Assembly: GCF_000379465.1 (NCBI RefSeq)
Contig: NZ_KB905381.1
Location: 1 to 64,000 of the forward strand
Source of the DNA: Sciscionella marina DSM 45152
Lineage (GTDB): Bacteria > Actinomycetota > Actinomycetes > Mycobacteriales > Pseudonocardiaceae
Direction: 5' to 3'
DNA: 64,000 bases
Part shown: positions 1 through 64,000 of the stretch, piece by piece
Layout: each line of letters opens with the position of its first letter
Numbering within the stretch: position 1 is the stretch's first letter
Translations under genes and position numbers: made by a program
Notes under the pieces: model-generated
Seen by the model: the letters and a program-made list of their open reading frames with translations, nothing else
What the model was told of the DNA's origin: nothing
Database searches by the model: none

Positions 1-236
1 CTCCTTGATCTTCTTCTCAGCGCTCACAACGCCAGATGTCATCACTCACAGTGCCCATCCCACCGGACATCAGCCCGGCGTGTCGGGCCGAAAACACCGC
101 TACTGTTACAGGCCCTGCGCCGACTCGGGGACATCCTGAGTGCGCCGGCCAGGTGGGGATGACCTGATAAGAGTTCGTTGCAGAATTCTGGGTGCGGGTT
201 TGCGGGCGGTGGGAGGGGTGGTGGGAGCATTGGGGT

Positions 237-845
237 ATGGCAAGGTCTCGGGTGACGGCGACGATGAAGATCTTCCGGATTGAGATCGTGCTGGTCGATG
301 TCGAGCCGCTGGTGCGGCGGGTGGTCGAGGTTCCGGGCGAGGCGAGTCTTGGGCTCCTGCACGAGGTCGTGCAGGAGGCGATGGGGTGGGAGAACGCGCA
401 CTTGCACGAGTTCGAGATCGATGGTCTCCGTTACGGGATGCCCGATCCGGACTGGGACAGCGACGTGCTCGACGAGGCCGTGACGAAGCTGTTCGGGGTG
501 TTGGCCGCCGGACAGAACGCGGGCTATGTCTATGACTTCGGAGACAACTGGCACCACGTGCTGGTTGTCGACGCGGTCGCGACCCCCGGGCCCGGCGTGC
601 GTTACCCGCGTTGCGTCGCTGGTGAGGGTGCGTGTCCGCCCGAGGATGTGGGCGGGGTGTTCGGCTATCCGGAGTTCGTCGACGCACTGGCCGATCCCCG
701 GCATGCTGAGCACGATGAGCGGGTCGAGTGGTGGGGCTCGGACCGGTTCGACCCGCACCATTTTGACCTCGCTGCGGCTGACCGGGCGCTGGCGCGGCTG
801 GCCTGGACCCCGTTGGCCGGGGCGAGTTCGACGGCGCGGTCCTGA
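237..845 (+). CDS. Plasmid pRiA4b ORF-3-like family protein
   Basis: About 202 residues. The N-terminal stretch (MKIFRIEIVLVDVEPLVRR, then an LHEVVQEAMGW helix) and the later DFGDNWHH motif are the hallmarks of the pRiA4b ORF-3-like family (PF07929), a small alpha/beta fold of unknown biochemical role often found beside transposases and on plasmids. I start at the ATG at 237; the frame is open to an earlier ATG at 192, but that extension is Trp/Gly-rich and does not fit the family. A transposase tail follows on the opposite strand from 862, so the gene is probably part of, or was carried by, a mobile segment. Family call is good; function is unknown. Confidence 0.8.
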   Translation: MARSRVTATMKIFRIEIVLVDVEPLVRRVVEVPGEASLGLLHEVVQEAMGWENAHLHEFEIDGLRYGMPDPDWDSDVLDEAVTKLFGVLAAGQNAGYVYDFGDNWHHVLVVDAVATPGPGVRYPRCVAGEGACPPEDVGGVFGYPEFVDALADPRHAEHDERVEWWGSDRFDPHHFDLAAADRALARLAWTPLAGASSTARS

Positions 846-861
846 CCACCCAGGCGGTCGT

Positions 862-1020
862 TCAGGGCAGGCGGCGCAGGCAGACCAACGCGCACGCCGC
901 CTTCAGCAAAGCGTTGACACTAGCGTGGGAGCGTTGGTAGCGCAGCCCGAGTCGCCGGAATGACAGCAGCCAGGCCATCGTGCGTTCGGCGACCCGGCGG
1001 ACCCGGCCGTGGGCGTGCTG
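862..1020 (-). pseudogene. IS5-family-like transposase, C-terminal remnant
   Basis: The minus strand reads an open C-terminus with VRRVAERTMAWLLSFRRL, an RYQRS segment and an ALVCLRRLP end. This is the typical tail of IS5/IS4-type DDE transposases (the catalytic Glu lies in the xRTMAWL region). An in-frame stop lies immediately upstream at 1021-1023. Another frame upstream, to about 1190, carries a plausible continuation (HQLDASVIEGASGTHWREH) but no complete gene. The N-terminal half with the two catalytic Asp residues is missing, because the amidohydrolase gene occupies that space. Dead element. Confidence 0.7.
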
Positions 1021-1225
1021 TCATCGGTGTTCGCGCCAGTGAGTTCCGGACGCGCCCTCAATCACCGATGCGTCGAGCTGGTGAGCGCCAGCGAGCAGTT
1101 TCCTGCGACCGCGGCCGGTCTGAGGAAAGCCGCGGACACGACGGTCGGCCCGTTCATTGCACGCGAGGCCATGGGCCCGGGCTTGCCTCTGGCCGGCAGT
1201 CGGTTCGGGGCGTTTCGGCTGATCG

Positions 1226-2524
1226 TCAGTTCGGCGTGCGGTCGATGACATAGCCGTTTTTCCAAATCGTCGCGATGTCACGGATGGCGGTGACGCCGAC
1301 CGTTGGATCCCCGTTGACCAGAACGAGATCGGCGCGCATGTCGGTGACGATTCGCCCACGATCGGCGAGCTGGTAGCGCTGTGCGGGCGCAGCGGTGGCC
1401 GCGGTCAGCACTTCTGTCGGCGTGAGGCCCGCCGCGACAAGATGGCTGAGTTCCGCCATCATGGTCGCGCCGTGGGCGCCCTCGGTCTCGGCTCCCACGC
1501 CGGAATCCGCACCAGCGAAGATGGGCACTCCGGCGGCGTGGAGCCTGCGCACGTTCAGCGACCCGCGATGGTAAAGGTCCGGGTCCTCGCCACTGGTTGT
1601 GAGGGCGGTGGTCTGGGTCTCGGACAGGTACGGCCGGACGCGCGGGTCGCGGTAGAGGTCCCGAGCGCCCAGGCCACCGTCGAAGCTCGACAGTGTCGCT
1701 GTGACGAACGCACCGCCTTCGACGATATCGGCAATCAGATCGTCGTCGATCGGCGTGAGAATGGTGTGGGCGAGGCCGTCAACGCCGGCAGCGATCGCGA
1801 GGGCAGCGTAGTCGTGTTCGGTCGCGTGTGCGATCACCATCAGTCCGCGCCGGTGGGCCGCGGCGACGACGGCATGGACCTGTTTTCGGGTGGGTGTGGG
1901 TGTCGGCTGGCCCCACACGCTGCCGCCGTCGAGGAAGACCTTGATGAAGTCGGAGCCTTCATGGATGCGGTCGGTGACGAACTGCTCGGGGTTCGCGTCC
2001 GGGGCCAGCCGGGGTGGATGCGGCAGTCCGGGATAGTTGGGTGGAGTACCTCCTGGGACCGCCACGCCGATGCCTGCCGACCACAGATCGGCTTGATCGG
2101 TGCGTTCCAGTGATCGTCGTTGCCGTCGGGCGGCCGCGAGGACGGCAGGGTCGCCGTGTAGATCGAGCTCGGTCGTGACGCCGAAGCGCAGCGCATCGCG
2201 ACGGTCGGTCCGAGGTCGGCCATACAGCGAATGCGTATGGCAGTCGATGAGGCCCGGCAGCACGGTCTTGCCGGTCCCGTCGTACTCCGGAAGCGCCGGG
2301 ACCTCGGCGATGATTCCGATTTCGGTGATGCGCCCCTCGAGGACCAGAACCGACCCCGTTCCTGTCACCTGGACGCCGTCGAAGATCCGGACGTCACGGA
2401 TGAGGAACGAGTTGTCGTCTGTATGCGGGGTGGTGGTCTGCCGGTCCGTTTTCGTCACCGTGGGGATCGTGGGTGGGGTGTGGGCATTGCGTGGCACTGC
2501 GTGCGGGCCCGGTTCGTTGATCAT
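1226..2524 (-). CDS. Amidohydrolase family protein (imidazolonepropionase-like)
   Basis: 432 residues. A metal-dependent TIM-barrel amidohydrolase: PGLIDCHTHS (HxH metal ligands, about residues 93-100), VIAHATEHDYAAL and DGLAHT for the further His ligands, and FAGADSG for the catalytic Asp; the C-terminus holds the ADLVLVNGDP beta-strand of the small domain. The first 40 residues are low-complexity and not conserved, so a later start is possible, but the ATG at 2524 overlaps the stop of the upstream gene as ATGA, which supports coupling. It is the last gene of a five-gene minus-strand run. Such proteins hydrolyse cyclic amides, lactones or dipeptides; the substrate cannot be read from sequence. 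Confidence 0.85.
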   Translation of the reverse strand: MINEPGPHAVPRNAHTPPTIPTVTKTDRQTTTPHTDDNSFLIRDVRIFDGVQVTGTGSVLVLEGRITEIGIIAEVPALPEYDGTGKTVLPGLIDCHTHSLYGRPRTDRRDALRFGVTTELDLHGDPAVLAAARRQRRSLERTDQADLWSAGIGVAVPGGTPPNYPGLPHPPRLAPDANPEQFVTDRIHEGSDFIKVFLDGGSVWGQPTPTPTRKQVHAVVAAAHRRGLMVIAHATEHDYAALAIAAGVDGLAHTILTPIDDDLIADIVEGGAFVTATLSSFDGGLGARDLYRDPRVRPYLSETQTTALTTSGEDPDLYHRGSLNVRRLHAAGVPIFAGADSGVGAETEGAHGATMMAELSHLVAAGLTPTEVLTAATAAPAQRYQLADRGRIVTDMRADLVLVNGDPTVGVTAIRDIATIWKNGYVIDRTPN

Positions 2525-2946
2525 CGCGATGCCGCACCGTTCGTGGAGTTGCCGGACTCGGATGGTTGCGCCGACATGATGGGGCTCAGGTGCATCCCTA
2601 CCAGTAACCAGGTGCTTTGGGTGCGCATCAGGATCAGTGTCGCGCGGAAGTCACCGCCGGCGGAGTGGCCATGATAGGTGGCCTCTTGGGCAATGGTGCC
2701 GGTGGCGACGGCGATGTTCGCGTATGTCCGTACGGTGATCTGGCTCCAGCGCAGACGGTCGGTGTGCAGGTCGTCGTTGCGGTAGCGATCCAGCCATTGG
2801 TCCTTGTCCAGGACGAAACCGTGGGGCCCGACCAGGGTGAAGTCCGAGACAGTGATGTCGTCGAGCGTCGCGGTGTCGCCGGTTTCCTCGGCCCGTACCC
2901 ATAGCCGTCCGAAGCTGAGTATTTGTTCTTTGATGGTTGTTTCCAC
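2521..2946 (-). CDS. SnoaL/NTF2-like (DUF4440-type) small protein
   Basis: 141 residues from a GTG at 2946, preceded by GAAGGAG at good spacing. The pattern (a helix with LWVRAEETGDTATLDDI, then FTLVGPHGFVLDKDQWLDRYR, then strands ending in RATLILMR and WLLVGMHLSP) is that of the cone-shaped NTF2/SnoaL fold used by polyketide cyclases, dehydratases and many small stress proteins. No catalytic residue can be assigned. It sits 17 bp after the F420-type oxidoreductase and overlaps the amidohydrolase start by 4 bp, so it probably works with one of those two. Confidence 0.8.
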   Translation of the reverse strand: METTIKEQILSFGRLWVRAEETGDTATLDDITVSDFTLVGPHGFVLDKDQWLDRYRNDDLHTDRLRWSQITVRTYANIAVATGTIAQEATYHGHSAGGDFRATLILMRTQSTWLLVGMHLSPIMSAQPSESGNSTNGAASR

Positions 2947-2963
2947 GGGTTCGCTCCTTCGCG

Positions 2964-3827
2964 TCAGTGGTTCTCGAGTGCCGTGTCCAGGCGTGCGAGG
3001 TCCGACGGTGTCCAGGGGGTGTCTTGCAGGACGACGACATGGTCGATGCCGAGCGCGGCGAGGGTGGCGCACCGGGTGGCGAAGCTCTCCGCGGTGTCCT
3101 GGGAGTCGAGTTTGGTGCTGACGGTTTTCTCGATGTCGTCGCTGTCTCTGCCGATGTCCTCGCAGCAGTCGCGCAGGATGGCCAGTTTGTGCCGAATCGT
3201 CGCGCCGCCGTCGGGGACGTCGAAGAAATTGCACGCGTCGGCGTGGGCCGCGACCAACGGTAAGGTGCGGCGTTCACCCATTCCGCCGATGAGTACTGGC
3301 GGGTGTCCGCGGGTCAACGGGCGAGGTTCCCCGACGGGCCGCTGTAACCGGTAGTAGGTGCCGTCGTAGGGGGTGTGGTCGCCGGACCAGAGGCGGCCCG
3401 CGATCTGCACCGCTTCGGTGAGCCGGTCGAATCGTTCGGCGCCACCGGGCATGGGCAGGCCCATCATGTCCGCTTCCACTTGGTGGTAGCCGGCCCCGAG
3501 GCCGAGCCACGCCCGGCCTCCCGAGAGCACGTCGAGGGCGGTCACCGCTTTGATCAACACTGCGGGCGGGCGGAATGTGACGCCACTGACCATGGTGCCG
3601 AGGCGGACTCGCTGCGTGGCCGCGGCGAGAAACCCGAGAGTCGTATAGGCCTCGAGGAAGTCGTTTTCCAGGGCGAGGTTCGGGTCGACCTGGAGCAGAT
3701 GGTCGCTGAGCCAGACGGTGTCGATTCCCCACTCGTCGGCTGCCTGCGCGGTGCGGATGAGGTCGTGCCGGAGCGCGGCGGCGCCGCCGGGTACGGAGAA
3801 GTTCGTGATGCCGATGCTGACACGCAT
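2964..3827 (-). CDS. LLM-class F420-dependent oxidoreductase
   Basis: 287 residues. Starts MRVSIGITNFSVPGG; luciferase-like TIM barrel with DTVWLSDHL, RVRLGTMVSGVTFRPPAVLIK and GGRAWLGLGAGYH, all typical of the actinobacterial F420-dependent subgroup (TIGR03560-like). These enzymes use the deazaflavin F420 for hydride transfer to varied substrates. The ATG at 3827 has AAAGGAG eight bases upstream; a longer frame to 3875 lacks a ribosome site. It lies in the middle of the operon running from 6011 down to 1226, which also encodes a drug-type exporter, consistent with detoxification of a small molecule. Specific substrate unknown. Confidence 0.85.
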   Translation of the reverse strand: MRVSIGITNFSVPGGAAALRHDLIRTAQAADEWGIDTVWLSDHLLQVDPNLALENDFLEAYTTLGFLAAATQRVRLGTMVSGVTFRPPAVLIKAVTALDVLSGGRAWLGLGAGYHQVEADMMGLPMPGGAERFDRLTEAVQIAGRLWSGDHTPYDGTYYRLQRPVGEPRPLTRGHPPVLIGGMGERRTLPLVAAHADACNFFDVPDGGATIRHKLAILRDCCEDIGRDSDDIEKTVSTKLDSQDTAESFATRCATLAALGIDHVVVLQDTPWTPSDLARLDTALENH

Positions 3828-3852
3828 GGTTACTCCTTTGTGGACAGTCGAC

Positions 3853-4545
3853 TCAACGCCGTGCGGCGCGGACACGTGGGATCACCGCGCTGACGACGAT
3901 GAGCCACAGAAGTCCTGCGAACCGCCCGAGTGGGATCAGCACTGACAGGGGCGTGACCGCCAGCGAAACCGTGGACCCGAGGGCGGCGATGGCGATCACG
4001 AACCCGACAGCGCACAGCCAATGCGGGACGCGGCCGACGTACCACGATGTCACGGCGAGGCCGAGAATCAGCACACCCAATGCGCCGACGTGACCAGCCC
4101 CGCCGAGTGCGAAACTCACGTAGTGCAACGCATGCGTCAGCGCCGGAAGGTCCGTGACCGCGGTAAAGCTGAGCGACCATTGGACGACGGCGCTGGTGGC
4201 CAACAAGGTCGCCGCGATCACGCCCCCGGCCAACACGATGGTCGGCCCCGGCGCCGTGGGCGCCAAGTACTTGATCCGTGATGCGGCGACGGCGGTGAAC
4301 AAGCCCAGGAAGAGCGCGGAGAGCAACAGCAGAAACCCGGTGAGCTGGGTCATGGCATGGTTGGTGGCGAAATAGGTCACGACGGTGTTGGTGGTCGTGA
4401 AGGGAGAGGGGATGGCGCCGTCAGCCCCCAGTACTCCGCCGAGGAGCCCCGGAGCGATGAACAGTAGCGCGCACGCGATCGCCGGAAACACCAGTGGCGG
4501 GCCGGGATGCGTGGGGCGCGTCGGGACTGCGGCCGGTGAATTCAT
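3853..4545 (-). CDS. Multi-pass membrane protein, DUF4386-like
   Basis: 230 residues with about six hydrophobic segments (residues near 20-40, 65-90, 100-125, 140-165, 170-190 and 200-220). The composition resembles the DUF4386/DUF998 integral membrane proteins common in Gram-positive bacteria; no enzymatic motif is visible. The start overlaps the stop of the MFS gene as ATGA, and the next gene begins 25 bp after its stop, so it is translated as part of the operon. Function unknown. Confidence 0.75.
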   Translation of the reverse strand: MNSPAAVPTRPTHPGPPLVFPAIACALLFIAPGLLGGVLGADGAIPSPFTTTNTVVTYFATNHAMTQLTGFLLLLSALFLGLFTAVAASRIKYLAPTAPGPTIVLAGGVIAATLLATSAVVQWSLSFTAVTDLPALTHALHYVSFALGGAGHVGALGVLILGLAVTSWYVGRVPHWLCAVGFVIAIAALGSTVSLAVTPLSVLIPLGRFAGLLWLIVVSAVIPRVRAARR

Positions 4546-6011
4546 CGGTGTTCTCCTTCGATGGCAGGGGTAGACGGCTGCGGTCGCCGAGGGATGGGGG
4601 TCGTGATGGCCACGGCGGCGACCACCGCGGCGACCAGGAAGAGTGCGGCGGCCCAGCCCGCGGCCGTGCTGAATCCGGCGACGAGTCCTTCGGCACGCTG
4701 CGCTGAGGTGGGGCTGGAGGCCGCCAGATATGTTCCGGTGGCGGCGGCCGCGGCGGTGCTGAGCACGGCGGTCCCCAGTGAGCCGCCGACATTACCGGCG
4801 GTGGTGGTCATCGCGGACGTGATCCCGGCATCGGCGGGATCGACGGCGGACGTGGCGGTGTTGATTCCGGTGACGTAGACGCAGCTGACTCCGGCACCGA
4901 GGAGAAGTTCACTCGGGAGCACTTGCCACAGATAGGAACCGTCGACACTGAGCTGGGTCAGCCAGATCATCGCCGTCGCCGAACTCATCAGCGCCGGGAC
5001 GAGCAGCGTTCGCGGCGTGTATCGGTGCTGGAATCTGCCCGCGAGGAACGCGCCGGCCTGGCTGGCGGCCGTCGCGGGCAGCAGCCCGAGTGCCGCGACC
5101 ATAGGCGAGAAGCCGAGCACGACCTGCATGTGGTAGCTGGCAAACAGGTACAACCCCAGCATTCCCGCGGAATTCAAGAACAGCACGGCGAACGTACCGG
5201 CGCGCATCCGGTCCCGAACGATCCGCAGCGGCAGCAAAGGGTCGACGGCTCGGGCCTGGCGCCAGACGAAGCCACCGATCAGCATGACCGCGGATCCCAG
5301 CAACAGCATGACCAGTGTCGCCGTCCATCCACTTTGGACCGCTTGGGTGAATCCGTAGGACAGGGCGACCAGGCCCAGGGTGGAGAGTACGATTCCGAGG
5401 ACGTCGAACCGATGATGCCGTCCCGGGCGGTCTCGGGGCACACTCAGCACCGTGCCGATGATGGCGACGATCCCGAGCGGCACGTTGAGCAGGAAGCACA
5501 GTCGCCAGCTCACCTGTGCGACGAGGCCGCCAAGGAGCAAGGCCGCAACGCCGGCGCTGCCGACGACCGCGCCGTAGACGCCGAACGCTTTGCCGCGTTC
5601 CTTGCCGTCGGTGAACAGCACGACGATGGTGGAGATCGCCGCGGGGATGATGGCTGCCGTGGCCAGGCCGCTGACGGCTCTCGCCGCCAGGAACAGGCCG
5701 AAGCCGTTGGCCGCACCCGCCATCGTCGAGGCAATGGTCAACCCGACGATGCCGATAAGGAAAATGGTCCTGCGGCCGAAATAGTCCGTCAGCCGGCCGC
5801 CCAGCAGCACCAGTCCGACGGCGACCAGATTGATGGTGAAGACCCATTGGCGGTCGGTATCGGAAAAGGTGAGCTCAGTTTGCGCGGATGGTAACGCCAG
5901 GTTGAGTATCGAGGCGTCCAGGGACGACATGAACGCCGCCAGGGACATGAAAAGGAGCGCGGCGCGACGCCCCCCTGGGGGCGGGTTGCCGTCGGCGGCG
6001 GGGCTGTTCAT
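4542..6011 (-). CDS. MFS transporter, DHA2 (EmrB/QacA) family exporter
   Basis: 489 residues, about 14 transmembrane segments. The first helix carries LAAFMSSLDASILNLALPS (motif D1 of 14-TM drug:H+ antiporters) and the loop after helix 2 reads GGRLTDYFGRRTIF (motif A). It probably exports a lipophilic compound in exchange for protons. It is the first gene of the five-gene run to 1226 and follows the two-component system by only 59 bp, so it may be controlled by that system. The Shine-Dalgarno before 6011 is weak, so a downstream start or read-through from the response regulator is possible. Confidence 0.9.
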   Translation of the reverse strand: MNSPAADGNPPPGGRRAALLFMSLAAFMSSLDASILNLALPSAQTELTFSDTDRQWVFTINLVAVGLVLLGGRLTDYFGRRTIFLIGIVGLTIASTMAGAANGFGLFLAARAVSGLATAAIIPAAISTIVVLFTDGKERGKAFGVYGAVVGSAGVAALLLGGLVAQVSWRLCFLLNVPLGIVAIIGTVLSVPRDRPGRHHRFDVLGIVLSTLGLVALSYGFTQAVQSGWTATLVMLLLGSAVMLIGGFVWRQARAVDPLLPLRIVRDRMRAGTFAVLFLNSAGMLGLYLFASYHMQVVLGFSPMVAALGLLPATAASQAGAFLAGRFQHRYTPRTLLVPALMSSATAMIWLTQLSVDGSYLWQVLPSELLLGAGVSCVYVTGINTATSAVDPADAGITSAMTTTAGNVGGSLGTAVLSTAAAAATGTYLAASSPTSAQRAEGLVAGFSTAAGWAAALFLVAAVVAAVAITTPIPRRPQPSTPAIEGEHR

Positions 6012-6070
6012 GCGGATCAGCGTGCCCGGCCATCGGCCTCACGGTCGTCGGATGCTGGGCGACACTGTCG

Positions 6071-6811
6071 CTACTCCCGCTGTGGTAGCTGTGGTAGCGG
6101 TCCCGCCCATCCGGGCCGGACCAGGCCGCTTTCGTACGCCACGACCACGAGCTGTGCCCGGTCGCGGGCACCGATCTTCGTCATCGCCCTACTGACGTGG
6201 GTTTTCGCGGTGGCGGGGCTGACGAACAGCACCTCGGCGATCTCGTCATTGGTGCGCCCGGCCGCGACGTGCATCAGGACCTCGCGTTCCCGTTCGGTGA
6301 GGGAATCCAGCAACGCCGCCATGTGCCGCGTGCTCTCCGGGCGCGATTTCTGCACGAATTCGGCGATGAGCGTGCGGGTGACCCGTGGGGAGAGAAGCGC
6401 TTCACCGCCATACACGATGCGAATCGCGCGAATGAGGTCTGCTGGTTCGTTGTCTTTGACGAGAAATCCGCTTGCGCCGGAGCGGATGGCCTCGAATACG
6501 TAGGCGTCGTCGGTGAACGTCGTGAGGACCAGAATGCGGACGTGCGTCAGCTGCGGGTCGGCGACGATCTCGCGGGTGGCGGCAAGTCCGTCGTGGCCTG
6601 GCATCCTGATGTCCATCAAGACGACATCGGGCCGCAAGGCACGAGTGAGACGGACCGCTTCCGCGCCGTCTTCGGCTCCGCCCACGACCTCGATATCGGA
6701 CTGCGACCCCAGGAGAGCGGTGAATCCCGACCTCACGAGGGCTTGGTCATCGGCCAACAGCACTCGGATCATGTCGCCAGGTCCCTTCGTCGCGGCATCG
6801 AGGTCAGTCAT
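6071..6811 (-). CDS. NarL/FixJ-family response regulator
   Basis: 246 residues. Receiver domain from about residue 14 (IRVLLADDQALVRSGF with the acidic pair, DVVLMDIRMPG with the phospho-acceptor Asp, VLVLTTF, and FLVKDNEP with the conserved Lys) followed by a LuxR-type helix-turn-helix (LTEREREVLMHVAAGRTNDEIA). The start at 6811 overlaps the kinase stop by 8 bp; a second ATG at 6772 would begin directly at the receiver domain and is a realistic alternative. Partner of the adjacent kinase. Likely targets are the neighbouring exporter operon or the divergent membrane proteins, an inference from position only. Confidence 0.93.
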   Translation of the reverse strand: MTDLDAATKGPGDMIRVLLADDQALVRSGFTALLGSQSDIEVVGGAEDGAEAVRLTRALRPDVVLMDIRMPGHDGLAATREIVADPQLTHVRILVLTTFTDDAYVFEAIRSGASGFLVKDNEPADLIRAIRIVYGGEALLSPRVTRTLIAEFVQKSRPESTRHMAALLDSLTEREREVLMHVAAGRTNDEIAEVLFVSPATAKTHVSRAMTKIGARDRAQLVVVAYESGLVRPGWAGPLPQLPQRE

Positions 6812-8012
6812 CGTGGAGGTTCAGCGGCAAACACACTCGTACCCGGAATCCGCCGCGGGGACCGCGTCCAACGCTGCTGGTTCCCCCTAAAGCGTGGGCA
6901 CGCTCCTTGATCCCGGCGACACCGTTTCCGCCGGTCTCCGCCACGGTCGTCGCCGCTGTCCCGTTGTCCTCGACCTCGACCGTCAAGCTCGTCGCCGAGT
7001 AGTCCAGTGACACCCACGTGTGCGCTGGCCCCGCATGCCGACGCACGTTCGTCAGCGACTCCTGCACGATGCGGTAGACAGCAAGGTCGATCCCGGACGA
7101 TAGCGCACGGGGCCGGCCTCGGACGGCGAACTCGACGGGCAAGCCCGCGGCCCGGGTGTCCGCGACGAGAGCGTCCAATTGATCCACCCCGGGTGACGGA
7201 TGATGTGGTGGCGCATCCAGTCCGCGCAGGATCCCCAGAGTCGCTCGCATTTCACCGAGCAGGTCCCGGCTGGACTGTTTGATCGTGGTCAACGCGGTCC
7301 TGGCCTGTTCAGGGTCATCGTCCATCAAGAACAGGGCCACGCCGGCCTGCACGTTGATCAGCGACACGTGGTGCCCCAACAGGTCGTGCAGCTCCCGCGC
7401 GATTCGCAGTCGTTCATCGCTGCCTTGCCAGAGCTCGGTAGCCTCCCGCGTGGCCCGTGTCTGCGCCACCCGTTCCCGGCGGTGCCGCCAGGCTTCACAG
7501 CCACCGATGAACGCCGCCAACCAGGCCAGCCAACTCACGGTCTCCAGGAACGGGATCGGGCGGTCCGGATGGAGCATGACGTCGAGTACGAACAACACCA
7601 GCACCGAACCGGCCGTGGTGGTGTATGCCGCGACGCGGTGTCCGGTCAGTACCGTCGATCCCAACGCCACGAACCCCGCTGAGAAAATGGGCCCAAAAGG
7701 ATAGGACAGCCCCAGGTACACGGCCGTCGACACCATCACCGCCAAGAAGATCATCGGTGGATGGATACGGCGCAACACCAGCGTCAGGGGCGTCAATACC
7801 AGTAAGCCCCACCCCAGCACATCGAGTGGGCGTGTCGTGGAATCGCTCAGGTCGGCGTAGACGGTGCCCAGGCCAATGAGCACAGCGACCAAGACCGGCA
7901 GCACGACAGTCCGGGCGGGACTGTCGAACCAGGCTGGGCGCGCAAAGGCAGACACTGCACCATCGTAAGGGCTGTGTCGTGCGATCGCGTCAGGCAACCA
8001 ACGCGACCTCAC
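6804..8012 (-). CDS. Sensor histidine kinase (HisKA_3 / NarL-type)
   Basis: Up to 402 residues. Five or so membrane helices (about residues 35-165), a HisKA_3 dimerisation region with ERLRIARELHDLLGHH (phospho-acceptor His), and a HATPase_c domain with QESLTNVRRHAG (N box) and VEDNG (G1). There is no extracytoplasmic sensing domain, so the signal is probably sensed in the membrane, as in DesK-like kinases. The first in-frame ATG is at 8012, but a GTG at 7955 (VSAFARPAW) starts nearer the first helix and may be the true start. Divergent from the DUF2269-like pair at 8121. Confidence 0.9.
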   Translation of the reverse strand: MRSRWLPDAIARHSPYDGAVSAFARPAWFDSPARTVVLPVLVAVLIGLGTVYADLSDSTTRPLDVLGWGLLVLTPLTLVLRRIHPPMIFLAVMVSTAVYLGLSYPFGPIFSAGFVALGSTVLTGHRVAAYTTTAGSVLVLFVLDVMLHPDRPIPFLETVSWLAWLAAFIGGCEAWRHRRERVAQTRATREATELWQGSDERLRIARELHDLLGHHVSLINVQAGVALFLMDDDPEQARTALTTIKQSSRDLLGEMRATLGILRGLDAPPHHPSPGVDQLDALVADTRAAGLPVEFAVRGRPRALSSGIDLAVYRIVQESLTNVRRHAGPAHTWVSLDYSATSLTVEVEDNGTAATTVAETGGNGVAGIKERAHALGGTSSVGRGPRGGFRVRVCLPLNLHDD

Positions 8013-8120
8013 CTACGCCCGTGGAGGTATGCCAGGCCGGATCTCTACGCCCAGCGATGTGGTGCCCACTGTCATCCCCAGCGGGAGGCACGGGCGGGAC
8101 GTGGCGCTTACGCTCATGCT

Positions 8121-8684
8121 ATGACCGCGTCCGCGCCGCTACGGCCGTCGAAACCCCGATCTCCCAAGGTCAGGCTGTCTCGAAGGCCGCGCAGGATCGT
8201 GCGGGCCGTGCACATCGTGTTCACCGGCGGTTGGGTGGGGCTCGTGGTCGGCATGTGCATCCTTGGGTTGAGCGCCGCGTTCGGATCCGACCCGGGCTTC
8301 GCACTGACCTGTTATGAGGTCATGCGACGGTTCGGTGTCGCTATTCCCATTTTCGCGCTCGGCAGCATCTTCACCGGCCTTGTCCTCTCCGCCGTGACTC
8401 CCTGGGGTCTGGTGCGCTACTGGTGGACGATCACCAAGGCGGTTCTTGCCTTGGCGACCATCGTCACGGCGGTCATGCTGGGTGGATCCTGGCGGGAGCA
8501 GGCCATCGTGCTTCTCGAGGCCCACTTTCCCGCCGCACCAGGCAGCTCCGCTGCCTGGCTACTCGTCGGATCCTCGGTCGCGCATCTGCTCATGTTGGCA
8601 GCGGCGACCGTGATCTCGGTGGACAAACCGTGGGGCACCACACCACGTGGACGTGTACGCCGCACAACCGCACGGCGATCCTGA
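8121..8684 (+). CDS. DUF2269-like integral membrane protein, copy 1
   Basis: 187 residues, four transmembrane helices. Motifs RAVHIVFTGGWVGL in helix 1 and LVRYWWTITKAVLAL in helix 3 match the second gene at 8703 (VTHIVSVGAWIGM and LIRYWWVAVKLVLNL), so the two are tandem paralogues. The fold resembles DUF2269/CopD-like small membrane proteins. The ATG at 8121 is preceded by TACGCT about ten bases away and has no Shine-Dalgarno, which would fit a leaderless transcript. Divergent from the sensor kinase, which suggests control by that system. Confidence 0.75.
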   Translation: MTASAPLRPSKPRSPKVRLSRRPRRIVRAVHIVFTGGWVGLVVGMCILGLSAAFGSDPGFALTCYEVMRRFGVAIPIFALGSIFTGLVLSAVTPWGLVRYWWTITKAVLALATIVTAVMLGGSWREQAIVLLEAHFPAAPGSSAAWLLVGSSVAHLLMLAAATVISVDKPWGTTPRGRVRRTTARRS

Positions 8685-8702
8685 CAGGAAGAACCTTCGC
8701 TG

Positions 8703-9290
8703 ATGACTGAGCTCCATCGAACCGACACCAACCACGTGCCCACGACCGCGACCCGCCCGTGGCGACTCGGTCGCCGCACCCGTAAAGCGGTCCTGGTAAC
8801 CCATATCGTCTCGGTGGGAGCCTGGATCGGCATGGACGTCGTGCTCGCCATTCTCGTGTTCACCGCGATGTTCACCAGCGACCCACATACCTTAGGAGTG
8901 AGCTACCAGGCGCTGTCCCTATTCGCGGTCTGGCCCCTGTTCATTGCCGGTTTTATTTGCCTGCTCAGCGGTGTCGCCCTAGGGCTCGGCACCAAATATG
9001 GCCTTATCCGATATTGGTGGGTCGCCGTCAAGCTCGTCCTCAACCTCCTCCTTACCGGCCTCGTTCTGATCGCACTCCGGCCCACCGTGATCCAGGCCAA
9101 CGAACAAGGCGCGGAACTCATCAACGGAACAAGGACCACAGCGCCCGTCACCGACCTGATCTACCCGCCGATCGTGTCACCGCTGGCTTTGCTCTTCGCC
9201 GTCATCATCGCGGTGTACAAGCCGTGGGGACGAACACGAAAGAACAAGACCGACACTCGCCGCGCGACGTCATCGCCGACGGAATCCTGA
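8703..9290 (+). CDS. DUF2269-like integral membrane protein, copy 2
   Basis: 195 residues with four membrane helices, paralogous to the preceding gene and 18 bp downstream of it, preceded by GGAAGAA as a ribosome site. Shared features are the His-containing first helix (THIVSVGAWIGMD), the IRYWW motif before helix 3 and a YKPWG motif near the C-terminus (DKPWG in copy 1). The pair probably forms a heteromeric membrane complex. No catalytic or metal-binding signature beyond the conserved His is visible. Function unknown. Confidence 0.75.
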   Translation: MTELHRTDTNHVPTTATRPWRLGRRTRKAVLVTHIVSVGAWIGMDVVLAILVFTAMFTSDPHTLGVSYQALSLFAVWPLFIAGFICLLSGVALGLGTKYGLIRYWWVAVKLVLNLLLTGLVLIALRPTVIQANEQGAELINGTRTTAPVTDLIYPPIVSPLALLFAVIIAVYKPWGRTRKNKTDTRRATSSPTES

Positions 9291-9575
9291 CTCCCGAATA
9301 CGAAACACTCCTCGCGCCCGGCGCGGCGCACGGGATGATGGAGGACGACCTGGACGGGTTCGTCGGACTGTTGATCGATCCACTCACGGACACCCCGAAC
9401 TGATCGGTGCCGCTCTGGCGGCACGGGCCGTACGGTGCTGGACGGCACAGAGCCGTTGCCAGGACACAACCGCGCTCGGTAGCGTCGGCCCGGTCGTCCA
9501 CGCGTGGTGGTACCCAGGTCTTCAGGGCCGAGGACGGGTGGGCCCTGGCAGCGGCGATAACGCGGAGCTGGGTAC
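9291..9575. other. Intergenic stretch with a doubtful coding remnant
   Basis: No intact gene. A plus-strand frame ending at 9403 reads EYETLLAPGAAHGMMEDDLD and FVGLLIDPL; the acidic/aliphatic helix is faintly like the C-terminus of a TetR regulator, but it is too short to name. The remainder to 9575 shows nothing recognisable. Confidence 0.3.
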
Positions 9576-10541
9576 CTAGGGGATCAGCACGAGTTTGCCG
9601 GGCGGGTGACCGGCCAGTCCCGCTCGGTGTGCGTCTGCGGCCTGGTCCAGAGGGTAGGTGGCGTCGACGATGACCCGCAGCGTTCCGGCGCCGGCTTGGG
9701 TGACGAGCGCCGACCGCGCGGCTTCGCGGACGGTGGTGCCGGCGTCCTCGCCCGGTCCGTAGCCGAGTCGCGTGATGCCTTCCTCGGCGCGTCGGGGGCC
9801 GCCGGTGATGGACACGATGCGGTTGCGGTCGGCGACGACGGCCAGCGAGGTGTCGAGCGCCTCATCGGTACCAACGAGATCCAGCGCGGTCGTGGCCCCG
9901 TCGGGCGCGGCAGCGCGGACACGGTCCAGTAGCCCCGGACCGTAGGCCACAGGCGTTGCTCCCAGCCCTCGTAGCAGGTCGGAGTTAGCTTCCGCTGCGG
10001 TGGCGAGCACCGTTGCACCGGATGCGACGGCCAACTGGATGGCTATCAGCCCGACTCCGCCGCTGCCGTTGTGGATCAGGACCGTGTCGCCCTGTTGCAC
10101 TCCGGCTGCGTGCAGAGCATGGGCGGCGGTCGTACCGGCCAGCATCAACCCTCCGGCTTCGGCCCAGCCGAGCGAAGACGGTTTGGTGATCAGCGAACTG
10201 GCAGGTACGACGACATAGTCGGCGTAGGCGGCGGTTACCGGGTAGACCATGACGTCGTCGCCGACCTCGACACCCCGCACGTCGTCGGCCACGGCAGTGA
10301 CGACGCCGACCGCTTCGAGCCCGAGCGATGGTAGCGAGGCCGAGTCGATACCGGCCTCGTTCTCGTGCTCGTCGTCGACGACGTGGAACGCCCCGCTGTA
10401 GAGCTTCCAATCGATCGGGTTGACGCCAGCGGCCTTGACCCGGACCACGGTCTGTCCGGCGTCCGGTGAAGGGATCGGAACTTCGATGACGTCGAGGACG
10501 TCAGGGCTGCCGTATGCGGTGGGGCGGACGATGCGGGCCAT
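9576..10541 (-). CDS. NADP-dependent quinone-oxidoreductase-like MDR enzyme
   Basis: 321 residues. A zinc-independent medium-chain dehydrogenase/reductase: GroES-like N-domain (VRVKAAGVNPIDWKLYSG), Rossmann domain with DTVLIHNGSGGVGLIAIQLA (AxxGGVG NADP motif) and a C-terminal YPLDQAADAHRAGL helix. The zinc-binding Cys residues of alcohol dehydrogenases are absent. Such enzymes reduce quinones or alpha,beta-unsaturated carbonyls. The start at 10541 is chosen because AAAGGAG precedes it and the sequence upstream is non-homologous. Divergent from a LysR gene, a standard arrangement for an oxidant- or electrophile-inducible reductase. Confidence 0.9.
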   Translation of the reverse strand: MARIVRPTAYGSPDVLDVIEVPIPSPDAGQTVVRVKAAGVNPIDWKLYSGAFHVVDDEHENEAGIDSASLPSLGLEAVGVVTAVADDVRGVEVGDDVMVYPVTAAYADYVVVPASSLITKPSSLGWAEAGGLMLAGTTAAHALHAAGVQQGDTVLIHNGSGGVGLIAIQLAVASGATVLATAAEANSDLLRGLGATPVAYGPGLLDRVRAAAPDGATTALDLVGTDEALDTSLAVVADRNRIVSITGGPRRAEEGITRLGYGPGEDAGTTVREAARSALVTQAGAGTLRVIVDATYPLDQAADAHRAGLAGHPPGKLVLIP

Positions 10542-10767
10542 GCGTGCTCCTTTGGTGGGTTGTCGAGGTGCTGTGCGGCGTTGTGGTCTCGAGTTGTCTC
10601 GTCTGCTCGAGCCACGAAGACAACCAGTCCACGACCGAGCACCCGCTTGGGCCGTGCCGGTCGCCGACAGCGCCGGCCGGTACGGGCAACACCACTGCAG
10701 GCCACTCTTTTTCGGCCGCTCGATCGTCCACACCTCCAGTGAACGGCGACCGGCACATGATGTCCAC

Positions 10768-10780
10768 TGCAAAGATTGCA
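10768..10780 (+). promoter_or_regulatory. LysR-type T-N11-A box
   Basis: TGCAAAGATTGCA is a perfect inverted repeat (TGCAA, 3-bp spacer, TTGCA) with T-N11-A geometry. A second half-site pair GCAA-N7-TTGC (10778-10792) overlaps it. It lies 21 bp before the LysR start codon and in the control region shared with the divergent MDR gene, the expected position for an autoregulatory LysR site. Confidence 0.6.
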
Positions 10781-10801
10781 ACTAACATTTGCGTTCTACG
10801 T

Positions 10802-11791
10802 ATGGATGGGATTGCGATGGCCGACGACCTCGATCTGAACCTGCTCCGAGTATTCGATGTGCTGATGGACACTGGCAGTGTCTCGGCCGCCGCGCCACGC
10901 CTACACTTGTCGGTGCCGGCGACCAGTCGCGCATTGGGCCGGCTCCGGCAGGCGCTGAACGACCCGATCATGGTGCGCGCTGGGCGCAGGCTGGTGCCGA
11001 CACCCTTTGCGCTCCAGTCCCGAGCGAAGGTCAAGGCGTTGCTCGAAACAGCGGCCGCATTGAGAGCTACCCCGACTGAAAGTCCCGCAGCTTGGCGGCG
11101 CACCTTCGCCATCCGCATCAACGACGGCCTCACCCCGGTCGTCAGCTCACGTCTGGCAAGTCGGATAGCTGCCGAGGCCCCCGGCGTCACCCTCCGCTTC
11201 GTGGCCCAAGATTCCAAGGCTGTCGAACCACTGCGCGACGGCTCCATCGATCTCGATCTCGGTGTTCTGGGCGAGTCTCCGCCCGACCTGCAGTCTCACA
11301 CTCTGTTCACTGATGGTGTCGTCGCACTCGTGGCTGCCGATTCAGACCTCGGGCGAGCACCGCAGTTGCGACTCGATGATCTAGCGCGCTGTCCACATGT
11401 CTCCGCTTCGCGCCGAGGACTCGAGCGAGGGCCGCTCGACGACCGGTTGCAGCAGCACTCTCTGACCCGGCGGGTCACCTCAGTCGTTCCCAACTACGCA
11501 GCTGCCGCATTGCTGGCCCTGCAACCTGACCTCATCAGTATCGTTCCCAGGGTTCTTGCCGAGCATCTGGTCGAGCGCGGTATGCCCCTGCGCTGGCACG
11601 AGTTCCCGGTACCACTGCCGCAGGTTGACGTCGACCTACGCTGGCATCGACGCCTTGACGAGGACCCGGCGTCACAGTGGCTGCGCAACCACGTACGCGC
11701 CGCGATCAAACCACTCACCATTCGACTTGCCACGCTGGACGGCACCACATCCCGAGCGACAACCGGTGACCCGGCACGCTCCGGTCGGTAG
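10802..11791 (+). CDS. LysR-family transcriptional regulator
   Basis: About 329 residues from the ATG at 10802 (alternative ATG at 10817). N-terminal winged helix (LNLLRVFDVLMDTGSVSAAA, then SVPATSRALGRLRQAL) and a periplasmic-binding-protein-like effector domain (residues 95-300). The form with APRLHLSVPATSRALGRLR and DPIMVRAGRRLVPTPFA belongs to the NodD/LeuO-like branch of LysR proteins. Divergent from the quinone-oxidoreductase-like gene, with a T-N11-A palindrome between them, so it probably controls that gene and itself. Effector unknown. Confidence 0.9.
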   Translation: MDGIAMADDLDLNLLRVFDVLMDTGSVSAAAPRLHLSVPATSRALGRLRQALNDPIMVRAGRRLVPTPFALQSRAKVKALLETAAALRATPTESPAAWRRTFAIRINDGLTPVVSSRLASRIAAEAPGVTLRFVAQDSKAVEPLRDGSIDLDLGVLGESPPDLQSHTLFTDGVVALVAADSDLGRAPQLRLDDLARCPHVSASRRGLERGPLDDRLQQHSLTRRVTSVVPNYAAAALLALQPDLISIVPRVLAEHLVERGMPLRWHEFPVPLPQVDVDLRWHRRLDEDPASQWLRNHVRAAIKPLTIRLATLDGTTSRATTGDPARSGR

Positions 11792-11794
11792 TGG

Positions 11795-12103
11795 ACCGCA
11801 TCGGACCATGCGCTCGGTTTACGTGGCCGACGATGGGGCACCGTCCGGGAACTCGTCTGCGACGCGATCGCCAAAGCCTTGTTCTCCCCGCCACCGGACG
11901 ACGCCGGCGCGAGCAGGCACATCTGCTGGACACGCAGGCATGAGGCTCTGCGCCCCCTCTTCGAGCGCGAGGGGTGAGTGGTGCCCGAACCCGGGGGACG
12001 CCATCGAGGTAATCCTCGCCCCGACCTACTTTCGACACTTCGCGAGTGGTCGACCGCTGGACGACCACTTCCTGGAGTCGATCGTCACTGCAGCCCTGGC
12101 GCC
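11795..12103 (+). pseudogene. TetR-family regulator, C-terminal remnant with frameshift
   Basis: Plus-strand translation in two frames gives a TetR ligand-binding domain (TetR_C type) without its DNA-binding half: WTRRHEALRPLFER in one frame, then GEWCPNPGDAIEVILAPTYF and RHFASGRPLDDHFLESIV in the next. The change of frame lies near 11965. The DAIEVILAPxYFRHxxSGRPLDDxFLE signature is characteristic of actinobacterial TetR C-terminal domains. No helix-turn-helix part remains. It sits between the LysR gene and the esterase, probably the relic of a regulator once attached to a neighbouring operon. Confidence 0.75.
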
Positions 12104-12161
12104 ATCGAGGACAACCAGCGGATCGAGCCTGGCCCCGGACAGTCCACAGTGGCCGCCCCGC

Positions 12162-13616
12162 TCATGCCGCACCGGGGTGGCCGCCAAGGATCCGCGCCAC
12201 CGGTCGCTGCGGGTCGTACCTGGCCCAGCCCGGGTTCCCGGTCCTGGCGAACGCGACCCAGGCGCCGTGTACCTCGGCCGCGAGCCCTGTCGGGGCTGGG
12301 GCGGGGCCGAGCAGCCCGGTGTCACCGTGCAACCAGGGTTTGTCAGCCATGTCGAACACGAAGGGCAGCTCGACGGTGTGGGCAGCGCCGAGTCGCCCGT
12401 CCAGGGCCGTCGAGCGGTACTGGAACGAGTAGAGGTGCGTGCGGCCGCCCGAGATTTGCGCGTGGGCGCGCGCCATGCGCGCAGTGCCGGCCTCGAACAG
12501 GGCCTGCCCGAGCACGGCCGAGCGCAGCTCGCCCGGTGTGGCATCCGGCCGTGCCGCGCGGTGCGCGGCGAGGACGGCCTCCGGTTCCGCGTGCACCCGG
12601 GTGGCGACGGCGAGCACGTCGGCTTCCGTGGTGGACTCCAGGTCACCCGACGGCGCGAGATAGAGGTGCCCCTCTTCGGTGTTGGTGCCGATGAGCAGGT
12701 CGACATCGCCGGCCGGGCCGTCGGCCAGATCGTCGGCGGGCTGGACCGGCAGAACCAGGCTGAACGGGCTGAGCCCGGCCAGCGGGTCCGTGGCGGTGCT
12801 GGTGTGCAGGTCGAGGCCGGCCAGTGCGGGCAGGATCGCGAGGAAGCGCTCGTCCGGGATCGGGGCGAACGCCTCGGCGGTCGGTTCGACGCCAAGGGCG
12901 GCGGCCGCCGCAGCGGTGACCCGTCGCGCTTGCTCCGGGGTGAACGCGCCGCTGCCGTTTCCGCTCTGCACGATCGCTCGCCGGAACAGGCCGTTGGCCT
13001 GCGGTGTGGCGAGCAGCGCGCCGACGAGCGTTGCGCCCGCGGACTGGCCGAAGATCGTGACGTTCGCGGGGTCGCCGCCGAATACCGCGATCGTGTCGTG
13101 CACCCAGCTGAGTGCGGCGAGCACGTCGAGCAGTCCGCGGTTGGCCGGCGCACCCGCGAGATCGAGGAACCCCGGGATGCCCAGGCGGTAGTTCACCGTC
13201 ACGAGGACGACGTCGTCACGTGCGAACGCGCTGCCGTCGTAGAGCGCGGCGCGGCTCGAACCGGTGACGAATCCGCCGCCGTGCACGAAGACCATGACGG
13301 GGCGCCTGCCGCCGTCTGCGGCGGGCGTGTGGACATCGACGGTCAGGTACTCCTCGCCGAGCACCCAGGCCGGCCCGAAGTAAGGGATCATGTCGAGCCG
13401 GCCGAAGTCGCGGGCCGGTTGGGGAGCCGTTGGCGAGGGCTGCGTGCTGTCACGGACACCGGACCAGCCGGGGTGCGGGGCTGGTGGGGCGAAACGGCCG
13501 GCGCCGGCCGGCGCCGCCGCGTACGGGATGGCGCGGTAGCGCTCGCCGGATCCGTCACGGATACCGCGTACGGCGCCCGCCGGTGTTTCGACAACCGGGT
13601 GTGTGTGCTGGGGCAT
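12162..13616 (-). CDS. Type-B carboxylesterase / lipase
   Basis: 484 residues. Alpha/beta-hydrolase of the carboxylesterase type-B (p-nitrobenzyl esterase) family: oxyanion hole VFVHGGGF (about residues 110-117), nucleophile elbow FGQSAGA, acid in IGTNTEEGHLYL, and the catalytic His in AHTVELPFVFDM. Length is normal for bacterial members. GAGGAAG precedes the ATG at 13616. It starts 22 bp after the metallo-hydrolase stop, so the two form an operon, with an XRE regulator divergent from it. Two hydrolases under one regulator suggests stepwise ester and lactone hydrolysis of one class of compound. Confidence 0.92.
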   Translation of the reverse strand: MPQHTHPVVETPAGAVRGIRDGSGERYRAIPYAAAPAGAGRFAPPAPHPGWSGVRDSTQPSPTAPQPARDFGRLDMIPYFGPAWVLGEEYLTVDVHTPAADGGRRPVMVFVHGGGFVTGSSRAALYDGSAFARDDVVLVTVNYRLGIPGFLDLAGAPANRGLLDVLAALSWVHDTIAVFGGDPANVTIFGQSAGATLVGALLATPQANGLFRRAIVQSGNGSGAFTPEQARRVTAAAAAALGVEPTAEAFAPIPDERFLAILPALAGLDLHTSTATDPLAGLSPFSLVLPVQPADDLADGPAGDVDLLIGTNTEEGHLYLAPSGDLESTTEADVLAVATRVHAEPEAVLAAHRAARPDATPGELRSAVLGQALFEAGTARMARAHAQISGGRTHLYSFQYRSTALDGRLGAAHTVELPFVFDMADKPWLHGDTGLLGPAPAPTGLAAEVHGAWVAFARTGNPGWARYDPQRPVARILGGHPGAA

Positions 13617-13638
13617 GGGGACCGCTTCCTCTCTGGGA

Positions 13639-14544
13639 TCAGACGACGCGGGAAAAGCCAGCCCACCTCTTGATCACGAATTTCGAGCCGCTGCGCTCGA
13701 CTTCAGCGGCGCCAGGGCCGCCGAAATGCGCCGGGAACACGAGCGCGTTGTCCTCGGCGGCACGGCCGAGCAGCTTGCGCCGGGTGGCGCGGGACTCGAC
13801 GGGGTCCTCGCAGAAGCAGGAGTTGGTATCCGGCTCGACGATCTGCAGCGCGGTGTGCATCAGATCCCCGACGAACAGGGCCCGATCGCCGCCGGATTCC
13901 AGGGTGAGCACGGACGAGCCGGGAGTGTGCCCGGGAGCAAGGTCGAGCCGCAGGTTCTTGTCGATCCGGTGCGTCCCCTCCCACAGGTGGTTCAGCCCTG
14001 CCTGGTGGATCGGCCTCACGCTGTCCTCGAAGACGTTCTGGTTCCCCCGCCCTAACACGGTGTCGTTCTCGTTGGCCGGGTCCCAGAAATCGAAGTCCCG
14101 CTGGGGCATCAGGTACGTGGCGTTCGGGAACGTCGGCACCCATGAGCGGCCGTCGAGGCGGGTGTTCCAGCCGACGTGGTCGATGTGCAGGTGGGTGTTG
14201 ATCACGATGTCGACATCCTCGGGCCGCACCCCGGCGGCGGCGAGGTTGTCGAGGTAATGCGTGTCCATGCGGCTCCACACCGGCGCGTAGGGTCGCTCCT
14301 TGTGGTTGCCAACACCGGTGTCGACGAGGATCGTGCGCCCCTCACTGCGCAGCAGCCAGGATTGGATCGCCGTGCGGCAATCGTCGGTCTCCGCGTCCAA
14401 GAAATCAGGTGCCAGCCAGTCGCGGTGTTCGTCCCACGAGCCGTCGGGGCTGTCCGGGAAGAACTGGCCTGGGGGCATCTCGACCGAGCCGTAGAACTCT
14501 GTGACACGGGTGACGGTGACGTCGCCGAGGGTGATCTGATCCAT
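13639..14544 (-). CDS. MBL-fold metallo-hydrolase
   Basis: 301 residues. Metallo-beta-lactamase fold with THLHIDHVGW (HxHxDH zinc motif, about residue 110), the downstream His in APGHTPGSS, the Asp in LFVGDLMHTA, and a terminal His in FPAHFGG. The topology matches quorum-quenching lactonase / AttM-like and aryl-polyene hydrolases rather than beta-lactamases. Start at 14544 (MDQITLGDV) is supported by AGGAGGA. First gene of a two-gene minus-strand operon with the esterase, divergent from the XRE regulator at 14673. Confidence 0.88.
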   Translation of the reverse strand: MDQITLGDVTVTRVTEFYGSVEMPPGQFFPDSPDGSWDEHRDWLAPDFLDAETDDCRTAIQSWLLRSEGRTILVDTGVGNHKERPYAPVWSRMDTHYLDNLAAAGVRPEDVDIVINTHLHIDHVGWNTRLDGRSWVPTFPNATYLMPQRDFDFWDPANENDTVLGRGNQNVFEDSVRPIHQAGLNHLWEGTHRIDKNLRLDLAPGHTPGSSVLTLESGGDRALFVGDLMHTALQIVEPDTNSCFCEDPVESRATRRKLLGRAAEDNALVFPAHFGGPGAAEVERSGSKFVIKRWAGFSRVV

Positions 14545-14672
14545 GTGGTCCGTCCTCCTGTTCGGGGTATGGGACCGAGCCTGGACACACGGGAACGTGG
14601 GGACCACTCCCGCGTTGTCCTACCACTGGCAGGGGGTGGCGGGGCCCTTGCCGGGCACCGAATACTGGGGTC

Positions 14673-15575
14673 ATGAACAGACCTGGCCCACTCGGCGACT
14701 TCCTCCAGGCCCGACGGACCCAGTTGCGGCCCGAGGACGTCGGCCTGCGCGAACTCGGCCCCCGCAGGCGGGTGGCCGGGCTACGGCGTGAGGAACTGGC
14801 GCAGTTGGCGGGCGTCAGTGTCTCGTACTACGCACGGCTGGAACAGGGTTTGTCCCGCGGTGCCTCGGCCGAGGTGCTCGACGCGATCGCCCGCGCTCTG
14901 CTGCTCGACGAGCACGAGCGCGAGCACCTCGACCGGCTCGCCGGCGCCGCCCGCCACGTTCCCCGAGTGCGCCGTCCTCGGCCCGAGAAACTCGCCGACG
15001 AGACACGCGACCTGCTCCGCGCCGTCGACGGCGTCCCGGCGGTGGTGCTCGGCCGTCGTACCGATGTGCTGGCGTGGAACACCCTTGGGCACGCCCTGCT
15101 GGCCGGTCATCTGGACTTCCTCGGACCGGATGACCCGGCGCGGCGCCCGAACATGAGCCGGATGCTGTTCCTCGACCCGCACTGTCGGGAGCTGTACGCG
15201 GACTGGAAGCGCAAAGTGCGCGCGGTGGTCGGAAACCTGCGCATCGCCGTCGGGAGGCACCCGGAGGACCCGCTGCTCGCGGAGCTGATCGGCGAGCTGA
15301 CGATGAGAAGCCCGGAGTTCGTCGCACTGTGGGGAGACCACCGCGTGGCGCCATGCGATGCGGCGTCCTACGAGCTGCACCATCCCGTCGTCGGGGCGGT
15401 GACGGTGACGCAGCAGACGCTGTCGATCGCCCGTTCACCGGAGCAGGTGCTCATCGTGTGCACAACGCCGGCCGACTCCTCTTCGGAGCAGGCCCTCGCA
15501 TTACTCCGGCAGGCGAGCAGCAGCCAATCGTCGCACCTGGACGGCGTCGACGTTGCCGCGAAGCCACTGCGATAG
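14673..15575 (+). CDS. XRE-family regulator with MmyB-like ligand domain
   Basis: 300 residues. N-terminal helix-turn-helix (GLRREELAQLAGVSVSYYARLEQG; residues about 33-57) joined to the MmyB-like PAS-type C-terminal domain (from about residue 105: VVLGRRTDVLAWNTLGHALL, RNMSRMLF-like segment, NLRIAVGRHPEDP), a very common actinobacterial regulator type that binds fatty-acid-like ligands. Divergent from the MBL/esterase operon, which it probably represses. The start at 14673 is the only ATG that keeps the full N-terminal helix. Confidence 0.92.
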   Translation: MNRPGPLGDFLQARRTQLRPEDVGLRELGPRRRVAGLRREELAQLAGVSVSYYARLEQGLSRGASAEVLDAIARALLLDEHEREHLDRLAGAARHVPRVRRPRPEKLADETRDLLRAVDGVPAVVLGRRTDVLAWNTLGHALLAGHLDFLGPDDPARRPNMSRMLFLDPHCRELYADWKRKVRAVVGNLRIAVGRHPEDPLLAELIGELTMRSPEFVALWGDHRVAPCDAASYELHHPVVGAVTVTQQTLSIARSPEQVLIVCTTPADSSSEQALALLRQASSSQSSHLDGVDVAAKPLR

Positions 15576-15709
15576 GTGTAGTCGGCCCGGATCATGGTGA
15601 CGGCCGCGATCGAGCTATCGGGGAGGGTGTCGATACGTGCGTCCGTTTCGATCGACACTCCAGCTCGCGGGCGTAGCTCTTCATCGGTCGATCCCCGCTG
15701 TGCTGTGGA

Positions 15710-16294
15710 TCAGCGGCCGAGTCGATGCTCGAGGTTCGCGAGTTCGGCTCGGATTTCGGTCAGCAGTCGGTCGCTTTCCCGGCGTACATCGCCGATGGAT
15801 GCGTTGCGGTGCTCCTGGTCGAGGGTGACGATCAGGGCGCCGCCGGGAGAGAGGGTGGCATCGGTGATTTCGGTGATGTCGTCGGCTCCCTGACGACGGC
15901 AGGCCGCTACGACATCGGCGCGGCGTAATCCGAGCCGGTGCAATGCTTTCGAGAGGAAACGGCCGTCCCGGATCAAGCTGGTCGACCGCCCTTCGAACAG
16001 TCGAACCAGGCGCGGATGACGGTTGACGAGGCGGACCAGCACCGCGTTGAGGGCGACGAGGACGGCCGCGCCGAGCAGGCCGCCGGTGAGACTGTTGTCA
16101 TTGCCGATGACCGCGTTCTGGACGACGTTGGACAGCAGCAACATGACGACCAGATCGAAGCTGTTGAGCTGCGCGAGGTCACGTTTTCCGCCCAAGCGCA
16201 GCAGCAGCGCCAGTCCGGCGTAGACCAGTACGGTGCGCAGCACCTTTTCCGCGGAGGGGATTTGGAGGTTCCACAGGTCGTGCCACATGATCAC
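15710..16294 (-). CDS. DUF421 (YetF-like) membrane protein
   Basis: 194 residues. Three N-terminal membrane helices with LRLGGKRDLAQLNSFDLVVMLLLSN (read as GGKRD then SFDLVV), the signature of DUF421/YetF proteins, then the soluble C-terminal domain starting at STSLIRDGRF with RADVVAACRRQGADDITEI. The start is a GTG at 16294 with AAAGGAG close by, or the ATG two codons later. DUF421 proteins are linked to envelope and spore stress in Gram-positives; the molecular function is unknown. Monocistronic here. Confidence 0.9.
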   Translation of the reverse strand: MIMWHDLWNLQIPSAEKVLRTVLVYAGLALLLRLGGKRDLAQLNSFDLVVMLLLSNVVQNAVIGNDNSLTGGLLGAAVLVALNAVLVRLVNRHPRLVRLFEGRSTSLIRDGRFLSKALHRLGLRRADVVAACRRQGADDITEITDATLSPGGALIVTLDQEHRNASIGDVRRESDRLLTEIRAELANLEHRLGR

Positions 16295-16631
16295 TCGGCT
16301 CCTTTGCTTGCCATTCGGTCATGCCGATCGCCCAGCGTGTCGCAAGACTCTACCGTGAGCGAGGTTTCGGCATGACCGACCACAACTTCGCCAGCACGAA
16401 CGGAATCATCACGAGTCCGAGTATCACGTGCATCTCTTGGGCCAGCCGAACACCGGCAGGTACAGCGAACCGACCACGGCGCCAGGTTCGCCGCGTTCAC
16501 ACAGGAGCACCCGGCTGCTTCCGGATTCGACACGGGGGATATCGCACCGGACAGATACCTCGCTTCGGTCGAGGCCGAGGGGGCGGGCGATGACCCGCTC
16601 GGCCTCGGTCCCCTCGTTGGGCGGTAGCCAC

Positions 16632-16811
16632 ATGAATCATCTGCCGTGTGAGCTCGCGCCGATTCCCGAAGCGGCTTGGAACGCACTCGAAGAGGAAGCC
16701 ACGGAGCAGTTCACGGTGCACCTGGCCGGACGGCGCCTCGTCGACTGGCCGGGTTCCGGCTGGAAGCATTCGGCCTCCGGACTGGGTCGCAAAACGCGTC
16801 CTCGACCCTGA
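16632..16811 (+). pseudogene. Encapsulin shell protein, N-terminal remnant
   Basis: The frame begins MNHLPCELAPIPEAAWNALE and continues with HLAGRRLVDWPGSGW before a stop at 16811. This is the N-terminal arm of family 1 encapsulin nanocompartment proteins (the consensus runs MNNLxRxLAPI, AW, EA, LKxxLAGRRxVD). Intact encapsulins are about 265 residues; here only about 50 are homologous. No DyP peroxidase or other cargo gene is adjacent. The remainder of the shell protein is gone and an MFS fragment follows, so this is a truncated relic, not a functional compartment. Confidence 0.75.
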
Positions 16812-16901
16812 GCGACAGAATCAGGGGACGCCAACCGCACCAGCGGAAGGTACTCGCGCTGCTGAGCGTGATGGAGGCGTTCTGGCTCCGGGATTGGTCT
16901 C

Positions 16902-17238
16902 GTGACGAACTACTGGCTGGACCTGGCGCCTGCGATGTTCATTCTCGGGCTCGGGTTCGCCACCGGTGCTCGCGCTGACGCAGTCCGCGGTCTACCGGGT
17001 CGCTGGGGATCAAGCGGGGTATCGCGTCCGCGCTGCTCGATTCGGCTCAGCAGATCGGCGTCGCGCTCGGACTCGCTCTGCTTGCGGTGGCGCGGCGACG
17101 GTGGCCGCGGGTGTCCTCGTCGTGGCCGCTGTGATCGCGTTCGGCACGCTGAACACCCGCCCGAGCAGTGGGCATGGCACTGACGCGCGCACCGGTACCG
17201 AACGTGCAGCGAGCAGCGGTACCGGAGAGGCGAACTGA
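16902..17238 (+). pseudogene. MFS transporter (DHA2 type), C-terminal remnant
   Basis: Three plus-strand frames in succession give the C-terminal third of an EmrB/QacA-type exporter: NYWLDLAPAMFILGLGF at about 16905, then GIASALLDSAQQIGVALGLA near 17020, then ATVAAGVLVVAAVIAF near 17095-17145. The order and spacing match helices 11-14 of 14-TM drug exporters, but two frameshifts and loss of the loop sequence break it. The 5-prime two thirds are absent. Together with the encapsulin fragment it marks a decayed segment from about 16.3 to 17.24 kb. Confidence 0.7.
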
Positions 17239-17265
17239 TCGATCAGCGGTCTGTCTCCGGTCCGG

Positions 17266-18462
17266 TCATGTCGAGACTTCCGTGGGTGTGGTGTTGGTGG
17301 TCTGGTAGGTGCGGGTCATTTCGTTGAGGCTTTCGTCCATCGCGGGGGCGGTGGGCCGGTCGGGCCGGTAGGGCTCGAGCGCGGGGACTGGTGCCTGGGA
17401 GAGGATTTCGCCGGCGGCGTGTTCGGCGAGGATCGGGGCGAGGTGGATGGCGCTGTGTGTGGCGAGGGTGTAGAGACCGGGACTGTCATGGTGTTCGCCG
17501 ATGAGGGGGAGGCCGTCGGTGGGGACGGGCCTGATGCCGATTCGTATGTCGAGGTTGGTGGTGGGCGTGTGTCGTAGTGCGGGCACGATTTCGGCGGCTC
17601 GTGCCGCGAGGTCTGTCTTGAGTGTCTCGGGTGGGGTGTTGCCGTTTGTTGCTGACCCCTGAAGGGTCGCGTCGACGGGATAGGAGTGCAGGCACAGGCC
17701 CTGTTCGGGGGTGGGGCGCAGGTTGATGTCCCAGAGGGTGAGCACGGCGTGGGTGTGCGGCTGGGGGAGCGGGCCGGTGTAGCCGATGATTCCCGGAACC
17801 TGCTCGAGTGCGAGATCGGTTCCGGCGAGTGCGGCGATGCGTGCGGCGTCGGGGCCGGCGCAGTTGACGATCGTGTCGGCTTCCCAGGTGTGGGTGCGGG
17901 TGTGCACGGTCCAGCCGTGTTCACCGCGCCGGTGGAGTGCGGTGACTTCGGTGTGGGGGTGAAGCTCGGCGTGGATGGATTCGAACACGCGCGCGATGAA
18001 CGTGGCGGGGTCATACCAGGCGGCGCCGGGGTAGACGACGGCCGTGGTGTCCGCGGCACGGGAGAGGTCGAGTCCGGCGGCGAGTTCACCGAGATCGCTG
18101 GTTTCTACGAATTCTCCCGGATAGCCCCATTCGGCTAGCCGGTCGCGCCGTTCGGTCATGACGGTCCGGTCGTGTTCGTTGACGCCGATCTCGATCGAGG
18201 GAGCGTGGTGCAGCCAGCTTGGCCGCCCATCCCCGGTCAGTTGTTCGGCTAGTTCGGTGTGCCGGTGTGCTGCTTGGAGGCTGAGATCGAAGTAGGCACG
18301 GGGTGTCTTTCGGGCGGTGATGTCCATCGCGAAGGTGGTTCGCGAGGTGCCGTGTCCGGGTTCGCCGCGGTCGAGTACGACGACCTCGGCTCCCCGGGTG
18401 GTCAGGGCGTGAGCGACGGCGGTTCCGACCATTCCGGCTCCGATAACCACTATTCGACTCAT
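17266..18462 (-). CDS. FAD-dependent oxidoreductase, DAO family
   Basis: 398 residues. N-terminal dinucleotide fold RIVVIGAGMVGTAVAHAL with VVVLDRGEPGHGTSR, then a mixed-sheet substrate domain and the C-terminal FAD-contact segment with IGIRPVPTDGLPLIGEH and GLYTLATHSAIHLAP. This is the glycine/D-amino-acid oxidase (DAO) superfamily, which oxidises secondary or D-amino acids; the exact substrate is not readable. It lies 64 bp downstream of the MmgE/PrpD gene in a three-gene minus-strand operon with an MFS importer, so it probably acts on an imported amino-acid-like compound. Confidence 0.87.
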   Translation of the reverse strand: MSRIVVIGAGMVGTAVAHALTTRGAEVVVLDRGEPGHGTSRTTFAMDITARKTPRAYFDLSLQAAHRHTELAEQLTGDGRPSWLHHAPSIEIGVNEHDRTVMTERRDRLAEWGYPGEFVETSDLGELAAGLDLSRAADTTAVVYPGAAWYDPATFIARVFESIHAELHPHTEVTALHRRGEHGWTVHTRTHTWEADTIVNCAGPDAARIAALAGTDLALEQVPGIIGYTGPLPQPHTHAVLTLWDINLRPTPEQGLCLHSYPVDATLQGSATNGNTPPETLKTDLAARAAEIVPALRHTPTTNLDIRIGIRPVPTDGLPLIGEHHDSPGLYTLATHSAIHLAPILAEHAAGEILSQAPVPALEPYRPDRPTAPAMDESLNEMTRTYQTTNTTPTEVST

Positions 18463-18526
18463 TCGGCAACCTCCATCGGGGTTTGGACAGTGTGCAAGGG
18501 GAAGGGCAACGAACAGTGTGTTGCGG

Positions 18527-19864
18527 TCAGGTTGTTGTTCCTGACGGTGTGGCCGCGCGCAGCAGGGCAGTGATGTCCGGTAGGTCCGGCCCGGTAGCGA
18601 TACAGCGCGAGAGCGCCGCCGCTCCCTGCTGGTCGAGGACGGGGTGGGTCAGGCGGTCGAATTTGGCGTGTAGCTGCTCGGCGGTGAGGGGGTTGTCCGG
18701 GTCGCCGGTGGCGGCCCGGATATCGGATTGGCTTGTGGTTCCGTCGGTGAACTCGAGCGTGGCGCGGGCCAGCGCGGTCCGGGGGAACGCGGCGTCGAGT
18801 GTCTCGTCGCGGACGAGTTTCACCGTGGAGGCGAGGGCATTGATGGTGGGATCGCGGGGATCCTCGAGATGGCGGGGCAGTGTGTCCGCGATGTCGATGT
18901 GATCGCGCACCAGCGCGATCGCGACCAGCCAGGGCAGGCTGAACTGGGCTTGTTCCAAGGTGGCCGGGGTTATCGAGGCGAGCGTGGTCGCCTCGTCGAA
19001 TGTTTCGATGGTGACCGAGGCGATGTCTTCTGGCCGGTGGCTGGTCCGGGTCTTGGCATCGAGTGCGGCGTCGATGGCCGGATGGGTCCAGCGACAGCTC
19101 GGGTGTTGTTTGAAGTAGAGGTCCTCGATCCGGTAACGCTGGCCGTACTCATGGTCGAACGACTCTGCGGTTTCCGGTTTTTCCAGCAGGCTCGGTGGCG
19201 CGGTGATCCCGTCGAGGGCCATGCGTGCTGAGGCGAACGCGGTGACCGCTCCCCACCCGATCCCGTCCTTGACCATGCTCGGTGTCTGCACCGCGCGCGT
19301 TTCTGGTGTCAGCGGCGCGTAGAACTCGGCGAGCGCGGCAGCACGCGCGACCGCCGCCGTGTCGCCTCCCAGGAGCGCTGTGGCCGCGGCGGACGCGCCG
19401 ACCGGTGCCCAGGAGCCGGTACCGTGGTAGAAGTCGTAGTAGCCGTGCAGGGCATGCCCGGCTCGGATCGCGACCTCGACTCCGGCGACATAGGCGGACA
19501 GGAATTCACGTCCCGTGCAACCGGACTCTTCGGCAGCGGCGAGTACCACGGGGAAGACCAGGGCGCTCGGGTGTCCTTTCAACGGCCGGTAGCCGTCATC
19601 GAGGTCGAACGCGTTCGCGGCGAACCCGTTGGCCAGACAGACACCCGGCGCACTGCCGGTCTCAGTCGTACCGAACAGGGTCAGCTCGCCAGTGCCGAAC
19701 AGGCAGGACGCCGCGCTGCGGGCCTGCTCGGCGGCAGGGGTCTGGCTGCCGGCGATCGTGCAGCCCGCGACGTCGAGCAGACAGTCCAGGGCCTTGTGCT
19801 GGATTCGGGCAGGGATCGCGTTCCAGCGGGAGTCGAGGATGAATTCGGCGAAGGCATGGCTCAT
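18527..19864 (-). CDS. MmgE/PrpD family protein
   Basis: 445 residues, the usual size. MmgE/PrpD fold: all-helical domain with ANGFAANAFDLDDGYRPLKGHP (active-site region with Asp and His), GREFLSAYVAGVEVAIRAG, and the small lid domain with KQHPSCRWTHPAIDAAL. The family includes 2-methylcitrate dehydratase, cis-aconitate decarboxylase and iminodisuccinate epimerase, so it handles polycarboxylates or imino acids. It overlaps the MFS stop by 4 bp (ATGA). Pairing with a DAO-type oxidase and an importer makes an amino-dicarboxylate substrate plausible. A second, diverged paralogue is at 28602. Confidence 0.88.
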   Translation of the reverse strand: MSHAFAEFILDSRWNAIPARIQHKALDCLLDVAGCTIAGSQTPAAEQARSAASCLFGTGELTLFGTTETGSAPGVCLANGFAANAFDLDDGYRPLKGHPSALVFPVVLAAAEESGCTGREFLSAYVAGVEVAIRAGHALHGYYDFYHGTGSWAPVGASAAATALLGGDTAAVARAAALAEFYAPLTPETRAVQTPSMVKDGIGWGAVTAFASARMALDGITAPPSLLEKPETAESFDHEYGQRYRIEDLYFKQHPSCRWTHPAIDAALDAKTRTSHRPEDIASVTIETFDEATTLASITPATLEQAQFSLPWLVAIALVRDHIDIADTLPRHLEDPRDPTINALASTVKLVRDETLDAAFPRTALARATLEFTDGTTSQSDIRAATGDPDNPLTAEQLHAKFDRLTHPVLDQQGAAALSRCIATGPDLPDITALLRAATPSGTTT

Positions 19865-21249
19865 GGCTGCTGCTCCTGGGATTTCTCGGTTGCGTGGATT
19901 TCATGGTCGGGCTGGGGGATGGCGGAACTGGCAGCCGCTTCGGCGAGGGTCGTTCCACGAGTCTCCGGCGCGAGGACCAGACCGGCCACGAGCCCGATCA
20001 GACAGACCACGGCGCCGCCGATGGTCGCCGCGGAAACACCGAAGTCGGCCATGGCCATGGGCAACAGAAAGGTTCCCACCGCCGCGCCGATCCTGCTGAC
20101 ACTCGTGCCGAATCCCACCGCCGAGGCACGGACCTGGGTCGGGAAGATCTCCGAGGGATACACCCATTGCAGGATGCTGCCGGCGGTGTTCACCACGGCG
20201 AACACGATGAACAGCACGACAATCCAGACCACCGGCAGGTCAGCGGCGATCGCCAACAACAACAGCGGTAGCGCACTCAAGGCGAACGTGATGTTCAACA
20301 GCGGCCGTCGTCCCATGCGGTTGATCAGCAGGATCGCGGGAATGATCCCGATCAGGTCGAATATGCTGATCACTGCCGCGAACAGCATATGATTCCGGAT
20401 TCCCATCGCTTGCAGGATCTGCGGCTCGAAGGTCGAAATCGTGTAGTTCGCCATCACCTGGCACATCCAGAACACCGCGACGAACAAGGTCCGCAACCGG
20501 TATCCCGGTGAAGTGAGTGCCCGTCGGCTTCCGGTCGTCGGTGTCCCGGTGTCCTCGTCGGGCAACACGACGTTGGTGCCGAGGTGCTGACTGACAACCC
20601 TTCGCGCTTCGGCGATCCGGCCCCTGCTCATCAGCCAACGTGGTGATTCTGGCAGGTTGCGACGGCCCAACACCGCGGCCAGGGCGGGAACCGCGCTGCT
20701 GGCGAGCATCCAGCGCCACGACGAGGAACCCGTCACGCTGATGACATACCCCAGGGCATAAGCAGCCACATAACCCAGCCACCACGCCCCGATCAGGCTC
20801 GCCAGCGCCGGACCACGCTGTTTGCGCGGCATGAACTCGGCCAGCATCGAACTTGCGATCGGATAGTCGGCACCGACCGCTACACCGAGCAGCAGCCGCA
20901 ACACGAACAACTGCCACGGCTCGGTGACGATGAACTGCAGCAGCGACAGCACCACGAACACGACGAGGTCGACCGTGTACATCATGCGACGACCCACCAG
21001 GTCGGTAATCCGACCGAACAGGTAGCCACCGACGAAGATCCCGATCAGAACACTGGCACCGAGCAGACCACTCCACACCGGCGTCACCCCGAGCGGTTGG
21101 CTCAAGATCGCCAGAGCCGGACCGATGATGCCCAGCACGTAACCGTCGCAAAACGGCCCAGCCGCCGAGTAGACCAGCAGCTTCTTATGGAACCGTGAAA
21201 ACGGCAGGTCATCGATCGCCACCAGGTCCTGCGGGTGCTCTTGCGTCAT
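19861..21249 (-). CDS. MFS transporter, metabolite:H+ symporter type
   Basis: 462 residues, 12 membrane helices. GYLFGRITDLVGRRMMY (motif A after helix 2), RLLLGVAVGADYPIASSMLAEF in helix 4, and RNLPESPRWLMSRGR before the central loop, features of sugar-porter / MHS-like importers. Start at 21249 (MTQEHPQDL) has GGGAGG upstream; a longer frame to 21297 is not needed. First gene of the minus-strand operon with the PrpD-like and DAO-like genes, divergent from a LysR regulator. Probably imports the operon's substrate. Confidence 0.9.
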   Translation of the reverse strand: MTQEHPQDLVAIDDLPFSRFHKKLLVYSAAGPFCDGYVLGIIGPALAILSQPLGVTPVWSGLLGASVLIGIFVGGYLFGRITDLVGRRMMYTVDLVVFVVLSLLQFIVTEPWQLFVLRLLLGVAVGADYPIASSMLAEFMPRKQRGPALASLIGAWWLGYVAAYALGYVISVTGSSSWRWMLASSAVPALAAVLGRRNLPESPRWLMSRGRIAEARRVVSQHLGTNVVLPDEDTGTPTTGSRRALTSPGYRLRTLFVAVFWMCQVMANYTISTFEPQILQAMGIRNHMLFAAVISIFDLIGIIPAILLINRMGRRPLLNITFALSALPLLLLAIAADLPVVWIVVLFIVFAVVNTAGSILQWVYPSEIFPTQVRASAVGFGTSVSRIGAAVGTFLLPMAMADFGVSAATIGGAVVCLIGLVAGLVLAPETRGTTLAEAAASSAIPQPDHEIHATEKSQEQQP

Positions 21250-21380
21250 CGCCGCCTCCCGTCTCATCCGGAACGTCGCTGGAAACCTCCGCCGCACGCG
21301 CCGGTGCGTTCTCCGCGACTTTCACCTCGAGCCTGCGTTCCCGACCATCGTGACCACCCATCTATTGATTGGGAAGCGCT

Positions 21381-21410
21381 TTGACAATCCGAATATTCGC
21401 TTGTTTGATA
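21381..21410 (+). promoter_or_regulatory. LysR promoter with embedded palindrome
   Basis: TTGACA at 21381-21386 is a consensus -35; TTGATA at 21405-21410 is a fair -10 with an 18-bp spacer, ending 10 bp before the ATG at 21421. The perfect palindrome CGAATATTCG (21390-21399) lies between the two hexamers and is a good candidate binding site for the LysR protein itself and for control of the divergent MFS operon. Confidence 0.55.
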
Positions 21411-21420
21411 AGGTTCGGTT

Positions 21421-22308
21421 ATGGATATCGACGTTCGTCGTCTCCACTTGTTCATGGCCGTCGCGGAAGAGCTGCACTTCAGCCGCGCCGCTAAACGCCT
21501 GCACGTCAGCCAGCCCCTACTGAGCCAGCAGATCCGTGCTCTCGAACGTGAACTCGGAACCCAGCTGTTCGCGCGCAGCAGCCGGGTCGTGGAGCTCACC
21601 GCGGCCGGCCGAGCCTTGATGGACGCCACCCCTCGAGTGCTCTATGAACTCCGGCGGGCGACCGTCGACGTTCAGCAGGCGGCAAGTGGTGTGCTCGGAC
21701 GGCTCCTGGTCGGATCGGTACGCACCGCACTGGCCGGTATCACTCCCAGCATCATGCGCGCCTTGCGCGCCGAGCATCCCGAGCTCCAGATCGATCTCGC
21801 CAACATGGAAACCGCGGCACAGCTGCAAGCTCTCACCGAAAGGCGCATCGACGTCGGCATCGTGCGCGCGACCACCACCGCCGAAGACCTGATTCTCGAA
21901 CCACTGACCGCGGACCCACTGGTCGCGGTCTTCCCGCAGGATCATCCGCTGGCCGGGATGAGCGCGATCGACCCCGCCCAGCTCGCCGCCGAACCGTTCA
22001 TCACCTGGCCACGTCACCTCAATGCCGACTTCTACGACATCCTCATCGCCTACTGTCGCGAGCACGGATTCAGCCCGCACATCGCAGCCGAAGGCGGCGA
22101 CATCGACACTCAACTCGCTTTCGTGGCCGCCGGAACCGGCATATCACTGCAACCATCCTTCTACGCAACCGCCGGCCGCAGCGACGTCGCGTTCCGCCCC
22201 CTACGCGGAACCACCCCATACATAGAATTACGCCTCGCCCGACGCGATGAAACCAACCCAGCCGTCCGACACTTCGTCGACGCCGCGCGATGCGTAGCGA
22301 GCGAATAG
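21421..22308 (+). CDS. LysR-family transcriptional regulator
   Basis: 295 residues. Classic LysR winged helix (RRLHLFMAVAEELHFSRAAK, HVSQPLLSQQIRALERELG, LFARSSRVVELTAAG) and effector domain. The close form of this N-terminus is the CbnR/BenM-like group that senses aromatic or carboxylic acids. It is divergent from the MFS-PrpD-DAO operon across a 171-bp region with a TTGACA promoter and a palindrome, so it is the likely activator of that operon. Confidence 0.93.
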   Translation: MDIDVRRLHLFMAVAEELHFSRAAKRLHVSQPLLSQQIRALERELGTQLFARSSRVVELTAAGRALMDATPRVLYELRRATVDVQQAASGVLGRLLVGSVRTALAGITPSIMRALRAEHPELQIDLANMETAAQLQALTERRIDVGIVRATTTAEDLILEPLTADPLVAVFPQDHPLAGMSAIDPAQLAAEPFITWPRHLNADFYDILIAYCREHGFSPHIAAEGGDIDTQLAFVAAGTGISLQPSFYATAGRSDVAFRPLRGTTPYIELRLARRDETNPAVRHFVDAARCVASE

Positions 22309-22674
22309 TCAGCACGTCGCCGCCATATCTCCAACGTATTCGGCCGCCACAGCGAGAAGAAGAACGCCACCTGCAGGACGGCACTTGATCAAATGCCGGT
22401 ACCTGTGAACAACGGTGCTGCCAGGATCTGCCCGAAGCTCCTGGATCGCCAGCACGATCCGTTCGAGCGGTTGTTGCTCGGTTTTCTGTCAGAGGAGGCG
22501 ATGTGCCCGCTCAGTGCGGATCATCGTGACATGGTGCGCGCGGTGCACGCGGAGATCCCCTGCATCACCGTGTCCACCGCGTGAATGCGACGAGGTGGCT
22601 CCACTGGCAGCCACGGTGGTGGAAACACCGTAGGCAAGAGGTGGAGGTGTGCGGCCGGAGCCTCCGATGTGGGA
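22309..22674. other. Intergenic, no recognisable gene
   Basis: A plus-strand frame 22393-22584 (63 codons, containing RQHDPFERLLLGFLSEE) is open and helical but has no recognisable family and no convincing ribosome site. Nothing else is visible between the LysR stop and the convergent flavoprotein stop. Confidence 0.4.
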
Positions 22675-24141
22675 TTACGCTATGGAGCCCGCGCGCCGGC
22701 CGAACACGATTCCGGCGGCCAGGCCGGATCCACCGGGGTAGTTCCCGCTGAACAGACCGCCGAGAGCTTCGCCGCAGACCAGCAATCCGTCGATGGATGA
22801 TCCGTTCTCGCGCAGCACGCGGCCGGAAAGGTCGCCTTTCAGTCCGCCGAAGGTGAACGTGATGCCGCAGGTGACGGGATAGGCGTAGAAGGGTGGTGTC
22901 TCGATCGGTGCCGCCCAGTTGGATTTCGGCGGGTCGACTTCGGCACGACGGCCGTCCTTGACGGTCGGATCGAACGGACGGTCCCGCTCGATCGAGCGAT
23001 TGAAGGCCTCGACGGTTTTCGTGAACCGGTCCACGTCGATACCCAGCCGGTCACCGAGCTCGGGAACCGAATCCGCGGTGATCTCACTGATGCCGGGCAT
23101 ATCGTATTCCTCGGTGCGCAAGCTCGGCCGGAGCTCGGCGTCGAAGATCTGATACGCCACGTTCCCGGGCTGGGCCAGGATCTCGCGCCCGTATTTCGCG
23201 TAGGTGTAGTTGCGGAAGTCGGCTCCTTCGTCCAGGAAACGGTTCCCTGCGCGGTTGACGATGATGCCAAGCGGATAACTCTGTCTCGTCAGCCGGTTTG
23301 TCAGGGCGCGATTGGACTCGTTGCAGGCGGTGAACGCATCCCATTGGACGCTGTGCGCGGTGGACCAGTCACCACCGTGGGCGGCTCCGAGCTCGAGGGC
23401 GGCCAGGAGCATCGTGCCGTCGTTGTGCGGAGTCCCGCGGAGTTTCGCGTTGGCCCAGCCCGCGCCGAGGTGGCGTTCGCGCATTCGTGGGTTTGCCTCG
23501 AAACCTCCGGAGGCGATCACGACGGTGTCCGCGTACAGCTCGTGTTCCTCGCCGTCGGCGAGGTAACCGACACCGAAGACGGCATCTCCGTCGGTCAGCA
23601 ACCGGGTGACCGTGGCGCCGTGGCGGATCTCCTCGCCATACCGGCCGGCCACGGCGAAGTGATCGGCAATGAGTCCTTCGCCACCGCCGACATTGCCGAT
23701 AGGCAATCCACCCCAGAACAGGTATGAGCCATCGGGCCGGGCATAGGACTGGCGTTCGTACATGAGCCGGTAGCGCAGGCCGAGCTCGTGCAGCCAGCGC
23801 ACGCCATCGGTGGCCTCGGTGACCAGGACATCCGCCATGGCCGGGTCCGTACGTCCTTCGGTCACCCGCGCGAGATCGGCCCGGTATTCCTCGGCGCTGT
23901 AGGGCGGGACGACGGTACGCGCATGCCGCTCGTCGGGTTCGACGATGGCGCGGAGCTCGTCGAGGCCGCGGTGTGCGATCCGGGTCGCGCCCGCCGTGAA
24001 ATAGGAGTTTCCGCCCGCGTACTGCGGTTCACCGCGCTCGAGCACGACTACTCGGCGTCCGCGTTCGGCCGCCGCGTGCGCTGCGCAGAACCCGGCATTG
24101 CCACCGCCGATGACGATGACCTCGGTACTGGTACCGGACAT
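22675..24141 (-). CDS. FAD-dependent dehydrogenase, tricarballylate dehydrogenase (TcuA)-like
   Basis: 488 residues. Flavoprotein of the fumarate-reductase/FAD_binding_2 family: VIVIGGGNAGFCAAHAAAERG at the N-terminus, GGNSYFTAGATRI, the catalytic-domain segment and the C-terminal GGLFSGNYPGGSGLAAGIVFGR that closes on FAD. Overall pattern is closest to TcuA/CobZ-type tricarballylate dehydrogenases and 3-ketosteroid-dehydrogenase-like enzymes. Start at 24141 is set by AAAGGAG; the frame runs open far upstream but that part overlaps the asparaginase gene in another frame. Third gene of the IclR minus-strand unit. It likely oxidises a carboxylic acid in the same pathway as the divergent operon. 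Confidence 0.85.
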   Translation of the reverse strand: MSGTSTEVIVIGGGNAGFCAAHAAAERGRRVVVLERGEPQYAGGNSYFTAGATRIAHRGLDELRAIVEPDERHARTVVPPYSAEEYRADLARVTEGRTDPAMADVLVTEATDGVRWLHELGLRYRLMYERQSYARPDGSYLFWGGLPIGNVGGGEGLIADHFAVAGRYGEEIRHGATVTRLLTDGDAVFGVGYLADGEEHELYADTVVIASGGFEANPRMRERHLGAGWANAKLRGTPHNDGTMLLAALELGAAHGGDWSTAHSVQWDAFTACNESNRALTNRLTRQSYPLGIIVNRAGNRFLDEGADFRNYTYAKYGREILAQPGNVAYQIFDAELRPSLRTEEYDMPGISEITADSVPELGDRLGIDVDRFTKTVEAFNRSIERDRPFDPTVKDGRRAEVDPPKSNWAAPIETPPFYAYPVTCGITFTFGGLKGDLSGRVLRENGSSIDGLLVCGEALGGLFSGNYPGGSGLAAGIVFGRRAGSIA

Positions 24142-24190
24142 GGCGATCTCCTTTGATCGGGCGGATATCGAGGCGAAGCCCCCCGCGGTG

Positions 24191-25171
24191 TCAGGGGCGC
24201 CGGTCGGGGAACAGCTCGCGCGCGGGAATCCCGGCGGAAAGCCCGAACAGGAGCCGCAGACGTGCTTTCGGCGCGGAGAGCAGGCCGGCGAAATACAGTC
24301 CCGCGCGGCGCAGGTCGGTCTCGGATCCCGCGCCGTCGTAGGTGTGCCGCAGGAGTGCGGCATCCGGGCACCGGCTGGTGACCACGACGGGTTTGCCCGA
24401 GTCCGCGAGGCGGACGAGTGCCGTACCGAGGGCGGGGGAGACGTGTCCGGCGCCGAGGGCCGCCACCACGACAGCGTCCACATCGGACGCGATCGAGTCC
24501 ACTGTGGAGCCGTCGACCCCGGTAGCCGCGTGCACGAGGCCGACCCGGGCGCTGGGTGGGCCGGAGCGAGGGAGGAGATCGGTTCCCGGTGGGGGACCGA
24601 GCAACAGCTCCAGCCGATCCTCGGCGACGAAGCCGACCGGTCCGGCGGCCGGTGAACCGAACGCCGCGACCCGGGTGCTGTGCATTTTGGTGACGAGCTT
24701 CGCGACGTGCACCTCGTCCTGGAAAACGACGACCGGCCCGTACGATGCCAGCCTCGGGTCGGCCGCGGCCACCAGGGCCGCGTGGAGGTTGGCCGGACCA
24801 TCGGGCCCGGCCAGATGTGGTGATCGCATGGCACCGGTGACCACGACAGGGGCCGTTGTCTCGACGAGCAGGCCGAGCGCGTAGACGGTTTCCTCGAGGG
24901 TGTCCGTACCATGGGTGAGCACAACGCCATCGCGGTCCGCGGACATCTCGTCGCCGACCGCGGCCGCGAGGGTCCACAGGTCGCCGGGGGTCATCCGCCG
25001 CGAGGACAGGCCGAGTGCGTCCCGCGGGAAAACCTCGATCCCTGCTGGACGGTCGCTTCGTGCCAGCGTCAATGCTTCCACGCCGCGGTGCTGTTGTTCT
25101 TCGGCCGATGGCGGAGCCACGGAGATGGTGCCGCCGGTGGCGATCAGGCCGATCGATCGTCGGGTGGTCAT
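24191..25171 (-). CDS. Type-I L-asparaginase family protein
   Basis: 326 residues. Both asparaginase threonine motifs are present: GLIATGGTISVA (first nucleophile Thr) and GVVLTHGTDTLEETVYAL (second Thr-Asp pair), followed by VVVTGAMRSPHLAGPDGP. These enzymes hydrolyse the side-chain amide of asparagine or related amides, giving aspartate and ammonia. The start at 25171 shares one base with the IclR stop (TGATG). In this locus it would feed the same aspartate pool that a dihydroorotase-carbamoylase route would produce. Confidence 0.88.
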   Translation of the reverse strand: MTTRRSIGLIATGGTISVAPPSAEEQQHRGVEALTLARSDRPAGIEVFPRDALGLSSRRMTPGDLWTLAAAVGDEMSADRDGVVLTHGTDTLEETVYALGLLVETTAPVVVTGAMRSPHLAGPDGPANLHAALVAAADPRLASYGPVVVFQDEVHVAKLVTKMHSTRVAAFGSPAAGPVGFVAEDRLELLLGPPPGTDLLPRSGPPSARVGLVHAATGVDGSTVDSIASDVDAVVVAALGAGHVSPALGTALVRLADSGKPVVVTSRCPDAALLRHTYDGAGSETDLRRAGLYFAGLLSAPKARLRLLFGLSAGIPARELFPDRRP

Positions 25172-25950
25172 CAGGACGTGGGCCCGGGGCAGCCGAGTTC
25201 GGCCGACATCCGCTCGGCGGCGCGTTGTGCCGCCTCGGTCATCCGCACCCGGACATCGGGATCCGCGACCCGCGAACCAGGGGCGGTGATGGTGACGCTG
25301 GAGAGGACTCGATCGTCGCCGTCGCGGATCGGTACCGATACCGCCCAGGCGTCCGGGTCGAGTTCGTTGTCGCACACCGCGTAGCCCTTGTCCCGGACCT
25401 CCTTGAGCAGGTGCATGACATCGTCGACGTGGTGCGGAGTTCCATCGGTGTACTCGGTCAGCTCGACCCCTTCGAGCAAGGCACGGACGATGTTCTCATC
25501 GAGATAGGCCAGGATCGCCCGGCTCGACGCCGCGGCATGCAGTGGCATTTCCTGTCCGATGCGCACGAACAGTCGCAGCGCGTGCTCCGCCTCCACGATC
25601 GAGACACAGACCGGGACATCGCCGATGAATTCGGTGAGGAAGACGGTCTCACCGGTCTCGTCGGCGGCGTCGACGAGGGCCGCGGGCGGTTTCACCAGCC
25701 GGGCGCTGTGTGATCCGGTGCCGCCGGTGAGCCCGCGCGCCGCCCGCCCGATGAAGTATCGCTTCGTGACCGGGGACCGCCGGAGGTAGTCGACCTGGCC
25801 GAGTGTGGTGAGGATGCGATGCAGGCTGCCGAGGGGGATGTCGAGTTCGTCGTGCAGCTCCTGCAGCGTCAGCCCGGAACGTGCGGCGCCGACCGCGTTG
25901 AGGACCTCCACGGTGCGGACGATGACCTCGAGGGGGCGTGCGGCACTCAT
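25171..25950 (-). CDS. IclR-family transcriptional regulator
   Basis: 259 residues. Winged helix with RTVEVLNAVGAARSGLTLQEL and IPLGSLHRILTTLGQVDYLRR, then the GAF-like IclR effector domain (LHAAASSRAILAYLDE, DNELDPDAWAVSVPI, VTITAPGSRV). First gene of a minus-strand unit with asparaginase and the TcuA-like flavoprotein, divergent from the ornithine-cyclodeaminase operon at 26174. A near-consensus IclR box lies in the intergenic region, so it should control both directions. Confidence 0.93.
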   Translation of the reverse strand: MSAARPLEVIVRTVEVLNAVGAARSGLTLQELHDELDIPLGSLHRILTTLGQVDYLRRSPVTKRYFIGRAARGLTGGTGSHSARLVKPPAALVDAADETGETVFLTEFIGDVPVCVSIVEAEHALRLFVRIGQEMPLHAAASSRAILAYLDENIVRALLEGVELTEYTDGTPHHVDDVMHLLKEVRDKGYAVCDNELDPDAWAVSVPIRDGDDRVLSSVTITAPGSRVADPDVRVRMTEAAQRAAERMSAELGCPGPTS

Positions 25951-26101
25951 CGGCTGAGTCTCCTCCCGTGATGTTTTCGCTCTGTGCGCGGCCTCGTGAC
26001 GCCATTGCCGCCTGCCGCCGGCACTTCGGCCGAGATTCTAGGCGACCTCCGGTGTGGGTTGACAACGCAGCGAGCGATCGGCCAGGCTCAGTCTATCGAA
26101 G

Positions 26102-26117
26102 TGGAAAGCAGTTTCCA
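26102..26117. promoter_or_regulatory. IclR-type operator
   Basis: TGGAAAGCAGTTTCCA is a perfect inverted repeat (TGGAAA, 4-bp spacer, TTTCCA), matching the general IclR-family box TGGAAA-N3-5-TTTCCA known from IclR and AllR. It lies 57 bp before the plus-strand operon start and 152 bp from the IclR start. A TTGACA sits 38 bp upstream (26059-26064), so binding here would block the plus-strand promoter. Confidence 0.75.
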
Positions 26118-26173
26118 ATATCGTTCTCCGGTGGGCGGCGCCGGTAAACCTGAGAGCCGTCGGAGAGGAAGTC

Positions 26174-27190
26174 ATGCCGCGGGTCTTGGACGACCAGCAC
26201 ATCGACGGGCTGCTGCCGCCCGAGGCAGCGCTCGCGGATGTGCGCACGGCGTTCGAGCTGCTGGCGGCGGGCGAGGCGTGGGATGAACCCCGGCGGCGCA
26301 GCGGCGTGGGACGGGTGAGGCTCAACATCATGTCGGCGATCGCGCCTGCGCTCGACACCATCGTGGTGAAGTCCTATCCCGTGGTGCGCGCGGAAAGTAA
26401 TCGCGCGAGCGTCATCACCGTGCTGGTCTATTCCTGCGCATCGGGCGAACTGCGCGGACTGGTCGGGGCGGACCTGCTCGGTCAGCGGCGGACCGCGGCG
26501 GCCTCGGCGCTCGCGACCGAGGTGCTGGCCCGTCCGGACAGCGCCACGGTGTGCTTGCTGGGGACGGGATTTCAGGCGCCGGCCCAGATCACGGCGCTGG
26601 CCGGGGTGCTGCCGAAACTGCGGACGGTGCTGGTCGTCGGCAGAGACCCGGACCGTGCCTCGCGTACGGCCGCCGCCCTGCGCGAGGCACATCCCTGGTT
26701 GGACGTGGAGCCAGGGATCAGCGCGGAACACGCGGTACCGCGCGCGGATGTCGTCGTCACCGCGACGGGGGCCGCCGAGCCGCTGTTCGACGGTGGACTC
26801 CTGCGTGCCGGTACGCACGTCAACGCCGTGGGCAGCAATCATGCCGCGCGCCGGGAGCTCGACCGGACGAGCTTCCACCGGGCGGCGCACGTCAGCGTCG
26901 ATTCGGCTGCCGTAGCCGCGCTGGAGTGCGGTGATCTCTTGGCCAACGACCTGGATCCGGGCGAGGCGAGCGAATTCTCCGCGGTGCTCACCGGTTCCGT
27001 GCCGGGAAGGGTCGATGGCGACGACATCACCGTTTTCGAGTCGCACGGCCTTGCCATCCAGGATCTGGTCTGCGCGGCCGGAGTGCTCGACCGCGCGCAG
27101 AAGGCCGGGATCGGCACGGTCATCGATCTGGGAACGGACCCGGTCGCGCGTGAGCACGAGCCGGATCGAAGTCAGAGGAGAGACATATGA
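26174..27190 (+). CDS. Ornithine cyclodeaminase / mu-crystallin family protein
   Basis: 338 residues. OCD/mu-crystallin fold: MSAIAPALDTIVVKSYPVV, GELRGLVGADLLGQRRTAAASALA (substrate-binding Arg and Thr), the NAD-binding GTGFQAPAQITAL, and VVVTATGAAEPLF. Family members deaminate ornithine, reduce imino acids (ketimine reductase, alanine dehydrogenase) or synthesise diaminopropionate. The NAD motif is GTGFQA rather than the usual GxGxQA of the canonical enzyme, still acceptable. First gene of the plus-strand operon to 34837; its stop overlaps the next start (ATGA). Likely acts on the amino- or imino-acid product of the pathway. Confidence 0.87.
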   Translation: MPRVLDDQHIDGLLPPEAALADVRTAFELLAAGEAWDEPRRRSGVGRVRLNIMSAIAPALDTIVVKSYPVVRAESNRASVITVLVYSCASGELRGLVGADLLGQRRTAAASALATEVLARPDSATVCLLGTGFQAPAQITALAGVLPKLRTVLVVGRDPDRASRTAAALREAHPWLDVEPGISAEHAVPRADVVVTATGAAEPLFDGGLLRAGTHVNAVGSNHAARRELDRTSFHRAAHVSVDSAAVAALECGDLLANDLDPGEASEFSAVLTGSVPGRVDGDDITVFESHGLAIQDLVCAAGVLDRAQKAGIGTVIDLGTDPVAREHEPDRSQRRDI

Positions 27191-28605
27191 GGTTGCACAT
27201 CACCAACGGCCGGCTCGTCACCCCGGCGGGCCTTCTGGACAGCGATCTGCTCTGCACGGACGGGACCATCACGGCGATCCTGGACCGGGGTGCACGGGTC
27301 GACGCCGACGAACAGTACGACGCCGCGGGGAAACTCGTGTTCCCCGGATTCATCGATCCGCACGTGCATTCCCGCGAACCCGGAAACAGCCACAAGGAAG
27401 ATTTCGACCACTCGACCCGGGGTGCCCTCGTCGGCGGCGTCACCACCGTGCTGGAAATGCCCAACGCGATCCCGCCGGTCGAGTCGGCCGAGGTCTTCGA
27501 ACAGCGCCGCCGCGAGCACGAACGGTCGGCGTGGACGGACTTCGGCCTGTGGGGCCTGGCTCTCGGGGACACCAATCTCGACCAGATCGGGCCGATGTTC
27601 GAGGCGGGTGCGGTCGCGGTCAAGCTGTTCTGGGGATACGCGCTGCACCGCGAGACCCGTTCGCTGGTGTACAACCTCGGTGACGAGCCGCCGGAGAACC
27701 TGTTGATGCCACCGCCGAACGGGCAGGTGCTGCAGCTGTTCTCCGAGGTCGCCAAGCACGGCGGTGTGCTCGCGGCGCACTGCGAGGACAAGGATGTCCT
27801 CGCGACGAGCCAGGAAAACCTCGGCCACCCGATCCAGACCTACGAGGATCTGCTCGCTGCCCGGCCCGCGGTCGCGGAGGCCACGACCATCTCGATCGCG
27901 GCTCAGTTCGCGAAGGCAACCGGATGCCGTTTCCACGTGGTGCACCTCGCCTCGGAAACCGGTCTCGACGCCGTGCGCACCGCGCAGCGCAACGGGATCA
28001 CCGTCAGCGCGGAAACCTGTCCGCAGTACCTGACACTGACCGATGCCGACTACCCGAAGGTCGGCCCGGTGATGAAGGTGTACCCGCCGGTGCGTGAACA
28101 GCGGGACCAGGACGCGCTGTGGGCCGGTTTCAACGAGGGCGCCATCTCCTCGGTCGGATCGGACCACGCGCCGCACACCGTGGAGGAAAAGGCACGCGGG
28201 TTCGAGACGCAGCCCGCGGGGGCGGTCGGCTGCGAGACCTTCGGGCCGGTCTTGCTGGACGCGCTGGCACGCGGCAGGACCACGGCGATGCGGCTCGCCG
28301 AGGTCGCCGCCACGCAGACCGCGAAGTTCTACGGCCTCTATCCCCGCAAGGGCGTGATCCGCCCCGGCAGCGATGCCGACCTCGTCATCGTCGATCCCCA
28401 GCTGCGCCGGACCGTCCGCAACGAGGAGCTGATCGCCAAGCAGCCGGTCAGCCCGTGGAACGGTGTCGAGCTGTGCGGTGGTCCGGTCGCGACGGTACTG
28501 CGCGGCGAGGTCGTCGTCCGCGATCGCGAGATCGTCGGTGAGCGCCGGGGCCGGTTCGTCCGCGCCGAGCATCGCGCGGGCGATACCGGTCGGTTGAGCG
28601 CATGA
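27187..28605 (+). CDS. Dihydroorotase-like cyclic amidohydrolase
   Basis: 472 residues. Binuclear-metal cyclic amidase: FIDPHVHSREPG (HxH ligands plus an Arg two residues on), GAVAVKLFWGY with the Lys expected to be carbamylated, AAHCEDKDVL, RFHVVHLAS, and SVGSDHAPHT with the catalytic Asp. In dihydroorotases the Arg of HxHxR binds the substrate carboxylate; allantoinases have Asn there and dihydropyrimidinases lack it. This, plus the SDHAPH signature, argues for a carboxylated substrate such as dihydroorotate. Length is that of the dihydropyrimidinase/allantoinase group. Co-transcribed with PyrDB/PyrK-type genes, it would open dihydroorotate to N-carbamoyl-aspartate. Confidence 0.88.
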   Translation: MRLHITNGRLVTPAGLLDSDLLCTDGTITAILDRGARVDADEQYDAAGKLVFPGFIDPHVHSREPGNSHKEDFDHSTRGALVGGVTTVLEMPNAIPPVESAEVFEQRRREHERSAWTDFGLWGLALGDTNLDQIGPMFEAGAVAVKLFWGYALHRETRSLVYNLGDEPPENLLMPPPNGQVLQLFSEVAKHGGVLAAHCEDKDVLATSQENLGHPIQTYEDLLAARPAVAEATTISIAAQFAKATGCRFHVVHLASETGLDAVRTAQRNGITVSAETCPQYLTLTDADYPKVGPVMKVYPPVREQRDQDALWAGFNEGAISSVGSDHAPHTVEEKARGFETQPAGAVGCETFGPVLLDALARGRTTAMRLAEVAATQTAKFYGLYPRKGVIRPGSDADLVIVDPQLRRTVRNEELIAKQPVSPWNGVELCGGPVATVLRGEVVVRDREIVGERRGRFVRAEHRAGDTGRLSA

Positions 28606-29939
28606 GTTCTCTCGAGGAGCTGACCTCGGCGGTACACGAGGCGATCGGCCAGGCCGGGGCGCTCACGGCCGGAACACTCGGCGAGCCGGTGCTCCGGCAC
28701 GCGGCGCACGTGATCGCCGACTCCGTCGGGGTGAGCATCGCGGGCGGGCGCACCGCCGAGATGGCGAAGCTGCGCGCCGCCGAGGACGGATCCGGGGCCG
28801 CACCCGGTGGTCACGGATCCACGGTGTGGGCCGCAGGGGCGGGCCTCGCGCCCGCGGAGCAGGCCGCGTTCCACAACGCCTCGGCGGGAAGTTTCCTCGA
28901 GCTGGACGAGGGAACGCGTCCGACCGGGCATCCCGGAATGCACATCGTGCCCGCGGCCCTCGCCGTGGCCGAGGCGGAGCACCGGTCCGGTCGCGAACTG
29001 CTGGACGCGGTAGTGGCCGGGTACGAGGTCAGTGCACGGCTGCTCACCGCGTTCCGGCTGCGTCCTCCGACACACCCGCACGGCCATCTCGCCGGGATCG
29101 GGGCCGCGGTGAGCGTGGCGCTGCTGCTCGGCGAGGACCCGGTGGAAGCCGCGGCGATCGCGGCGACGACACCCGTCGTTCCGGTGTGGAACGCCTGCTA
29201 CGTGGGCGCGACCGCACGCAATACCGCGATGGGGATGGCCGCCCAGACCGCCGTGCGGGCGAACCGGTTGGTGCGCGCGGGATTCACCGGATCGCTGGAA
29301 TCGATTCCCGCGCTCTTCGGGGAACTGACGGGGCAACCGGTCGATGTCGGTGCACTGACCGCGCCACCGGATCCGGTGCGGCCGCGGATCATGCGGAACT
29401 ACTTCAAACGCCACAGTGCCTGCGCGCTGACCCACGGTGCGGTCGATGCGGTGCTGTCGCTGCCCGCGGTGCCCGTCGCGGACATCAGCGCCGTGGAGGT
29501 CCGCACCGTCGCCAACAACCTCAAGCTCGACCGCGAGCCGTTCCCGAACGACCTCTCCGCGCGGTTCTCCTTGCCCTACGCCGTATCGGCGGCGCTGACG
29601 CGGCGCGTGTCGACGGTCGGGACCTTCGACTACGACGCCGGTGTGGCCCGGCTGGCCGAGAAGGTCCGAGTCGAGGTCGACCCCGAGTTCGAGGATCGTT
29701 GGCCGGAGCACGCACCGGTCGAGGTCGCCGTGCACACTCCGGAGCGGACGCTGTCCGCGCTCGTCGAGGATCCACGCGGGCATCATCATGATCCGCTCTC
29801 GGCCCAGGAACTGCGGGACAAGTTCACCGGTCTCGTGGGGGTGGGCGCCGATGCGCTGTGGGACGGGATCCTCGCGCTGCCCGGCGCCGGTGACTGCGCC
29901 ACTGTGCTCGATCCGCTGCGTCATCCATCCGCCACCTAG
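28602..29939 (+). CDS. MmgE/PrpD family protein
   Basis: 445 residues. MmgE/PrpD fold with HNASAGSFLELDEGTRPTGHP (the active-site Asp-x-x-x motif is altered to LELDEGTR), GRELLDAVVAGYEVSARL, and KRHSACALTHGAVDAVL in the lid domain. It is only distantly like the copy at 18527. Possible reactions are dehydration, epimerisation or decarboxylation of a di- or tricarboxylate or imino acid. Overlaps the dihydroorotase-like stop by 4 bp (ATGA). In a route that ends in aspartate or iminosuccinate, an iminodisuccinate-epimerase-like role is conceivable, but this is speculation. Confidence 0.85.
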   Translation: MSSLEELTSAVHEAIGQAGALTAGTLGEPVLRHAAHVIADSVGVSIAGGRTAEMAKLRAAEDGSGAAPGGHGSTVWAAGAGLAPAEQAAFHNASAGSFLELDEGTRPTGHPGMHIVPAALAVAEAEHRSGRELLDAVVAGYEVSARLLTAFRLRPPTHPHGHLAGIGAAVSVALLLGEDPVEAAAIAATTPVVPVWNACYVGATARNTAMGMAAQTAVRANRLVRAGFTGSLESIPALFGELTGQPVDVGALTAPPDPVRPRIMRNYFKRHSACALTHGAVDAVLSLPAVPVADISAVEVRTVANNLKLDREPFPNDLSARFSLPYAVSAALTRRVSTVGTFDYDAGVARLAEKVRVEVDPEFEDRWPEHAPVEVAVHTPERTLSALVEDPRGHHHDPLSAQELRDKFTGLVGVGADALWDGILALPGAGDCATVLDPLRHPSAT

Positions 29940-29976
29940 CCGGTCCGATCCGGGATACGAAACAGGTCTCCCTTTG

Positions 29977-30951
29977 ATGACGACATCAATCGCCGACGCT
30001 CCCCGGGAGCACGGTGCGCCGGGTCCCGCGGCCCCATGGGTCGATACGCGGGTCGAACTCGGTGGCCTCACACTGGCGAACCCGGTGATGCCCGCCTCGG
30101 GTTGCTTCGGTCCGGAACTGGCCGACCTGCTGCCCGTCGAGACGCTCGGTGCTGTCGTCACCAAGACGGTGTTCGCCAGCGCCCGTCCGGGGAACGCGAC
30201 ACACCGGATCACCGAAGTGCCGAACGGCATGCTCAACAGTGTCGGAATCCCGAGCCGGGGGGTGGCGGAATTCCGCCGGTCGGGACTGGGGGGATACGCG
30301 GCCCTCGATGCGCCGGTGGTGATCAGCATCGGTGGACTATCCACACAGGAGTATTGGCGAGTCGCCGAAGAGCTGGCCGATACCGAGCACGCCGCTTTCG
30401 AAATCAACGTGTCCTGCCCCAATCTCGAACGAGGTGGCCAGACACTCGACACCGATCCGCGCGCGATGAGCGAGGTCGTCGCCGGTGTGGTCGCCCGCAG
30501 CGCGAAACCGGTACTGGTCAAACTGAGCCCGCAGCTCCAGACGATCGGCGAAGCCGCGAAGACCGCGGAGGATGCCGGTGCCACCGCCGTCACGGTGTGC
30601 AACAGCTTTCCCGGCATGGCGGTGAATCCGGATCGCCGAACCTCCGAGCTGGGCAACGGGATGGGCGGCGTTTCCGGGCCTGTGGTCAAGCCCCTCGCGC
30701 TGCGGCTCGTCTGGCTTGCCGCGCAGGCAGCCGGTATTCCCGTCGTCGGCTGCGGTGGTATCCGCGCGGCGAGCGACGTCGCGGAGTTCCTCCTCGCCGG
30801 TGCCACGGCGGTGCAGATCGGAACCGCCAACTTCGCCCAGCCGTACGTGATGGCCAAGGTCGTCGAGGAACTGCCCGCGATGGCGCGGCGGCTCGGTGTG
30901 GACAGGATCTCGGATCTCATCGGAACACTCACCATCCGAGCGGAGGACTAG
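29977..30951 (+). CDS. pyrD: Dihydroorotate dehydrogenase, class 1B (PyrDB) type
   Basis: 324 residues. FMN-binding TIM barrel with ANPVMPASGCFG, the class 1 catalytic Cys in EINVSCPNLERGG (class 2 enzymes have Ser), VLVKLSPQ, VTVCNSFPGMAVN, GMGGVSGPVVKPLALR, and GCGGIRAASDVAEFLLAGA. The last two are PyrDB hallmarks. Class 1B enzymes pair with PyrK to exchange electrons with NAD. A PyrK gene lies three genes downstream at 34019. Actinobacteria generally make pyrimidines with membrane-bound class 2 PyrD, so a class 1B pair inside an IclR-controlled operon with hydrolases suggests catabolic reduction of orotate or a similar pyrimidine, not biosynthesis. Confidence 0.9.
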   Translation: MTTSIADAPREHGAPGPAAPWVDTRVELGGLTLANPVMPASGCFGPELADLLPVETLGAVVTKTVFASARPGNATHRITEVPNGMLNSVGIPSRGVAEFRRSGLGGYAALDAPVVISIGGLSTQEYWRVAEELADTEHAAFEINVSCPNLERGGQTLDTDPRAMSEVVAGVVARSAKPVLVKLSPQLQTIGEAAKTAEDAGATAVTVCNSFPGMAVNPDRRTSELGNGMGGVSGPVVKPLALRLVWLAAQAAGIPVVGCGGIRAASDVAEFLLAGATAVQIGTANFAQPYVMAKVVEELPAMARRLGVDRISDLIGTLTIRAED

Positions 30952-30953
30952 CA

Positions 30954-32252
30954 ATGAGCAACGACGACGATGTCGATGCGGGAAGTACCCAAATGGCCGG
31001 AGACGACTCGCGGGCGACCGGCACGGCCGAACCCGAGGAGGTCACCTCGTACGGGCGCAAGGCGGTGTTCGGCGCCACGATCGGGTATGCCATGGACGGT
31101 TATGATCTCCAGATCCTCGGGTTCGCGTTGCCCGCGATCACGGTGAGCCTCGGCCTGTCCGACACCCAGGGAGGTTCGCTCGCGACGATCACCCTGATCG
31201 GCGCGGTCACCGGCGCGATGTTCTTCGGCGCCCTTGCCGACCGCTTCGGTCGCGTCCGCATCCTGACCTACTCGATCCTGTTGTTCGCGATCTTCACCGG
31301 CCTTACCGCGCTCTCCCAGGGATTCGCCGAGATGGCAGTGTTCCGCTTCATCGCGGGCGCCGGTATCGGCGGTGAATTCGGTATCGGCATGGCGCTGGCG
31401 GCGGAGGCGTTTCCGACGATCAAGCGGACCAGGGCCACCTCCGTGGTCGGTGTCGGTTTTCAGTTCGGTGTACTGCTCGCCTCGGTCATCTCCGCTCCGG
31501 TGATCGCCTTGTGGGGCTGGCAGGGACTGTTCGTCATCGGTGTCATCCCGGCGATCGTCGCCATCGTGCTGCGGTTGCGGCTGCCCGAACCGGAAGCCTT
31601 CGTGCGGCACCGGCGTGTGTCCAATGCGGCGGAGAAACGGGAGAACCCGTACCGTTTGCTGGTCGCCGACGCCAAAACCGTACGCACCAGTATCGGTATC
31701 ATCATCATCTGTTCGGTACAGAACTTCGGCTACTACGGAATTCTTACCTGGCTTCCCACCTATCTGAGCAAGCAGCTCGGGTTGAGCATGACCAATTCCG
31801 GAATCTGGACCGCGGTCACGGTGATCGGAATGATATCCGGAGTGATGATCTTCGGGCAGATCTCCGACCGGATCGGCAGGCGTCGCTCGTTCTGGATTTT
31901 TCAGGCGGGCGCGTTCATCTCGCTTCTCGTGTACAGCCAGCTCACCTCATCGGCAGCCGTCCTGGTCGGTGGTGCTGTCATGGGGATCTTCGCGAACGGC
32001 ATGCTCGGTGGTTACGGCGCGATCATCGCGGACAATTACCCGACGGCGGCGCGGGCCACGGCGCAGAACGTGCTGTTCGGCATCGGGCGCGGGGTGGGCG
32101 GGTTCGCTCCGCTGGTCGTGGCGCTGATCGCGAGCTGGCAGGGATTCGGCGCCGCGCTGGGTTTTCTCGCGCTGATCTACATCGTCGACATGGTAGCCAT
32201 GTTCCTCATTCCCGACCGGCGTGGCAGGCGGCTCGAGGAGCCGATGAAATAA
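30954..32252 (+). CDS. MFS transporter, aromatic-acid:H+ symporter (AAHS)-like
   Basis: 432 residues, 12 membrane helices. TIGYAMDGYDLQILGFALP in helix 1 (the D-G-x-D motif typical of acid symporters), GALADRFGRVRILT (motif A) and GAGIGGEFGIGMALAAEAFP in helix 4. Start at 30954 is set by GGAGG, two bases after the dehydrogenase stop. Transporters of this branch import benzoate-type and other organic acids with protons; here an orotate-like acid is the obvious candidate from context. Confidence 0.9.
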   Translation: MSNDDDVDAGSTQMAGDDSRATGTAEPEEVTSYGRKAVFGATIGYAMDGYDLQILGFALPAITVSLGLSDTQGGSLATITLIGAVTGAMFFGALADRFGRVRILTYSILLFAIFTGLTALSQGFAEMAVFRFIAGAGIGGEFGIGMALAAEAFPTIKRTRATSVVGVGFQFGVLLASVISAPVIALWGWQGLFVIGVIPAIVAIVLRLRLPEPEAFVRHRRVSNAAEKRENPYRLLVADAKTVRTSIGIIIICSVQNFGYYGILTWLPTYLSKQLGLSMTNSGIWTAVTVIGMISGVMIFGQISDRIGRRRSFWIFQAGAFISLLVYSQLTSSAAVLVGGAVMGIFANGMLGGYGAIIADNYPTAARATAQNVLFGIGRGVGGFAPLVVALIASWQGFGAALGFLALIYIVDMVAMFLIPDRRGRRLEEPMK

Positions 32253-32295
32253 CGGATTTCCCGACGTTCAAGCCACAGTGTGAAAGCGAGGAATC

Positions 32296-32772
32296 GTGTC
32301 GAATACAATCACTCTCGCGGCAGCGTTTCGTACGCTCGGTGTCGCCGCGGATACTTACGGCCCGACGATCAACACCGCTCGGTCACCGGGGGACGTCGAT
32401 GTGCTCGCCCGTGCGCTTGCGGAGTTGACGAGGGATTCGGGCCCGGAAGTGCTGGTGGTCTGGAATACCTGCGATGAGGCGGTGCTCGCCAACGCCGTCG
32501 CGTTTCATCTCGGTGCGACCGTGAGCCGTGCCTCGGAAGCGGAAGGCGTTCTCACGTTCAACGAACCGATCGGTCAAGGCGCACATGTCGTGGCGGTGGC
32601 CACGCAGTGGAGTGACCGTCGGCTGGAGGTGTTGCGCCGCTTGGTTTCCGGTAATGGCGGCCGGCTCGTCGCGGTGGCCGCGGTACTCGCCTCGGACGCG
32701 CAAGCGGCCGTCACCGATCTGACGACGACCGCTCTCCTCTCGGAACACGAAGCGAAGGGGCGCACGCAGTGA
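32296..32772 (+). CDS. Phosphoribosyltransferase-like protein lacking the PRPP loop
   Basis: 158 residues from a GTG at 32296. The order of elements follows a type I phosphoribosyltransferase: TYGPTINTARSPGDVDVLAR, LVVWNTCDEAVLANAVAFHLG, VSRASEAEGVLTF, then GAHVVAVATQWSDRRLEVLR and GGRLVAVAAVLAS. The strand GAHVVAVATQWSD occupies the place of the PRPP-binding DDVxTTG loop but has none of its acidic or Thr residues, so it should not bind PRPP normally. The start codon region overlaps no gene; its stop overlaps the carboxy-terminal neighbour's GTG (GTGA). Encoded between the importer and the carbamoylase. Either a pseudoenzyme sensor of orotate-like ligands or a new activity. Fold assignment is by eye. 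Confidence 0.6.
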   Translation: MSNTITLAAAFRTLGVAADTYGPTINTARSPGDVDVLARALAELTRDSGPEVLVVWNTCDEAVLANAVAFHLGATVSRASEAEGVLTFNEPIGQGAHVVAVATQWSDRRLEVLRRLVSGNGGRLVAVAAVLASDAQAAVTDLTTTALLSEHEAKGRTQ

Positions 32773-34022
32773 CCGATCTCATCGCCGACCAAGAGCGCCT
32801 GCGTCAACTGATCGATGTTTTCGCGCAGTTGTCCGAACCCGAGAGTGGTCCAGGTGTCACGCGGCTCGCGTACACGCCACTTGAACGAGACGCGCACGAG
32901 ATTTTCGCGGAACGGATGTCCGCGCTGGGGCTGACGGTGTGGGCCGATGCCGCGGGCAACACCCTCGCGGAACGTCCCGGTGCCGATCCGGCGCTGCACG
33001 CCATCGGCACCGGTTCGCATCTGGACAGTGTGCCGAACGCCGGAGCCTTCGACGGGATCGTCGGGGTGTGTGCGGCGATGGAGGCGGCGCGGTTGTTCGT
33101 CGAGCACGATGTCCTCCATCGTCACCCGTTGCGGTTCGTGGTGTTCGCTGCGGAGGAGGGCGCGCGCTTCGGGCAGGCATGCACCGGAAGCCGGATCGCC
33201 GCCGGACTCACCGGTGCGAGCGAGCTACCCGCGAAGCGCGACGCGGACGGGATCAGTCTCGCGGAGGCCATGACCGGGGTCGGGCTCGATCCGGCCGCCG
33301 TGGCCGGGGCGCGGTGGCGGCCGGAGGATTGGGCCGCGTTCATCGAACTGCACATCGAGCAGGGCAGTGTGCTCGAGACGAACGGTGTGCGCCTGGGAGT
33401 CGTCGATTCGATCTCCGGTAGCACGCGACTTCTCCTCGAACTCAGCGGTCGTGCGACACACAGCGGTGGGACCCCGATGCACTTGCGCGCGGACGCGATG
33501 ACCGCGGCCGCGGAGGTGGTGCTGGCCATCGAGTCGCTGGCCGGTGCGGACAACGTCGGCACCCGGACGACCGTCGGCAAGATCGAGGCGGAGCCGGGTT
33601 CGATCACGACCATCGCGGGGCACGTGCGGTTGTGGGTCGATGTGCGCGGTACCGATGCCCAGCGTCAGCGGAACACCACGCGGGAGATCGTTCGGCGGGC
33701 GGCGAATATCTGCGCGGGCCGCGGGATCGGATTCGAACACGAACAGCTCGCGGACACGCCGCCGGTCCGGCTGCCGGACGGTATCCGGGACGAGCTCGCT
33801 GCCTGCTGCCGGGCCGGCGGTATCGAGCCGTGCATCATGACCAGCGGTGCCAGTCATGATGCGCAGCAGATCAACAATGTCACGCCGAGCGGGATGCTGT
33901 TCGTGCCGAGCAAAGCGGGAATCAGCCACGACCCGGCGGAATGGACGAGTATCGAGGACGTCGCCCTGGGAACGAATGCGCTGAGCGCAGGTCTGCTCCG
34001 GTTGGACGAGGGCCTGTCATGA
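32769..34022 (+). CDS. M20-family N-carbamoyl-amino-acid hydrolase / allantoate amidohydrolase type
   Basis: 417 residues. Zinc-dependent carbamoylase: IGTGSHLDSVPNAGAFDG (first His and bridging Asp), FAAEEGARFGQACTGSR (Glu pair), FIELHIEQGSVLE (His), the dimerisation domain with ATHSGGTPM, and TSGASHDAQQIN (last His). The family splits N-carbamoyl-L-amino acids, beta-ureidopropionate or allantoate into amine, CO2 and ammonia. In this operon it would convert N-carbamoyl-aspartate to aspartate. GTG start overlaps the preceding stop (GTGA) and its stop overlaps the PyrK start (ATGA). Confidence 0.92.
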   Translation: MTDLIADQERLRQLIDVFAQLSEPESGPGVTRLAYTPLERDAHEIFAERMSALGLTVWADAAGNTLAERPGADPALHAIGTGSHLDSVPNAGAFDGIVGVCAAMEAARLFVEHDVLHRHPLRFVVFAAEEGARFGQACTGSRIAAGLTGASELPAKRDADGISLAEAMTGVGLDPAAVAGARWRPEDWAAFIELHIEQGSVLETNGVRLGVVDSISGSTRLLLELSGRATHSGGTPMHLRADAMTAAAEVVLAIESLAGADNVGTRTTVGKIEAEPGSITTIAGHVRLWVDVRGTDAQRQRNTTREIVRRAANICAGRGIGFEHEQLADTPPVRLPDGIRDELAACCRAGGIEPCIMTSGASHDAQQINNVTPSGMLFVPSKAGISHDPAEWTSIEDVALGTNALSAGLLRLDEGLS

Positions 34023-34837
34023 GCTCCCCGGCAACGCTGGGTGTGCTCGCCGGTGAGCGCCCGATGCCGACCTGGGCACGAACGCAGGTGCTGGTCAATC
34101 GCCCACTGACGGACCGTTATCGGCTACTCCGGTTCCGCAGCGCGACCATCGCCGCGCGGGCCGAGGCGGGACAGTTCGTGATGCTCAGTCCGGCGACGGA
34201 GTCCGGACCGGTCCTCCCGCGGCCGATGGCGATCTATACGCGTGATGCCGGCAGTGGATCCGTGGACATCGTCTACGGCGTCGTCGGTAGCGGAACGAAG
34301 GCGCTGGCCGCCCTCGAACCCGGCGCGACCGTCGTGGTCACCGGGCCGCTGGGGCGAGGCTTCGTGGTCCACGAGGAGACCGGGCACGTCCTGCTCATCG
34401 GTCGCGGGGTGGGAATCTGCGCGATGACCACCGTCGCGCAGGATCTCGCGGGAACCGGGGTCCGGGTGTCGGCGGTGCTCAGCGGCAGGCACGAATCCGC
34501 GATCATCGGTGCGGAGGTTTTCCGCGGCTGCCACGGCGATGTCCGGCTGGCCACTGACGCCGATGAGACCAGCGGGGTCGCCGTGCTGCGCGAACGACTG
34601 CACCGGGGGTTCGACGGCGATCCGCCGCAGCAGATCCTCACCAGCGGATCGGCGCGATTGACCCGGATGTCCGGGGAACTCGCCGCTCGCTGGCACGCGA
34701 CCGTACAGGTCTCGATCGAGGCGCACATGGCCTGTGGTCTCGGCTACTGCCATGGCTGTGCGGCCGGTGACGGAGACGGAACGCACGAGGCTCCGCTGGT
34801 CTGCCGCGACGGACCGGTCTTCCGGCTCCGGGGATGA
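34019..34837 (+). CDS. pyrK: Dihydroorotate dehydrogenase electron-transfer subunit (PyrK)
   Basis: 272 residues. Ferredoxin-reductase-type module: FAD-binding strand with LPRPMAIYTRD (the RPxSI-like motif), GSGTKALAALEPGATV, NAD-binding VLLIGRGVGICAMT, and a C-terminal [2Fe-2S] site CGLGYCHGC with C-x4-C-x2-C followed 14 residues later by a fourth Cys in LVCRDGPVF. This is exactly the PyrK arrangement. PyrK passes electrons between NAD(H) and the FMN of the class 1B dehydrogenase. It lies three genes away from that partner, separated by the importer, PRTase-like and carbamoylase genes, which is unusual because pyrK and pyrD are normally adjacent. Confidence 0.9.
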   Translation: MSSPATLGVLAGERPMPTWARTQVLVNRPLTDRYRLLRFRSATIAARAEAGQFVMLSPATESGPVLPRPMAIYTRDAGSGSVDIVYGVVGSGTKALAALEPGATVVVTGPLGRGFVVHEETGHVLLIGRGVGICAMTTVAQDLAGTGVRVSAVLSGRHESAIIGAEVFRGCHGDVRLATDADETSGVAVLRERLHRGFDGDPPQQILTSGSARLTRMSGELAARWHATVQVSIEAHMACGLGYCHGCAAGDGDGTHEAPLVCRDGPVFRLRG

Positions 34838-34897
34838 GGCGGCCACTCGCGTACCGCCCTGGGGCGTGGAGTCTCGTGTTGCCGTCCGTGGAGGACT

Positions 34898-35425
34898 TCA
34901 GCGGCGGTGAGCGAGTGGTTCCAGTGTCGGACGTGGTTGGGCCGGGGACTCGAGGAACTGGCGGGCGATCGCCCGGTTGTAGCGCTGGAGATGCTCGGCG
35001 AAGGCGCGGAGTTCGTCATCGGTCCAGTCGTCGAGGGTTTCGCTGAGGCTCTGCCGGCGTTTGCCTTTGGTGTCGGCCATTCTGCTGCGGCCCTCCGCGG
35101 TCGCCGAGATGAGGCTGCATCGCCGGTCGTGCGGATCGGATCGCCGGGTGACGAGTCCTTTGTGCTGCATCGCGGCGATCTGCCTGCCGACGGTGGAGGG
35201 ATCCAGTCCGAGCGCGGCGGCGAGGGACCGGATATCGGCCGAGTTCGTGGTTTCGAGGCTGCGCAGCAGCAGGTACTCGGAGCGGTCGAGCGTGGTGTAG
35301 ATGTCGCTGCGCCTGCGCAGCAGTTCGAAGTTCCGGACCAGCACCGCGGTGGCGAGCTCGACAGTGTCGAGTGTGTCCGGCTGCTCGGGCACATCGACGC
35401 TGGTCAGGGCGTCATCTTCGCTCAT
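34898..35425 (-). CDS. MarR-family transcriptional regulator
   Basis: 175 residues. MarR winged helix: LDRSEYLLLRSLETTNSADIRSLA (read as two segments), LGLDPSTVGRQIAAMQHKGLVTRR, and the wing SDPHDRRCSLISATAEG. An extra 25-residue acidic N-terminus precedes the first helix. Divergent from the FUSC-type gene at 35558; two overlapping inverted repeats directly before its start make autoregulation and control of that gene very likely. Convergent with the PyrK operon, 60 bp from its end. Confidence 0.93.
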   Translation of the reverse strand: MSEDDALTSVDVPEQPDTLDTVELATAVLVRNFELLRRRSDIYTTLDRSEYLLLRSLETTNSADIRSLAAALGLDPSTVGRQIAAMQHKGLVTRRSDPHDRRCSLISATAEGRSRMADTKGKRRQSLSETLDDWTDDELRAFAEHLQRYNRAIARQFLESPAQPRPTLEPLAHRR

Positions 35426-35426
35426 A

Positions 35427-35468
35427 GCCTGTACTATACCGATAATTGCCGGTATGGTACAGGCAATT
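35427..35468. promoter_or_regulatory. MarR operator: two overlapping inverted repeats
   Basis: GCCTGTACTATACC (35427-35440) and GGTATGGTACAGGC (35451-35464) form 14-bp arms with one mismatch and a 10-bp spacer. Overlapping it, AATTGCC (35444-35450) and GGCAATT (35462-35468) form perfect 7-bp arms with an 11-bp spacer. The block begins two bases before the MarR start codon and lies 90 bp before the divergent FUSC gene. The arm length and position are what is expected for MarR dimers; two registers might allow two dimers or two proteins. Confidence 0.8.
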
Positions 35469-35557
35469 GATCGTGTGGCGCGCCTTCCGGCGTTGCTCCG
35501 TCTCGCGACGTGGTAGTCGATGCCTGCAGTCCGGCGCTCGAGGAAGGATGATCGTCA

Positions 35558-38302
35558 GTGCCCGAGCGGTTCTTCGGACTGTGGAATCGGCTGATCGCTT
35601 CGGATCCCGGACTCGGGCGGCTCCGGATGGCGGGTGGCTCGGCGGTCAGCATGGCCAGCGCGCTCGCGGTGGAGTACGGGTTCGCCGTGCTGATCGGCGC
35701 CGACGCCAAGCTCACGCTGGTCGTGATGCTGCTCGGCGCGATGGTCGCGATGCTGGGGGCACAGGCGCTCGGCGGGACCGGGGTGTGGCCGAAGGTGCGC
35801 ACCGCATTGTTTTTCCCCGTCGCGCTCGGTGCCGGTATGTCCGTCGGTGTCCTGGTCTCGTGGAACATCGATCTGATGCTCGGCGTGTTCGTGGTCGTCA
35901 TGTTCATCGCGGTGTTCATCCGCAAGTTCGGCATCCCGTATTTCTTCTACGGGTTCATGGGATGGATGGGGTATTTCTTCTCCTCGTTCCTGCACGCCAC
36001 CTTCGAGATGCTGCCGATGTTGCTGATCGCGATCGCCATCGGCACGGTCTGGGTCGTCCTGCTCTCGACCACGGTGCTGCGGGAGAATCCGGCTCGCACG
36101 CTGGACCGGGCCGTGCGGTCGTTCGATGCCCGGGCCCGGGCGACGGCGCAGGCGGTGTCCGCGCTGCTCGCCGATCGAGAGCCGGACGAGGTGAGGCAGG
36201 CCAGGGCGTGGCGGCGCATTCAGCGCGGTCACACGAATCTGGCTGAGATCGCCTTGATGATCGAAGCGGTATCCGGTGAGCCGGGGGCCTTGCCGCCAGG
36301 CGATTCGGCGGCGGTGTTGCGCCGGAAATTGGTGGAGGCGCAGCAGGCGGTCGACCGGATGGCCACCGCGGCCAAGGCGCTGGGCGGTGCCGAGTCATCG
36401 GTGCGCCTGCTGGCGGCGCGGGTGGCCGACCGGTTGGCCCGCCAGGACGACCAGGATGCCCGGCAGGCGGCCCAGCAGCTTACCGGGCTCAGCGAACCCG
36501 GGGATGCCGGTGGAACGGAACCGGGAACCGAGAGCTGGTGGGCCGCCCGGCATTTCGCCGCCGCGGTGCTCGAGTTCGTGGCACTGGCCGCGGACCGGGA
36601 GACGCTGGCGCGCCGGGATGAGGCGGAACACCAGGAGTTCGAACCGGTTGTGGGACTGGTGATGGGCAACCTGCCGGGCTCGGCGGCGGCCGCGGGTGGG
36701 GTACACGCGCGCGGCCACCGGTGGAATCCGCTGGCCAGGATGGCGATGTCCACCCGGCAGGCCGTGCAGGTGGCGATCGCGGGCGGGTTGGCGATCCTCG
36801 CCGGCCGCGAACTCTCGGAGAGCCGCTACTACTGGGCGGTCCTCGCCGCGTTCCTGATGTTCGCCGGGACGGCCACTCGTAGCGAACAGTTCATCAAGGG
36901 GTGGAACCGGGTACTCGGAACGCTGGTCGGGCTCGGCGTCTCCATCGGGTTCGCGGAACTGACGGCGGGCCAGCCGATCTGGTCGATCGTGGTCATCGTC
37001 TGCTCGATGTTCTGCGGTTTCTATCTGTTGCGGTTCTCGTACGCCTATATGATCTTCTTCCTGACGATCATGCTCGGTCAGCTCTACAGTGTGCTGCACG
37101 AATTCTCGCCCGGATTCCTGTTGCTCCGGCTGGAGGAGACCGCGATCGGGGCGGGGATCGGGTTCCTGGTTGCGCTGATCGTGATGCCGCTGTCCACACG
37201 GGACACGTTCCGATCGGCCCGGGATATGTTCCTGAACCAGCTCGGCGCGCTGTTGTACGCCACGGCGAACCGGCTCGATCCGGTCGGTGCCCCGGACGAC
37301 ACCGATCTCGCCGCCGCGTCCAGGACGCTCGACGACCGTATGCGCCAGCTCAGCCTGGTGGCGAAACCCATGACGCGGCCGTTGCTGTGGAACAACAGTC
37401 CGCGCCGCGTCCGGCACCGCCTCTCGCTGTACGCCAGTATCGCCAGCTCCACCCGAGTGCTGGCCGTCGCGTTCCAGGGCGGACGGGCGCACCGTCAGCA
37501 GGGACTCGCCGCAGCCTGCCGAGCGCTGGCCACGGCCGCCGAGGAACTCACCAGGGTTCGCATCGGCCGTGATCAGCCGAGTGCCTCTGCGCCGCTGATC
37601 GCCGCCGAGGTGGCACTGTTCGAGCGGACGGTTGCCGCGCCGGAAACCCGAGCCAGCGATCCGATTCTGCGCACGCTCACCCACGTGCACCAATCGCTGC
37701 GCGAGCTGTCCACGCCGAGCGAGGCGATGCTCGTGGAGACTCGGCTCGGCAACACCGTGGTCGGCCAGGTCACCGGTGACGACGGTGCACCAGCGGCGGC
37801 CAGGGTCACCCTGCTCCGGCTCTCCGGGGAGGAGTTCGCCTACACCGAAACCAATCCGGTGACCGGCTACTACCGCTTCTCCGACTGCCCGGCAGGCCAA
37901 TACCTCACCGCGGTCACCGGCGGCGGACGGGGTGCGGTGGCCGGACGGGTACGTATCCGGGACGGGGCACCCACTGCCGCCGACTTCGTGCTGTGGAAGC
38001 GAAAGATGCGTGCCTGCATGCGCGGCACGATCCGGGACCCGTACGGGAACCCGCACCCGGACGCGGGTGTCACCGTGTTCGCGCCGGACGGTGTGCTGCT
38101 CAGGCAAACCCGCACCGACCGGAACGGCAGCTACGAGCTCGACCTCGACCCGGGCAGTTACAACGTCATCGCCACCGGATACGGCACTACGACCAGGAAA
38201 ACCTGGCTCACCGCAGGACCGGCCAATCAACTCGATCTCCGGCTGCCGACCGTGGACCACGACGGCCGAAGCCGAAGTGACCACAGCAGTATGCCCGGCT
38301 GA
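35558..38302 (+). CDS. FUSC-type membrane protein with C-terminal carboxypeptidase-regulatory-like domains
   Basis: 914 residues from a GTG at 35558 with GGAAGGA upstream. Two hydrophobic blocks (about residues 25-165 and 400-545) each with five to six helices, separated by a helical soluble region, match the FUSC / aromatic-acid-exporter (AaeB, YccS) architecture; RYYWAVLAAFLMFAGTATRSEQF-type sequence (split here: SRYYWAVLAAF, TATRSEQF) marks the second block. Unusually, residues 735-905 contain two beta-sandwich repeats (VVGQVTGDDGAPAAAR, GYYRFSDCPAGQY; then CMRGTIRDPYGNPHPDAGV, GSYELDLDPGSY), typical of CarboxypepD_reg domains. Probably an efflux or envelope-stress pump controlled by the divergent MarR. 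Confidence 0.85.
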   Translation: MPERFFGLWNRLIASDPGLGRLRMAGGSAVSMASALAVEYGFAVLIGADAKLTLVVMLLGAMVAMLGAQALGGTGVWPKVRTALFFPVALGAGMSVGVLVSWNIDLMLGVFVVVMFIAVFIRKFGIPYFFYGFMGWMGYFFSSFLHATFEMLPMLLIAIAIGTVWVVLLSTTVLRENPARTLDRAVRSFDARARATAQAVSALLADREPDEVRQARAWRRIQRGHTNLAEIALMIEAVSGEPGALPPGDSAAVLRRKLVEAQQAVDRMATAAKALGGAESSVRLLAARVADRLARQDDQDARQAAQQLTGLSEPGDAGGTEPGTESWWAARHFAAAVLEFVALAADRETLARRDEAEHQEFEPVVGLVMGNLPGSAAAAGGVHARGHRWNPLARMAMSTRQAVQVAIAGGLAILAGRELSESRYYWAVLAAFLMFAGTATRSEQFIKGWNRVLGTLVGLGVSIGFAELTAGQPIWSIVVIVCSMFCGFYLLRFSYAYMIFFLTIMLGQLYSVLHEFSPGFLLLRLEETAIGAGIGFLVALIVMPLSTRDTFRSARDMFLNQLGALLYATANRLDPVGAPDDTDLAAASRTLDDRMRQLSLVAKPMTRPLLWNNSPRRVRHRLSLYASIASSTRVLAVAFQGGRAHRQQGLAAACRALATAAEELTRVRIGRDQPSASAPLIAAEVALFERTVAAPETRASDPILRTLTHVHQSLRELSTPSEAMLVETRLGNTVVGQVTGDDGAPAAARVTLLRLSGEEFAYTETNPVTGYYRFSDCPAGQYLTAVTGGGRGAVAGRVRIRDGAPTAADFVLWKRKMRACMRGTIRDPYGNPHPDAGVTVFAPDGVLLRQTRTDRNGSYELDLDPGSYNVIATGYGTTTRKTWLTAGPANQLDLRLPTVDHDGRSRSDHSSMPG

Positions 38303-38394
38303 GACCGGATCGTTTCGGTCCGGCGAGGCGATCAAGGCCGCTCGGCTCGCCGGACATCTCTGCGGCGGTCGGTTATCCGGAGGTGAATGCGCGG

Positions 38395-38786
38395 GACCGC
38401 GCCTGGGAAGCTCTCCGGTCTCCAAGCAATGCAGCACTTCCACCGGTTCACGCAGCAATGGGGTGGCCAGCCGCCGCCGTTCGGCCATGGCGATGATGGC
38501 GCTGAACCGGGGGACCGATTCGGTGGGACGTCCGCGCACGGCAATGTCCCGCCATACACCGCTTCGGGTCTTGTGCTGGCCACGAAGCCAGGTGACGAGG
38601 TCGGTGGTCGCGCTGCTGTGCAGCGCCGGGGTCGGCGTCCTGGTTGAATGCCGCGGCCCGGTATGCGTCGAACGGTTCGAGGTGCACACCCTGGCCCTCG
38701 GCGACCGAGTAGACCTCACGGGCGAGGGCGGCCATCCTCGGCGCGTACCGTTCGATCAGGTCGGTCATCGGCTCATCGGCCAGCGC
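38395..38786 (-). pseudogene. Ketopantoate reductase family, C-terminal remnant
   Basis: Minus-strand translation in two frames gives the C-terminal domain of an ApbA/PanE-type protein: [20 protein letters not shown] and GQGVHLEPFDAYRAAAFN, then after a frameshift near 38640 DLVTWLRGQHKTRSGVWRDI, AVRGRPTES and LREPVEVLHCLETGELP. The HKTRSGVWRDIAVRGRPTE segment is the family's substrate-contacting region. The NADP-binding half is missing. It abuts an alcohol-dehydrogenase fragment on the other strand, showing that two decayed genes were brought together. Confidence 0.7.
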
Positions 38787-38787
38787 G

Positions 38788-39115
38788 GTGGCCGCCTGCG
38801 GGGTATGCCACACGGATCTGACCCACCGTGAGGGTGGGGTCAACGATGGGTTCCCCCTTCCGCTGGGGCGCGAATCTGCTGGGGCACGCAGCCGCCGGTG
38901 CTGTAGAGAGCGTCGGCGAGGACGTGGACTCGGTGCGGCCCGGCGATTTCGTCGTGTTGAACTGGCATGCGGTGTGCGGCCGCTGCCGGGCGTGTCGCCG
39001 GGGCCCTGCGCAGTACCGTTTCGGCACGTTCAACGCGAGACAGAAGATGACGCTCGCGGACGGTGCGGAGCTTACTCCCACGCCAGGGATTGGTGCGTTC
39101 GGACAAGACACTGGG
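38788..39115 (+). pseudogene. Mycothiol-dependent formaldehyde dehydrogenase (MscR)-like, N-terminal remnant
   Basis: First frame reads [18 protein letters not shown] and FPLPLG; after a frameshift near 38870 the next frame reads [55 protein letters not shown] and [12 protein letters not shown]. The catalytic-zinc Cys/His (GVCHTD, GHEAAG as GHAAAG), the structural-zinc Cys cluster and the ARQKMTLxDGxELxPxxGIGAF run are those of S-(hydroxymethyl)mycothiol dehydrogenase. The Glu of GHE is replaced and the structural Cys set is incomplete. The gene ends abruptly where an IstB fragment begins. Confidence 0.72.
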
Positions 39116-39125
39116 ACACACATCT

Positions 39126-39355
39126 TCATTGCTGGGTGAGGACTTCGGCGTGATGGACGAGGCGGTCGATTATGGCTGCTGCGACGACGTCGTCGCCGTC
39201 GGAGAAGGCTTGTCCCCAGCGCCCGAACGGCAAATTTGAGGTGACCATGATCGATGCCTGTTCGTAGCGACTGGCGGCGAGTTGGGAGAACAGGTTCGCG
39301 GCGTCTTGATCGAAGGGGATGTGGCCGACTTTGCCGATCTATGCCGAGTTCGGCG
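39126..39355 (-). pseudogene. istB: IS21-family IstB ATPase, C-terminal remnant
   Basis: Minus strand reads [39 protein letters not shown] and [18 protein letters not shown] before a stop at 39126. This is the AAA+ IstB helper of IS21 elements (Walker B/sensor region and the RLVHHAxV tail). The Walker A half, the istA transposase and both element ends are missing. Its end coincides with the break in the MscR-like gene, so insertion of this element probably destroyed that gene. Confidence 0.78.
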
Positions 39356-39794
39356 CGGATCGACGAGACCGGATTCCTGACGAAGGGCTGCAAGTCCGCC
39401 GGGATGCAGCGTCGGTATTCCGGTACCGCCGGACGTATCGAGAACTGCCGGCTTGGTGTGTTTTGTGCTTGTACCTTTCTGGCGTCATCCCACCGGTCGA
39501 GCGGCCCGCCGATGGCTGGGCGGCCAGCATTCTCCGCGTCTTCTCGAGGGGTCGGCCGCCGTGGTTATCGCTGTTGCCCGGGCCGGTAAGTCTTGATGGT
39601 GTGGCAGTGTCGTGTCAGAGCGATCCTCCGGCTCGATGCGCCGCTGGACGTGTGCTCTTTCCGTATCCGGCTGTGTCGGCTTGGATAAATACGGTGCCGC
39701 CGTTCTGGCCGAAGGGTGGCCAGGTTCTGCAAGCGACAAGGGTGCCATGCGCGGCTGCATCGTGGACTCCGTTTCGAAAAAATGAAGAGACCCG
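39356..39794. other. Decayed or non-coding stretch
   Basis: No intact gene or recognisable homologue on either strand. It is lower in GC toward 39660-39840 than its surroundings. It probably holds the rest of the IS21 scar, but no inverted repeat or istA motif can be read. Confidence 0.4.
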
Positions 39795-39822
39795 TTGACT
39801 TTTTGAAGGTCCTCACTATATT
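39795..39822 (+). promoter_or_regulatory. Sigma-70-type promoter of the XRE-cupin gene
   Basis: TTGACT at 39795-39800 and TATATT at 39817-39822 with a 16-bp spacer, 36 bp before the ATG at 39859. These are among the best hexamers in the window and lie in a locally AT-rich patch. Confidence 0.65.
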
Positions 39823-39833
39823 GGTTTGTATCA

Positions 39834-39845
39834 TCACTACAGTGA
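39834..39845. promoter_or_regulatory. Palindrome, probable XRE-cupin operator
   Basis: TCACTACAGTGA is a perfect 12-bp inverted repeat (TCACT-AC-AGTGA) just downstream of the expected transcription start and 13 bp before the start codon. Position favours autorepression by the XRE-cupin regulator. Confidence 0.55.
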
Positions 39846-39858
39846 AGGACTGGTGCTC

Positions 39859-40455
39859 ATGACAGCGGACGACCCGAATGGCCTGCCAGGCGAGTCGATG
39901 CTGCACATCATGGGCAGCAAGATCCGGTCCATGCGCAAGGAGCGGCGGCTTACCGTGGAACGGCTCAGTGAGCTCTCCGGTGTGTCGACCGGAATAGTGA
40001 GCCAGCTGGAGCGCGGGAAGGCGAACCCGTCCTTCTCAACGCTGGTGCAGCTTGCGCATGGACTGGGCATTTCGATCGCCCGATTGTTCGAGACCGAAGA
40101 ACATCGCTCGCCGGTGGTGCGCAAGTACGAACGGCGCCACATCGACGGACACGGGCTCGCCGCGGACGACGGCGGCGTGTACGAACTGCTCACCCCCGAC
40201 CTCAATGGTGCGCTGGAGGCCACTTGGGTGGAAACCCCGCCCGGGTACGACAGCAGCGATACTCCTTACCGGCACAACGGTGAGGAATTCGGCCTCATCA
40301 TTTCCGGTTCGAAAGACGTGTATCTCGACGGCGTTCGGCATCACTTGGAAGCCGGCGATTCCATCCGCTACGCGTCGACGATCCCGCATTGGTATGTCAA
40401 TTCCGGCGAGGAGACCTGCTTCGCCGTCTGGGTGATCACCCCGCCGACCTGGTGA
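39859..40455 (+). CDS. XRE-cupin transcriptional regulator
   Basis: 198 residues. N-terminal XRE helix-turn-helix (SKIRSMRKERRLTVERLSEL, SGVSTGIVSQLERGKANPSF) and a C-terminal cupin_2 barrel (YRHNGEEFGLIISGSKDVYL, LEAGDSIRYASTIPHWYVN). This two-domain form (SutR/PuuR-like) binds small metabolites in the cupin. The ATG at 39859 has GAAGGA upstream. It precedes the transporter-and-enzyme operon at 40602 in the same direction, with a hairpin between, and so is the likely local regulator. Confidence 0.93.
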   Translation: MTADDPNGLPGESMLHIMGSKIRSMRKERRLTVERLSELSGVSTGIVSQLERGKANPSFSTLVQLAHGLGISIARLFETEEHRSPVVRKYERRHIDGHGLAADDGGVYELLTPDLNGALEATWVETPPGYDSSDTPYRHNGEEFGLIISGSKDVYLDGVRHHLEAGDSIRYASTIPHWYVNSGEETCFAVWVITPPTW

Positions 40456-40530
40456 TCAGCAGCTGTTGAGCACGCGACGGGCCGTACTGGTCCGCCGCTC
40501 GGTCGATCGGCGCACGCCGGTTCGGCTTCT

Positions 40531-40552
40531 GCTGCCCTGCCTTCTCGGCAGC
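40531..40552 (+). terminator. Hairpin between regulator and transporter genes
   Basis: GCTGCC (40531-40536) and GGCAGC (40547-40552) pair around a 10-base loop, followed by GGCTTTCTTG. It may terminate or attenuate the regulator transcript before the MFS gene at 40602. The T-run is short, so this is tentative. Confidence 0.35.
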
Positions 40553-40601
40553 GGCTTTCTTGTCCACCGCTTTCCCTGAGGCGGAAACCGAAGGTGGAAA
40601 C

Positions 40602-41897
40602 ATGGCATCCACTTCAACACAGCGCCATCAAACGCAACGCTGCTTCGCCGCTCGCCGGCCGTTGGTCGCGCTCGGACTCGGCGGCACGCTCGAGTGGTAC
40701 GACTGGCAGCTCTTCGGTCTGCTTTCGGCATTCGTGGGGCCGGAGTTCTTTCCCAACCATGACCCGGTCGCGGCGACGCTCAGCGCCCTCGCGGTGTTCG
40801 CCGTGGGTTTCGTTTTCCGGCCGCTCGGCGGCGTGCTGCTCGGTTTGGTCGCCGACCGGTTCGGTCGTCGCCGCGTGATGCTCGGCTCGGTGGCCGCGAT
40901 GGCGCTGGCGACGCTGGTCATGGCCGTGGTTCCGGGCTATTCGGTGCTCGGTGTCTGGGCCGGGGTGATCCTGCTTGTCTGCCGCATCGTGCAAGGCGTC
41001 TCCACCGGTGTCGAAGGGCCACTGTCCACCGCGTACGCCGTGGAGCTCACCGCGAAGGGCCGTGAAGGCCGTGCGGCCGGGGTGATGAGCGTGTTCGTGA
41101 ACCTCGGTATTGTCGGCGCCTCGTTGGTCAGCTTCGTGACCAGTGCCATCGTTGGCAGTGCCGCGATGCAATCGTGGGGCTGGCGCGTGGCGATGGTTTT
41201 CGGTGCGGTGCTCGGCATCGTGATCGTCTACATGCGCCGGCAACTGCCGGAGAGCCTGCACGCGGCCGCAGGCAGGCCACCAGCCGAGCGCAACCGCGAC
41301 ATATGGCGCGGGATCGGCAGACACTGGCTGGCACTCCTGGCGATGGTGTTCATCGTCGGAGCGGTACAGGCCTACAATTACGCGTGGAACGTAGGACTGC
41401 CAACACTTGCGCGCAGTACCTACCGGGAGAACTCGACCGCGGTCTTCGCGATCACCACGCTGCTCGGTCTGGTCCTCGTCGGCGGTTCGCTGATCACCGG
41501 CGCGCTGGCGGACCGCAAGAAGCTGTCCCGCACATTCACCGTCACGAGGCTGCTCGCCGTGCCCGCGGTGTTTCTGGCGCTGCTCTATTCGGGGCCGGGC
41601 CTCGGTGGGTTCACCGCGGTGCTGCTCGGCGGCGGTCTGGTGCTGGTGCTGAACATGACGCTCTACAACGTGGTCAGTACCTCGCTGTTGCCCGTACCGT
41701 GCCGGGCGACCGGAGTCGGGCTCGGTTACGGCATCGGGGTCGCCCTGTTCGGCGGCACCGCGTCCTACCTGCTTGTGTGGCTCGGCAGGTACGGCTCGGC
41801 CTGGATGTTTCCCGCATACACCGCCGCGCTGTGCCTGATCAGCGTGGCGCTTTACCTGGCGGCCGTGCGCCGCACCGGAATCTATGCCGGCGAGTGA
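40602..41897 (+). CDS. MFS transporter, metabolite:H+ symporter (MHS) family
   Basis: 431 residues, 12 membrane helices. LGGTLEWYDWQLFGLLSAF in helix 1, FRPLGGVLLGLVADRFGRRR (motif A) and RIVQGVSTGVEGPLSTAYAVE in helix 4 are MHS-family signatures (as in KgtP, ShiA, citrate and dicarboxylate importers). Start at 40602 has AAGGTGG upstream. First gene of the plus-strand catabolic operon running to 48466; probably imports the carboxylic-acid substrate. Confidence 0.92.
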   Translation: MASTSTQRHQTQRCFAARRPLVALGLGGTLEWYDWQLFGLLSAFVGPEFFPNHDPVAATLSALAVFAVGFVFRPLGGVLLGLVADRFGRRRVMLGSVAAMALATLVMAVVPGYSVLGVWAGVILLVCRIVQGVSTGVEGPLSTAYAVELTAKGREGRAAGVMSVFVNLGIVGASLVSFVTSAIVGSAAMQSWGWRVAMVFGAVLGIVIVYMRRQLPESLHAAAGRPPAERNRDIWRGIGRHWLALLAMVFIVGAVQAYNYAWNVGLPTLARSTYRENSTAVFAITTLLGLVLVGGSLITGALADRKKLSRTFTVTRLLAVPAVFLALLYSGPGLGGFTAVLLGGGLVLVLNMTLYNVVSTSLLPVPCRATGVGLGYGIGVALFGGTASYLLVWLGRYGSAWMFPAYTAALCLISVALYLAAVRRTGIYAGE

Positions 41898-42020
41898 GGA
41901 GAAGACACCAGTGACCATCCTGGCCCGAGCGATGGGCCCGCACTGTCCGAACAGAAATCGCGCATCCACGCGAGTCGGGGCGATATTTCCCGCGACCGGC
42001 CAACAAGGTGAGGAGAACGG

Positions 42021-43367
42021 ATGAACCTCGCAGTATCTCTCCAAGAGCTCGAAGCACCCGTGGTGCGGCGCAGTGACGTCGTCGTGGTCGGCGGCGGGCC
42101 GGCGGGGGTGAGTGCCGCGGTGGCCGCCGCGCGAACCGGAGCCTCGGTGACCCTGCTCGAGCGGTACGCGGCGCTTGGCGGTCTCGCTTCCGGCGGCATG
42201 GTGCTGGTGCTGGACGATATGTGCAACGGCAGCGAGGTATCGGTCCGCGGCATCGTGGCCGAATACGTCGACCGGCTGCGGCGGATCGGACTCGCGGTGT
42301 ACCCGCCGGAATCCGATCGGATCTCCTCCCCGGAGATGTGGCGGCGGTGGGGGCGCTGGGGCGCGTTCGACTTCCACTCGCACGCCAGCCCGAAACCGAT
42401 CTGCTATGCCGTCGCCTTCGATCCGGACGGCTGGAAGCGCGTGTCCAACGATCTGGTCCGCGACTCCGGGGTGCATCTGCGGTTGCACAGTTGGTTTTCC
42501 CGCCCGGTACTCGAAGACGACCGGCTGCGCGGTGTGGTGTGCGAGACCAAGTCCGGTCCGCAGGCGGTGCTCGGCGACGTCGTGATCGACACGACCGGCG
42601 ATATCGATGTCGCCTCTCGCGCCGGTGCCGCGTATAGCCACGACGGTTATCTGGTGACGCTGGTATTCCGCCTCGGCGGCGTGGACACCGAAGCGGCGCA
42701 ACGGTTCGAGCAGGAAAACCCCCGCGAGGTAAGGGCGATCAACCGCAAGGTCAAGCGGATGCTGGGCGGTGCGTGGGAACTGTGGTGGCTCAAGACGCCT
42801 GTGCCGGGAGTGGTGTGGTGCAACTGTCCACACATGACCGGATACGATGGCGCCGACCCGGAATCCCTCACCGCGGCCGAATTCGACGCGCGGGAACGGA
42901 TCTCCGCGGTGATCGAGTACGTGCGCGCCGAACTGCCGGGTTTCCAGCAGTGTTATCTGGTCGATGTCGCCGAGCAGATCGGGGTGCGCCAGACCAGGCT
43001 GCTGCAGGGCGAATACGTGGTCACCAAGGACGACATCGCCGAACGCAGGCACTTCCCCGATTCGGTCGCGCGTGGTCGGGACTACTACACCCCGTACCGG
43101 GCGCTGTTGCCCCGTGGTGTGGATCAGCTGCTGATCGCCGGGCGGCATTACTCGGCGACACCCGAGGCGCAGCGGATCTCCCGCGAGATCCCGCCGTGTA
43201 TGGCCATGGGGCAGGCTGCGGGTATCGCCGCGGGTGTCGCCGCTGACCGCGGCCAGACCGTGCGCGAGCTCGACCCGGCGCTGATCCAGGCCGGGATGCG
43301 CGAGCAGGACGCCGATCCGGGCGATGTCCCAGCCTCGAACGCCACCGTGGAACTGGAGGTCGTGTGA
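42021..43367 (+). CDS. FAD-dependent oxidoreductase (FAD_oxidored, PF12831 type)
   Basis: 448 residues. DVVVVGGGPAGVSAAVAAAR with TLLERYAALGGLASGGMV at the N-terminus, VVIDTTGDIDVASRAGA (second FAD contact) and the C-terminal LIAGRHYSATPEAQRISREIP. This is the family of large FAD-dependent oxidoreductases related to heterodisulphide-reductase-like and dehydratase-associated flavoproteins. It may oxidise the imported acid or a CoA-bound intermediate. The next gene starts inside its stop (TGATG). Confidence 0.85.
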   Translation: MNLAVSLQELEAPVVRRSDVVVVGGGPAGVSAAVAAARTGASVTLLERYAALGGLASGGMVLVLDDMCNGSEVSVRGIVAEYVDRLRRIGLAVYPPESDRISSPEMWRRWGRWGAFDFHSHASPKPICYAVAFDPDGWKRVSNDLVRDSGVHLRLHSWFSRPVLEDDRLRGVVCETKSGPQAVLGDVVIDTTGDIDVASRAGAAYSHDGYLVTLVFRLGGVDTEAAQRFEQENPREVRAINRKVKRMLGGAWELWWLKTPVPGVVWCNCPHMTGYDGADPESLTAAEFDARERISAVIEYVRAELPGFQQCYLVDVAEQIGVRQTRLLQGEYVVTKDDIAERRHFPDSVARGRDYYTPYRALLPRGVDQLLIAGRHYSATPEAQRISREIPPCMAMGQAAGIAAGVAADRGQTVRELDPALIQAGMREQDADPGDVPASNATVELEVV

Positions 43368-44554
43368 TGAACACCTCGCTGCCGCTCGACGGGGTCACCG
43401 TCATCGACTTCACGCAGGTGTATTTGGGGCCCAGCTGCACCCAGCTGCTCGGCGACTACGGCGCCGATGTCATCAAGATCGAGCGTCCCGGCGCCGGCGA
43501 TCTCTCCCGTACGTCCATTCCGGACCAGGACGGGCCGGACAACCCGATCTTCTTGTCGATCAACCGGAACAAGCGCAGTGTCTCGATCGACACGCGCACC
43601 GAGGAGGGCAGGCGGGTGGTCGCCGGCCTGATCGCCGAGGCCGATGTGGTGGTCAGCAATTTCCGGTCCGGGGTGATGGAGCGGATGGGCTTCGGTTATG
43701 CGGAGTGCCGCCGAGACAATCCCCGGCTGATCTGGGCTTCTGGCACCGGATTCGGCGAACTGGGCCCGTATCGGCACAAGGGTGGCCAGGACGTGATCGC
43801 GCAGGCGTATTCCGGCGTGATGTGGCGGCGGTCGTCGGAGGACATGCCCCTGTCGGTGTACCCGACGACGCTGTGCGACTACACCACTGGAATGCACCTC
43901 ATGCAGGGCGTGCTGCTCGCGCTGCTGAATCGGGAACGTACCGGTGAGGGGCAGAAGGTCGAGGTGAGTATGTACGACTCGATGCTGCACATGCAGATGC
44001 AGGAAGCGTGCATGCAGCTCAACCGCGGCCGCGAGGTCAACTGGGCGGCGATGCCGCTTTCCGGCGTGTTCGAGACGAGCGACGGTGCGGTGTGCATGGT
44101 CGGTGCGTTCAAACAGAATCCGCTGCGCGACATCAGCACCGCGCTCGAACTGAACGAGGATCTTTCGGACCGGCCGGAGTACGCGAGCCTGGAGTTGCAG
44201 TTCGAGCGCAAACCCGAGCTGCAGCGGATCTTCCGGAAGGCGTTCGCGACCAACACCACGGAGTACTGGGTGAAACGACTGGAGGAACAGGACATCCTCT
44301 GCGCGCCGGTGCGATCCCTGGCCGAGGCGCTGGATGACGAGCAGACCGCGGTGAACCGCATGATGGTGGAGATGCGGCACCCGACAGCCGGGAGGGTACG
44401 GGCCCTGGCCGCACCGATCGGTCTTTCCGAAACACCACCGCGCGTGCGGCGGGTACCGCCCCTGCTCGGCGAGCACAACGACGAGGTGTTGGCCGAGCAC
44501 GGTTATGACGCCGAACGCACCGAGGCGCTGAAGGCCGCCGGGGTGCTGCGGTGA
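43367..44554 (+). CDS. Class III CoA-transferase (CaiB/BaiF family)
   Basis: 395 residues. Formyl-CoA-transferase fold: GVTVIDFTQVYLGPSCTQLL, LGDYGADVIKIERPGAGDLS, NRNKRSVSIDTRTEEGR, GGQDVIAQAYSGVMW (catalytic Asp in GGQD) and LLALLNRERTGEGQKVEVSM. These move CoA between carboxylic acids and so activate the substrate without ATP. The ATG at 43367 is preferred over GTG at 43364 because GGAGG is seven bases away. Followed directly by an enoyl-CoA hydratase, giving an activation-hydration pair. Confidence 0.92.
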   Translation: MNTSLPLDGVTVIDFTQVYLGPSCTQLLGDYGADVIKIERPGAGDLSRTSIPDQDGPDNPIFLSINRNKRSVSIDTRTEEGRRVVAGLIAEADVVVSNFRSGVMERMGFGYAECRRDNPRLIWASGTGFGELGPYRHKGGQDVIAQAYSGVMWRRSSEDMPLSVYPTTLCDYTTGMHLMQGVLLALLNRERTGEGQKVEVSMYDSMLHMQMQEACMQLNRGREVNWAAMPLSGVFETSDGAVCMVGAFKQNPLRDISTALELNEDLSDRPEYASLELQFERKPELQRIFRKAFATNTTEYWVKRLEEQDILCAPVRSLAEALDDEQTAVNRMMVEMRHPTAGRVRALAAPIGLSETPPRVRRVPPLLGEHNDEVLAEHGYDAERTEALKAAGVLR

Positions 44555-45336
44555 GCGAGCAGGTGCTTTTCGAGCTCGACGGACACGTTGCCAGGGTGAC
44601 CATCGATCGGCCGGCGGTGCTCAACGCCGTCGCCCCGGAAACACAAGCGCGGCTGTGCGAGATCTGGGACGCGATCGAGGCCGACCCCCGGGTTCGCGTC
44701 GTGGTGCTGACCGGCGCGGGTGACCGGGCGTTCTGTGTCGGCGCGGACATGTCGGCGAACGCGATCGAGAAGACGGGACTGCGGTTCTGGGCGGACGAAC
44801 CGGAGACCGGGTTCGGTGGGCTGTGTCTGCGCACGACGCTCGATGTTCCGGTGATCGCGCGGGTCAACGGCTACGCGCTCGGCGGTGGCATGGAAATGGT
44901 GCTCGGCTGCGACATCGTGATCGCCAGCGAGCACGCGAAGTTCGGCCTCACCGAGCCACGCGTCGGGCGGCTCCCGCTCGGCGGCGGCGTCGCACAGCTG
45001 GTGCGAAGGCTCCCGCACACCCAGGCGATGGGCTTACTGCTCACCGGGCGCCGGGCTGGTGCGGCCGAACTGCAAAGCATGGGTCTGGTCAACGAGGTCG
45101 CCCCGGAAGCAGAACTGGACGCGGTCGTCGATCGGTGGGTCGAGGATGTGCTGGCGTGCGCGCCGACCTCGTTGCGCGCGATCAAGCAGATCGTGCAACG
45201 CACCTCGGGCATGAGTGCGCGTGAGGCGTGGGCAGCACGGTTGCCCGCGCTGATGGCAGCGCTCGACAGCCAGGACAGCGTGGAGGGCGTGCGCGCCTTT
45301 CAGGAGAAGCGCCCACCCGAGTGGCCGGGCCGATGA
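44551..45336 (+). CDS. Enoyl-CoA hydratase/isomerase family protein
   Basis: 261 residues. Crotonase fold: RVTIDRPAVLNAV, GDRAFCVGADMS (first oxyanion loop), NGYALGGGMEMVLGCDIVIA (second oxyanion loop), FGLTEPRVGRLPLGGG. In typical hydratases the two catalytic Glu fall at the GGGxE and EP positions; here GGGME and TEPRVG keep both. GTG start overlaps the CoA-transferase stop (GTGA). It would hydrate or isomerise the CoA ester made upstream. Confidence 0.9.
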   Translation: MSEQVLFELDGHVARVTIDRPAVLNAVAPETQARLCEIWDAIEADPRVRVVVLTGAGDRAFCVGADMSANAIEKTGLRFWADEPETGFGGLCLRTTLDVPVIARVNGYALGGGMEMVLGCDIVIASEHAKFGLTEPRVGRLPLGGGVAQLVRRLPHTQAMGLLLTGRRAGAAELQSMGLVNEVAPEAELDAVVDRWVEDVLACAPTSLRAIKQIVQRTSGMSAREAWAARLPALMAALDSQDSVEGVRAFQEKRPPEWPGR

Positions 45337-46241
45337 CAGAAGGGAATCCGATGCTGGATGCCGGTGTGTGGGGTGTCGTGGCGACCCCGTTCACGGGATC
45401 GACCCTCGAGCTCGACGAGCCGAGCCTGGCACGGCTCGTCGAACACTACGCGGGACTCGGGGTCGCCGGGTTGACCGTGCTGGGCGTGTTCGGCGAAGCG
45501 GCAAGGCTGGCGTCCGCCGAACGCCGTGCGGTGCTGGAGACGGTACTGGACAGTGCCGAGCTGCCGCTGGTGGTCGGTGCGACCGGACTGGCCACCGCAC
45601 CGGTGATCGACGAGGTCGAATCGGCCCTCGAGCTCGCCGGTTCCCGGTTGGCCGGGGCGATGGTGCAGGTCAACTCAGCCGATCCCCGGGTGCTTTCCCG
45701 CCATCTCGCCGCGGTGCACGAGGCGACCGGGGCGGGTTTGGTTGTGCAGGACTACCCGCTCGTTTCCGGTGTCCACATCGGACCCGCGGAGCTCGCCACC
45801 GCGTTGTCCTCGACGCCGGGCGTGGTCGCGGTGAAGGCAGAGGCCCCGCCGACGACCACCGCGATCGCCGGCCTCACCGGGGCGCTCGATGTGCCGGTAT
45901 TCGGTGGGCTCGGCGGGGTCGGGCTGCTTGACGAGCTGGCCGCGGGCTCGGCGGGCGCGATGACCGGCTTTTCCTTCCCGGAAGGCCTGCTCGCGTGCGT
46001 GGCGGCATGGCGTGCCCAGGGATACGCGGCGGCCAGGGAGGCGTTCCTGCCGTATCTGCCGCTGGTGAACTTCGAGCAGCAGGCGAACGTGGCGCTGGCG
46101 ATTCGCAAGGAGTGCCTGCGCCGGCGCGGATTCATCATGGACTCGGGTGTGCGCCCGCCCGCGGCTTCACTGCCGGGAACACTGCGCGAACAGCTGAACC
46201 GGCATGTCACCGCGGTGACGACGATGATGGAGGTTGACTAG
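45333..46241 (+). CDS. DapA-family lyase/dehydratase (DHDPS superfamily)
   Basis: 302 residues. Class I aldolase fold of the DHDPS/NAL family: GVVATPFT, VLGVFGEAARL (in place of GTTGE), LVVQDYPL with the conserved Tyr, and GVVAVKAEAPPT with the Schiff-base Lys. Members include 5-keto-4-deoxyglucarate dehydratase, KDG aldolase and pyruvate-dependent lyases. With the ketoglutarate-semialdehyde-dehydrogenase-like enzyme two genes downstream, dehydratase/decarboxylase chemistry that gives a semialdehyde is plausible. ATG at 45333 overlaps the previous stop (ATGA); the ATG at 45351 has a better ribosome site (AAGGGA). Confidence 0.85.
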   Translation: MTEGNPMLDAGVWGVVATPFTGSTLELDEPSLARLVEHYAGLGVAGLTVLGVFGEAARLASAERRAVLETVLDSAELPLVVGATGLATAPVIDEVESALELAGSRLAGAMVQVNSADPRVLSRHLAAVHEATGAGLVVQDYPLVSGVHIGPAELATALSSTPGVVAVKAEAPPTTTAIAGLTGALDVPVFGGLGGVGLLDELAAGSAGAMTGFSFPEGLLACVAAWRAQGYAAAREAFLPYLPLVNFEQQANVALAIRKECLRRRGFIMDSGVRPPAASLPGTLREQLNRHVTAVTTMMEVD

Positions 46242-47015
46242 ATGGATCTCGGATTGGCCGGTCGCTCGGCGATCGTGTGTGCTTCGACCGGTGGGCTCGG
46301 CGAAGCGATCGCCCGTGCGCTGGCCGCGGAAGGCGCCAACGTCGTGGTCAGTGGACGGCGCGGGGAGCGGGCACGGGCGATCGCGGCGGATCTGCCCTCG
46401 GCGATCGGAGTCGAGGTCGACCTGACCGCCGAGGACGGGCCGGGTCGACTCGTCGAGGCCGCCGAAGCCGAGTTCGGCACGATTGACGTGCTGGTGCTCA
46501 ACGGACCGGGGCCGAAACCCGGAGCCGCCGTGGAAACCACTGTCGAGGACGTGGAGGCGGCGGTGGCCTCGTTGGTCCGCCCGCAGCTGCGGCTGGCGAA
46601 CCGGTTGTTGCCGGGGATGCGCCAACGCGGCTGGGGCCGGATCCTGGCGGTCGGCTCGAGTGGTGTGCAGGCTCCGATCCCGAACCTTGCGCTGTCCAAC
46701 CTCGGCCGCGCCGCACTCGCCGGATACCTCAAGACCCTCGCCGCGGAGGTCGCCGCGGATGGTGTGACGGTGAATTTGCTGCTGCCCGGCCGAATCGCGA
46801 CCGACCGGGTGGCAAGCCTGGACAGGGCCGATGCCGAACGCGGTGGCAAGGACGTCGAGGCCGTGCGGAGCGCGGCCCTGGCGAACATTCCCGCCGGCCG
46901 GTACGGCGATCCCACGGAGTTCGGCGCGGCGGCCGCGTTCTTGTGCGGCGGGCCGAGTTCCTATCTGACCGGTACCGCGCTGCGCTGTGATGGCGGCATG
47001 GTGCCGACGCTGTAG
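46242..47015 (+). CDS. Atypical short-chain dehydrogenase/reductase
   Basis: 257 residues. Rossmann fold with SAIVCASTGGLGEAIARALA (TGxxxGxG as STGGLGEA) and LVLNGPGPKPG in place of NNAG. The catalytic region reads VGSSGVQAPIPNLALSNLGR: the Ser is present but the Tyr and Lys of YxxxK are not, as in the divergent SDR group with a PIPNLALSN motif. Activity may therefore differ from simple ketone reduction. The start codon follows the DapA-like stop directly and GGAGG lies inside that gene. Confidence 0.87.
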   Translation: MDLGLAGRSAIVCASTGGLGEAIARALAAEGANVVVSGRRGERARAIAADLPSAIGVEVDLTAEDGPGRLVEAAEAEFGTIDVLVLNGPGPKPGAAVETTVEDVEAAVASLVRPQLRLANRLLPGMRQRGWGRILAVGSSGVQAPIPNLALSNLGRAALAGYLKTLAAEVAADGVTVNLLLPGRIATDRVASLDRADAERGGKDVEAVRSAALANIPAGRYGDPTEFGAAAAFLCGGPSSYLTGTALRCDGGMVPTL

Positions 47016-47035
47016 TACATCCGAGAAGGAGTGTC

Positions 47036-48466
47036 ATGACGACGAAGGTGCGGCATCTCATCGGTGGCGAGTGGATCGGTGAGCCCGAGCGGGAACGGTA
47101 CAATCCGGCGCGTCCGGACGAGGTCACGGTACGTGCCCCGGCAGGGGACGAGTCCACGGTGTCCGATGCGCTGGCCGCGGCGGAGGACGCGCGGGGCGCC
47201 TGGGCGGCGACGCCGGCGCCGACACGTGGCGCGATCCTGTTGGATGCGGCCGAGATCCTGCGATCCCGACACGAGGAGACCGCGACCGAACTGGTGTGTG
47301 AAGAGGGCAAGACACTGGCCGAGGCTCGCGGCGAGGTGCGCCGAGCGATCGATGTGCTGCGCTACTTCGGCTCGCACGGTTGGCAAAGTACCGGTGCGGT
47401 GTTCCCGAGCGGCACTCCGGACACGAACGTGTTCACCCGTCCCGAGCCGCTCGGCGTGGTCGGGCTCATTACGCCGTGGAACTTCCCGATCGCCATCCCC
47501 GCGTGGAAACTGGCCCCAGCGCTGATCAGTGGCAACACCGTGGTGCTCAAGCCGGCAGAGCTCACCCCGGCCTCGGCGACGAACCTGGCCGCCGCGCTCG
47601 TCGAGGCCGGTCTTCCTGCCGGCGTGCTGAATCTCGTGCACGGCAAGGGATCCGTGCTCGGTGCCGCGCTCGCCGAGCGGGACTCGGTGTGTGCAGTGTC
47701 GTTCACCGGTTCCACGGAGGTCGGGCTGCGGCTGCATCAGGTCGTTTCCGCGCGCCGGGCACGCGTGCAACTCGAGATGGGCGGCAAGAACGCCTATCTC
47801 GTGCTCGACGACGCCGATCCGGCCGCCGCGGCGCGCGTCGTCGCGGCCGGCGCGTTCGGGCTGACCGGGCAAGCGTGCACGGCGACCTCCCGTGTCTACT
47901 GCACTCCGGGGGTCCGCGCGGCGTTCACCGAGGCGCTCGTCAGGGAGACCGAACGCTTCCGGCCCGGCGATGGTCTGGAAGCGGACACCACGATGGGGCC
48001 GGTGGTCAGCCCGGTTCAGCTGGCAGCGGACCTGTCCGCGATCGAACGTGCGCGCGCCCAGGGCGCCTCGGTGGCGACTGGTGGCCAGCACGAGGGCTCA
48101 TTCCTCGCACCGACGGTGCTCACCGGGGTGGCCCACGAGCATGACGTCGCCAGGCATGAAGTGTTCGGCCCAGTGGTTGCCGTTGTTCCGGTCGCCGGCT
48201 ACGAGGAAGGGCTCGCACTGGTGAACGACTCCAGCTACGGTCTCACCGCCGGCCTGTGCACCAACGACCTCGCGCTCGCGCACCACTTCGCCGCGCACGC
48301 CGAGGCCGGAGTGGTGAAGGTGAACCGCCCGACAACCGGGCTCGATCTCAACGTGCCGTTCGGCGGGGTGAAGGACTCTTCCTCCAATACCTTCCGCGAG
48401 CAGGGCCCGACCGCGGTCGATTTCTACACCTGGACCAAGACCGTCTACATGGGACACGATCACTGA
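47036..48466 (+). CDS. Aldehyde dehydrogenase, 2,5-dioxovalerate (ketoglutarate semialdehyde) dehydrogenase-like
   Basis: 476 residues. NAD(P)-[23 protein letters not shown] (NAD site), [22 protein letters not shown] (catalytic Glu) and [15 protein letters not shown] (catalytic Cys). The tail [20 protein letters not shown] is characteristic of alpha-ketoglutarate-semialdehyde dehydrogenases (GucD/YcbD type). That family oxidises the semialdehyde produced by a DapA-type dehydratase in glucarate, arabinose and hydroxyproline routes; the gene pair here suggests the same ending, feeding 2-oxoglutarate to the TCA cycle. Last gene of the operon. Confidence 0.9.
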
Positions 48467-48633
48467 TCGGGCTTCGCTACACCACAATTGTCGGCGCCCC
48501 CGTCTCGATCGAGGGTGGGTCGGTAACGGGTTCGGTGGTTTCGACTCCGGGCCGTTCGTTGCTACGTCGGATGATGAAGATGGTTCGTTTGAGGATGGCG
48601 GTTTCTTCTTGGCGGCCACCGGAATCGGTGATC

Positions 48634-49070
48634 GGCCCTGCTGCGTGTCAGATGAGGTGAGTAGCACGGGGTAGTCGAGTGGTTCGGTGAGCTGGAGCTG
48701 GTTTGCGAGGTCGGTGGGGTTGTCGGAGTTCTCGGGTCGATGGATCCTCGCGAGCACCGATGCGCCCGTGTGAGGTCGTACTCGTCGAGGATGTCGCTCT
48801 GCCTCCGCATGTTCGGCAGCGCTGTGTGGACGGCTTCGACGAGGGTGTTGTCGGTCAGCTCGATACGTTCGGCGGAAGACGTTCGGCCGTGAGGTTGGTG
48901 GTGGCCAGTGGGGTTGGGGCGCAGCTTAGGTCGGCGAGGCGGTCGATGAGCACGCGGTGGGTGTTCTTCGGGCATCGCTCGGTCGGAGCTACGCAGTCCG
49001 GCTTCGAGGTGTGCCAGTGGTGCGCTGGCGGCGTTGGCGGTCGCGACGGGCGATGCGGTCCAGTCTCCTG
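48634..49070 (-). pseudogene. wecB: UDP-GlcNAc 2-epimerase (WecB)-like remnant
   Basis: Minus strand, three frames in correct order: LAHLEAGLRSSDRAMPEE (near 49020-48970), HRVLIDRLADLSCAP, then RIELTDNTLVEAVHTALPN and MRRQSDILDEYDL, then VLARIHRPENSDNPTDLANQ. These align with the WecB/MnaA segments HVEAGLRSxDRxMPEExNR, VLTDRLSDLLFAPT, GNTxVDAV and ATLHRPENVDDPxxL. The N-terminal TRPE part and the C-terminus are missing and at least two frameshifts are needed. A relic of a cell-surface sugar gene. The flanking 48467-48633 shows nothing else. Confidence 0.72.
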
Positions 49071-49154
49071 CCGTGTCGCTGCTGTTCTCGCGGGACGCAG
49101 ACCGGCGTGTTCGACCGCCGCGCGCGGGCTGCCGATCGGCTCAGGTCCCGGGTT

Positions 49155-49322
49155 TCAGCCAGGATGTTCCTCGTAATAATCGATGGCGCGCTGGCTGTTT
49201 GTGCCGACCTGGTCAGGAAGCTTGGTGTGGACAGCGACGAGGATACGGTTGCGGTCGATCACGCTGCCGGCTTGCAGCGGTTGGAAAGATTCCGGAAGGG
49301 ACGCATCAGTGATCCTCTCGTG
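49155..49322 (-). pseudogene. Unidentified C-terminal gene remnant
   Basis: An open minus-strand frame of 55 codons with strongly coding composition: ERITDASLPESFQPLQAGSV, IDRNRILVAVHTKLPDQVG and TNSQRAIDYYEEHPG, then a stop at 49155. There is no start codon or ribosome site after the upstream stop at 49323-49325. I do not recognise the family. It lies between the WecB-like remnant and the GntR gene. Confidence 0.4.
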
Positions 49323-49393
49323 CTATCACTGTTGATCCGCACGAGTCGATTCTGCGCCAGGCAAGCACCCACAGTCTCCGTGTGAGCAGAGAA

Positions 49394-49404
49394 TCGTAGG
49401 ACAG
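49394..49404. promoter_or_regulatory. Second GntR/FCD operator candidate
   Basis: TCGTAGGACAG matches 9 of 11 bases of the reverse complement (TTGTAGGACAA) of the site at 50275, with an identical GTAGGAC core. It lies 42 bp before the GntR start codon, suggesting autoregulation. Confidence 0.45.
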
Positions 49405-49445
49405 GGTGGTTCGCCCCTCATGTCCGACGCTGTCATCATTGGGTT

Positions 49446-50135
49446 ATGCCCACGTCGTCGACGCCAAACGGTGAAGTGTCCGCTGTCGATCGCATCGCCG
49501 AAGAACTGCGAGAGCGAATCCGGCGGGGCCAGCTGGTCGGGGGGCAGCGGCTGATCGAGGCGGATTGGACCCGGGAGTTGCAGGTCAGTCGCGGCCCCGT
49601 GCGGGAGGCTTTCGGGCGACTGGCCGCGGAGGGGCTCGTCATTGTCGAGCGCAAGCGCGGCGCCGTAGTCCGACGACTGAACACCAAGGACATCCTCGAC
49701 CTCTACGAGGCGCGTGCGGCGATCGAGGGCCAGGCGGCGGCCGCCGCCGCGCGGTGCGTCGGCGCCGCTGATAACCGCACCCGGCTGGAACAGGTCCTGC
49801 ACGAGCATCAGCGGTTCCTCGACGGGGGCGAGTTCAGCCATTACCTCGGCGTGAATGAGAACTTTCACCGGGTCATCCTGGAAATCGCCGACAACGACAT
49901 CCTGCAGCGCCTGGGGCGGCAGCTCCATGTCATGGCCTATCACCTACAGACCACGCGGGTGTCCCGAGCGACGACCCCCGTGCCGCTGCTCAGTGTCGCC
50001 GATTCGGCTCGGTTTCACTGCGATATCACCGAGGCGGTCCTTGCCGGGAAGTCCGAGCAGGCCGAGCGGCTGATGCGCGAGCACCTGATGACGACGCGTG
50101 ACGGCATCTTGGAAGTTGACCGGCGCGGCGAATAG
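49446..50135 (+). CDS. GntR-family regulator, FadR/FCD subfamily
   Basis: 229 residues. Winged helix (DRIAEELRERIRRGQLVGGQ, RLIEADWTRELQVSRGPVRE AFGRL region) and an all-helical FCD ligand domain with metal-type His positions (NENFHRVILEIADN, SARFHCDITEAV, REHLMTTRDG). FCD proteins sense organic acids through a metal-bound ligand. It precedes the operon at 50287; two copies of a TNGTAGGACNA-like site flank it, one before its own start and one over the operon promoter. Confidence 0.93.
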   Translation: MPTSSTPNGEVSAVDRIAEELRERIRRGQLVGGQRLIEADWTRELQVSRGPVREAFGRLAAEGLVIVERKRGAVVRRLNTKDILDLYEARAAIEGQAAAAAARCVGAADNRTRLEQVLHEHQRFLDGGEFSHYLGVNENFHRVILEIADNDILQRLGRQLHVMAYHLQTTRVSRATTPVPLLSVADSARFHCDITEAVLAGKSEQAERLMREHLMTTRDGILEVDRRGE

Positions 50136-50249
50136 GCGCGCCGCGGTGAGTAGTAGCGCCCCGGAAGTCGTCTGCAGGCACCGGTCGTGAGTGGGCCCGC
50201 GGGACTCCAACCCGGCTCAACACTCATGACCGGCAACCAAGCGCGCCGC

Positions 50250-50278
50250 TTGACGGAAAACTTGTCGGCTTCTATTGT
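50250..50278 (+). promoter_or_regulatory. Strong promoter of the GntR-controlled operon
   Basis: TTGACG at 50250-50255 and TATTGT at 50273-50278 with a 17-bp spacer. Transcription would begin at about 50285-50287, which is the ATG itself, so the mRNA is probably leaderless; no Shine-Dalgarno precedes that ATG. Confidence 0.72.
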
Positions 50279-50285
50279 CCTACAA
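50275..50285. promoter_or_regulatory. GntR/FCD operator over the -10 box
   Basis: TTGTCCTACAA is a TTGT-N3-ACAA palindrome, the usual shape for FCD-type GntR operators (T-x-GT-N3-AC-x-A). It overlaps the -10 hexamer and start site, so binding would block transcription. Confidence 0.68.
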
Positions 50286-50286
50286 C

Positions 50287-50874
50287 ATGGTAAGGCAATC
50301 AGAGTTGACTGCGACCTTGGACCTCGACCCTCAGGCGACAGCGGTCGTGTTGATCGACCTCCAGGAGGGCGTTCTGGGCATGCCGCTGGAGCCGCACTCC
50401 GGTGAGGAGGTCCTCGCGTCGGCCCGTGCGCTGGCGTCGCACTTCCGTGGACGGGGTGCGCCGGTCGTGATCGTGACCGTGGCGTTCCCCTCGGCCGATG
50501 GTCCGCCTGTCGATGCGCCGGGACCTCCGATGCCGGACGCCATGCCCGCAGGGTGGGATCAGGTCGCTGACGGGTTGGCCGAGGACGACGACATCCGCGT
50601 GGTGAAGCAGGGATGGGGTGCGTTCGCCTCCACAGACCTTGCCGCGCGGCTGAAAGAACGAGGTGTGGACACGATCGTGCTCGGTGGCGTGGCCACCAAC
50701 TTCGGCGTCGAACAGACGGCCCGCGAGGCGATCGCTTCCGGCTTCGCCGTCGTGGTCGCCTCCGATGCCGCCTCGAGTGTGTCGGCTGACCACCACGAGT
50801 TCGCCGTTCAGCAGGTCCTGCCGTTGATCAGCCGGGTCAGGACAGTCGCCGAACTCGTCTCGGCGCGTCGGTAG
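50287..50874 (+). CDS. Isochorismatase-like hydrolase with altered catalytic triad
   Basis: 195 residues. Isochorismatase fold with TAVVLIDLQEGVLG (catalytic Asp), RVVKQGWGAF (Lys) and VLGGVATNFGVEQTAREA. In nicotinamidase-, RutB- and YcaC-type amidases the last motif has a nucleophilic Cys (ATNxCVE); here that position is Gly, as in isochorismatase itself, so amidase chemistry by Cys is not possible. ATG at 50287 is preferred over a TTG at 50275 because the -10 box covers the latter. First gene of the GntR operon. Confidence 0.85.
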   Translation: MVRQSELTATLDLDPQATAVVLIDLQEGVLGMPLEPHSGEEVLASARALASHFRGRGAPVVIVTVAFPSADGPPVDAPGPPMPDAMPAGWDQVADGLAEDDDIRVVKQGWGAFASTDLAARLKERGVDTIVLGGVATNFGVEQTAREAIASGFAVVVASDAASSVSADHHEFAVQQVLPLISRVRTVAELVSARR

Positions 50875-50882
50875 GTGTCGCG

Positions 50883-52133
50883 ATGGCCGACATGACCATG
50901 ACCGAGAAGATCCTGGCCGGCCACAGCGACCGGGAGGCGATCCGGCCCGGCGATATTGTGGTGACGAAGGTCGACACTGTCGTCCCGCTGGACATGAACT
51001 TCTACGACTCGATGTGGGCCGAACCTTCGAAGGTGTTCGACCCGGACCGCATCGTCGTGATCTTCGATCACGTCGTCCCGGCGCCGAACCGCGGAGTGGG
51101 CGAAGCCTTGGAACGCGGACGAGCGTTCGCCAAGAAGATGGGGATCTCCCGCCTCCATGATGTGGGGCCAGACCAGGGAATCTGCCATCAGCTCATCGCG
51201 GACGTGCCCTACGCGATGCCGGGCGAGATGTTGGTGTGCGTGGACAGCCATACCTGTAGCGGTGGAGCGTTGAATTGCGCTGCACGAGGAATCGGGGCGC
51301 CCGAGCTCATCTACGTGATGGCGAAGGGCTTCACCTGGTTCCAGGTGGGTGAGACCGTTCGCTACGAGCTCTCGGGCAGCCTGAGGTCTCACGTGACGGC
51401 CAAGGATCTGTTCCTGCACCTGGCGGACCGCTATGGCGCCCATGTCGGCCAGAACATGGAGTTCGGCGGATCGGCCCTGCCTGGGCTGACGATGGATCAA
51501 CGGCGAACGCTGACGACGATGTGCGCGGAGGTCAGCGCGGAGTTCGCGATGTTCGAGCCCGACGAAGTGCTGGAGCGGCACCTGAGGGAGCGTGGCCGTT
51601 CGATGGACGGTGGTGTTCTGCCGGATCCTGACGCGGTCTACGCCGAGGTACGCTCGATCGAGCTCGCGTCGGTCGAGCCGATGGTGGGTCTGCCGGGGTC
51701 GGTCGTGCACAACACGGTCGGCGTTTCGAGCGCTGCCGGTACCCCTATCAACAGGGCGTTCATCGGCTCATGCGCCAACGGCACCGTGGCCGATCTGCGT
51801 GAGGCGGCTGCCGTCCTAACGGGGCGGCGGGTGTCTCCGGAGGTCACGCTTTTCATCACGCCCGGCTCGCAGGCGATCTATCAGCAGGCCGTGCACGAGG
51901 GGATCATCGCCACCCTCGCTGATGCCGGAGCGGTCGTGACCGTGTCGTCCTGCGGTATGTGTGCGGGATTCCAGAACTCGCTCGGTCCCACGGACGTCTG
52001 CATCGCCTCGAGCACGCGGAATTTTGCGGGCCGGATGGGGCATCCCGACGCGCAGATCTATCTCGGTTCCTCCGGGACGGTCGCCGCCTCGGCTGTCGCC
52101 GGCGCGATCGCCGATGTTCGAGAGTTCGCCTGA
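50883..52133 (+). CDS. Aconitase-family large subunit (3-isopropylmalate / dimethylmalate dehydratase type)
   Basis: 416 residues. LeuC/homoaconitase-type: MTMTEKILAGHSDREAIRPGD-type start (split: MTEKILAGHSD, IRPGDIVVTKVD), VFDHVVPAPN, VCVDSHTCSGGALN, and the three [4Fe-4S] Cys in FIGSCANGTVAD and VSSCGMCAGF. About 420 residues is the length of stand-alone LeuC2/DmdA-type large subunits. The partner small subunit follows at 52156. Together they interconvert hydroxy-diacids by dehydration-rehydration. The next gene, a KRCGH lyase, points to a 2,3-dimethylmalate- or 2-methylisocitrate-like substrate rather than isopropylmalate. Confidence 0.88.
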   Translation: MADMTMTEKILAGHSDREAIRPGDIVVTKVDTVVPLDMNFYDSMWAEPSKVFDPDRIVVIFDHVVPAPNRGVGEALERGRAFAKKMGISRLHDVGPDQGICHQLIADVPYAMPGEMLVCVDSHTCSGGALNCAARGIGAPELIYVMAKGFTWFQVGETVRYELSGSLRSHVTAKDLFLHLADRYGAHVGQNMEFGGSALPGLTMDQRRTLTTMCAEVSAEFAMFEPDEVLERHLRERGRSMDGGVLPDPDAVYAEVRSIELASVEPMVGLPGSVVHNTVGVSSAAGTPINRAFIGSCANGTVADLREAAAVLTGRRVSPEVTLFITPGSQAIYQQAVHEGIIATLADAGAVVTVSSCGMCAGFQNSLGPTDVCIASSTRNFAGRMGHPDAQIYLGSSGTVAASAVAGAIADVREFA

Positions 52134-52155
52134 ACCACTGACGACAGGAGGATCG

Positions 52156-52665
52156 ATGGAGATCACCGGGCGGGTCTGGTGTTTCGGCGACGACGTCAAC
52201 ACCGACCTCATCCAACCGATGCACACCGTGTTCAAACCCGTCGAGGAGCAGCACCGCTACGTTTTCGAGGCCAACCGGCCCGGCTGGGTGAACCTCGTCG
52301 AGCCGGGCGATGTGATCGTCGCGGGCCGCAACTTCGGCACCGGGTCCAGTCGGCCGGCCGCCAAACTGTTGGTCGACCTCAGGATCGGTGCGCTGGTATG
52401 CGATTCGATCAACTGGCTCTTCTTCCGCAACTGCGTCAATTTCGCGCTGCCCGCGTTGAGTTGCCACGGCGTCGCCCGGATGTTCGCCGAGGGCCAGACC
52501 GCCCGCATCGATGTGGGCACCGGTTCGGTGCAGAACCTCGAGACGGGTTCTCGGGTGAGCGGGCAGCCGTGGACCGCCGAGCTGCTCGACATTCTGCGGG
52601 CCGGGGGACTGCTCGAGCAGCTCGCCAGGGACGGACTACTGGTCGGCCGAGGAACCGATGAGTAA
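52156..52665 (+). CDS. Aconitase-family small subunit (LeuD/DmdB type)
   Basis: 169 residues. Swivel domain with RVWCFGDDVNTDLIQPMH, AGRNFGTGSSRPAAKLLVDL (the GxNFGxGSSR substrate-contacting loop) and SINWLFFRNCVNFALP. GGAGG precedes the ATG at 52156. It forms the active enzyme with the preceding large subunit. Its stop overlaps the lyase start by 8 bp, tight coupling of dehydratase and lyase. Confidence 0.9.
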   Translation: MEITGRVWCFGDDVNTDLIQPMHTVFKPVEEQHRYVFEANRPGWVNLVEPGDVIVAGRNFGTGSSRPAAKLLVDLRIGALVCDSINWLFFRNCVNFALPALSCHGVARMFAEGQTARIDVGTGSVQNLETGSRVSGQPWTAELLDILRAGGLLEQLARDGLLVGRGTDE

Positions 52666-53551
52666 GCCGGGTAGCACGCCCTTGCGGGAGCTACTGGCTG
52701 CCGGGCCGGTGCTGGCACCCGCCTGCTATGACGGCATCACGGCAGCCATCCTGGAGCAGGAGGGGTTTTCCGCCCTGGGGATCTCCGGTGCCGGACTGGC
52801 GATGAGTCTGCTCGGGGTGCCCGATCTGGGCCTGCTGACCCTCACCGAGCTGGTCACGGCGGTCCGTGCGATCACCGCGCGCCGGAGTGTTCCGGTGCTC
52901 GTCGACGCCGACACTGGTTTCGGCGGAACGCTGAATGTCGTGCGGACAGTGGAAGAGCTGGCACGAGCGGGCGCCGCCGCCATCCAGTTGGAGGACCAGG
53001 TGGCACCGAAGCGCTGTGGCCATCTGGCCGGCAAGGCCGTGGTTTCGCGCGCCGAGTTCGTGGAACGCATCGTCGCGGCGACGGTGGGGCGTGGTGACTC
53101 TGACGCGCTCATCGTCGCCCGAACCGACGCGCTAGCCGCACATGGCCTGGACGAGGCGCTCAATCGGGGACATGGCGCGATCGAGGCCGGTGCCGACCTC
53201 GTCTTCGTCGAGGCACCGACCACAGTGGACGAGGTGGAACGTGTCGGTACGGAGTTCCCTGGCCGCGCGATGTACAACCTCGCGACCGGCGGACGCAGCC
53301 CGGCACTGGGTGTCGATGAGCTCGGCGAACTCGGCTACGCGCTGGTGGTGTGCCCCACGGTCGCGCTCTATCCCGTGGTATCCGCGCTGCGGGACGCGGC
53401 CCGATCGTTGCGCCGCACCGGAACCGACGCCCACTTGCGATCTCTCGGTATGTCACCAGCCGCACTGTTCGACAGTGTGCATATGTCCGCCTGGCTTGAA
53501 CTAGACGCCAATATCGAGCGAAAGGCGAACGCAGTGACCAGAGACGTGTGA
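52658..53551 (+). CDS. Isocitrate-lyase / PEP-mutase superfamily lyase (2,3-dimethylmalate- or 2-methylisocitrate-lyase-like)
   Basis: 297 residues. TIM barrel with APACYDGITAAILEQEGF, VDADTGFGGTLNVVRTVEEL (metal-binding Asp pair), AAIQLEDQVAPKRCGHLAGK (KRCGH active-site loop with catalytic Cys), IVARTDALAAHG and ADLVFVEAPT. Members with KRCGH cleave 2-methylisocitrate (PrpB) or 2,3-dimethylmalate (Dml), giving pyruvate plus succinate or propionate. Placed right after an aconitase-type dehydratase, as in the dimethylmaleate branch of nicotinate fermentation (DmdAB-Dml), but now in an operon with a flavin monooxygenase. Confidence 0.87.
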   Translation: MSKPGSTPLRELLAAGPVLAPACYDGITAAILEQEGFSALGISGAGLAMSLLGVPDLGLLTLTELVTAVRAITARRSVPVLVDADTGFGGTLNVVRTVEELARAGAAAIQLEDQVAPKRCGHLAGKAVVSRAEFVERIVAATVGRGDSDALIVARTDALAAHGLDEALNRGHGAIEAGADLVFVEAPTTVDEVERVGTEFPGRAMYNLATGGRSPALGVDELGELGYALVVCPTVALYPVVSALRDAARSLRRTGTDAHLRSLGMSPAALFDSVHMSAWLELDANIERKANAVTRDV

Positions 53552-53612
53552 TTCACGATCCGTTTTGGCTTGTCGGCCGCGAAGGATGGCCGGCTTGTGA
53601 AAGGAGACTCCG

Positions 53613-54776
53613 ATGACGCAGTCCCGACCGCCCACCGAATCCGCCATTCCCCGCCACACGTCCGGGCCGCTGTTCACCGACACTGGTCTCAAGCTCGGGG
53701 TGTTCGGTCTGAATGTCACCTCTGCGGGAGCGGTCACCGCTTCACCAGACCGACATGAGATCAACTGGGACCAAAATGTCCGACTTGTGCGGCTCGCCGA
53801 GGACGCGGGCTTCGAAGCCGCCATCCCATTCTCCCGATGGCGAGGCTTCGAGGGCCAGACCAATCCCTGGGGAACCAGCTTCGAGCCCTACACCTGGGCC
53901 TCCGCGCTGGCCGCGCTCACCAGTCGCATCTCGATCTTCACCACCTCGCATTGTCTCACCGTGTCGCCCGTGTTCGCCGCCAAGCAGATCGCCACGATCG
54001 ACGCCGTCTCGCGGGGCCGCATCGGGCTCAACGTGGTCGCGGGCTGGTTCGCCAAAGAGCTGCGCATGTTCAATGTCGAGACGCTGGATCACGAGGCCCG
54101 CTACGGCTACTCCGAGGAGTGGCTGGACATCCTGCTGCGCTTGTGGAGCGAGGATTCCGACGACTTCGACTACCGCGGTCACTGGCTGACCGTCGAAGGT
54201 GGTTACAGCCACCCGAAACCATCGCAGACCCCGCATCCGCCCCTGATGAACGCCGCATTCTCCGCACGCGGGCACCAGTTGGCCGCCCGCTACGCCGACA
54301 TCGCGTTCGTATCCGCGCTCGACCCTGCGGGGGTGGCCAAGAAGGTGCGCGAGATCCGCGAACTGGCCGCGGGCTTCGAACGCGAGTTGTCCGTGTGGGT
54401 CTCCGCTTCGGTCGTCTGCGCGGACACCGACCGGGAGGCAGCTCAGCTCCTGCGACAGTACTCCGAGGTCGACGCCGACGAGACCGCGGTGCGCAACGCC
54501 ATCGAGTGGACGATGGGCGGCGCGCAGATGCCACCCGAACAGCATGCCCAGCTCGCGAGCGCGGTCGCGGCGACCATGGCGGGATACCCGCTCGTCGGCA
54601 GCCCGGAGACGATCGGCAGGCAACTTTCCGATCTCAGCGCGGCCGGTATCGACGGTGTCGCGCTGACCTGGATGAACTACGAGAACGGTCTTCCCCGGTT
54701 CATCGCCGATGTCCTTCCGATCCTCGAACGCGAGGGCGTGCGGCGGTCGATCGCCGGGCAGCTCGACCAGTCCTGA
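53613..54776 (+). CDS. LLM-class flavin-dependent monooxygenase (RutA/SfnG-like)
   Basis: 387 residues. Luciferase-like TIM barrel: KLGVFGLNVTSAGAVT, WDQNVRLVRLAEDAGFEAAI, ALTSRISIFTTSHCLTVSP, ATIDAVSRGRIGLNVVAGWF and ADIAFVSALDP. The pattern is that of the FMNH2-using group with pyrimidine oxygenase RutA and dimethyl-sulfone monooxygenase SfnG, not the F420 group. It needs reduced flavin from a partner reductase, supplied by the gene at 55564. The ribosome site is AGGAGACTCCG before 53613. It probably opens or hydroxylates a ring to give the acid handled by the dehydratase and lyase. Confidence 0.88.
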   Translation: MTQSRPPTESAIPRHTSGPLFTDTGLKLGVFGLNVTSAGAVTASPDRHEINWDQNVRLVRLAEDAGFEAAIPFSRWRGFEGQTNPWGTSFEPYTWASALAALTSRISIFTTSHCLTVSPVFAAKQIATIDAVSRGRIGLNVVAGWFAKELRMFNVETLDHEARYGYSEEWLDILLRLWSEDSDDFDYRGHWLTVEGGYSHPKPSQTPHPPLMNAAFSARGHQLAARYADIAFVSALDPAGVAKKVREIRELAAGFERELSVWVSASVVCADTDREAAQLLRQYSEVDADETAVRNAIEWTMGGAQMPPEQHAQLASAVAATMAGYPLVGSPETIGRQLSDLSAAGIDGVALTWMNYENGLPRFIADVLPILEREGVRRSIAGQLDQS

Positions 54777-54809
54777 ACCCCAAGGTTTTCGCACAAGGAG
54801 AAGATCGTC

Positions 54810-55553
54810 ATGACACGATTCGACGGCAAGGTCGCCGTGGTCGCGGGAGCAGCGGGAGATCTCGGCAAGCTGCTGTGCCGCGCGCTTCTCGGCGAGAAGG
54901 CGACGGTGGTCGGGATCGACATCGACCAGCAGGGCGGCCAGCGGCTGCAGGACGAGCTGCGTCAGGCCGGCGAGCCCTTCACCTTCCATCGCGTCGATAT
55001 CGCAGACCCCGAGGCGGTGGCGTCGTTCGCCGAGAGGTGCGATCGGGTCGATGTGCTGATCAACGCCGCGGGGATCATCAGCTACGCCCCGTTGGTCGAG
55101 ACGAGCCTCGAGGAATGGGACCGCGTCCTCGATATCAACCTTCGTGGCGCGTTCCTGACGACCAGGGCGCTGGCGCCGCTGCTGGCAGAGGGCGCCGCGG
55201 TCGTCAATGTGTCCTCCTCGGCCGCACTGCGCGCCGGTGCCGGCTGGTCGGCGTACAGCGTGTCCAAGGCCGGGCTCGTCGCCCTGTCGAAGGTCGCGGC
55301 AGCTGAACTCGCTCCGCGGGCCAGGGTCAACGCCGTGTGTCCCGGCGCCTTGGACACGCAGTTGCCGCACCGCCTGCTCGACGGCCACCCGGACAAGGAC
55401 GCCATCATGACAGGCATGGCTCAGGCCTCGATGCTGCGGCGGCTCGGGGAGGCGCGTGAGGTCGTGCCGTTATGTCTGTTCCTCGCCAGTGACGAGGCGA
55501 GCCTGCTCACCGGAGCCACGGTCGCGGCCGATGGCGGCACCACGGCCTGGTGA
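54810..55553 (+). CDS. SDR-family dehydrogenase
   Basis: 247 residues. Classical short-chain dehydrogenase: VAVVAGAAGDLGKLLCRALL (cofactor loop), VDIADPEAV, VLINAAGIISY, and the catalytic set VVNVSSSAA with WSAYSVSKAGLVAL (YxxxK). Asp in VGIDIDQQGG favours NAD(H). AAGGAGA precedes the ATG at 54810. An alcohol or hydroxy-acid oxidation step in the operon. Confidence 0.9.
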   Translation: MTRFDGKVAVVAGAAGDLGKLLCRALLGEKATVVGIDIDQQGGQRLQDELRQAGEPFTFHRVDIADPEAVASFAERCDRVDVLINAAGIISYAPLVETSLEEWDRVLDINLRGAFLTTRALAPLLAEGAAVVNVSSSAALRAGAGWSAYSVSKAGLVALSKVAAAELAPRARVNAVCPGALDTQLPHRLLDGHPDKDAIMTGMAQASMLRRLGEAREVVPLCLFLASDEASLLTGATVAADGGTTAW

Positions 55554-55563
55554 GGTGAACCTC

Positions 55564-56088
55564 GTGGCACACGGCATCGAAACCGGGCCAGGCACGGAGT
55601 TGCTGAACCCCGTGCCCGCGGATGATGACCTCCGGCACGCTTTCGCGGCCTACCCCAGCGGCATCATCGCGCTGTGCGCGGAGCGCGAGGGAACGCCGAT
55701 GGGAATGGCGGCAAGTTCGTTCACCTCGGTGTCCATGGAGCCACCACTCGTGTCGGTCTGCGTGCAGCTCACCTCGCGCACGTGGCCCCGCCTGCGCGAA
55801 GCGGGACACCTCGGACTCAGTGTGCTCGCGCAAGGCCACGAGGCCGCCTGCCGTGCGCTGTCCGATAAGGACGGAAACCGCTTCGCCGGAGTCGACCGAC
55901 GGACGAGCGGTACCGGTGCGATTTTCGTATCCGGTGCGACACTCTGGCTGGAATGCCGGGTGACTGACGAGCTACCGGCAGGCGACCATCTCATCGCGGT
56001 GCTGCGAATCGATCGGCTCCATGTCGATCACACGGCGGAGCCACTGGTGTTTCACCAGAGCTGCTTTCGCGGACTGATGCTGCCGTGA
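55564..56088 (+). CDS. Flavin reductase (RutF/HpaC-like)
   Basis: 174 residues. Split-barrel FMN-binding flavin reductase: LRHAFAAYPSGIIALCAERE, GMAASSFTSVSMEPPLVSVC, LREAGHLGLSVLAQGHEAAC and DHLIAVLRIDRLHVD with LVFHQSCFRGL at the end. It reduces free FMN/FAD with NAD(P)H for the LLM monooxygenase two genes upstream. Starts are GTG at 55564 (GAGGTGA upstream, preferred) or GTG at 55555. The stop overlaps the next gene (GTGA). Confidence 0.88.
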   Translation: MAHGIETGPGTELLNPVPADDDLRHAFAAYPSGIIALCAEREGTPMGMAASSFTSVSMEPPLVSVCVQLTSRTWPRLREAGHLGLSVLAQGHEAACRALSDKDGNRFAGVDRRTSGTGAIFVSGATLWLECRVTDELPAGDHLIAVLRIDRLHVDHTAEPLVFHQSCFRGLMLP

Positions 56089-57122
56089 TCGTCCCGAGTC
56101 CGAGCGTGGGACCGACTCGCCGCAATGTCGGCGACCCGTTGGTGCGGCACGTACTCGCGGAGCTCGCCGCAGGACGTCCCGTCGTCGTCGTGCACGGCGA
56201 AGAAGGGGAGAAGCTCGGTGATCTTGTGCTCCCGGCACAGTTGGCGACACCGGAGCTGATGGCCTTCACCATCCGTCACAGTTCCGGATTCATCAGCGTG
56301 GGTCTGGAGCGAGCACGCTGCGAGGAGCTGGGACTCGCGCCAATTTGGCCAGACGACACCGACCGATCCAACGTGGACTACCGGGTCACCGTTGATGCGG
56401 TGGACGGGATCTCGACGGGGATATCAGCGCACGACAGGGCCCGGACCGCGCGGCTTTTGGCGCAGCCCACAACGGCTCGGTCAGCGCTCGCGAGGCCGGG
56501 ACATGTCGTGCCCGTGGCAGCATGCTCGGGAGGGGTGCTGCGGCGACGCGGTCGCGCCGAAGCCGCCGTCGACCTCATGCGCCTGGCAGGGCTTCAGCCG
56601 GCCGCCGTACTCGGCGAGCTCGTGAGTGAGAGGCGGCCGGTCGAGATGGCCACAGGCCGGGAGCTCTGGACGTTCGCGGATTCGCATGGACTCGCCGTGT
56701 TGCCGATCGATCGGCTCGTCGAGCACCGGCTGTGCACAGAGAACGCGCTGCGACGGTATACCTCCCGCACGATGCCGACGAGTACGGGCACACTCTCGGT
56801 GGTCGGATACCGCGACGCCTACGACGGCGCCGAACACCTGGCCCTCGTCCAAGGACGTGTCGAGGAAGCGGTGGACGTGCCGGTACACATCCACGTCGAA
56901 TGCCTGTACGGCAACGTCCTCGGGTCGATGTTCTGCACCTGTCGAAGCGAGCTGAACGCGTCCTTGACCGATATCGCGGCCCGGAGACTCGGTGTAGTCG
57001 TGTACCTGAGGCCCGCCCAACCAGCGGAACCCCAATGCCCGCCACCGGACAGCCACCGCCTCCCCACACTCGTCGCCGAAGTACTCCGCGATCTCGACGC
57101 CGAATCCTGGAATACCGAGTGA
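56085..57122 (+). CDS. RibBA-like protein with eroded active sites and truncated GTP-cyclohydrolase domain
   Basis: 345 residues from a GTG at 56085. The fold follows 3,4-DHBP synthase (RibB): DAVDGISTGISAHDRARTAR, PGHVVPVAACSGGVLRRRG, AAVDLMRLAGLQPAAVLGEL. Key residues are changed: the DDEDRENEGD loop reads HGEEGEKLGD (Arg and one Glu lost), the active-site Cys is Ser in SGFISVGL, and GHTEA is GRAEA (His lost). The RibA part keeps the zinc ligands (C-x10-C-x-C in VECLYGNVLGSMFCTC) but ends about 100 residues early, without the catalytic GRGIGL region. Last in the operon with flavin reductase and LLM monooxygenase. Either a new enzyme or a flavin-related pseudoenzyme. Confidence 0.85.
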   Translation: MIVPSPSVGPTRRNVGDPLVRHVLAELAAGRPVVVVHGEEGEKLGDLVLPAQLATPELMAFTIRHSSGFISVGLERARCEELGLAPIWPDDTDRSNVDYRVTVDAVDGISTGISAHDRARTARLLAQPTTARSALARPGHVVPVAACSGGVLRRRGRAEAAVDLMRLAGLQPAAVLGELVSERRPVEMATGRELWTFADSHGLAVLPIDRLVEHRLCTENALRRYTSRTMPTSTGTLSVVGYRDAYDGAEHLALVQGRVEEAVDVPVHIHVECLYGNVLGSMFCTCRSELNASLTDIAARRLGVVVYLRPAQPAEPQCPPPDSHRLPTLVAEVLRDLDAESWNTE

Positions 57123-57172
57123 ACTGAACCTTCATGCTCAGGCGCCGTTCCGGCCCGGCAGATTCTCGATAT

Positions 57173-57590
57173 TCACGAAGATGAGCGACACGCGGGCAGA
57201 CGGGCCACCGGGCATGCTCCGGAAGCAGCTAACACTTCCCACGCCGCACGACCAGGCTGGGCGCGGCCCGAGCGAAGAACGATCCCGGTGACCGATTCAA
57301 CACGCCGATTACGCTCGTACCGACGGATATCGACCGCCGGCACTGACCGCGTGGTGTGAGCAAGATTTGCGCCGATCAGCACAAGGTCGCCAGGCTGGTA
57401 CTGCTCGACCGAGTCTCCGAGGATCCGGGTGCCTACTCCACGCACGATGAAAGTCAGTTCGAACTCGGGATGAATGTGGCTATGCGGGCAGCCACGACAA
57501 CTCGAGCCGGAAATGCCGTCAGCCGAGCGGGTAAAGCGGTTCGACACGTTAGCGAGCGATCGACATTCGCGTTTCCCCCTTGACGGGCAA
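57173..57590 (-). pseudogene. AraC-family regulator, N-terminal cupin remnant
   Basis: Minus strand reads [20 protein letters not shown] and [20 protein letters not shown] then [11 protein letters not shown], the N-terminal cupin of AraC regulators (HxHPExELTxIxxGxGxRxxGDxxExFxPGDLVLxGxNLxHxW). The C-terminal half, including both helix-turn-helix motifs, is missing, and the sequence after 57330 no longer matches. Truncated and probably inactive. Convergent with the RibBA-like operon. Confidence 0.68.
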
Positions 57591-57770
57591 AAATCGTACC
57601 GGGTTCGGCGGGTCACAGCGTTGTCGTGAGAACTCGAATCCTCGATCCTGGATACACGGGCGCGGCCCGCGCATCGCGTTCGGACACGGTATTCGGGCTT
57701 GCATCGAACACCAGCTCGCCCGTGCCCTAGCGGCTCCACCTCGTCAGCTCCTCGGTTTGGAAGGTCGACA

Positions 57771-58433
57771 ATGGTCATGAATGAAGTCGAACAGTTAGGG
57801 CTCGATGGTGCGGACGGGCTGACGATCCGTCCTTACCGTCCGACGGATCGTGACGACGTGGCAAACGTCTGCCTCCGTACGGGGGCAAGCGGCCGTGACG
57901 CGACGGGGGTCTACTCCGACGACACGCTCATCCCTGACGTGACCGCACTTCCGTACCTGGAGTTCGCGCCTGATCTCGCGTTCGTCGTCGATGACGGGGA
58001 GCACGTCCTCGGCTATGTGATTGGTGTGGCCGACACCGCCGCGTTCACCGAATGGTCGAAACGGGTCTGGGTGCCCGGCTTCGCAGAGAGGCATCCGGGA
58101 CCCGGTGCCCCGACCGGTCACGCGCCATCGATCACCGAGGAGCTGCTCATCTGGGTAGGGTTGCATCCAGAGGCGACCCGTATCCCGGAGCTCGCCGACT
58201 ACCCGGCGCACCTGCACATCAACATACTGCCCTGCCTACAGGGCCGGGGTTTCGGCAGACAGCTGGTCGATACGTTCCGCAAGGCGCTCGCCGGTCGTGG
58301 GGTGCCCGCGCTGTACCTCGGTGTCGATTCCTCTAACACGGACGCGCTGAAGTTCTACGCTCGCCTCGGCTTTCATGAGCTGCCCTCGAGCACACCGGAA
58401 CATCCGTTGCTCGGCATTGCAACGACTTCGTGA
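57771..58433 (+). CDS. GNAT-family N-acetyltransferase
   Basis: 220 residues. GNAT fold: [40 protein letters not shown], the acetyl-CoA pyrophosphate loop [20 protein letters not shown] (QxxGxG), and [18 protein letters not shown]. An insertion of about 50 residues between strands 4 and 5 is typical of the actinobacterial group close to the acetyltransferase domain of O-GlcNAcase-like proteins. GGAAGG precedes the ATG at 57771. Substrate unknown; stands alone. Confidence 0.88.
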
Positions 58434-58724
58434 CGCCGACCCCGTCGTCCAGCGCTGGGCGGTCGGTCCGGGCAAATGCAGTATCAGCACGGACCACGAG
58501 GAACGTGTCCCCAGCCTTGCGGTCGACGATGCTGTCGCGGTGACCGCACCGCTCGACCGGGCTGCGCCGATACGGGATGGCTTTCCCATGCTCCGCGACA
58601 GGTGGCCATCGTCCGGCGCGGGCCCCACCGTGAAACCGCCGCAGTGGCCGGCCCTCGACATGCCACAGACCACGTTGACACCTCGGCGAGTTGCTGATTC
58701 AGACCACGACACAGAGGAGTGTCC
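58434..58724. other. Intergenic, no recognisable gene
   Basis: Both strands have short open frames but none gives a recognisable domain. GAGGAG at its right end is the ribosome site of the MFS gene. A promoter for that gene is likely within it but no clear hexamers are seen. Confidence 0.4.
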
Positions 58725-60014
58725 ATGCTCCCGGAAGAAGCAACCAGCGCGAACCAAGCAGTCGACCACGGCCGCATTCATCCGGACACGTCGGGCCAGA
58801 GTCTGAAGTCGCTCGGCTTGCGCAAGCTCCTCGCGACGTTGCCGCTCGTCCTCATCAGTGTCACGGTGTTCTGGGGCGCGCTTACCTCGGTGTTCATTCC
58901 GATCCAAGTTCAGGCGATCGACCCGGCGGGGCAGGCGGGGTCACTCGCGCTTGTCGTCGGCGTCGGTGCGATCGCCTCGATGGTGGGCGGCCCGATCGCG
59001 GGCATAGTCACCGATCGGGCCCGTACCCGGATCGGCGGCCGGGAGCCGTGGATGATCGCCGGCGCCCTGACGACCCTCGCGCTGGCCGCCGTGATCGGCT
59101 TCGTCACGTCGATTCCGCTCCTGGTCGTGCTGGTGATCGCGATCCAATTCACGACGAACTTTATCCTCACTCCCGCCACCACCTACCTCCCCGATCGGGT
59201 TCCCGTGTCCAAACGCGGACTGTTCTCGTCGGTGTTCGGAGTGGTGCAGATGAGCGGCACGGTCATCGGCGCGACGCTCGGCGCCGGTTTCGCTTCGATG
59301 TTGCCGACCGGGTATATGCTTGTTGGCGGCCTCGTTGCCGTGCTGACTATTCTTTTCGCACTGTTGAACGCTCAGTCGAACCTGCACGAACCACGCACGC
59401 CATTCACCTTCCGGACGTTGCTCGGGACGTTTTGGGTCAATCCGGTGGCACATCCGGACTTCGCATGGGTTTTCCTCGGCCGGTTCTTGCTGTTCACCGG
59501 GTTCTATCCGATCCAGAACTTCGCCCTGTACATCATGCAGGACTACATCGGGCTCGGAGCAAGTGCAATCGATGCCATTCCGGTGACCAATGTGGCGGGA
59601 CTTGTCGGCATGGTGCTCGGTGCCGGGCTCAGCGGCCCGCTGGTCCAGCGTCTCGGGCGGACGAAGCCGATGGTCTATGCGTCCTCCGCGGTGATCGTCG
59701 TCTCGCTCATCGTGCCGCTCGTATGGCCGACGCTGACCGGGCTGATCATCTTCAATGTTCTCACCAGCCTCGGTGCCGGCGCCTACATCACGGTCGACCT
59801 CGTGCTCGTCACCCTGGTGCTGCCCTCGGCCGACAACACCGGAAAGGACCTCGGGATCATCAACATCACGACCACACTCCCGCAGACTATCGGCGCGGTC
59901 ATTGGCGGAGTCACCATCTCGCTGTTCGGCAACTATGGCGCCCTCTTCCCGATCGCGATGGTCGTCGTCGTTATCGGCGCGACCCTGATTGCCCTGGTCC
60001 GCGGCGCCAAATGA
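58725..60014 (+). CDS. MFS transporter, GPH/sugar-type
   Basis: 429 residues, 12 membrane helices. GGPIAGIVTDRARTRIGGRE follows helix 2, close to the GPH (glycoside-pentoside-hexuronide) and related LtrA/SUC-type motif GxxxDRTRTRxGRRRPW. NSNLHEPRTP and LGAGAYITVDLVLVTLVLP are consistent with a sugar or glycoside symporter. Start at 58725 is set by GAGGAG. With the hydrolase and C-glycoside-like remnants next to it, a glycoside importer is plausible. Confidence 0.87.
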   Translation: MLPEEATSANQAVDHGRIHPDTSGQSLKSLGLRKLLATLPLVLISVTVFWGALTSVFIPIQVQAIDPAGQAGSLALVVGVGAIASMVGGPIAGIVTDRARTRIGGREPWMIAGALTTLALAAVIGFVTSIPLLVVLVIAIQFTTNFILTPATTYLPDRVPVSKRGLFSSVFGVVQMSGTVIGATLGAGFASMLPTGYMLVGGLVAVLTILFALLNAQSNLHEPRTPFTFRTLLGTFWVNPVAHPDFAWVFLGRFLLFTGFYPIQNFALYIMQDYIGLGASAIDAIPVTNVAGLVGMVLGAGLSGPLVQRLGRTKPMVYASSAVIVVSLIVPLVWPTLTGLIIFNVLTSLGAGAYITVDLVLVTLVLPSADNTGKDLGIINITTTLPQTIGAVIGGVTISLFGNYGALFPIAMVVVVIGATLIALVRGAK

Positions 60015-60156
60015 TCCGGTGGCTGGCCCCAGTCTGCACAGAGTCCACGAAATCGTTGCTATGGAGGGAATCCGGGTGCCGGGCACGTGCGTGTTGGCGG
60101 CGACGAACCGCGTTAGGGCCGAACACCACTGTTGCTTGCATCTCGAAGGAGACCTC

Positions 60157-60955
60157 ATGACCGAACCCAGAACTGTATCGACCGTCGTGTCAGCACCAGT
60201 GTGCCCGCCGGTCGATCCGGAAACGGTACCGGCACTCGCCGCGTTCAGAGTAGGTTTCCCCGCCTTCAGTGACGACACACTGGTGCAGCTTCGCAACCAT
60301 GATGATCGATGGCGCACCCGATGTCGAGAAGCCGGACTCCGCGGGGACCGAGTCCAGGCCGAAAAGCTCACCATGCCGACAACCGAAACTCAGCTTCCAC
60401 TCACCGTGCTCCCGTCGCCGACTGCGACGCCGGTTTGCGTTGGTGCGCTGAGAGCGCGGATGTACCGCGGATCGATATGCAGCAGATCATCACCGGAGGC
60501 AGCGCCGGCCGGAGCCTGCCTGCAGGGACGGTGCTTATGGCGCGTGACAAGGGTTTCCCTTGCTGACTCATCAGATTCTTGACTCTCCGATGCTGGACGA
60601 ACGCCGCGAAACCCACAGCGCGCGTATGCTCGACCGGGACCGGGGCTCTGATCGTGACGGCTACCTTCACAGCTGAACCGCGCTGCTCGGCGACCGGCGC
60701 GGTACCGGCGATGTTTCTCCCTATGCCGTACCCCGCACGTGCCCAAGACCAGTCCGCTTGTCGCGCCCTTATCTGGACGTCTGAGCGGTGGAGTGTTTCC
60801 GGGACGAGGTGATCGCCTATGGTTGTGCCTCTCATGCGGGTGTGAGCGTGGGCCTGCACCAGCGGGGTGGCGCTTTTCGCGGTTCCGAAGCCGTTCGGCA
60901 GTCGGCCATGTCCCAGGCGGCGACCGCGGCTCGGACTGAATTCTTCCGCCGAGTG
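60157..60955 (+). pseudogene. Alpha/beta-hydrolase (HSL-type esterase) pseudogene
   Basis: GAAGGAG and an ATG at 60157 begin a normal N-terminus (PPVDPETVPALAAFR, FPAFSDDTLVQLR), but the HGGG oxyanion segment is deleted. In other frames follow QIITGGSAGRSLPAGTVLMA (nucleophile elbow GGSAG) and RDKGFP, then HQILDSPMLDERRETHSARM, ALLGDRRGTGDVSPYAVPRT, PYLDVSAVECFRDEVIAYG and VSQAA-like SQAATAARTEFFRRV. The pieces are in the right order for a 310-residue hormone-sensitive-lipase-type esterase, with a large internal deletion and at least three frameshifts. Confidence 0.78.
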
Positions 60956-61009
60956 CCGGAAAGTAGGCGGCGAAATCGCCCGAGGATCGGGCGGACAGCT
61001 CCATCAGGC

Positions 61010-61448
61010 AGGTGCGGACGCGGGCAGAAGGCGCCCAGTGGATGCCCATTCCACCGACGCCGCTGGCCATGCTCGCGACCGGCAGCCCGGCCTCTCCCTC
61101 TGGGAGGTCCGTCCTGGGGACGGCGAAGGAGAGACCAGGCAGAATGGTGTGCCGGTACTTTAGACATCGGGTCGATGCCCTCGGCGATGTGGGACAGCGC
61201 GGCAGCCCGTTCGACGCCCGCGTCAGGACCTTGGGTCAGCAGCTGCACTGCAGTCCGGTCCTGCTCGGTCATGTTCTGGGTGTGCGCTCCCCTGACACCG
61301 GGGGTCAGCGAAGCGGGCCGACCTCGACCATCAGGATGCGTGCGTGCGGCACTACGTCGCCGACGATCCGTGCCTAGCTCGAGCCTGCCGGACCGGAGCC
61401 GATGATCAGCACGTCGAAGCGGCTCTCGCTGGGCATGTTCAGTTTCAT
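61010..61448 (-). pseudogene. GMC / pyranose-oxidase-like flavoprotein pseudogene
   Basis: Begins with an ATG overlapping the previous stop (ATGA, 61445-61448) and reads SRFDVLIIGSGPAGSS, then an in-frame TAG where relatives have Tyr, then ARIVGDVVPHARILMVEVGP. After frameshifts come QLLTQGPDAGVERAAALSHI and MASGVGGMGIHWAPSARVR (the GGMGxHW motif of pyranose-oxidase-like GMC proteins). The remaining 400 residues cannot be followed. Distal gene of the P450 operon, inactivated by a nonsense mutation, frameshifts and a 3-prime deletion. Confidence 0.75.
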
Positions 61449-62389
61449 TCCGTAGCGGCAAGCGAGACAGGTGCGGCGCGCACGAGATCGAGGATCCGGG
61501 CACTGTTGGCCCACGGATCGCCGCCGGTGCCTTCATATTCCACGGACAGCGGTCCGGTATAGCGGCGGTCGGCGAGGATGCCAATGGCGCGGACGAGATC
61601 GACTGGGCCGGCGATGCCGTCGTCAGTCACGTAGTGTGCCTTCAAACTGACGAGTTCCGCGTAGGCGGCGAGTGCTTCGATAGCGTCATAGGTGGACGTG
61701 CGGTCCAGCTCCGCACCGACCTCGGCAGGATCCTGCCCATTCTCGCCGCCGAATAATAGCGGCATGACGGGGCCGGTGACCGCGCCGAAATTGCCGAGGT
61801 CGAGCAACAGCCCGCAGATGCCGCGGCCGACGGAATCGAGTAGTGGCTTCATCCACAGTGGGTCGCTGCTCCGCCCGCCGTGGTCCTCCACGAGCAGCTG
61901 CGTGCCGTGCTCCTTCGCGAACTCACCGAGCTCGCCCAGTGTGTCGGTCAGGCGCGTGGCCGGTGTGTCGCTGTGGTGGCGGCCGAACGGCGAACCAGGG
62001 TTGACGCGTACGAACCGCGACCCCATCGCGGCGAACCGTTCGATCCACCGTTTGACGAATTCCACGTCGGCAGCGCGTTTGCCGGCGTCGGGCTCGGCAA
62101 GGTCGCCACCGTCGATCACGACGTCGATCAACCGGATACCGGCCGTGCCCTGCGCCGTGGCGAACTGATCGAGTTCCGGATCATCGGTACCCACGAACTG
62201 GAACCCGACAATCTCGATCGCGTCAACGCCGAACGCGTCTCTGGCCCATGCGGGAAACTCTGGCAGACTCAGTAGCTTCGGGTACGGGAACTCGACGTGT
62301 ACGTCGTTGCCCTCGGGATCGACGAAGTCGAACGTGAGCGGGCCGAACTGTTCCCGCCGACTGTACGAGGAAACGGAAAGGCAGCTCAT
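61445..62389 (-). CDS. Sugar phosphate isomerase/epimerase (xylose-isomerase-like TIM barrel)
   Basis: 314 residues. AP_endonuc_2/xylose-isomerase-like barrel: AIEIVGFQFVG, RLIDVVIDGGDL, RFVRVNPGSPFG, LLVEDHGGRSSDPLWMKPLL, GLLLDLGNFGAV, VSLKAHYV and GPLSVEYEGTGGDPW; the Glu, Asp, His, Glu metal-site positions are all present. Besides sugar isomerases the family includes the catalytic subunit of C-glycoside deglycosidases. Start overlaps the P450 stop (ATGA), and its stop overlaps the GMC-like pseudogene, so an oxidase plus barrel pairing once existed here. Confidence 0.85.
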   Translation of the reverse strand: MSCLSVSSYSRREQFGPLTFDFVDPEGNDVHVEFPYPKLLSLPEFPAWARDAFGVDAIEIVGFQFVGTDDPELDQFATAQGTAGIRLIDVVIDGGDLAEPDAGKRAADVEFVKRWIERFAAMGSRFVRVNPGSPFGRHHSDTPATRLTDTLGELGEFAKEHGTQLLVEDHGGRSSDPLWMKPLLDSVGRGICGLLLDLGNFGAVTGPVMPLLFGGENGQDPAEVGAELDRTSTYDAIEALAAYAELVSLKAHYVTDDGIAGPVDLVRAIGILADRRYTGPLSVEYEGTGGDPWANSARILDLVRAAPVSLAATE

Positions 62390-63642
62390 GAGTTCTCGTT
62401 GTCACCAACGAGTTCCTTTCCGCCGTGCTGCTCCCAGGTGACTCGGACGGTCCCAGGGGAGTAGGTCGGCAGGTCGCCGGCGAAGGCCATCGGTACTTGC
62501 TGCGTGGCCTCGACCAGGCGCAGCGTCGGCAGTCGCCGTAGCAGCTGGGTGATCGCTTCGGCAATCACCACGCGAGCCAACTGCTGTCCGATGCATGCGT
62601 GGACGCCGTGGCCGAATGCGAGGTGGCCGGACGCTTCCCGGGTGACGTCGAAGGTATCCGGCTCCGGGAACCGCGTCCCGTCGCGGTTTGCGGCCACCGT
62701 GGACACCCAGACTGGTTCGCCCTTGTGGAAGTCGATCCCCTCCAGGGTGACATCCTCCGTAACCGTGCGCGGATGCGTCGAGACGAACATCGCGTGGAAC
62801 CGCACGAATTCCTCGACCGAAGCGGGGATGCGCTCAGGCTCGCGCCGCAGGAGCTCCAGCTGGCCGGGATCCGACAGGAGCGAGACCATGATTGTCCCGA
62901 TCATGTACGCGATCGCGTCCCGCCCCGAACCCATCAGTACCGTGGCGATTCCCAGTTGCTCGGGTCCGGAGAGTTCGGATCGCAAGAGATCGCTGACCGT
63001 GTCCTCGCCGAGGTCGGTACCCTTAAAGTCGAGTACCTCGGCCGCGAACTGCAGCATGTCGCCGAACTTCAGTTCTTCGGTGGCGAATATCGTGGCGAAC
63101 TCCTCGACCTTGCTGTTCGGAATGCCGAGCATCCGGCAATGGGCGAAGACCGAAATCGGAACGGCGAAGTCTTCGAACAGGTCGGCGGTGGACTCGGCGG
63201 CGAGAATCTCGTCGAGCCGCCGCTCCACGAACTCGGCGATCGCCGGCCGTTGCCGGCGCACCGAGCGGACGGAGAAACGGCCGACCGCCGCCCGGCGGAT
63301 CTTCGTATGCTGCGGTGGGTCGAGGCCAAGGACGTTGCCCACCATCAGGGCGTGCATCTTCTCCGCATCGATCGGTGCCCCCATCGGCACTGGCGTTGGG
63401 CCCAGTGGGGTCCGCCGGTCGGCCTGGCTGAAGCGGGTGTCCTGCAGCACCAGGCGGGCCAGGTCGTAGCCGGTGACGAACCATCCGACGTTCCCGTCCT
63501 CGGCTGTGAGCCGGGTCGCGGGCGCCTCGGCGCGCCACTGCGCGAACTGCGGCGATGGATGGAATGGGGTGCCGTCCCTGGGCATCACGGGCGGGTGTGG
63601 AAAAGGGCATCCCGTGGCCTCGGTGTTCAGATAGGTCGTCAT
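62386..63642 (-). CDS. Cytochrome P450
   Basis: 418 residues. Bacterial class I P450: ExxR in ASVEEFVRFH, PERF-type segment RFPEPDTFDVTRE, and the heme loop LAFGHGVHACIGQQLAR with the axial Cys. In the I-helix the motif is VLMGSGRDAIAYMIG; the usual acid-alcohol Thr pair (GxETT) is replaced by Asp-Ala-Ile, an atypical oxygen-activation site. Start at 63642 (MTTYLNTEA) overlaps the ferredoxin-reductase stop by 4 bp. Redox partner is the upstream gene; a ferredoxin gene is expected beyond the window. Probably hydroxylates or demethylates the substrate of this operon. Confidence 0.92.
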   Translation of the reverse strand: MTTYLNTEATGCPFPHPPVMPRDGTPFHPSPQFAQWRAEAPATRLTAEDGNVGWFVTGYDLARLVLQDTRFSQADRRTPLGPTPVPMGAPIDAEKMHALMVGNVLGLDPPQHTKIRRAAVGRFSVRSVRRQRPAIAEFVERRLDEILAAESTADLFEDFAVPISVFAHCRMLGIPNSKVEEFATIFATEELKFGDMLQFAAEVLDFKGTDLGEDTVSDLLRSELSGPEQLGIATVLMGSGRDAIAYMIGTIMVSLLSDPGQLELLRREPERIPASVEEFVRFHAMFVSTHPRTVTEDVTLEGIDFHKGEPVWVSTVAANRDGTRFPEPDTFDVTREASGHLAFGHGVHACIGQQLARVVIAEAITQLLRRLPTLRLVEATQQVPMAFAGDLPTYSPGTVRVTWEQHGGKELVGDNENS

Positions 63643-64000
63643 GGGGCAAGCTGCCTTTCTCCGATGTCCGCTGTCCCGGACGTGAACTGTGCCCGCGCGA
63701 TGCGGAATGCGCGTGGCAGGTTCCACCCCACGACGCCCACCGCCGTACCGTCGCGTGAGGCGAGACCGACGAACTTCCCTTCCGCCGGATCGCCTGCGAC
63801 CACATCGAGGGTGCCTGCGCCGGTGAATCGCCCGTATGCCTGGATGCGAGTTCCGTAGAGCTCCGACCAGAAGAAAGGCACGATGTCCGGCGCGTGCGGG
63901 ATACCGGTGGAAATCGTGCTGGCCACCGCATGGGCCTGTTCGATCGCGTTCTGCTGGTGTTCGACGCGGGCCGAGTGCGTGCCCGGTGTGTCCGACCAGC
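63639..64000 (-). CDS. Ferredoxin reductase (FAD-dependent), C-terminal part, cut by window edge
   Basis: About 120 residues are visible; the gene runs off the right end. SARVEHQQNAIEQAHAVAST followed by VPFFWSELYGTRIQAYGRF and GKFVGLASRDGTAVGVVGWN are the FAD-closing helix and the reductase C-terminal domain of putidaredoxin-reductase-type proteins. A GTG at 63926 is internal, not the start. It hands electrons from NAD(P)H to a ferredoxin for the overlapping P450. Confidence 0.88.
   Translation of the reverse strand, partial: WSDTPGTHSARVEHQQNAIEQAHAVASTISTGIPHAPDIVPFFWSELYGTRIQAYGRFTGAGTLDVVAGDPAEGKFVGLASRDGTAVGVVGWNLPRAFRIARAQFTSGTADIGERQLAP

Follow-up and report, generated by a model that had tools for sequence, protein, structure and literature searches.

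A tightly packed operon in the actinobacterium Sciscionella marina DSM 45152 very probably encodes a pathway of orotate catabolism, its reactions and their direction, its transport substrate, its regulation and its inducer all being predicted from sequence. The operon occupies positions 26174–34837 of the window, the 64,000-nucleotide stretch at the start of contig NZ_KB905381.1 analysed here, and adjacent genes either share a few bases or are separated by fewer than 50. They specify, in order, an OCD-family dehydrogenase, a cyclic amidase, an MmgE/PrpD protein, PyrDB, an MFS importer, a 158-aa protein, an M20 carbamoylase and PyrK; genes for an IclR-family regulator, an asparaginase and a TcuA-like flavoprotein diverge from them (Table 1). 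Every component named in the original prediction was found: PyrDB, PyrK, a cyclic amidase with the HxHxR motif, an M20 carbamoylase, an acid importer and an IclR box. Three genes of the operon, those for the OCD, MmgE/PrpD and PRTase-fold proteins, had gone without mention there.

Table 1. Features of the operon and its divergent neighbours (positions in the window)
Feature	Position	Strand	Basis
TcuA-like FAD flavoprotein of the tricarballylate dehydrogenase family; start at the N terminus not fixed	22675..24120	-	NF006130 521.6 bits, cut-off 369
Asparaginase-family protein, start not fixed	24191..25231	-	PF00710 and PF17763 above cut-off
IclR-family regulator, divergent from operon	25171..25950	-	PF01614 and PF09339 above cut-off
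Promoter-like TTGACA-N18-CAGGCT, putative	26059..26088	+	intergenic sequence read by eye
Candidate IclR-type operator TGGAAA-GCAG-TTTCCA	26102..26117	+	pattern match
OCD/mu-crystallin family protein	26174..27190	+	PF02423
Cyclic amidase, allantoinase/hydantoinase-like, predicted dihydroorotase	27187..28605	+	pyrC_multi 291.5 bits, cut-off 279.05
MmgE/PrpD family protein	28602..29939	+	PDB relatives: cis-aconitate decarboxylase, iminodisuccinate epimerase
PyrDB, class 1B dihydroorotate dehydrogenase catalytic subunit, GIPS type	29977..30951	+	PRK07259 308.8 bits, cut-off 269
MFS protein, predicted orotate importer	30954..32252	+	PF07690; TIGR00895 310.9 bits, under cut-off 418.55
PRTase-fold protein without PRPP loop (pseudo-phosphoribosyltransferase, perhaps orotate-binding)	32296..32772	+	158 aa
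M20 N-carbamoyl-amino-acid hydrolase, predicted ureidosuccinase	32769..34022	+	hydantase TIGR01879 384.3 bits, cut-off 204; NF006771 above cut-off
PyrK, FAD/2Fe-2S/NADH electron-transfer subunit	34019..34837	+	PF10418 39.4 bits, cut-off 23.9

In the proposed pathway the MFS protein would bring orotate into the cell, where PyrDB and PyrK would reduce it with NADH to L-dihydroorotate, the opposite of the biosynthetic direction. The cyclic amidase would hydrolyse dihydroorotate to N-carbamoyl-L-aspartate, from which the M20 enzyme would release L-aspartate, CO2 and NH3, and the OCD-family enzyme may deaminate aspartate towards oxaloacetate. Reductive degradation of orotate by an NAD-linked dehydrogenase, via dihydroorotate, carbamoylaspartate and aspartate, is known from the anaerobes Clostridium/Zymobacterium oroticum, and bacterial growth on orotate was the subject of biochemical studies in the 1950s–60s. 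The reactions predicted for the window are the same and likewise involve an NAD-linked dehydrogenase; here, in contrast, the genes form a cluster found in actinobacteria and on proteobacterial plasmids, PrpD, OCD and the pseudo-PRTase are added, and control by IclR is predicted. The route from orotate to aspartate originally claimed is supported by the separate pyr genes of this genome, by conserved residues and by the recurrence of the cluster.

A pyrR-pyrB-pyrC-carA-carB-pyrF cluster and a class 2 pyrD, the genes whose presence was to be checked, are both located elsewhere in the same genome, and the operon is therefore unlikely to be the biosynthetic route; it does not hold the only pyrD and dihydroorotase genes, the situation that the original prediction had equated with a biosynthetic role. 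Its statement that no other pyr genes lie nearby agrees with the genome searches for the DHO_dh and dihydroorotase families, whose matches within the window are operon genes only.

By homology, residues and partnership, PyrDB and PyrK constitute a class 1B pair for which NADH:orotate reduction is predicted. PyrDB scores just under the cut-off of the subfamily model TIGR01037 (265.5 against 270), and its orotate-binding positions (K, N, NxSCPN and N[ST]) are conserved in the alignment; we take the Cys of SCPN to be catalytic and the Lys and Asn to bind orotate. PyrK matches PDB 1ep1_B with E 5e-22, its 2Fe-2S-site cysteines aligning to those of the solved protein. The pair thus shares both subunits, active-site motifs and 2Fe-2S cysteines with L. 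lactis PyrDB-PyrK (1ep1–1ep3), and departs from it in its substrate loop, which reads MLNSVGIPS (GIPS) where the comparison-set PyrDBs are GLQN-like, in its separate tree group and in its location outside a pyr biosynthesis cluster. In the tree, 22 of 23 GIPS rows fall on the same side of a branch with support of 97/92, and support for one group drops to 77/65 when L060 is included with the remaining GIPS rows. The window PyrDB groups with PyrDBs from M20-linked loci. Function is not uniform across this tree group, since it also contains the Paroceanicella PyrDB, with an altered orotate-binding Asn and no M20 gene nearby.

The amidase carries the motifs HVHSREPG and MPNAIPP. It thereby retains both the HxHxR Arg and the MPN Asn found in type I dihydroorotases, where these residues presumably bind the carboxylate. 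Its best score is to the allantoinase model TIGR03178 (323.6 bits, under the cut-off of 357.85), it stays below the cut-off of dihydropyrimidinase TIGR02033 (273.5 against 393.25), and it reaches no dihydroorotase equivalog cut-off among the best 25 models. For the M20 protein, which was aligned to N-carbamoylase 3n5f, specificity for carbamoylaspartate is predicted from family membership. The nearest model of the MFS protein is that of an aromatic-acid/H+ symporter (TIGR00895). Relatives with 48–61% identity occur in nine of the 17 M20-linked clusters devoid of an allantoinase-like amidase (L007, L008, L056–L059, L061, L066 and L069), which argues for one transported substrate; none is present within the other eight of these simple clusters.

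The 158-aa protein has the type I PRTase fold, which cannot distinguish OPRT from APRT. We take a loop motif with an acidic pair to be the mark of PRPP binding; this loop is missing, the corresponding position reading VATQWSDRRL (alignment A2). The protein has no Pfam match, and in both respects it is unlike orotate phosphoribosyltransferase (PyrE). Profile comparison of its family with proteobacterial OPRTs alone gave a weak result (probability 8.7); the related PRT204 family gave 95.4. PRTase/OPRT-like genes accompany 16 of 22 M20-linked clusters, with a short fragment match in L069, which fits orotate as the ligand.

The IclR box that had been claimed is present in front of the operon as the sole match to GGAAA-N2-6-TTTCC in the window; a search for inverted repeats with arms of 8 overlooked it and a direct pattern search found it. 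IclR would repress the operon at this site, and a pathway compound would release it. The palindrome is identical in three of 12 other loci scanned (L005, L006 and L071), which have the same gene order as the window, and the pattern is absent from L007, L008, L072–L074 and L082–L085. By eye, a sequence similar to the promoter-like one can be recognized in the intergenic regions of the same three relatives.

The core of the operon recurs elsewhere, and the soil relatives Prauserella alba and Saccharopolyspora ipomoeae share the operon itself. In a set of 24 GIPS-type loci, in which plasmid loci were picked by hand and the window substitutes for the short L002, PyrK, PyrDB and an M20 relative occur together in 22. 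No M20 gene was found near 32 biosynthetic-type comparison loci, a weak negative given flanks of only ~1.5 kb; the label of these loci is itself inferred, an adjacent dihydroorotase match being present in five. The dihydroorotase slot is filled variously by PyrC of the E. coli type, a dihydroorotase of type I or an allantoinase-like amidase. The first adjoins M20 in four plasmid clusters (two of Variovorax, one each of Klebsiella and Cupriavidus), the second occurs in four actinobacterial loci, a P. putida cluster has a gene annotated as dihydroorotase whose subfamily is unsure, and eight of the 22 M20-linked loci have no dihydroorotase gene within the flank. The pairing in other clusters of PyrDB/K of the same group, often together with an importer orthologous to that of the window, with PyrC or a type I dihydroorotase supports the orotate reading.

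The OCD, PrpD, TcuA and asparaginase genes are superfluous to the proposed orotate route and were counted against the catabolic reading. Family membership makes the OCD protein a probable NAD(P)-dependent enzyme, either an imine reductase or an amino acid dehydrogenase, and its substrate could possibly be aspartate/iminosuccinate: iminosuccinate reductase 6rqa ranks fifth among its PDB relatives (E 2.3e-24). It meets no curated cut-off as ornithine cyclodeaminase, BhcD or EutC (BhcD iminosuccinate reductase, 125.3 bits against 500). The MmgE/PrpD protein finds no support as a methylcitrate dehydratase (23.9 bits against 950) or as a cis-aconitate decarboxylase. The animal active site of the latter presumably comprises Asp93, Thr97, His103, His159, Lys207, Lys272 and His277; the window protein keeps the equivalents of His103, His159 and Lys272 in the alignment and differs at four of the seven (Asp93 to Glu, Thr97 to Gly, Lys207 to Arg, His277 to Cys). 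A fumarate reductase role for the TcuA-like protein is not supported, its C-terminal motif opposite NRLGG reading NYPGG. Its gene also occurs in L071 (82%) and L074 (53%), with a 115-aa match at the edge of L006 and none in L005; the asparaginase gene is shared with L005, L006 and L071 and partially matched at the edge of L074.

These genes lend some weight to a reading that we consider distinctly unlikely, in which PyrDB/K, amidase, PrpD and M20 degrade a carboxylated cyclic ureide other than orotate itself, such as a substituted orotate or carboxymethyl-hydantoin. In four genomes (L082–L085), loci of 19 kb combine the amidase with PrpD, M20 and a PRTase-like gene but lack PyrDB/K, and in three of them the whole genome gives no match to PyrDB at 1e-8. 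The module presumably has another use there, since PyrDB/K is missing nearby or genome-wide, and the amidase may act on other substrates. In L083, the only one of the four scanned for other genes, it is accompanied by genes for a deaminase-type amidohydrolase, a DUF1028 protein, an Opp-type importer and an isoaspartyl-dipeptidase-like protein (277 bits, under the cut-off of 331). PrpD tracks with this amidase in all five extended-type loci and in L082–L085, whereas no PrpD gene was seen next to a dihydroorotase of type I or type II in the loci compared; the distant L074 retains OCD, TcuA and an asparaginase fragment. Against this stand the conserved orotate-binding positions of PyrDB and the closeness of PyrDB/K and, in nine clusters, of the MFS protein to those found beside an ordinary PyrC or type I dihydroorotase. 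Separately, L068, which has no dihydroorotase, encodes a distant PrpD relative (26.5%).

The original prediction had offered as its alternative a reductive uracil/thymine pathway with PyrDB/K in place of dihydropyrimidine dehydrogenase (DPD). The partners of that pathway are indeed a cyclic amidase and a carbamoylase, and the dihydropyrimidine dehydrogenase/dihydropyrimidinase/ureidopropionase route has the same logic of reduction, ring opening and decarbamoylation, with enzymes of the amidohydrolase and M20 superfamilies. The DPD/PreA motif is Asn-Ile-Glu; a DPD-type motif is absent from the PyrDB alignment, where the loop is MLNSVGIPS. Unlike those of that route, the window dehydrogenase and amidase have carboxylate-binding residues, and PyrDB has PyrK as a partner. 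The loop, the dihydroorotase Arg and Asn of the amidase and a distinct dihydropyrimidinase gene in another part of the genome (577.4 bits against a cut-off of 393.25) make this alternative highly improbable. Many bacteria use class 1B enzymes for biosynthesis, but a second, NADH-linked biosynthesis set, for instance for low oxygen, is scarcely credible at all in view of the pyr cluster elsewhere, the grouping of PyrDB with M20-linked PyrDBs, the lack of a carbamoyltransferase recognized by profile scans of the operon and a carbamoylase that would destroy the intermediate.

Among the matches listed, no description of a catabolic orotate gene cluster was found in the open literature. The uncharacterized DHODH/DPD relatives X1 and X2 branch near PreA/PydA, X1 lying beside cyclic amidase and M20 genes (PMC4016543); the window proteins differ in having PyrK and class 1B residues, and the accessible part of that paper describes no orotate cluster. 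Orotic acid in another actinobacterium is treated, in the available portion of the source, in the context of biosynthesis (PMC10143877). New here are the PRTase-fold protein lacking the PRPP loop and the IclR box conserved in three relatives.

The orotate-catabolic reading admits a wider scenario, which we put forward as speculative and on balance doubtful: a widespread pathway of orotate use, carried in part on plasmids, that has a PyrDB group to itself, has drawn its dihydroorotase from three or more subfamilies and employs the PRTase-fold protein as orotate sensor or carrier. To this the window lineage would add a PrpD protein that epimerizes an N-substituted aspartate, much as iminodisuccinate epimerase does, and an OCD-type aspartate/iminosuccinate dehydrogenase. 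The cluster supplies testable candidate genes for an old biochemical pathway, and its core turns up in unrelated lineages, frequently on plasmids. Genes annotated there as PyrDB/PyrK, PyrC and PyrE probably encode catabolic or regulatory rather than biosynthetic proteins, and the GIPS versus GLQN-like loop motif may tell catabolic from biosynthetic PyrDB.

The eight plus-strand genes of the operon form an unbroken run: each adjacent pair either shares a few bases or is separated by fewer than 50. Reading both strands of the window and assigning the products to families recovered all five proteins named in the original prediction, together with the IclR box. Further downstream, positions 35558-38302 encode a FUSC-type membrane protein with carboxypeptidase-regulatory-like domains in its C-terminal part. 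Inspection of the ORF list by eye points to more catabolic-looking genes at 40560-53551: MFS, FAD oxidoreductase, CoA transferase, enoyl-CoA hydratase, DapA-like, aldehyde dehydrogenase, LeuC-like and isocitrate-lyase-like genes.

Features of the operon and its divergent neighbours
Feature	Position	Strand	Basis
TcuA-like flavoprotein, divergent	22675-24120	-	family assignment
Asparaginase-family gene, divergent	24191-25231	-	family assignment
IclR, divergent	25171-25950	-	family assignment
Palindrome TGGAAA-GCAG-TTTCCA	26102-26117		pattern search
OCD/mu-crystallin family	26174-27190	+	family assignment
Cyclic amidase	27187-28605	+	family assignment
MmgE/PrpD	28602-29939	+	family assignment
PyrDB	29977-30951	+	family assignment
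MFS importer	30954-32252	+	family assignment
158-aa protein without Pfam match	32296-32772	+	
M20 carbamoylase	32769-34022	+	family assignment
PyrK	34019-34837	+	family assignment

A biosynthetic role had been allowed for in case the operon held the only pyrD and dihydroorotase genes of the genome, which it does not. Family searches located a stronger second PyrD on contig C13, the quinone-dependent class 2 enzyme, and a stronger dihydroorotase on C68, in a locus of pyrR, pyrB, pyrC, carA, carB and pyrF that all exceed their curated cut-offs. A dihydropyrimidinase gene also lies outside the operon. Judged by this gene content, the predicted role of the operon is not biosynthetic. The same genome carries a third, divergent class 1 PyrD-like gene (L003:1378-2415), above the Pfam DHO_dh cut-off and below the NCBIfam cut-offs among the models listed.

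In alignment, the window PyrDB retains the Lys, the Asn of MLN, and the N-V-SCPN and N-S positions, which bind orotate in known enzymes. In the amidase, as in dihydroorotases, both the HxHxR Arg and the MPN Asn are retained, and the amidase also has a Lys that may be carbamylated.

The window PyrK was used as query against 397 genomes of the order, 396 of the phylum and 72,556 plasmids. Matches at 1e-20 occur in nine genomes of the order, its own included, the five strongest belonging to its own family; in the phylum 184 genomes match at 1e-18, the listed non-self matches being 25-41% identical. Among the plasmids, 83 records match PyrK at 1e-15 and 90 match PyrDB at 1e-30. Fifteen plasmid regions hand-picked for comparison, plus further loci, gave 24 distinct loci with a PyrDB bearing the GIPS substrate loop (L026 and L070 being second copies). 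A relative of the window's M20 lies nearby in 22 of them, the window standing in for the short locus L002. All 22 of these PyrDBs read N[SA][VI]GIPS; comparison PyrDBs have GL[QAE]N (30 of 32) or GLQG (two). In a midpoint-rooted tree of 52 PyrDB rows, 22 of the 23 GIPS rows, including one from Paroceanicella that is not M20-linked, share one side of a branch (support 97/92), the exception being a long-branched Roseovarius sequence. As the GIPS labels were set by motif, the independent evidence is the tree and not the label count.

The M20-linked loci differ in their dihydroorotase. An allantoinase-like amidase is present in five (window, L005, L006, L071, L074), a type I dihydroorotase in four (L007, L008, L072, L073) and an E. 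coli-type PyrC in four (L057, L058, L066, L069); Pseudomonas putida (L061) has an annotated dihydroorotase about equidistant from type I and the window's amidase, and no dihydroorotase was found within the flanks of eight (L056, L059, L062-L065, L067, L068). Relatives of the MFS importer (48-61% identity) occur in nine of the 17 clusters lacking the allantoinase-like amidase (L007, L008, L056-L059, L061, L066, L069), and TRAP transporter genes in four of the other eight. This pattern, a single type of importer and of dehydrogenase paired with dihydroorotases of several types, is the one expected of an orotate pathway.

A Klebsiella grimontii plasmid (L058:7329-13098) carries genes for MFS, PyrK, PyrDB, M20 and PyrC. 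Its PyrK-to-PyrC stretch recurs at >=99% identity in 53 of the 72,556 plasmid records, all Klebsiella and several from milk or urine, with no match among the E. coli records searched. The two GIPS loci without a window-type M20 are Paroceanicella (L055:8941-12051) and Roseovarius (L060:9016-11815, with a different M20-family gene). Their PyrK/PyrDB pairs lie amid xanthine-dehydrogenase-type genes and an asparaginase, substrate residues including the orotate-binding Asn are changed in alignment, and the substrate is perhaps another heterocycle.

The palindrome is the sole match to GGAAA-N2-6-TTTCC in the window, and a TTGACA-N18-CAGGCT element lies immediately upstream. The same scan of 12 other loci found the box in three, Prauserella alba (L005), Saccharopolyspora ipomoeae (L006) and L071 of the same family, each time between IclR and OCD and, by eye, with a similar upstream element; it was not found in the distant L074 or in loci lacking OCD. 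IclR would bind at this box.

Conversion of orotate to aspartate requires none of PrpD, OCD, asparaginase or TcuA. PrpD accompanies the allantoinase-like amidase in all five loci and in four further genomes (L082-L085), clustered there with M20, an amidase about 63% identical and PRT204, a PRTase-like family related to that of the 158-aa protein. The 19 kb read per locus contain no PyrDB or PyrK match; genome-wide at 1e-8, PyrDB has no match in three of the four and only a 29% match in the fourth. L083, the one scanned for other genes, has a deaminase-type amidohydrolase, DUF1028, an isoaspartyl-dipeptidase-like gene and Opp-type importer genes. The amidase module thus has an independent existence, and the window operon may accept more than orotate. 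Retention of the extended set in L074, in a different order, argues that the extra genes belong to the pathway; several there, namely amidase, M20 and OCD, are split between frames, perhaps through assembly errors.

No description of a catabolic orotate gene cluster was found in the open full-text literature, covered by titles, starts of abstracts and, for broad topics, the best-ranked papers; most subscription papers lie outside it, and an earlier description is possible. An anaerobic orotate pathway is known. The orotate interpretation is well supported by sequence comparison, its reactions, direction and induction being predictions. The operon would be a new form of an already known type of pathway and offers a clear set of assays.
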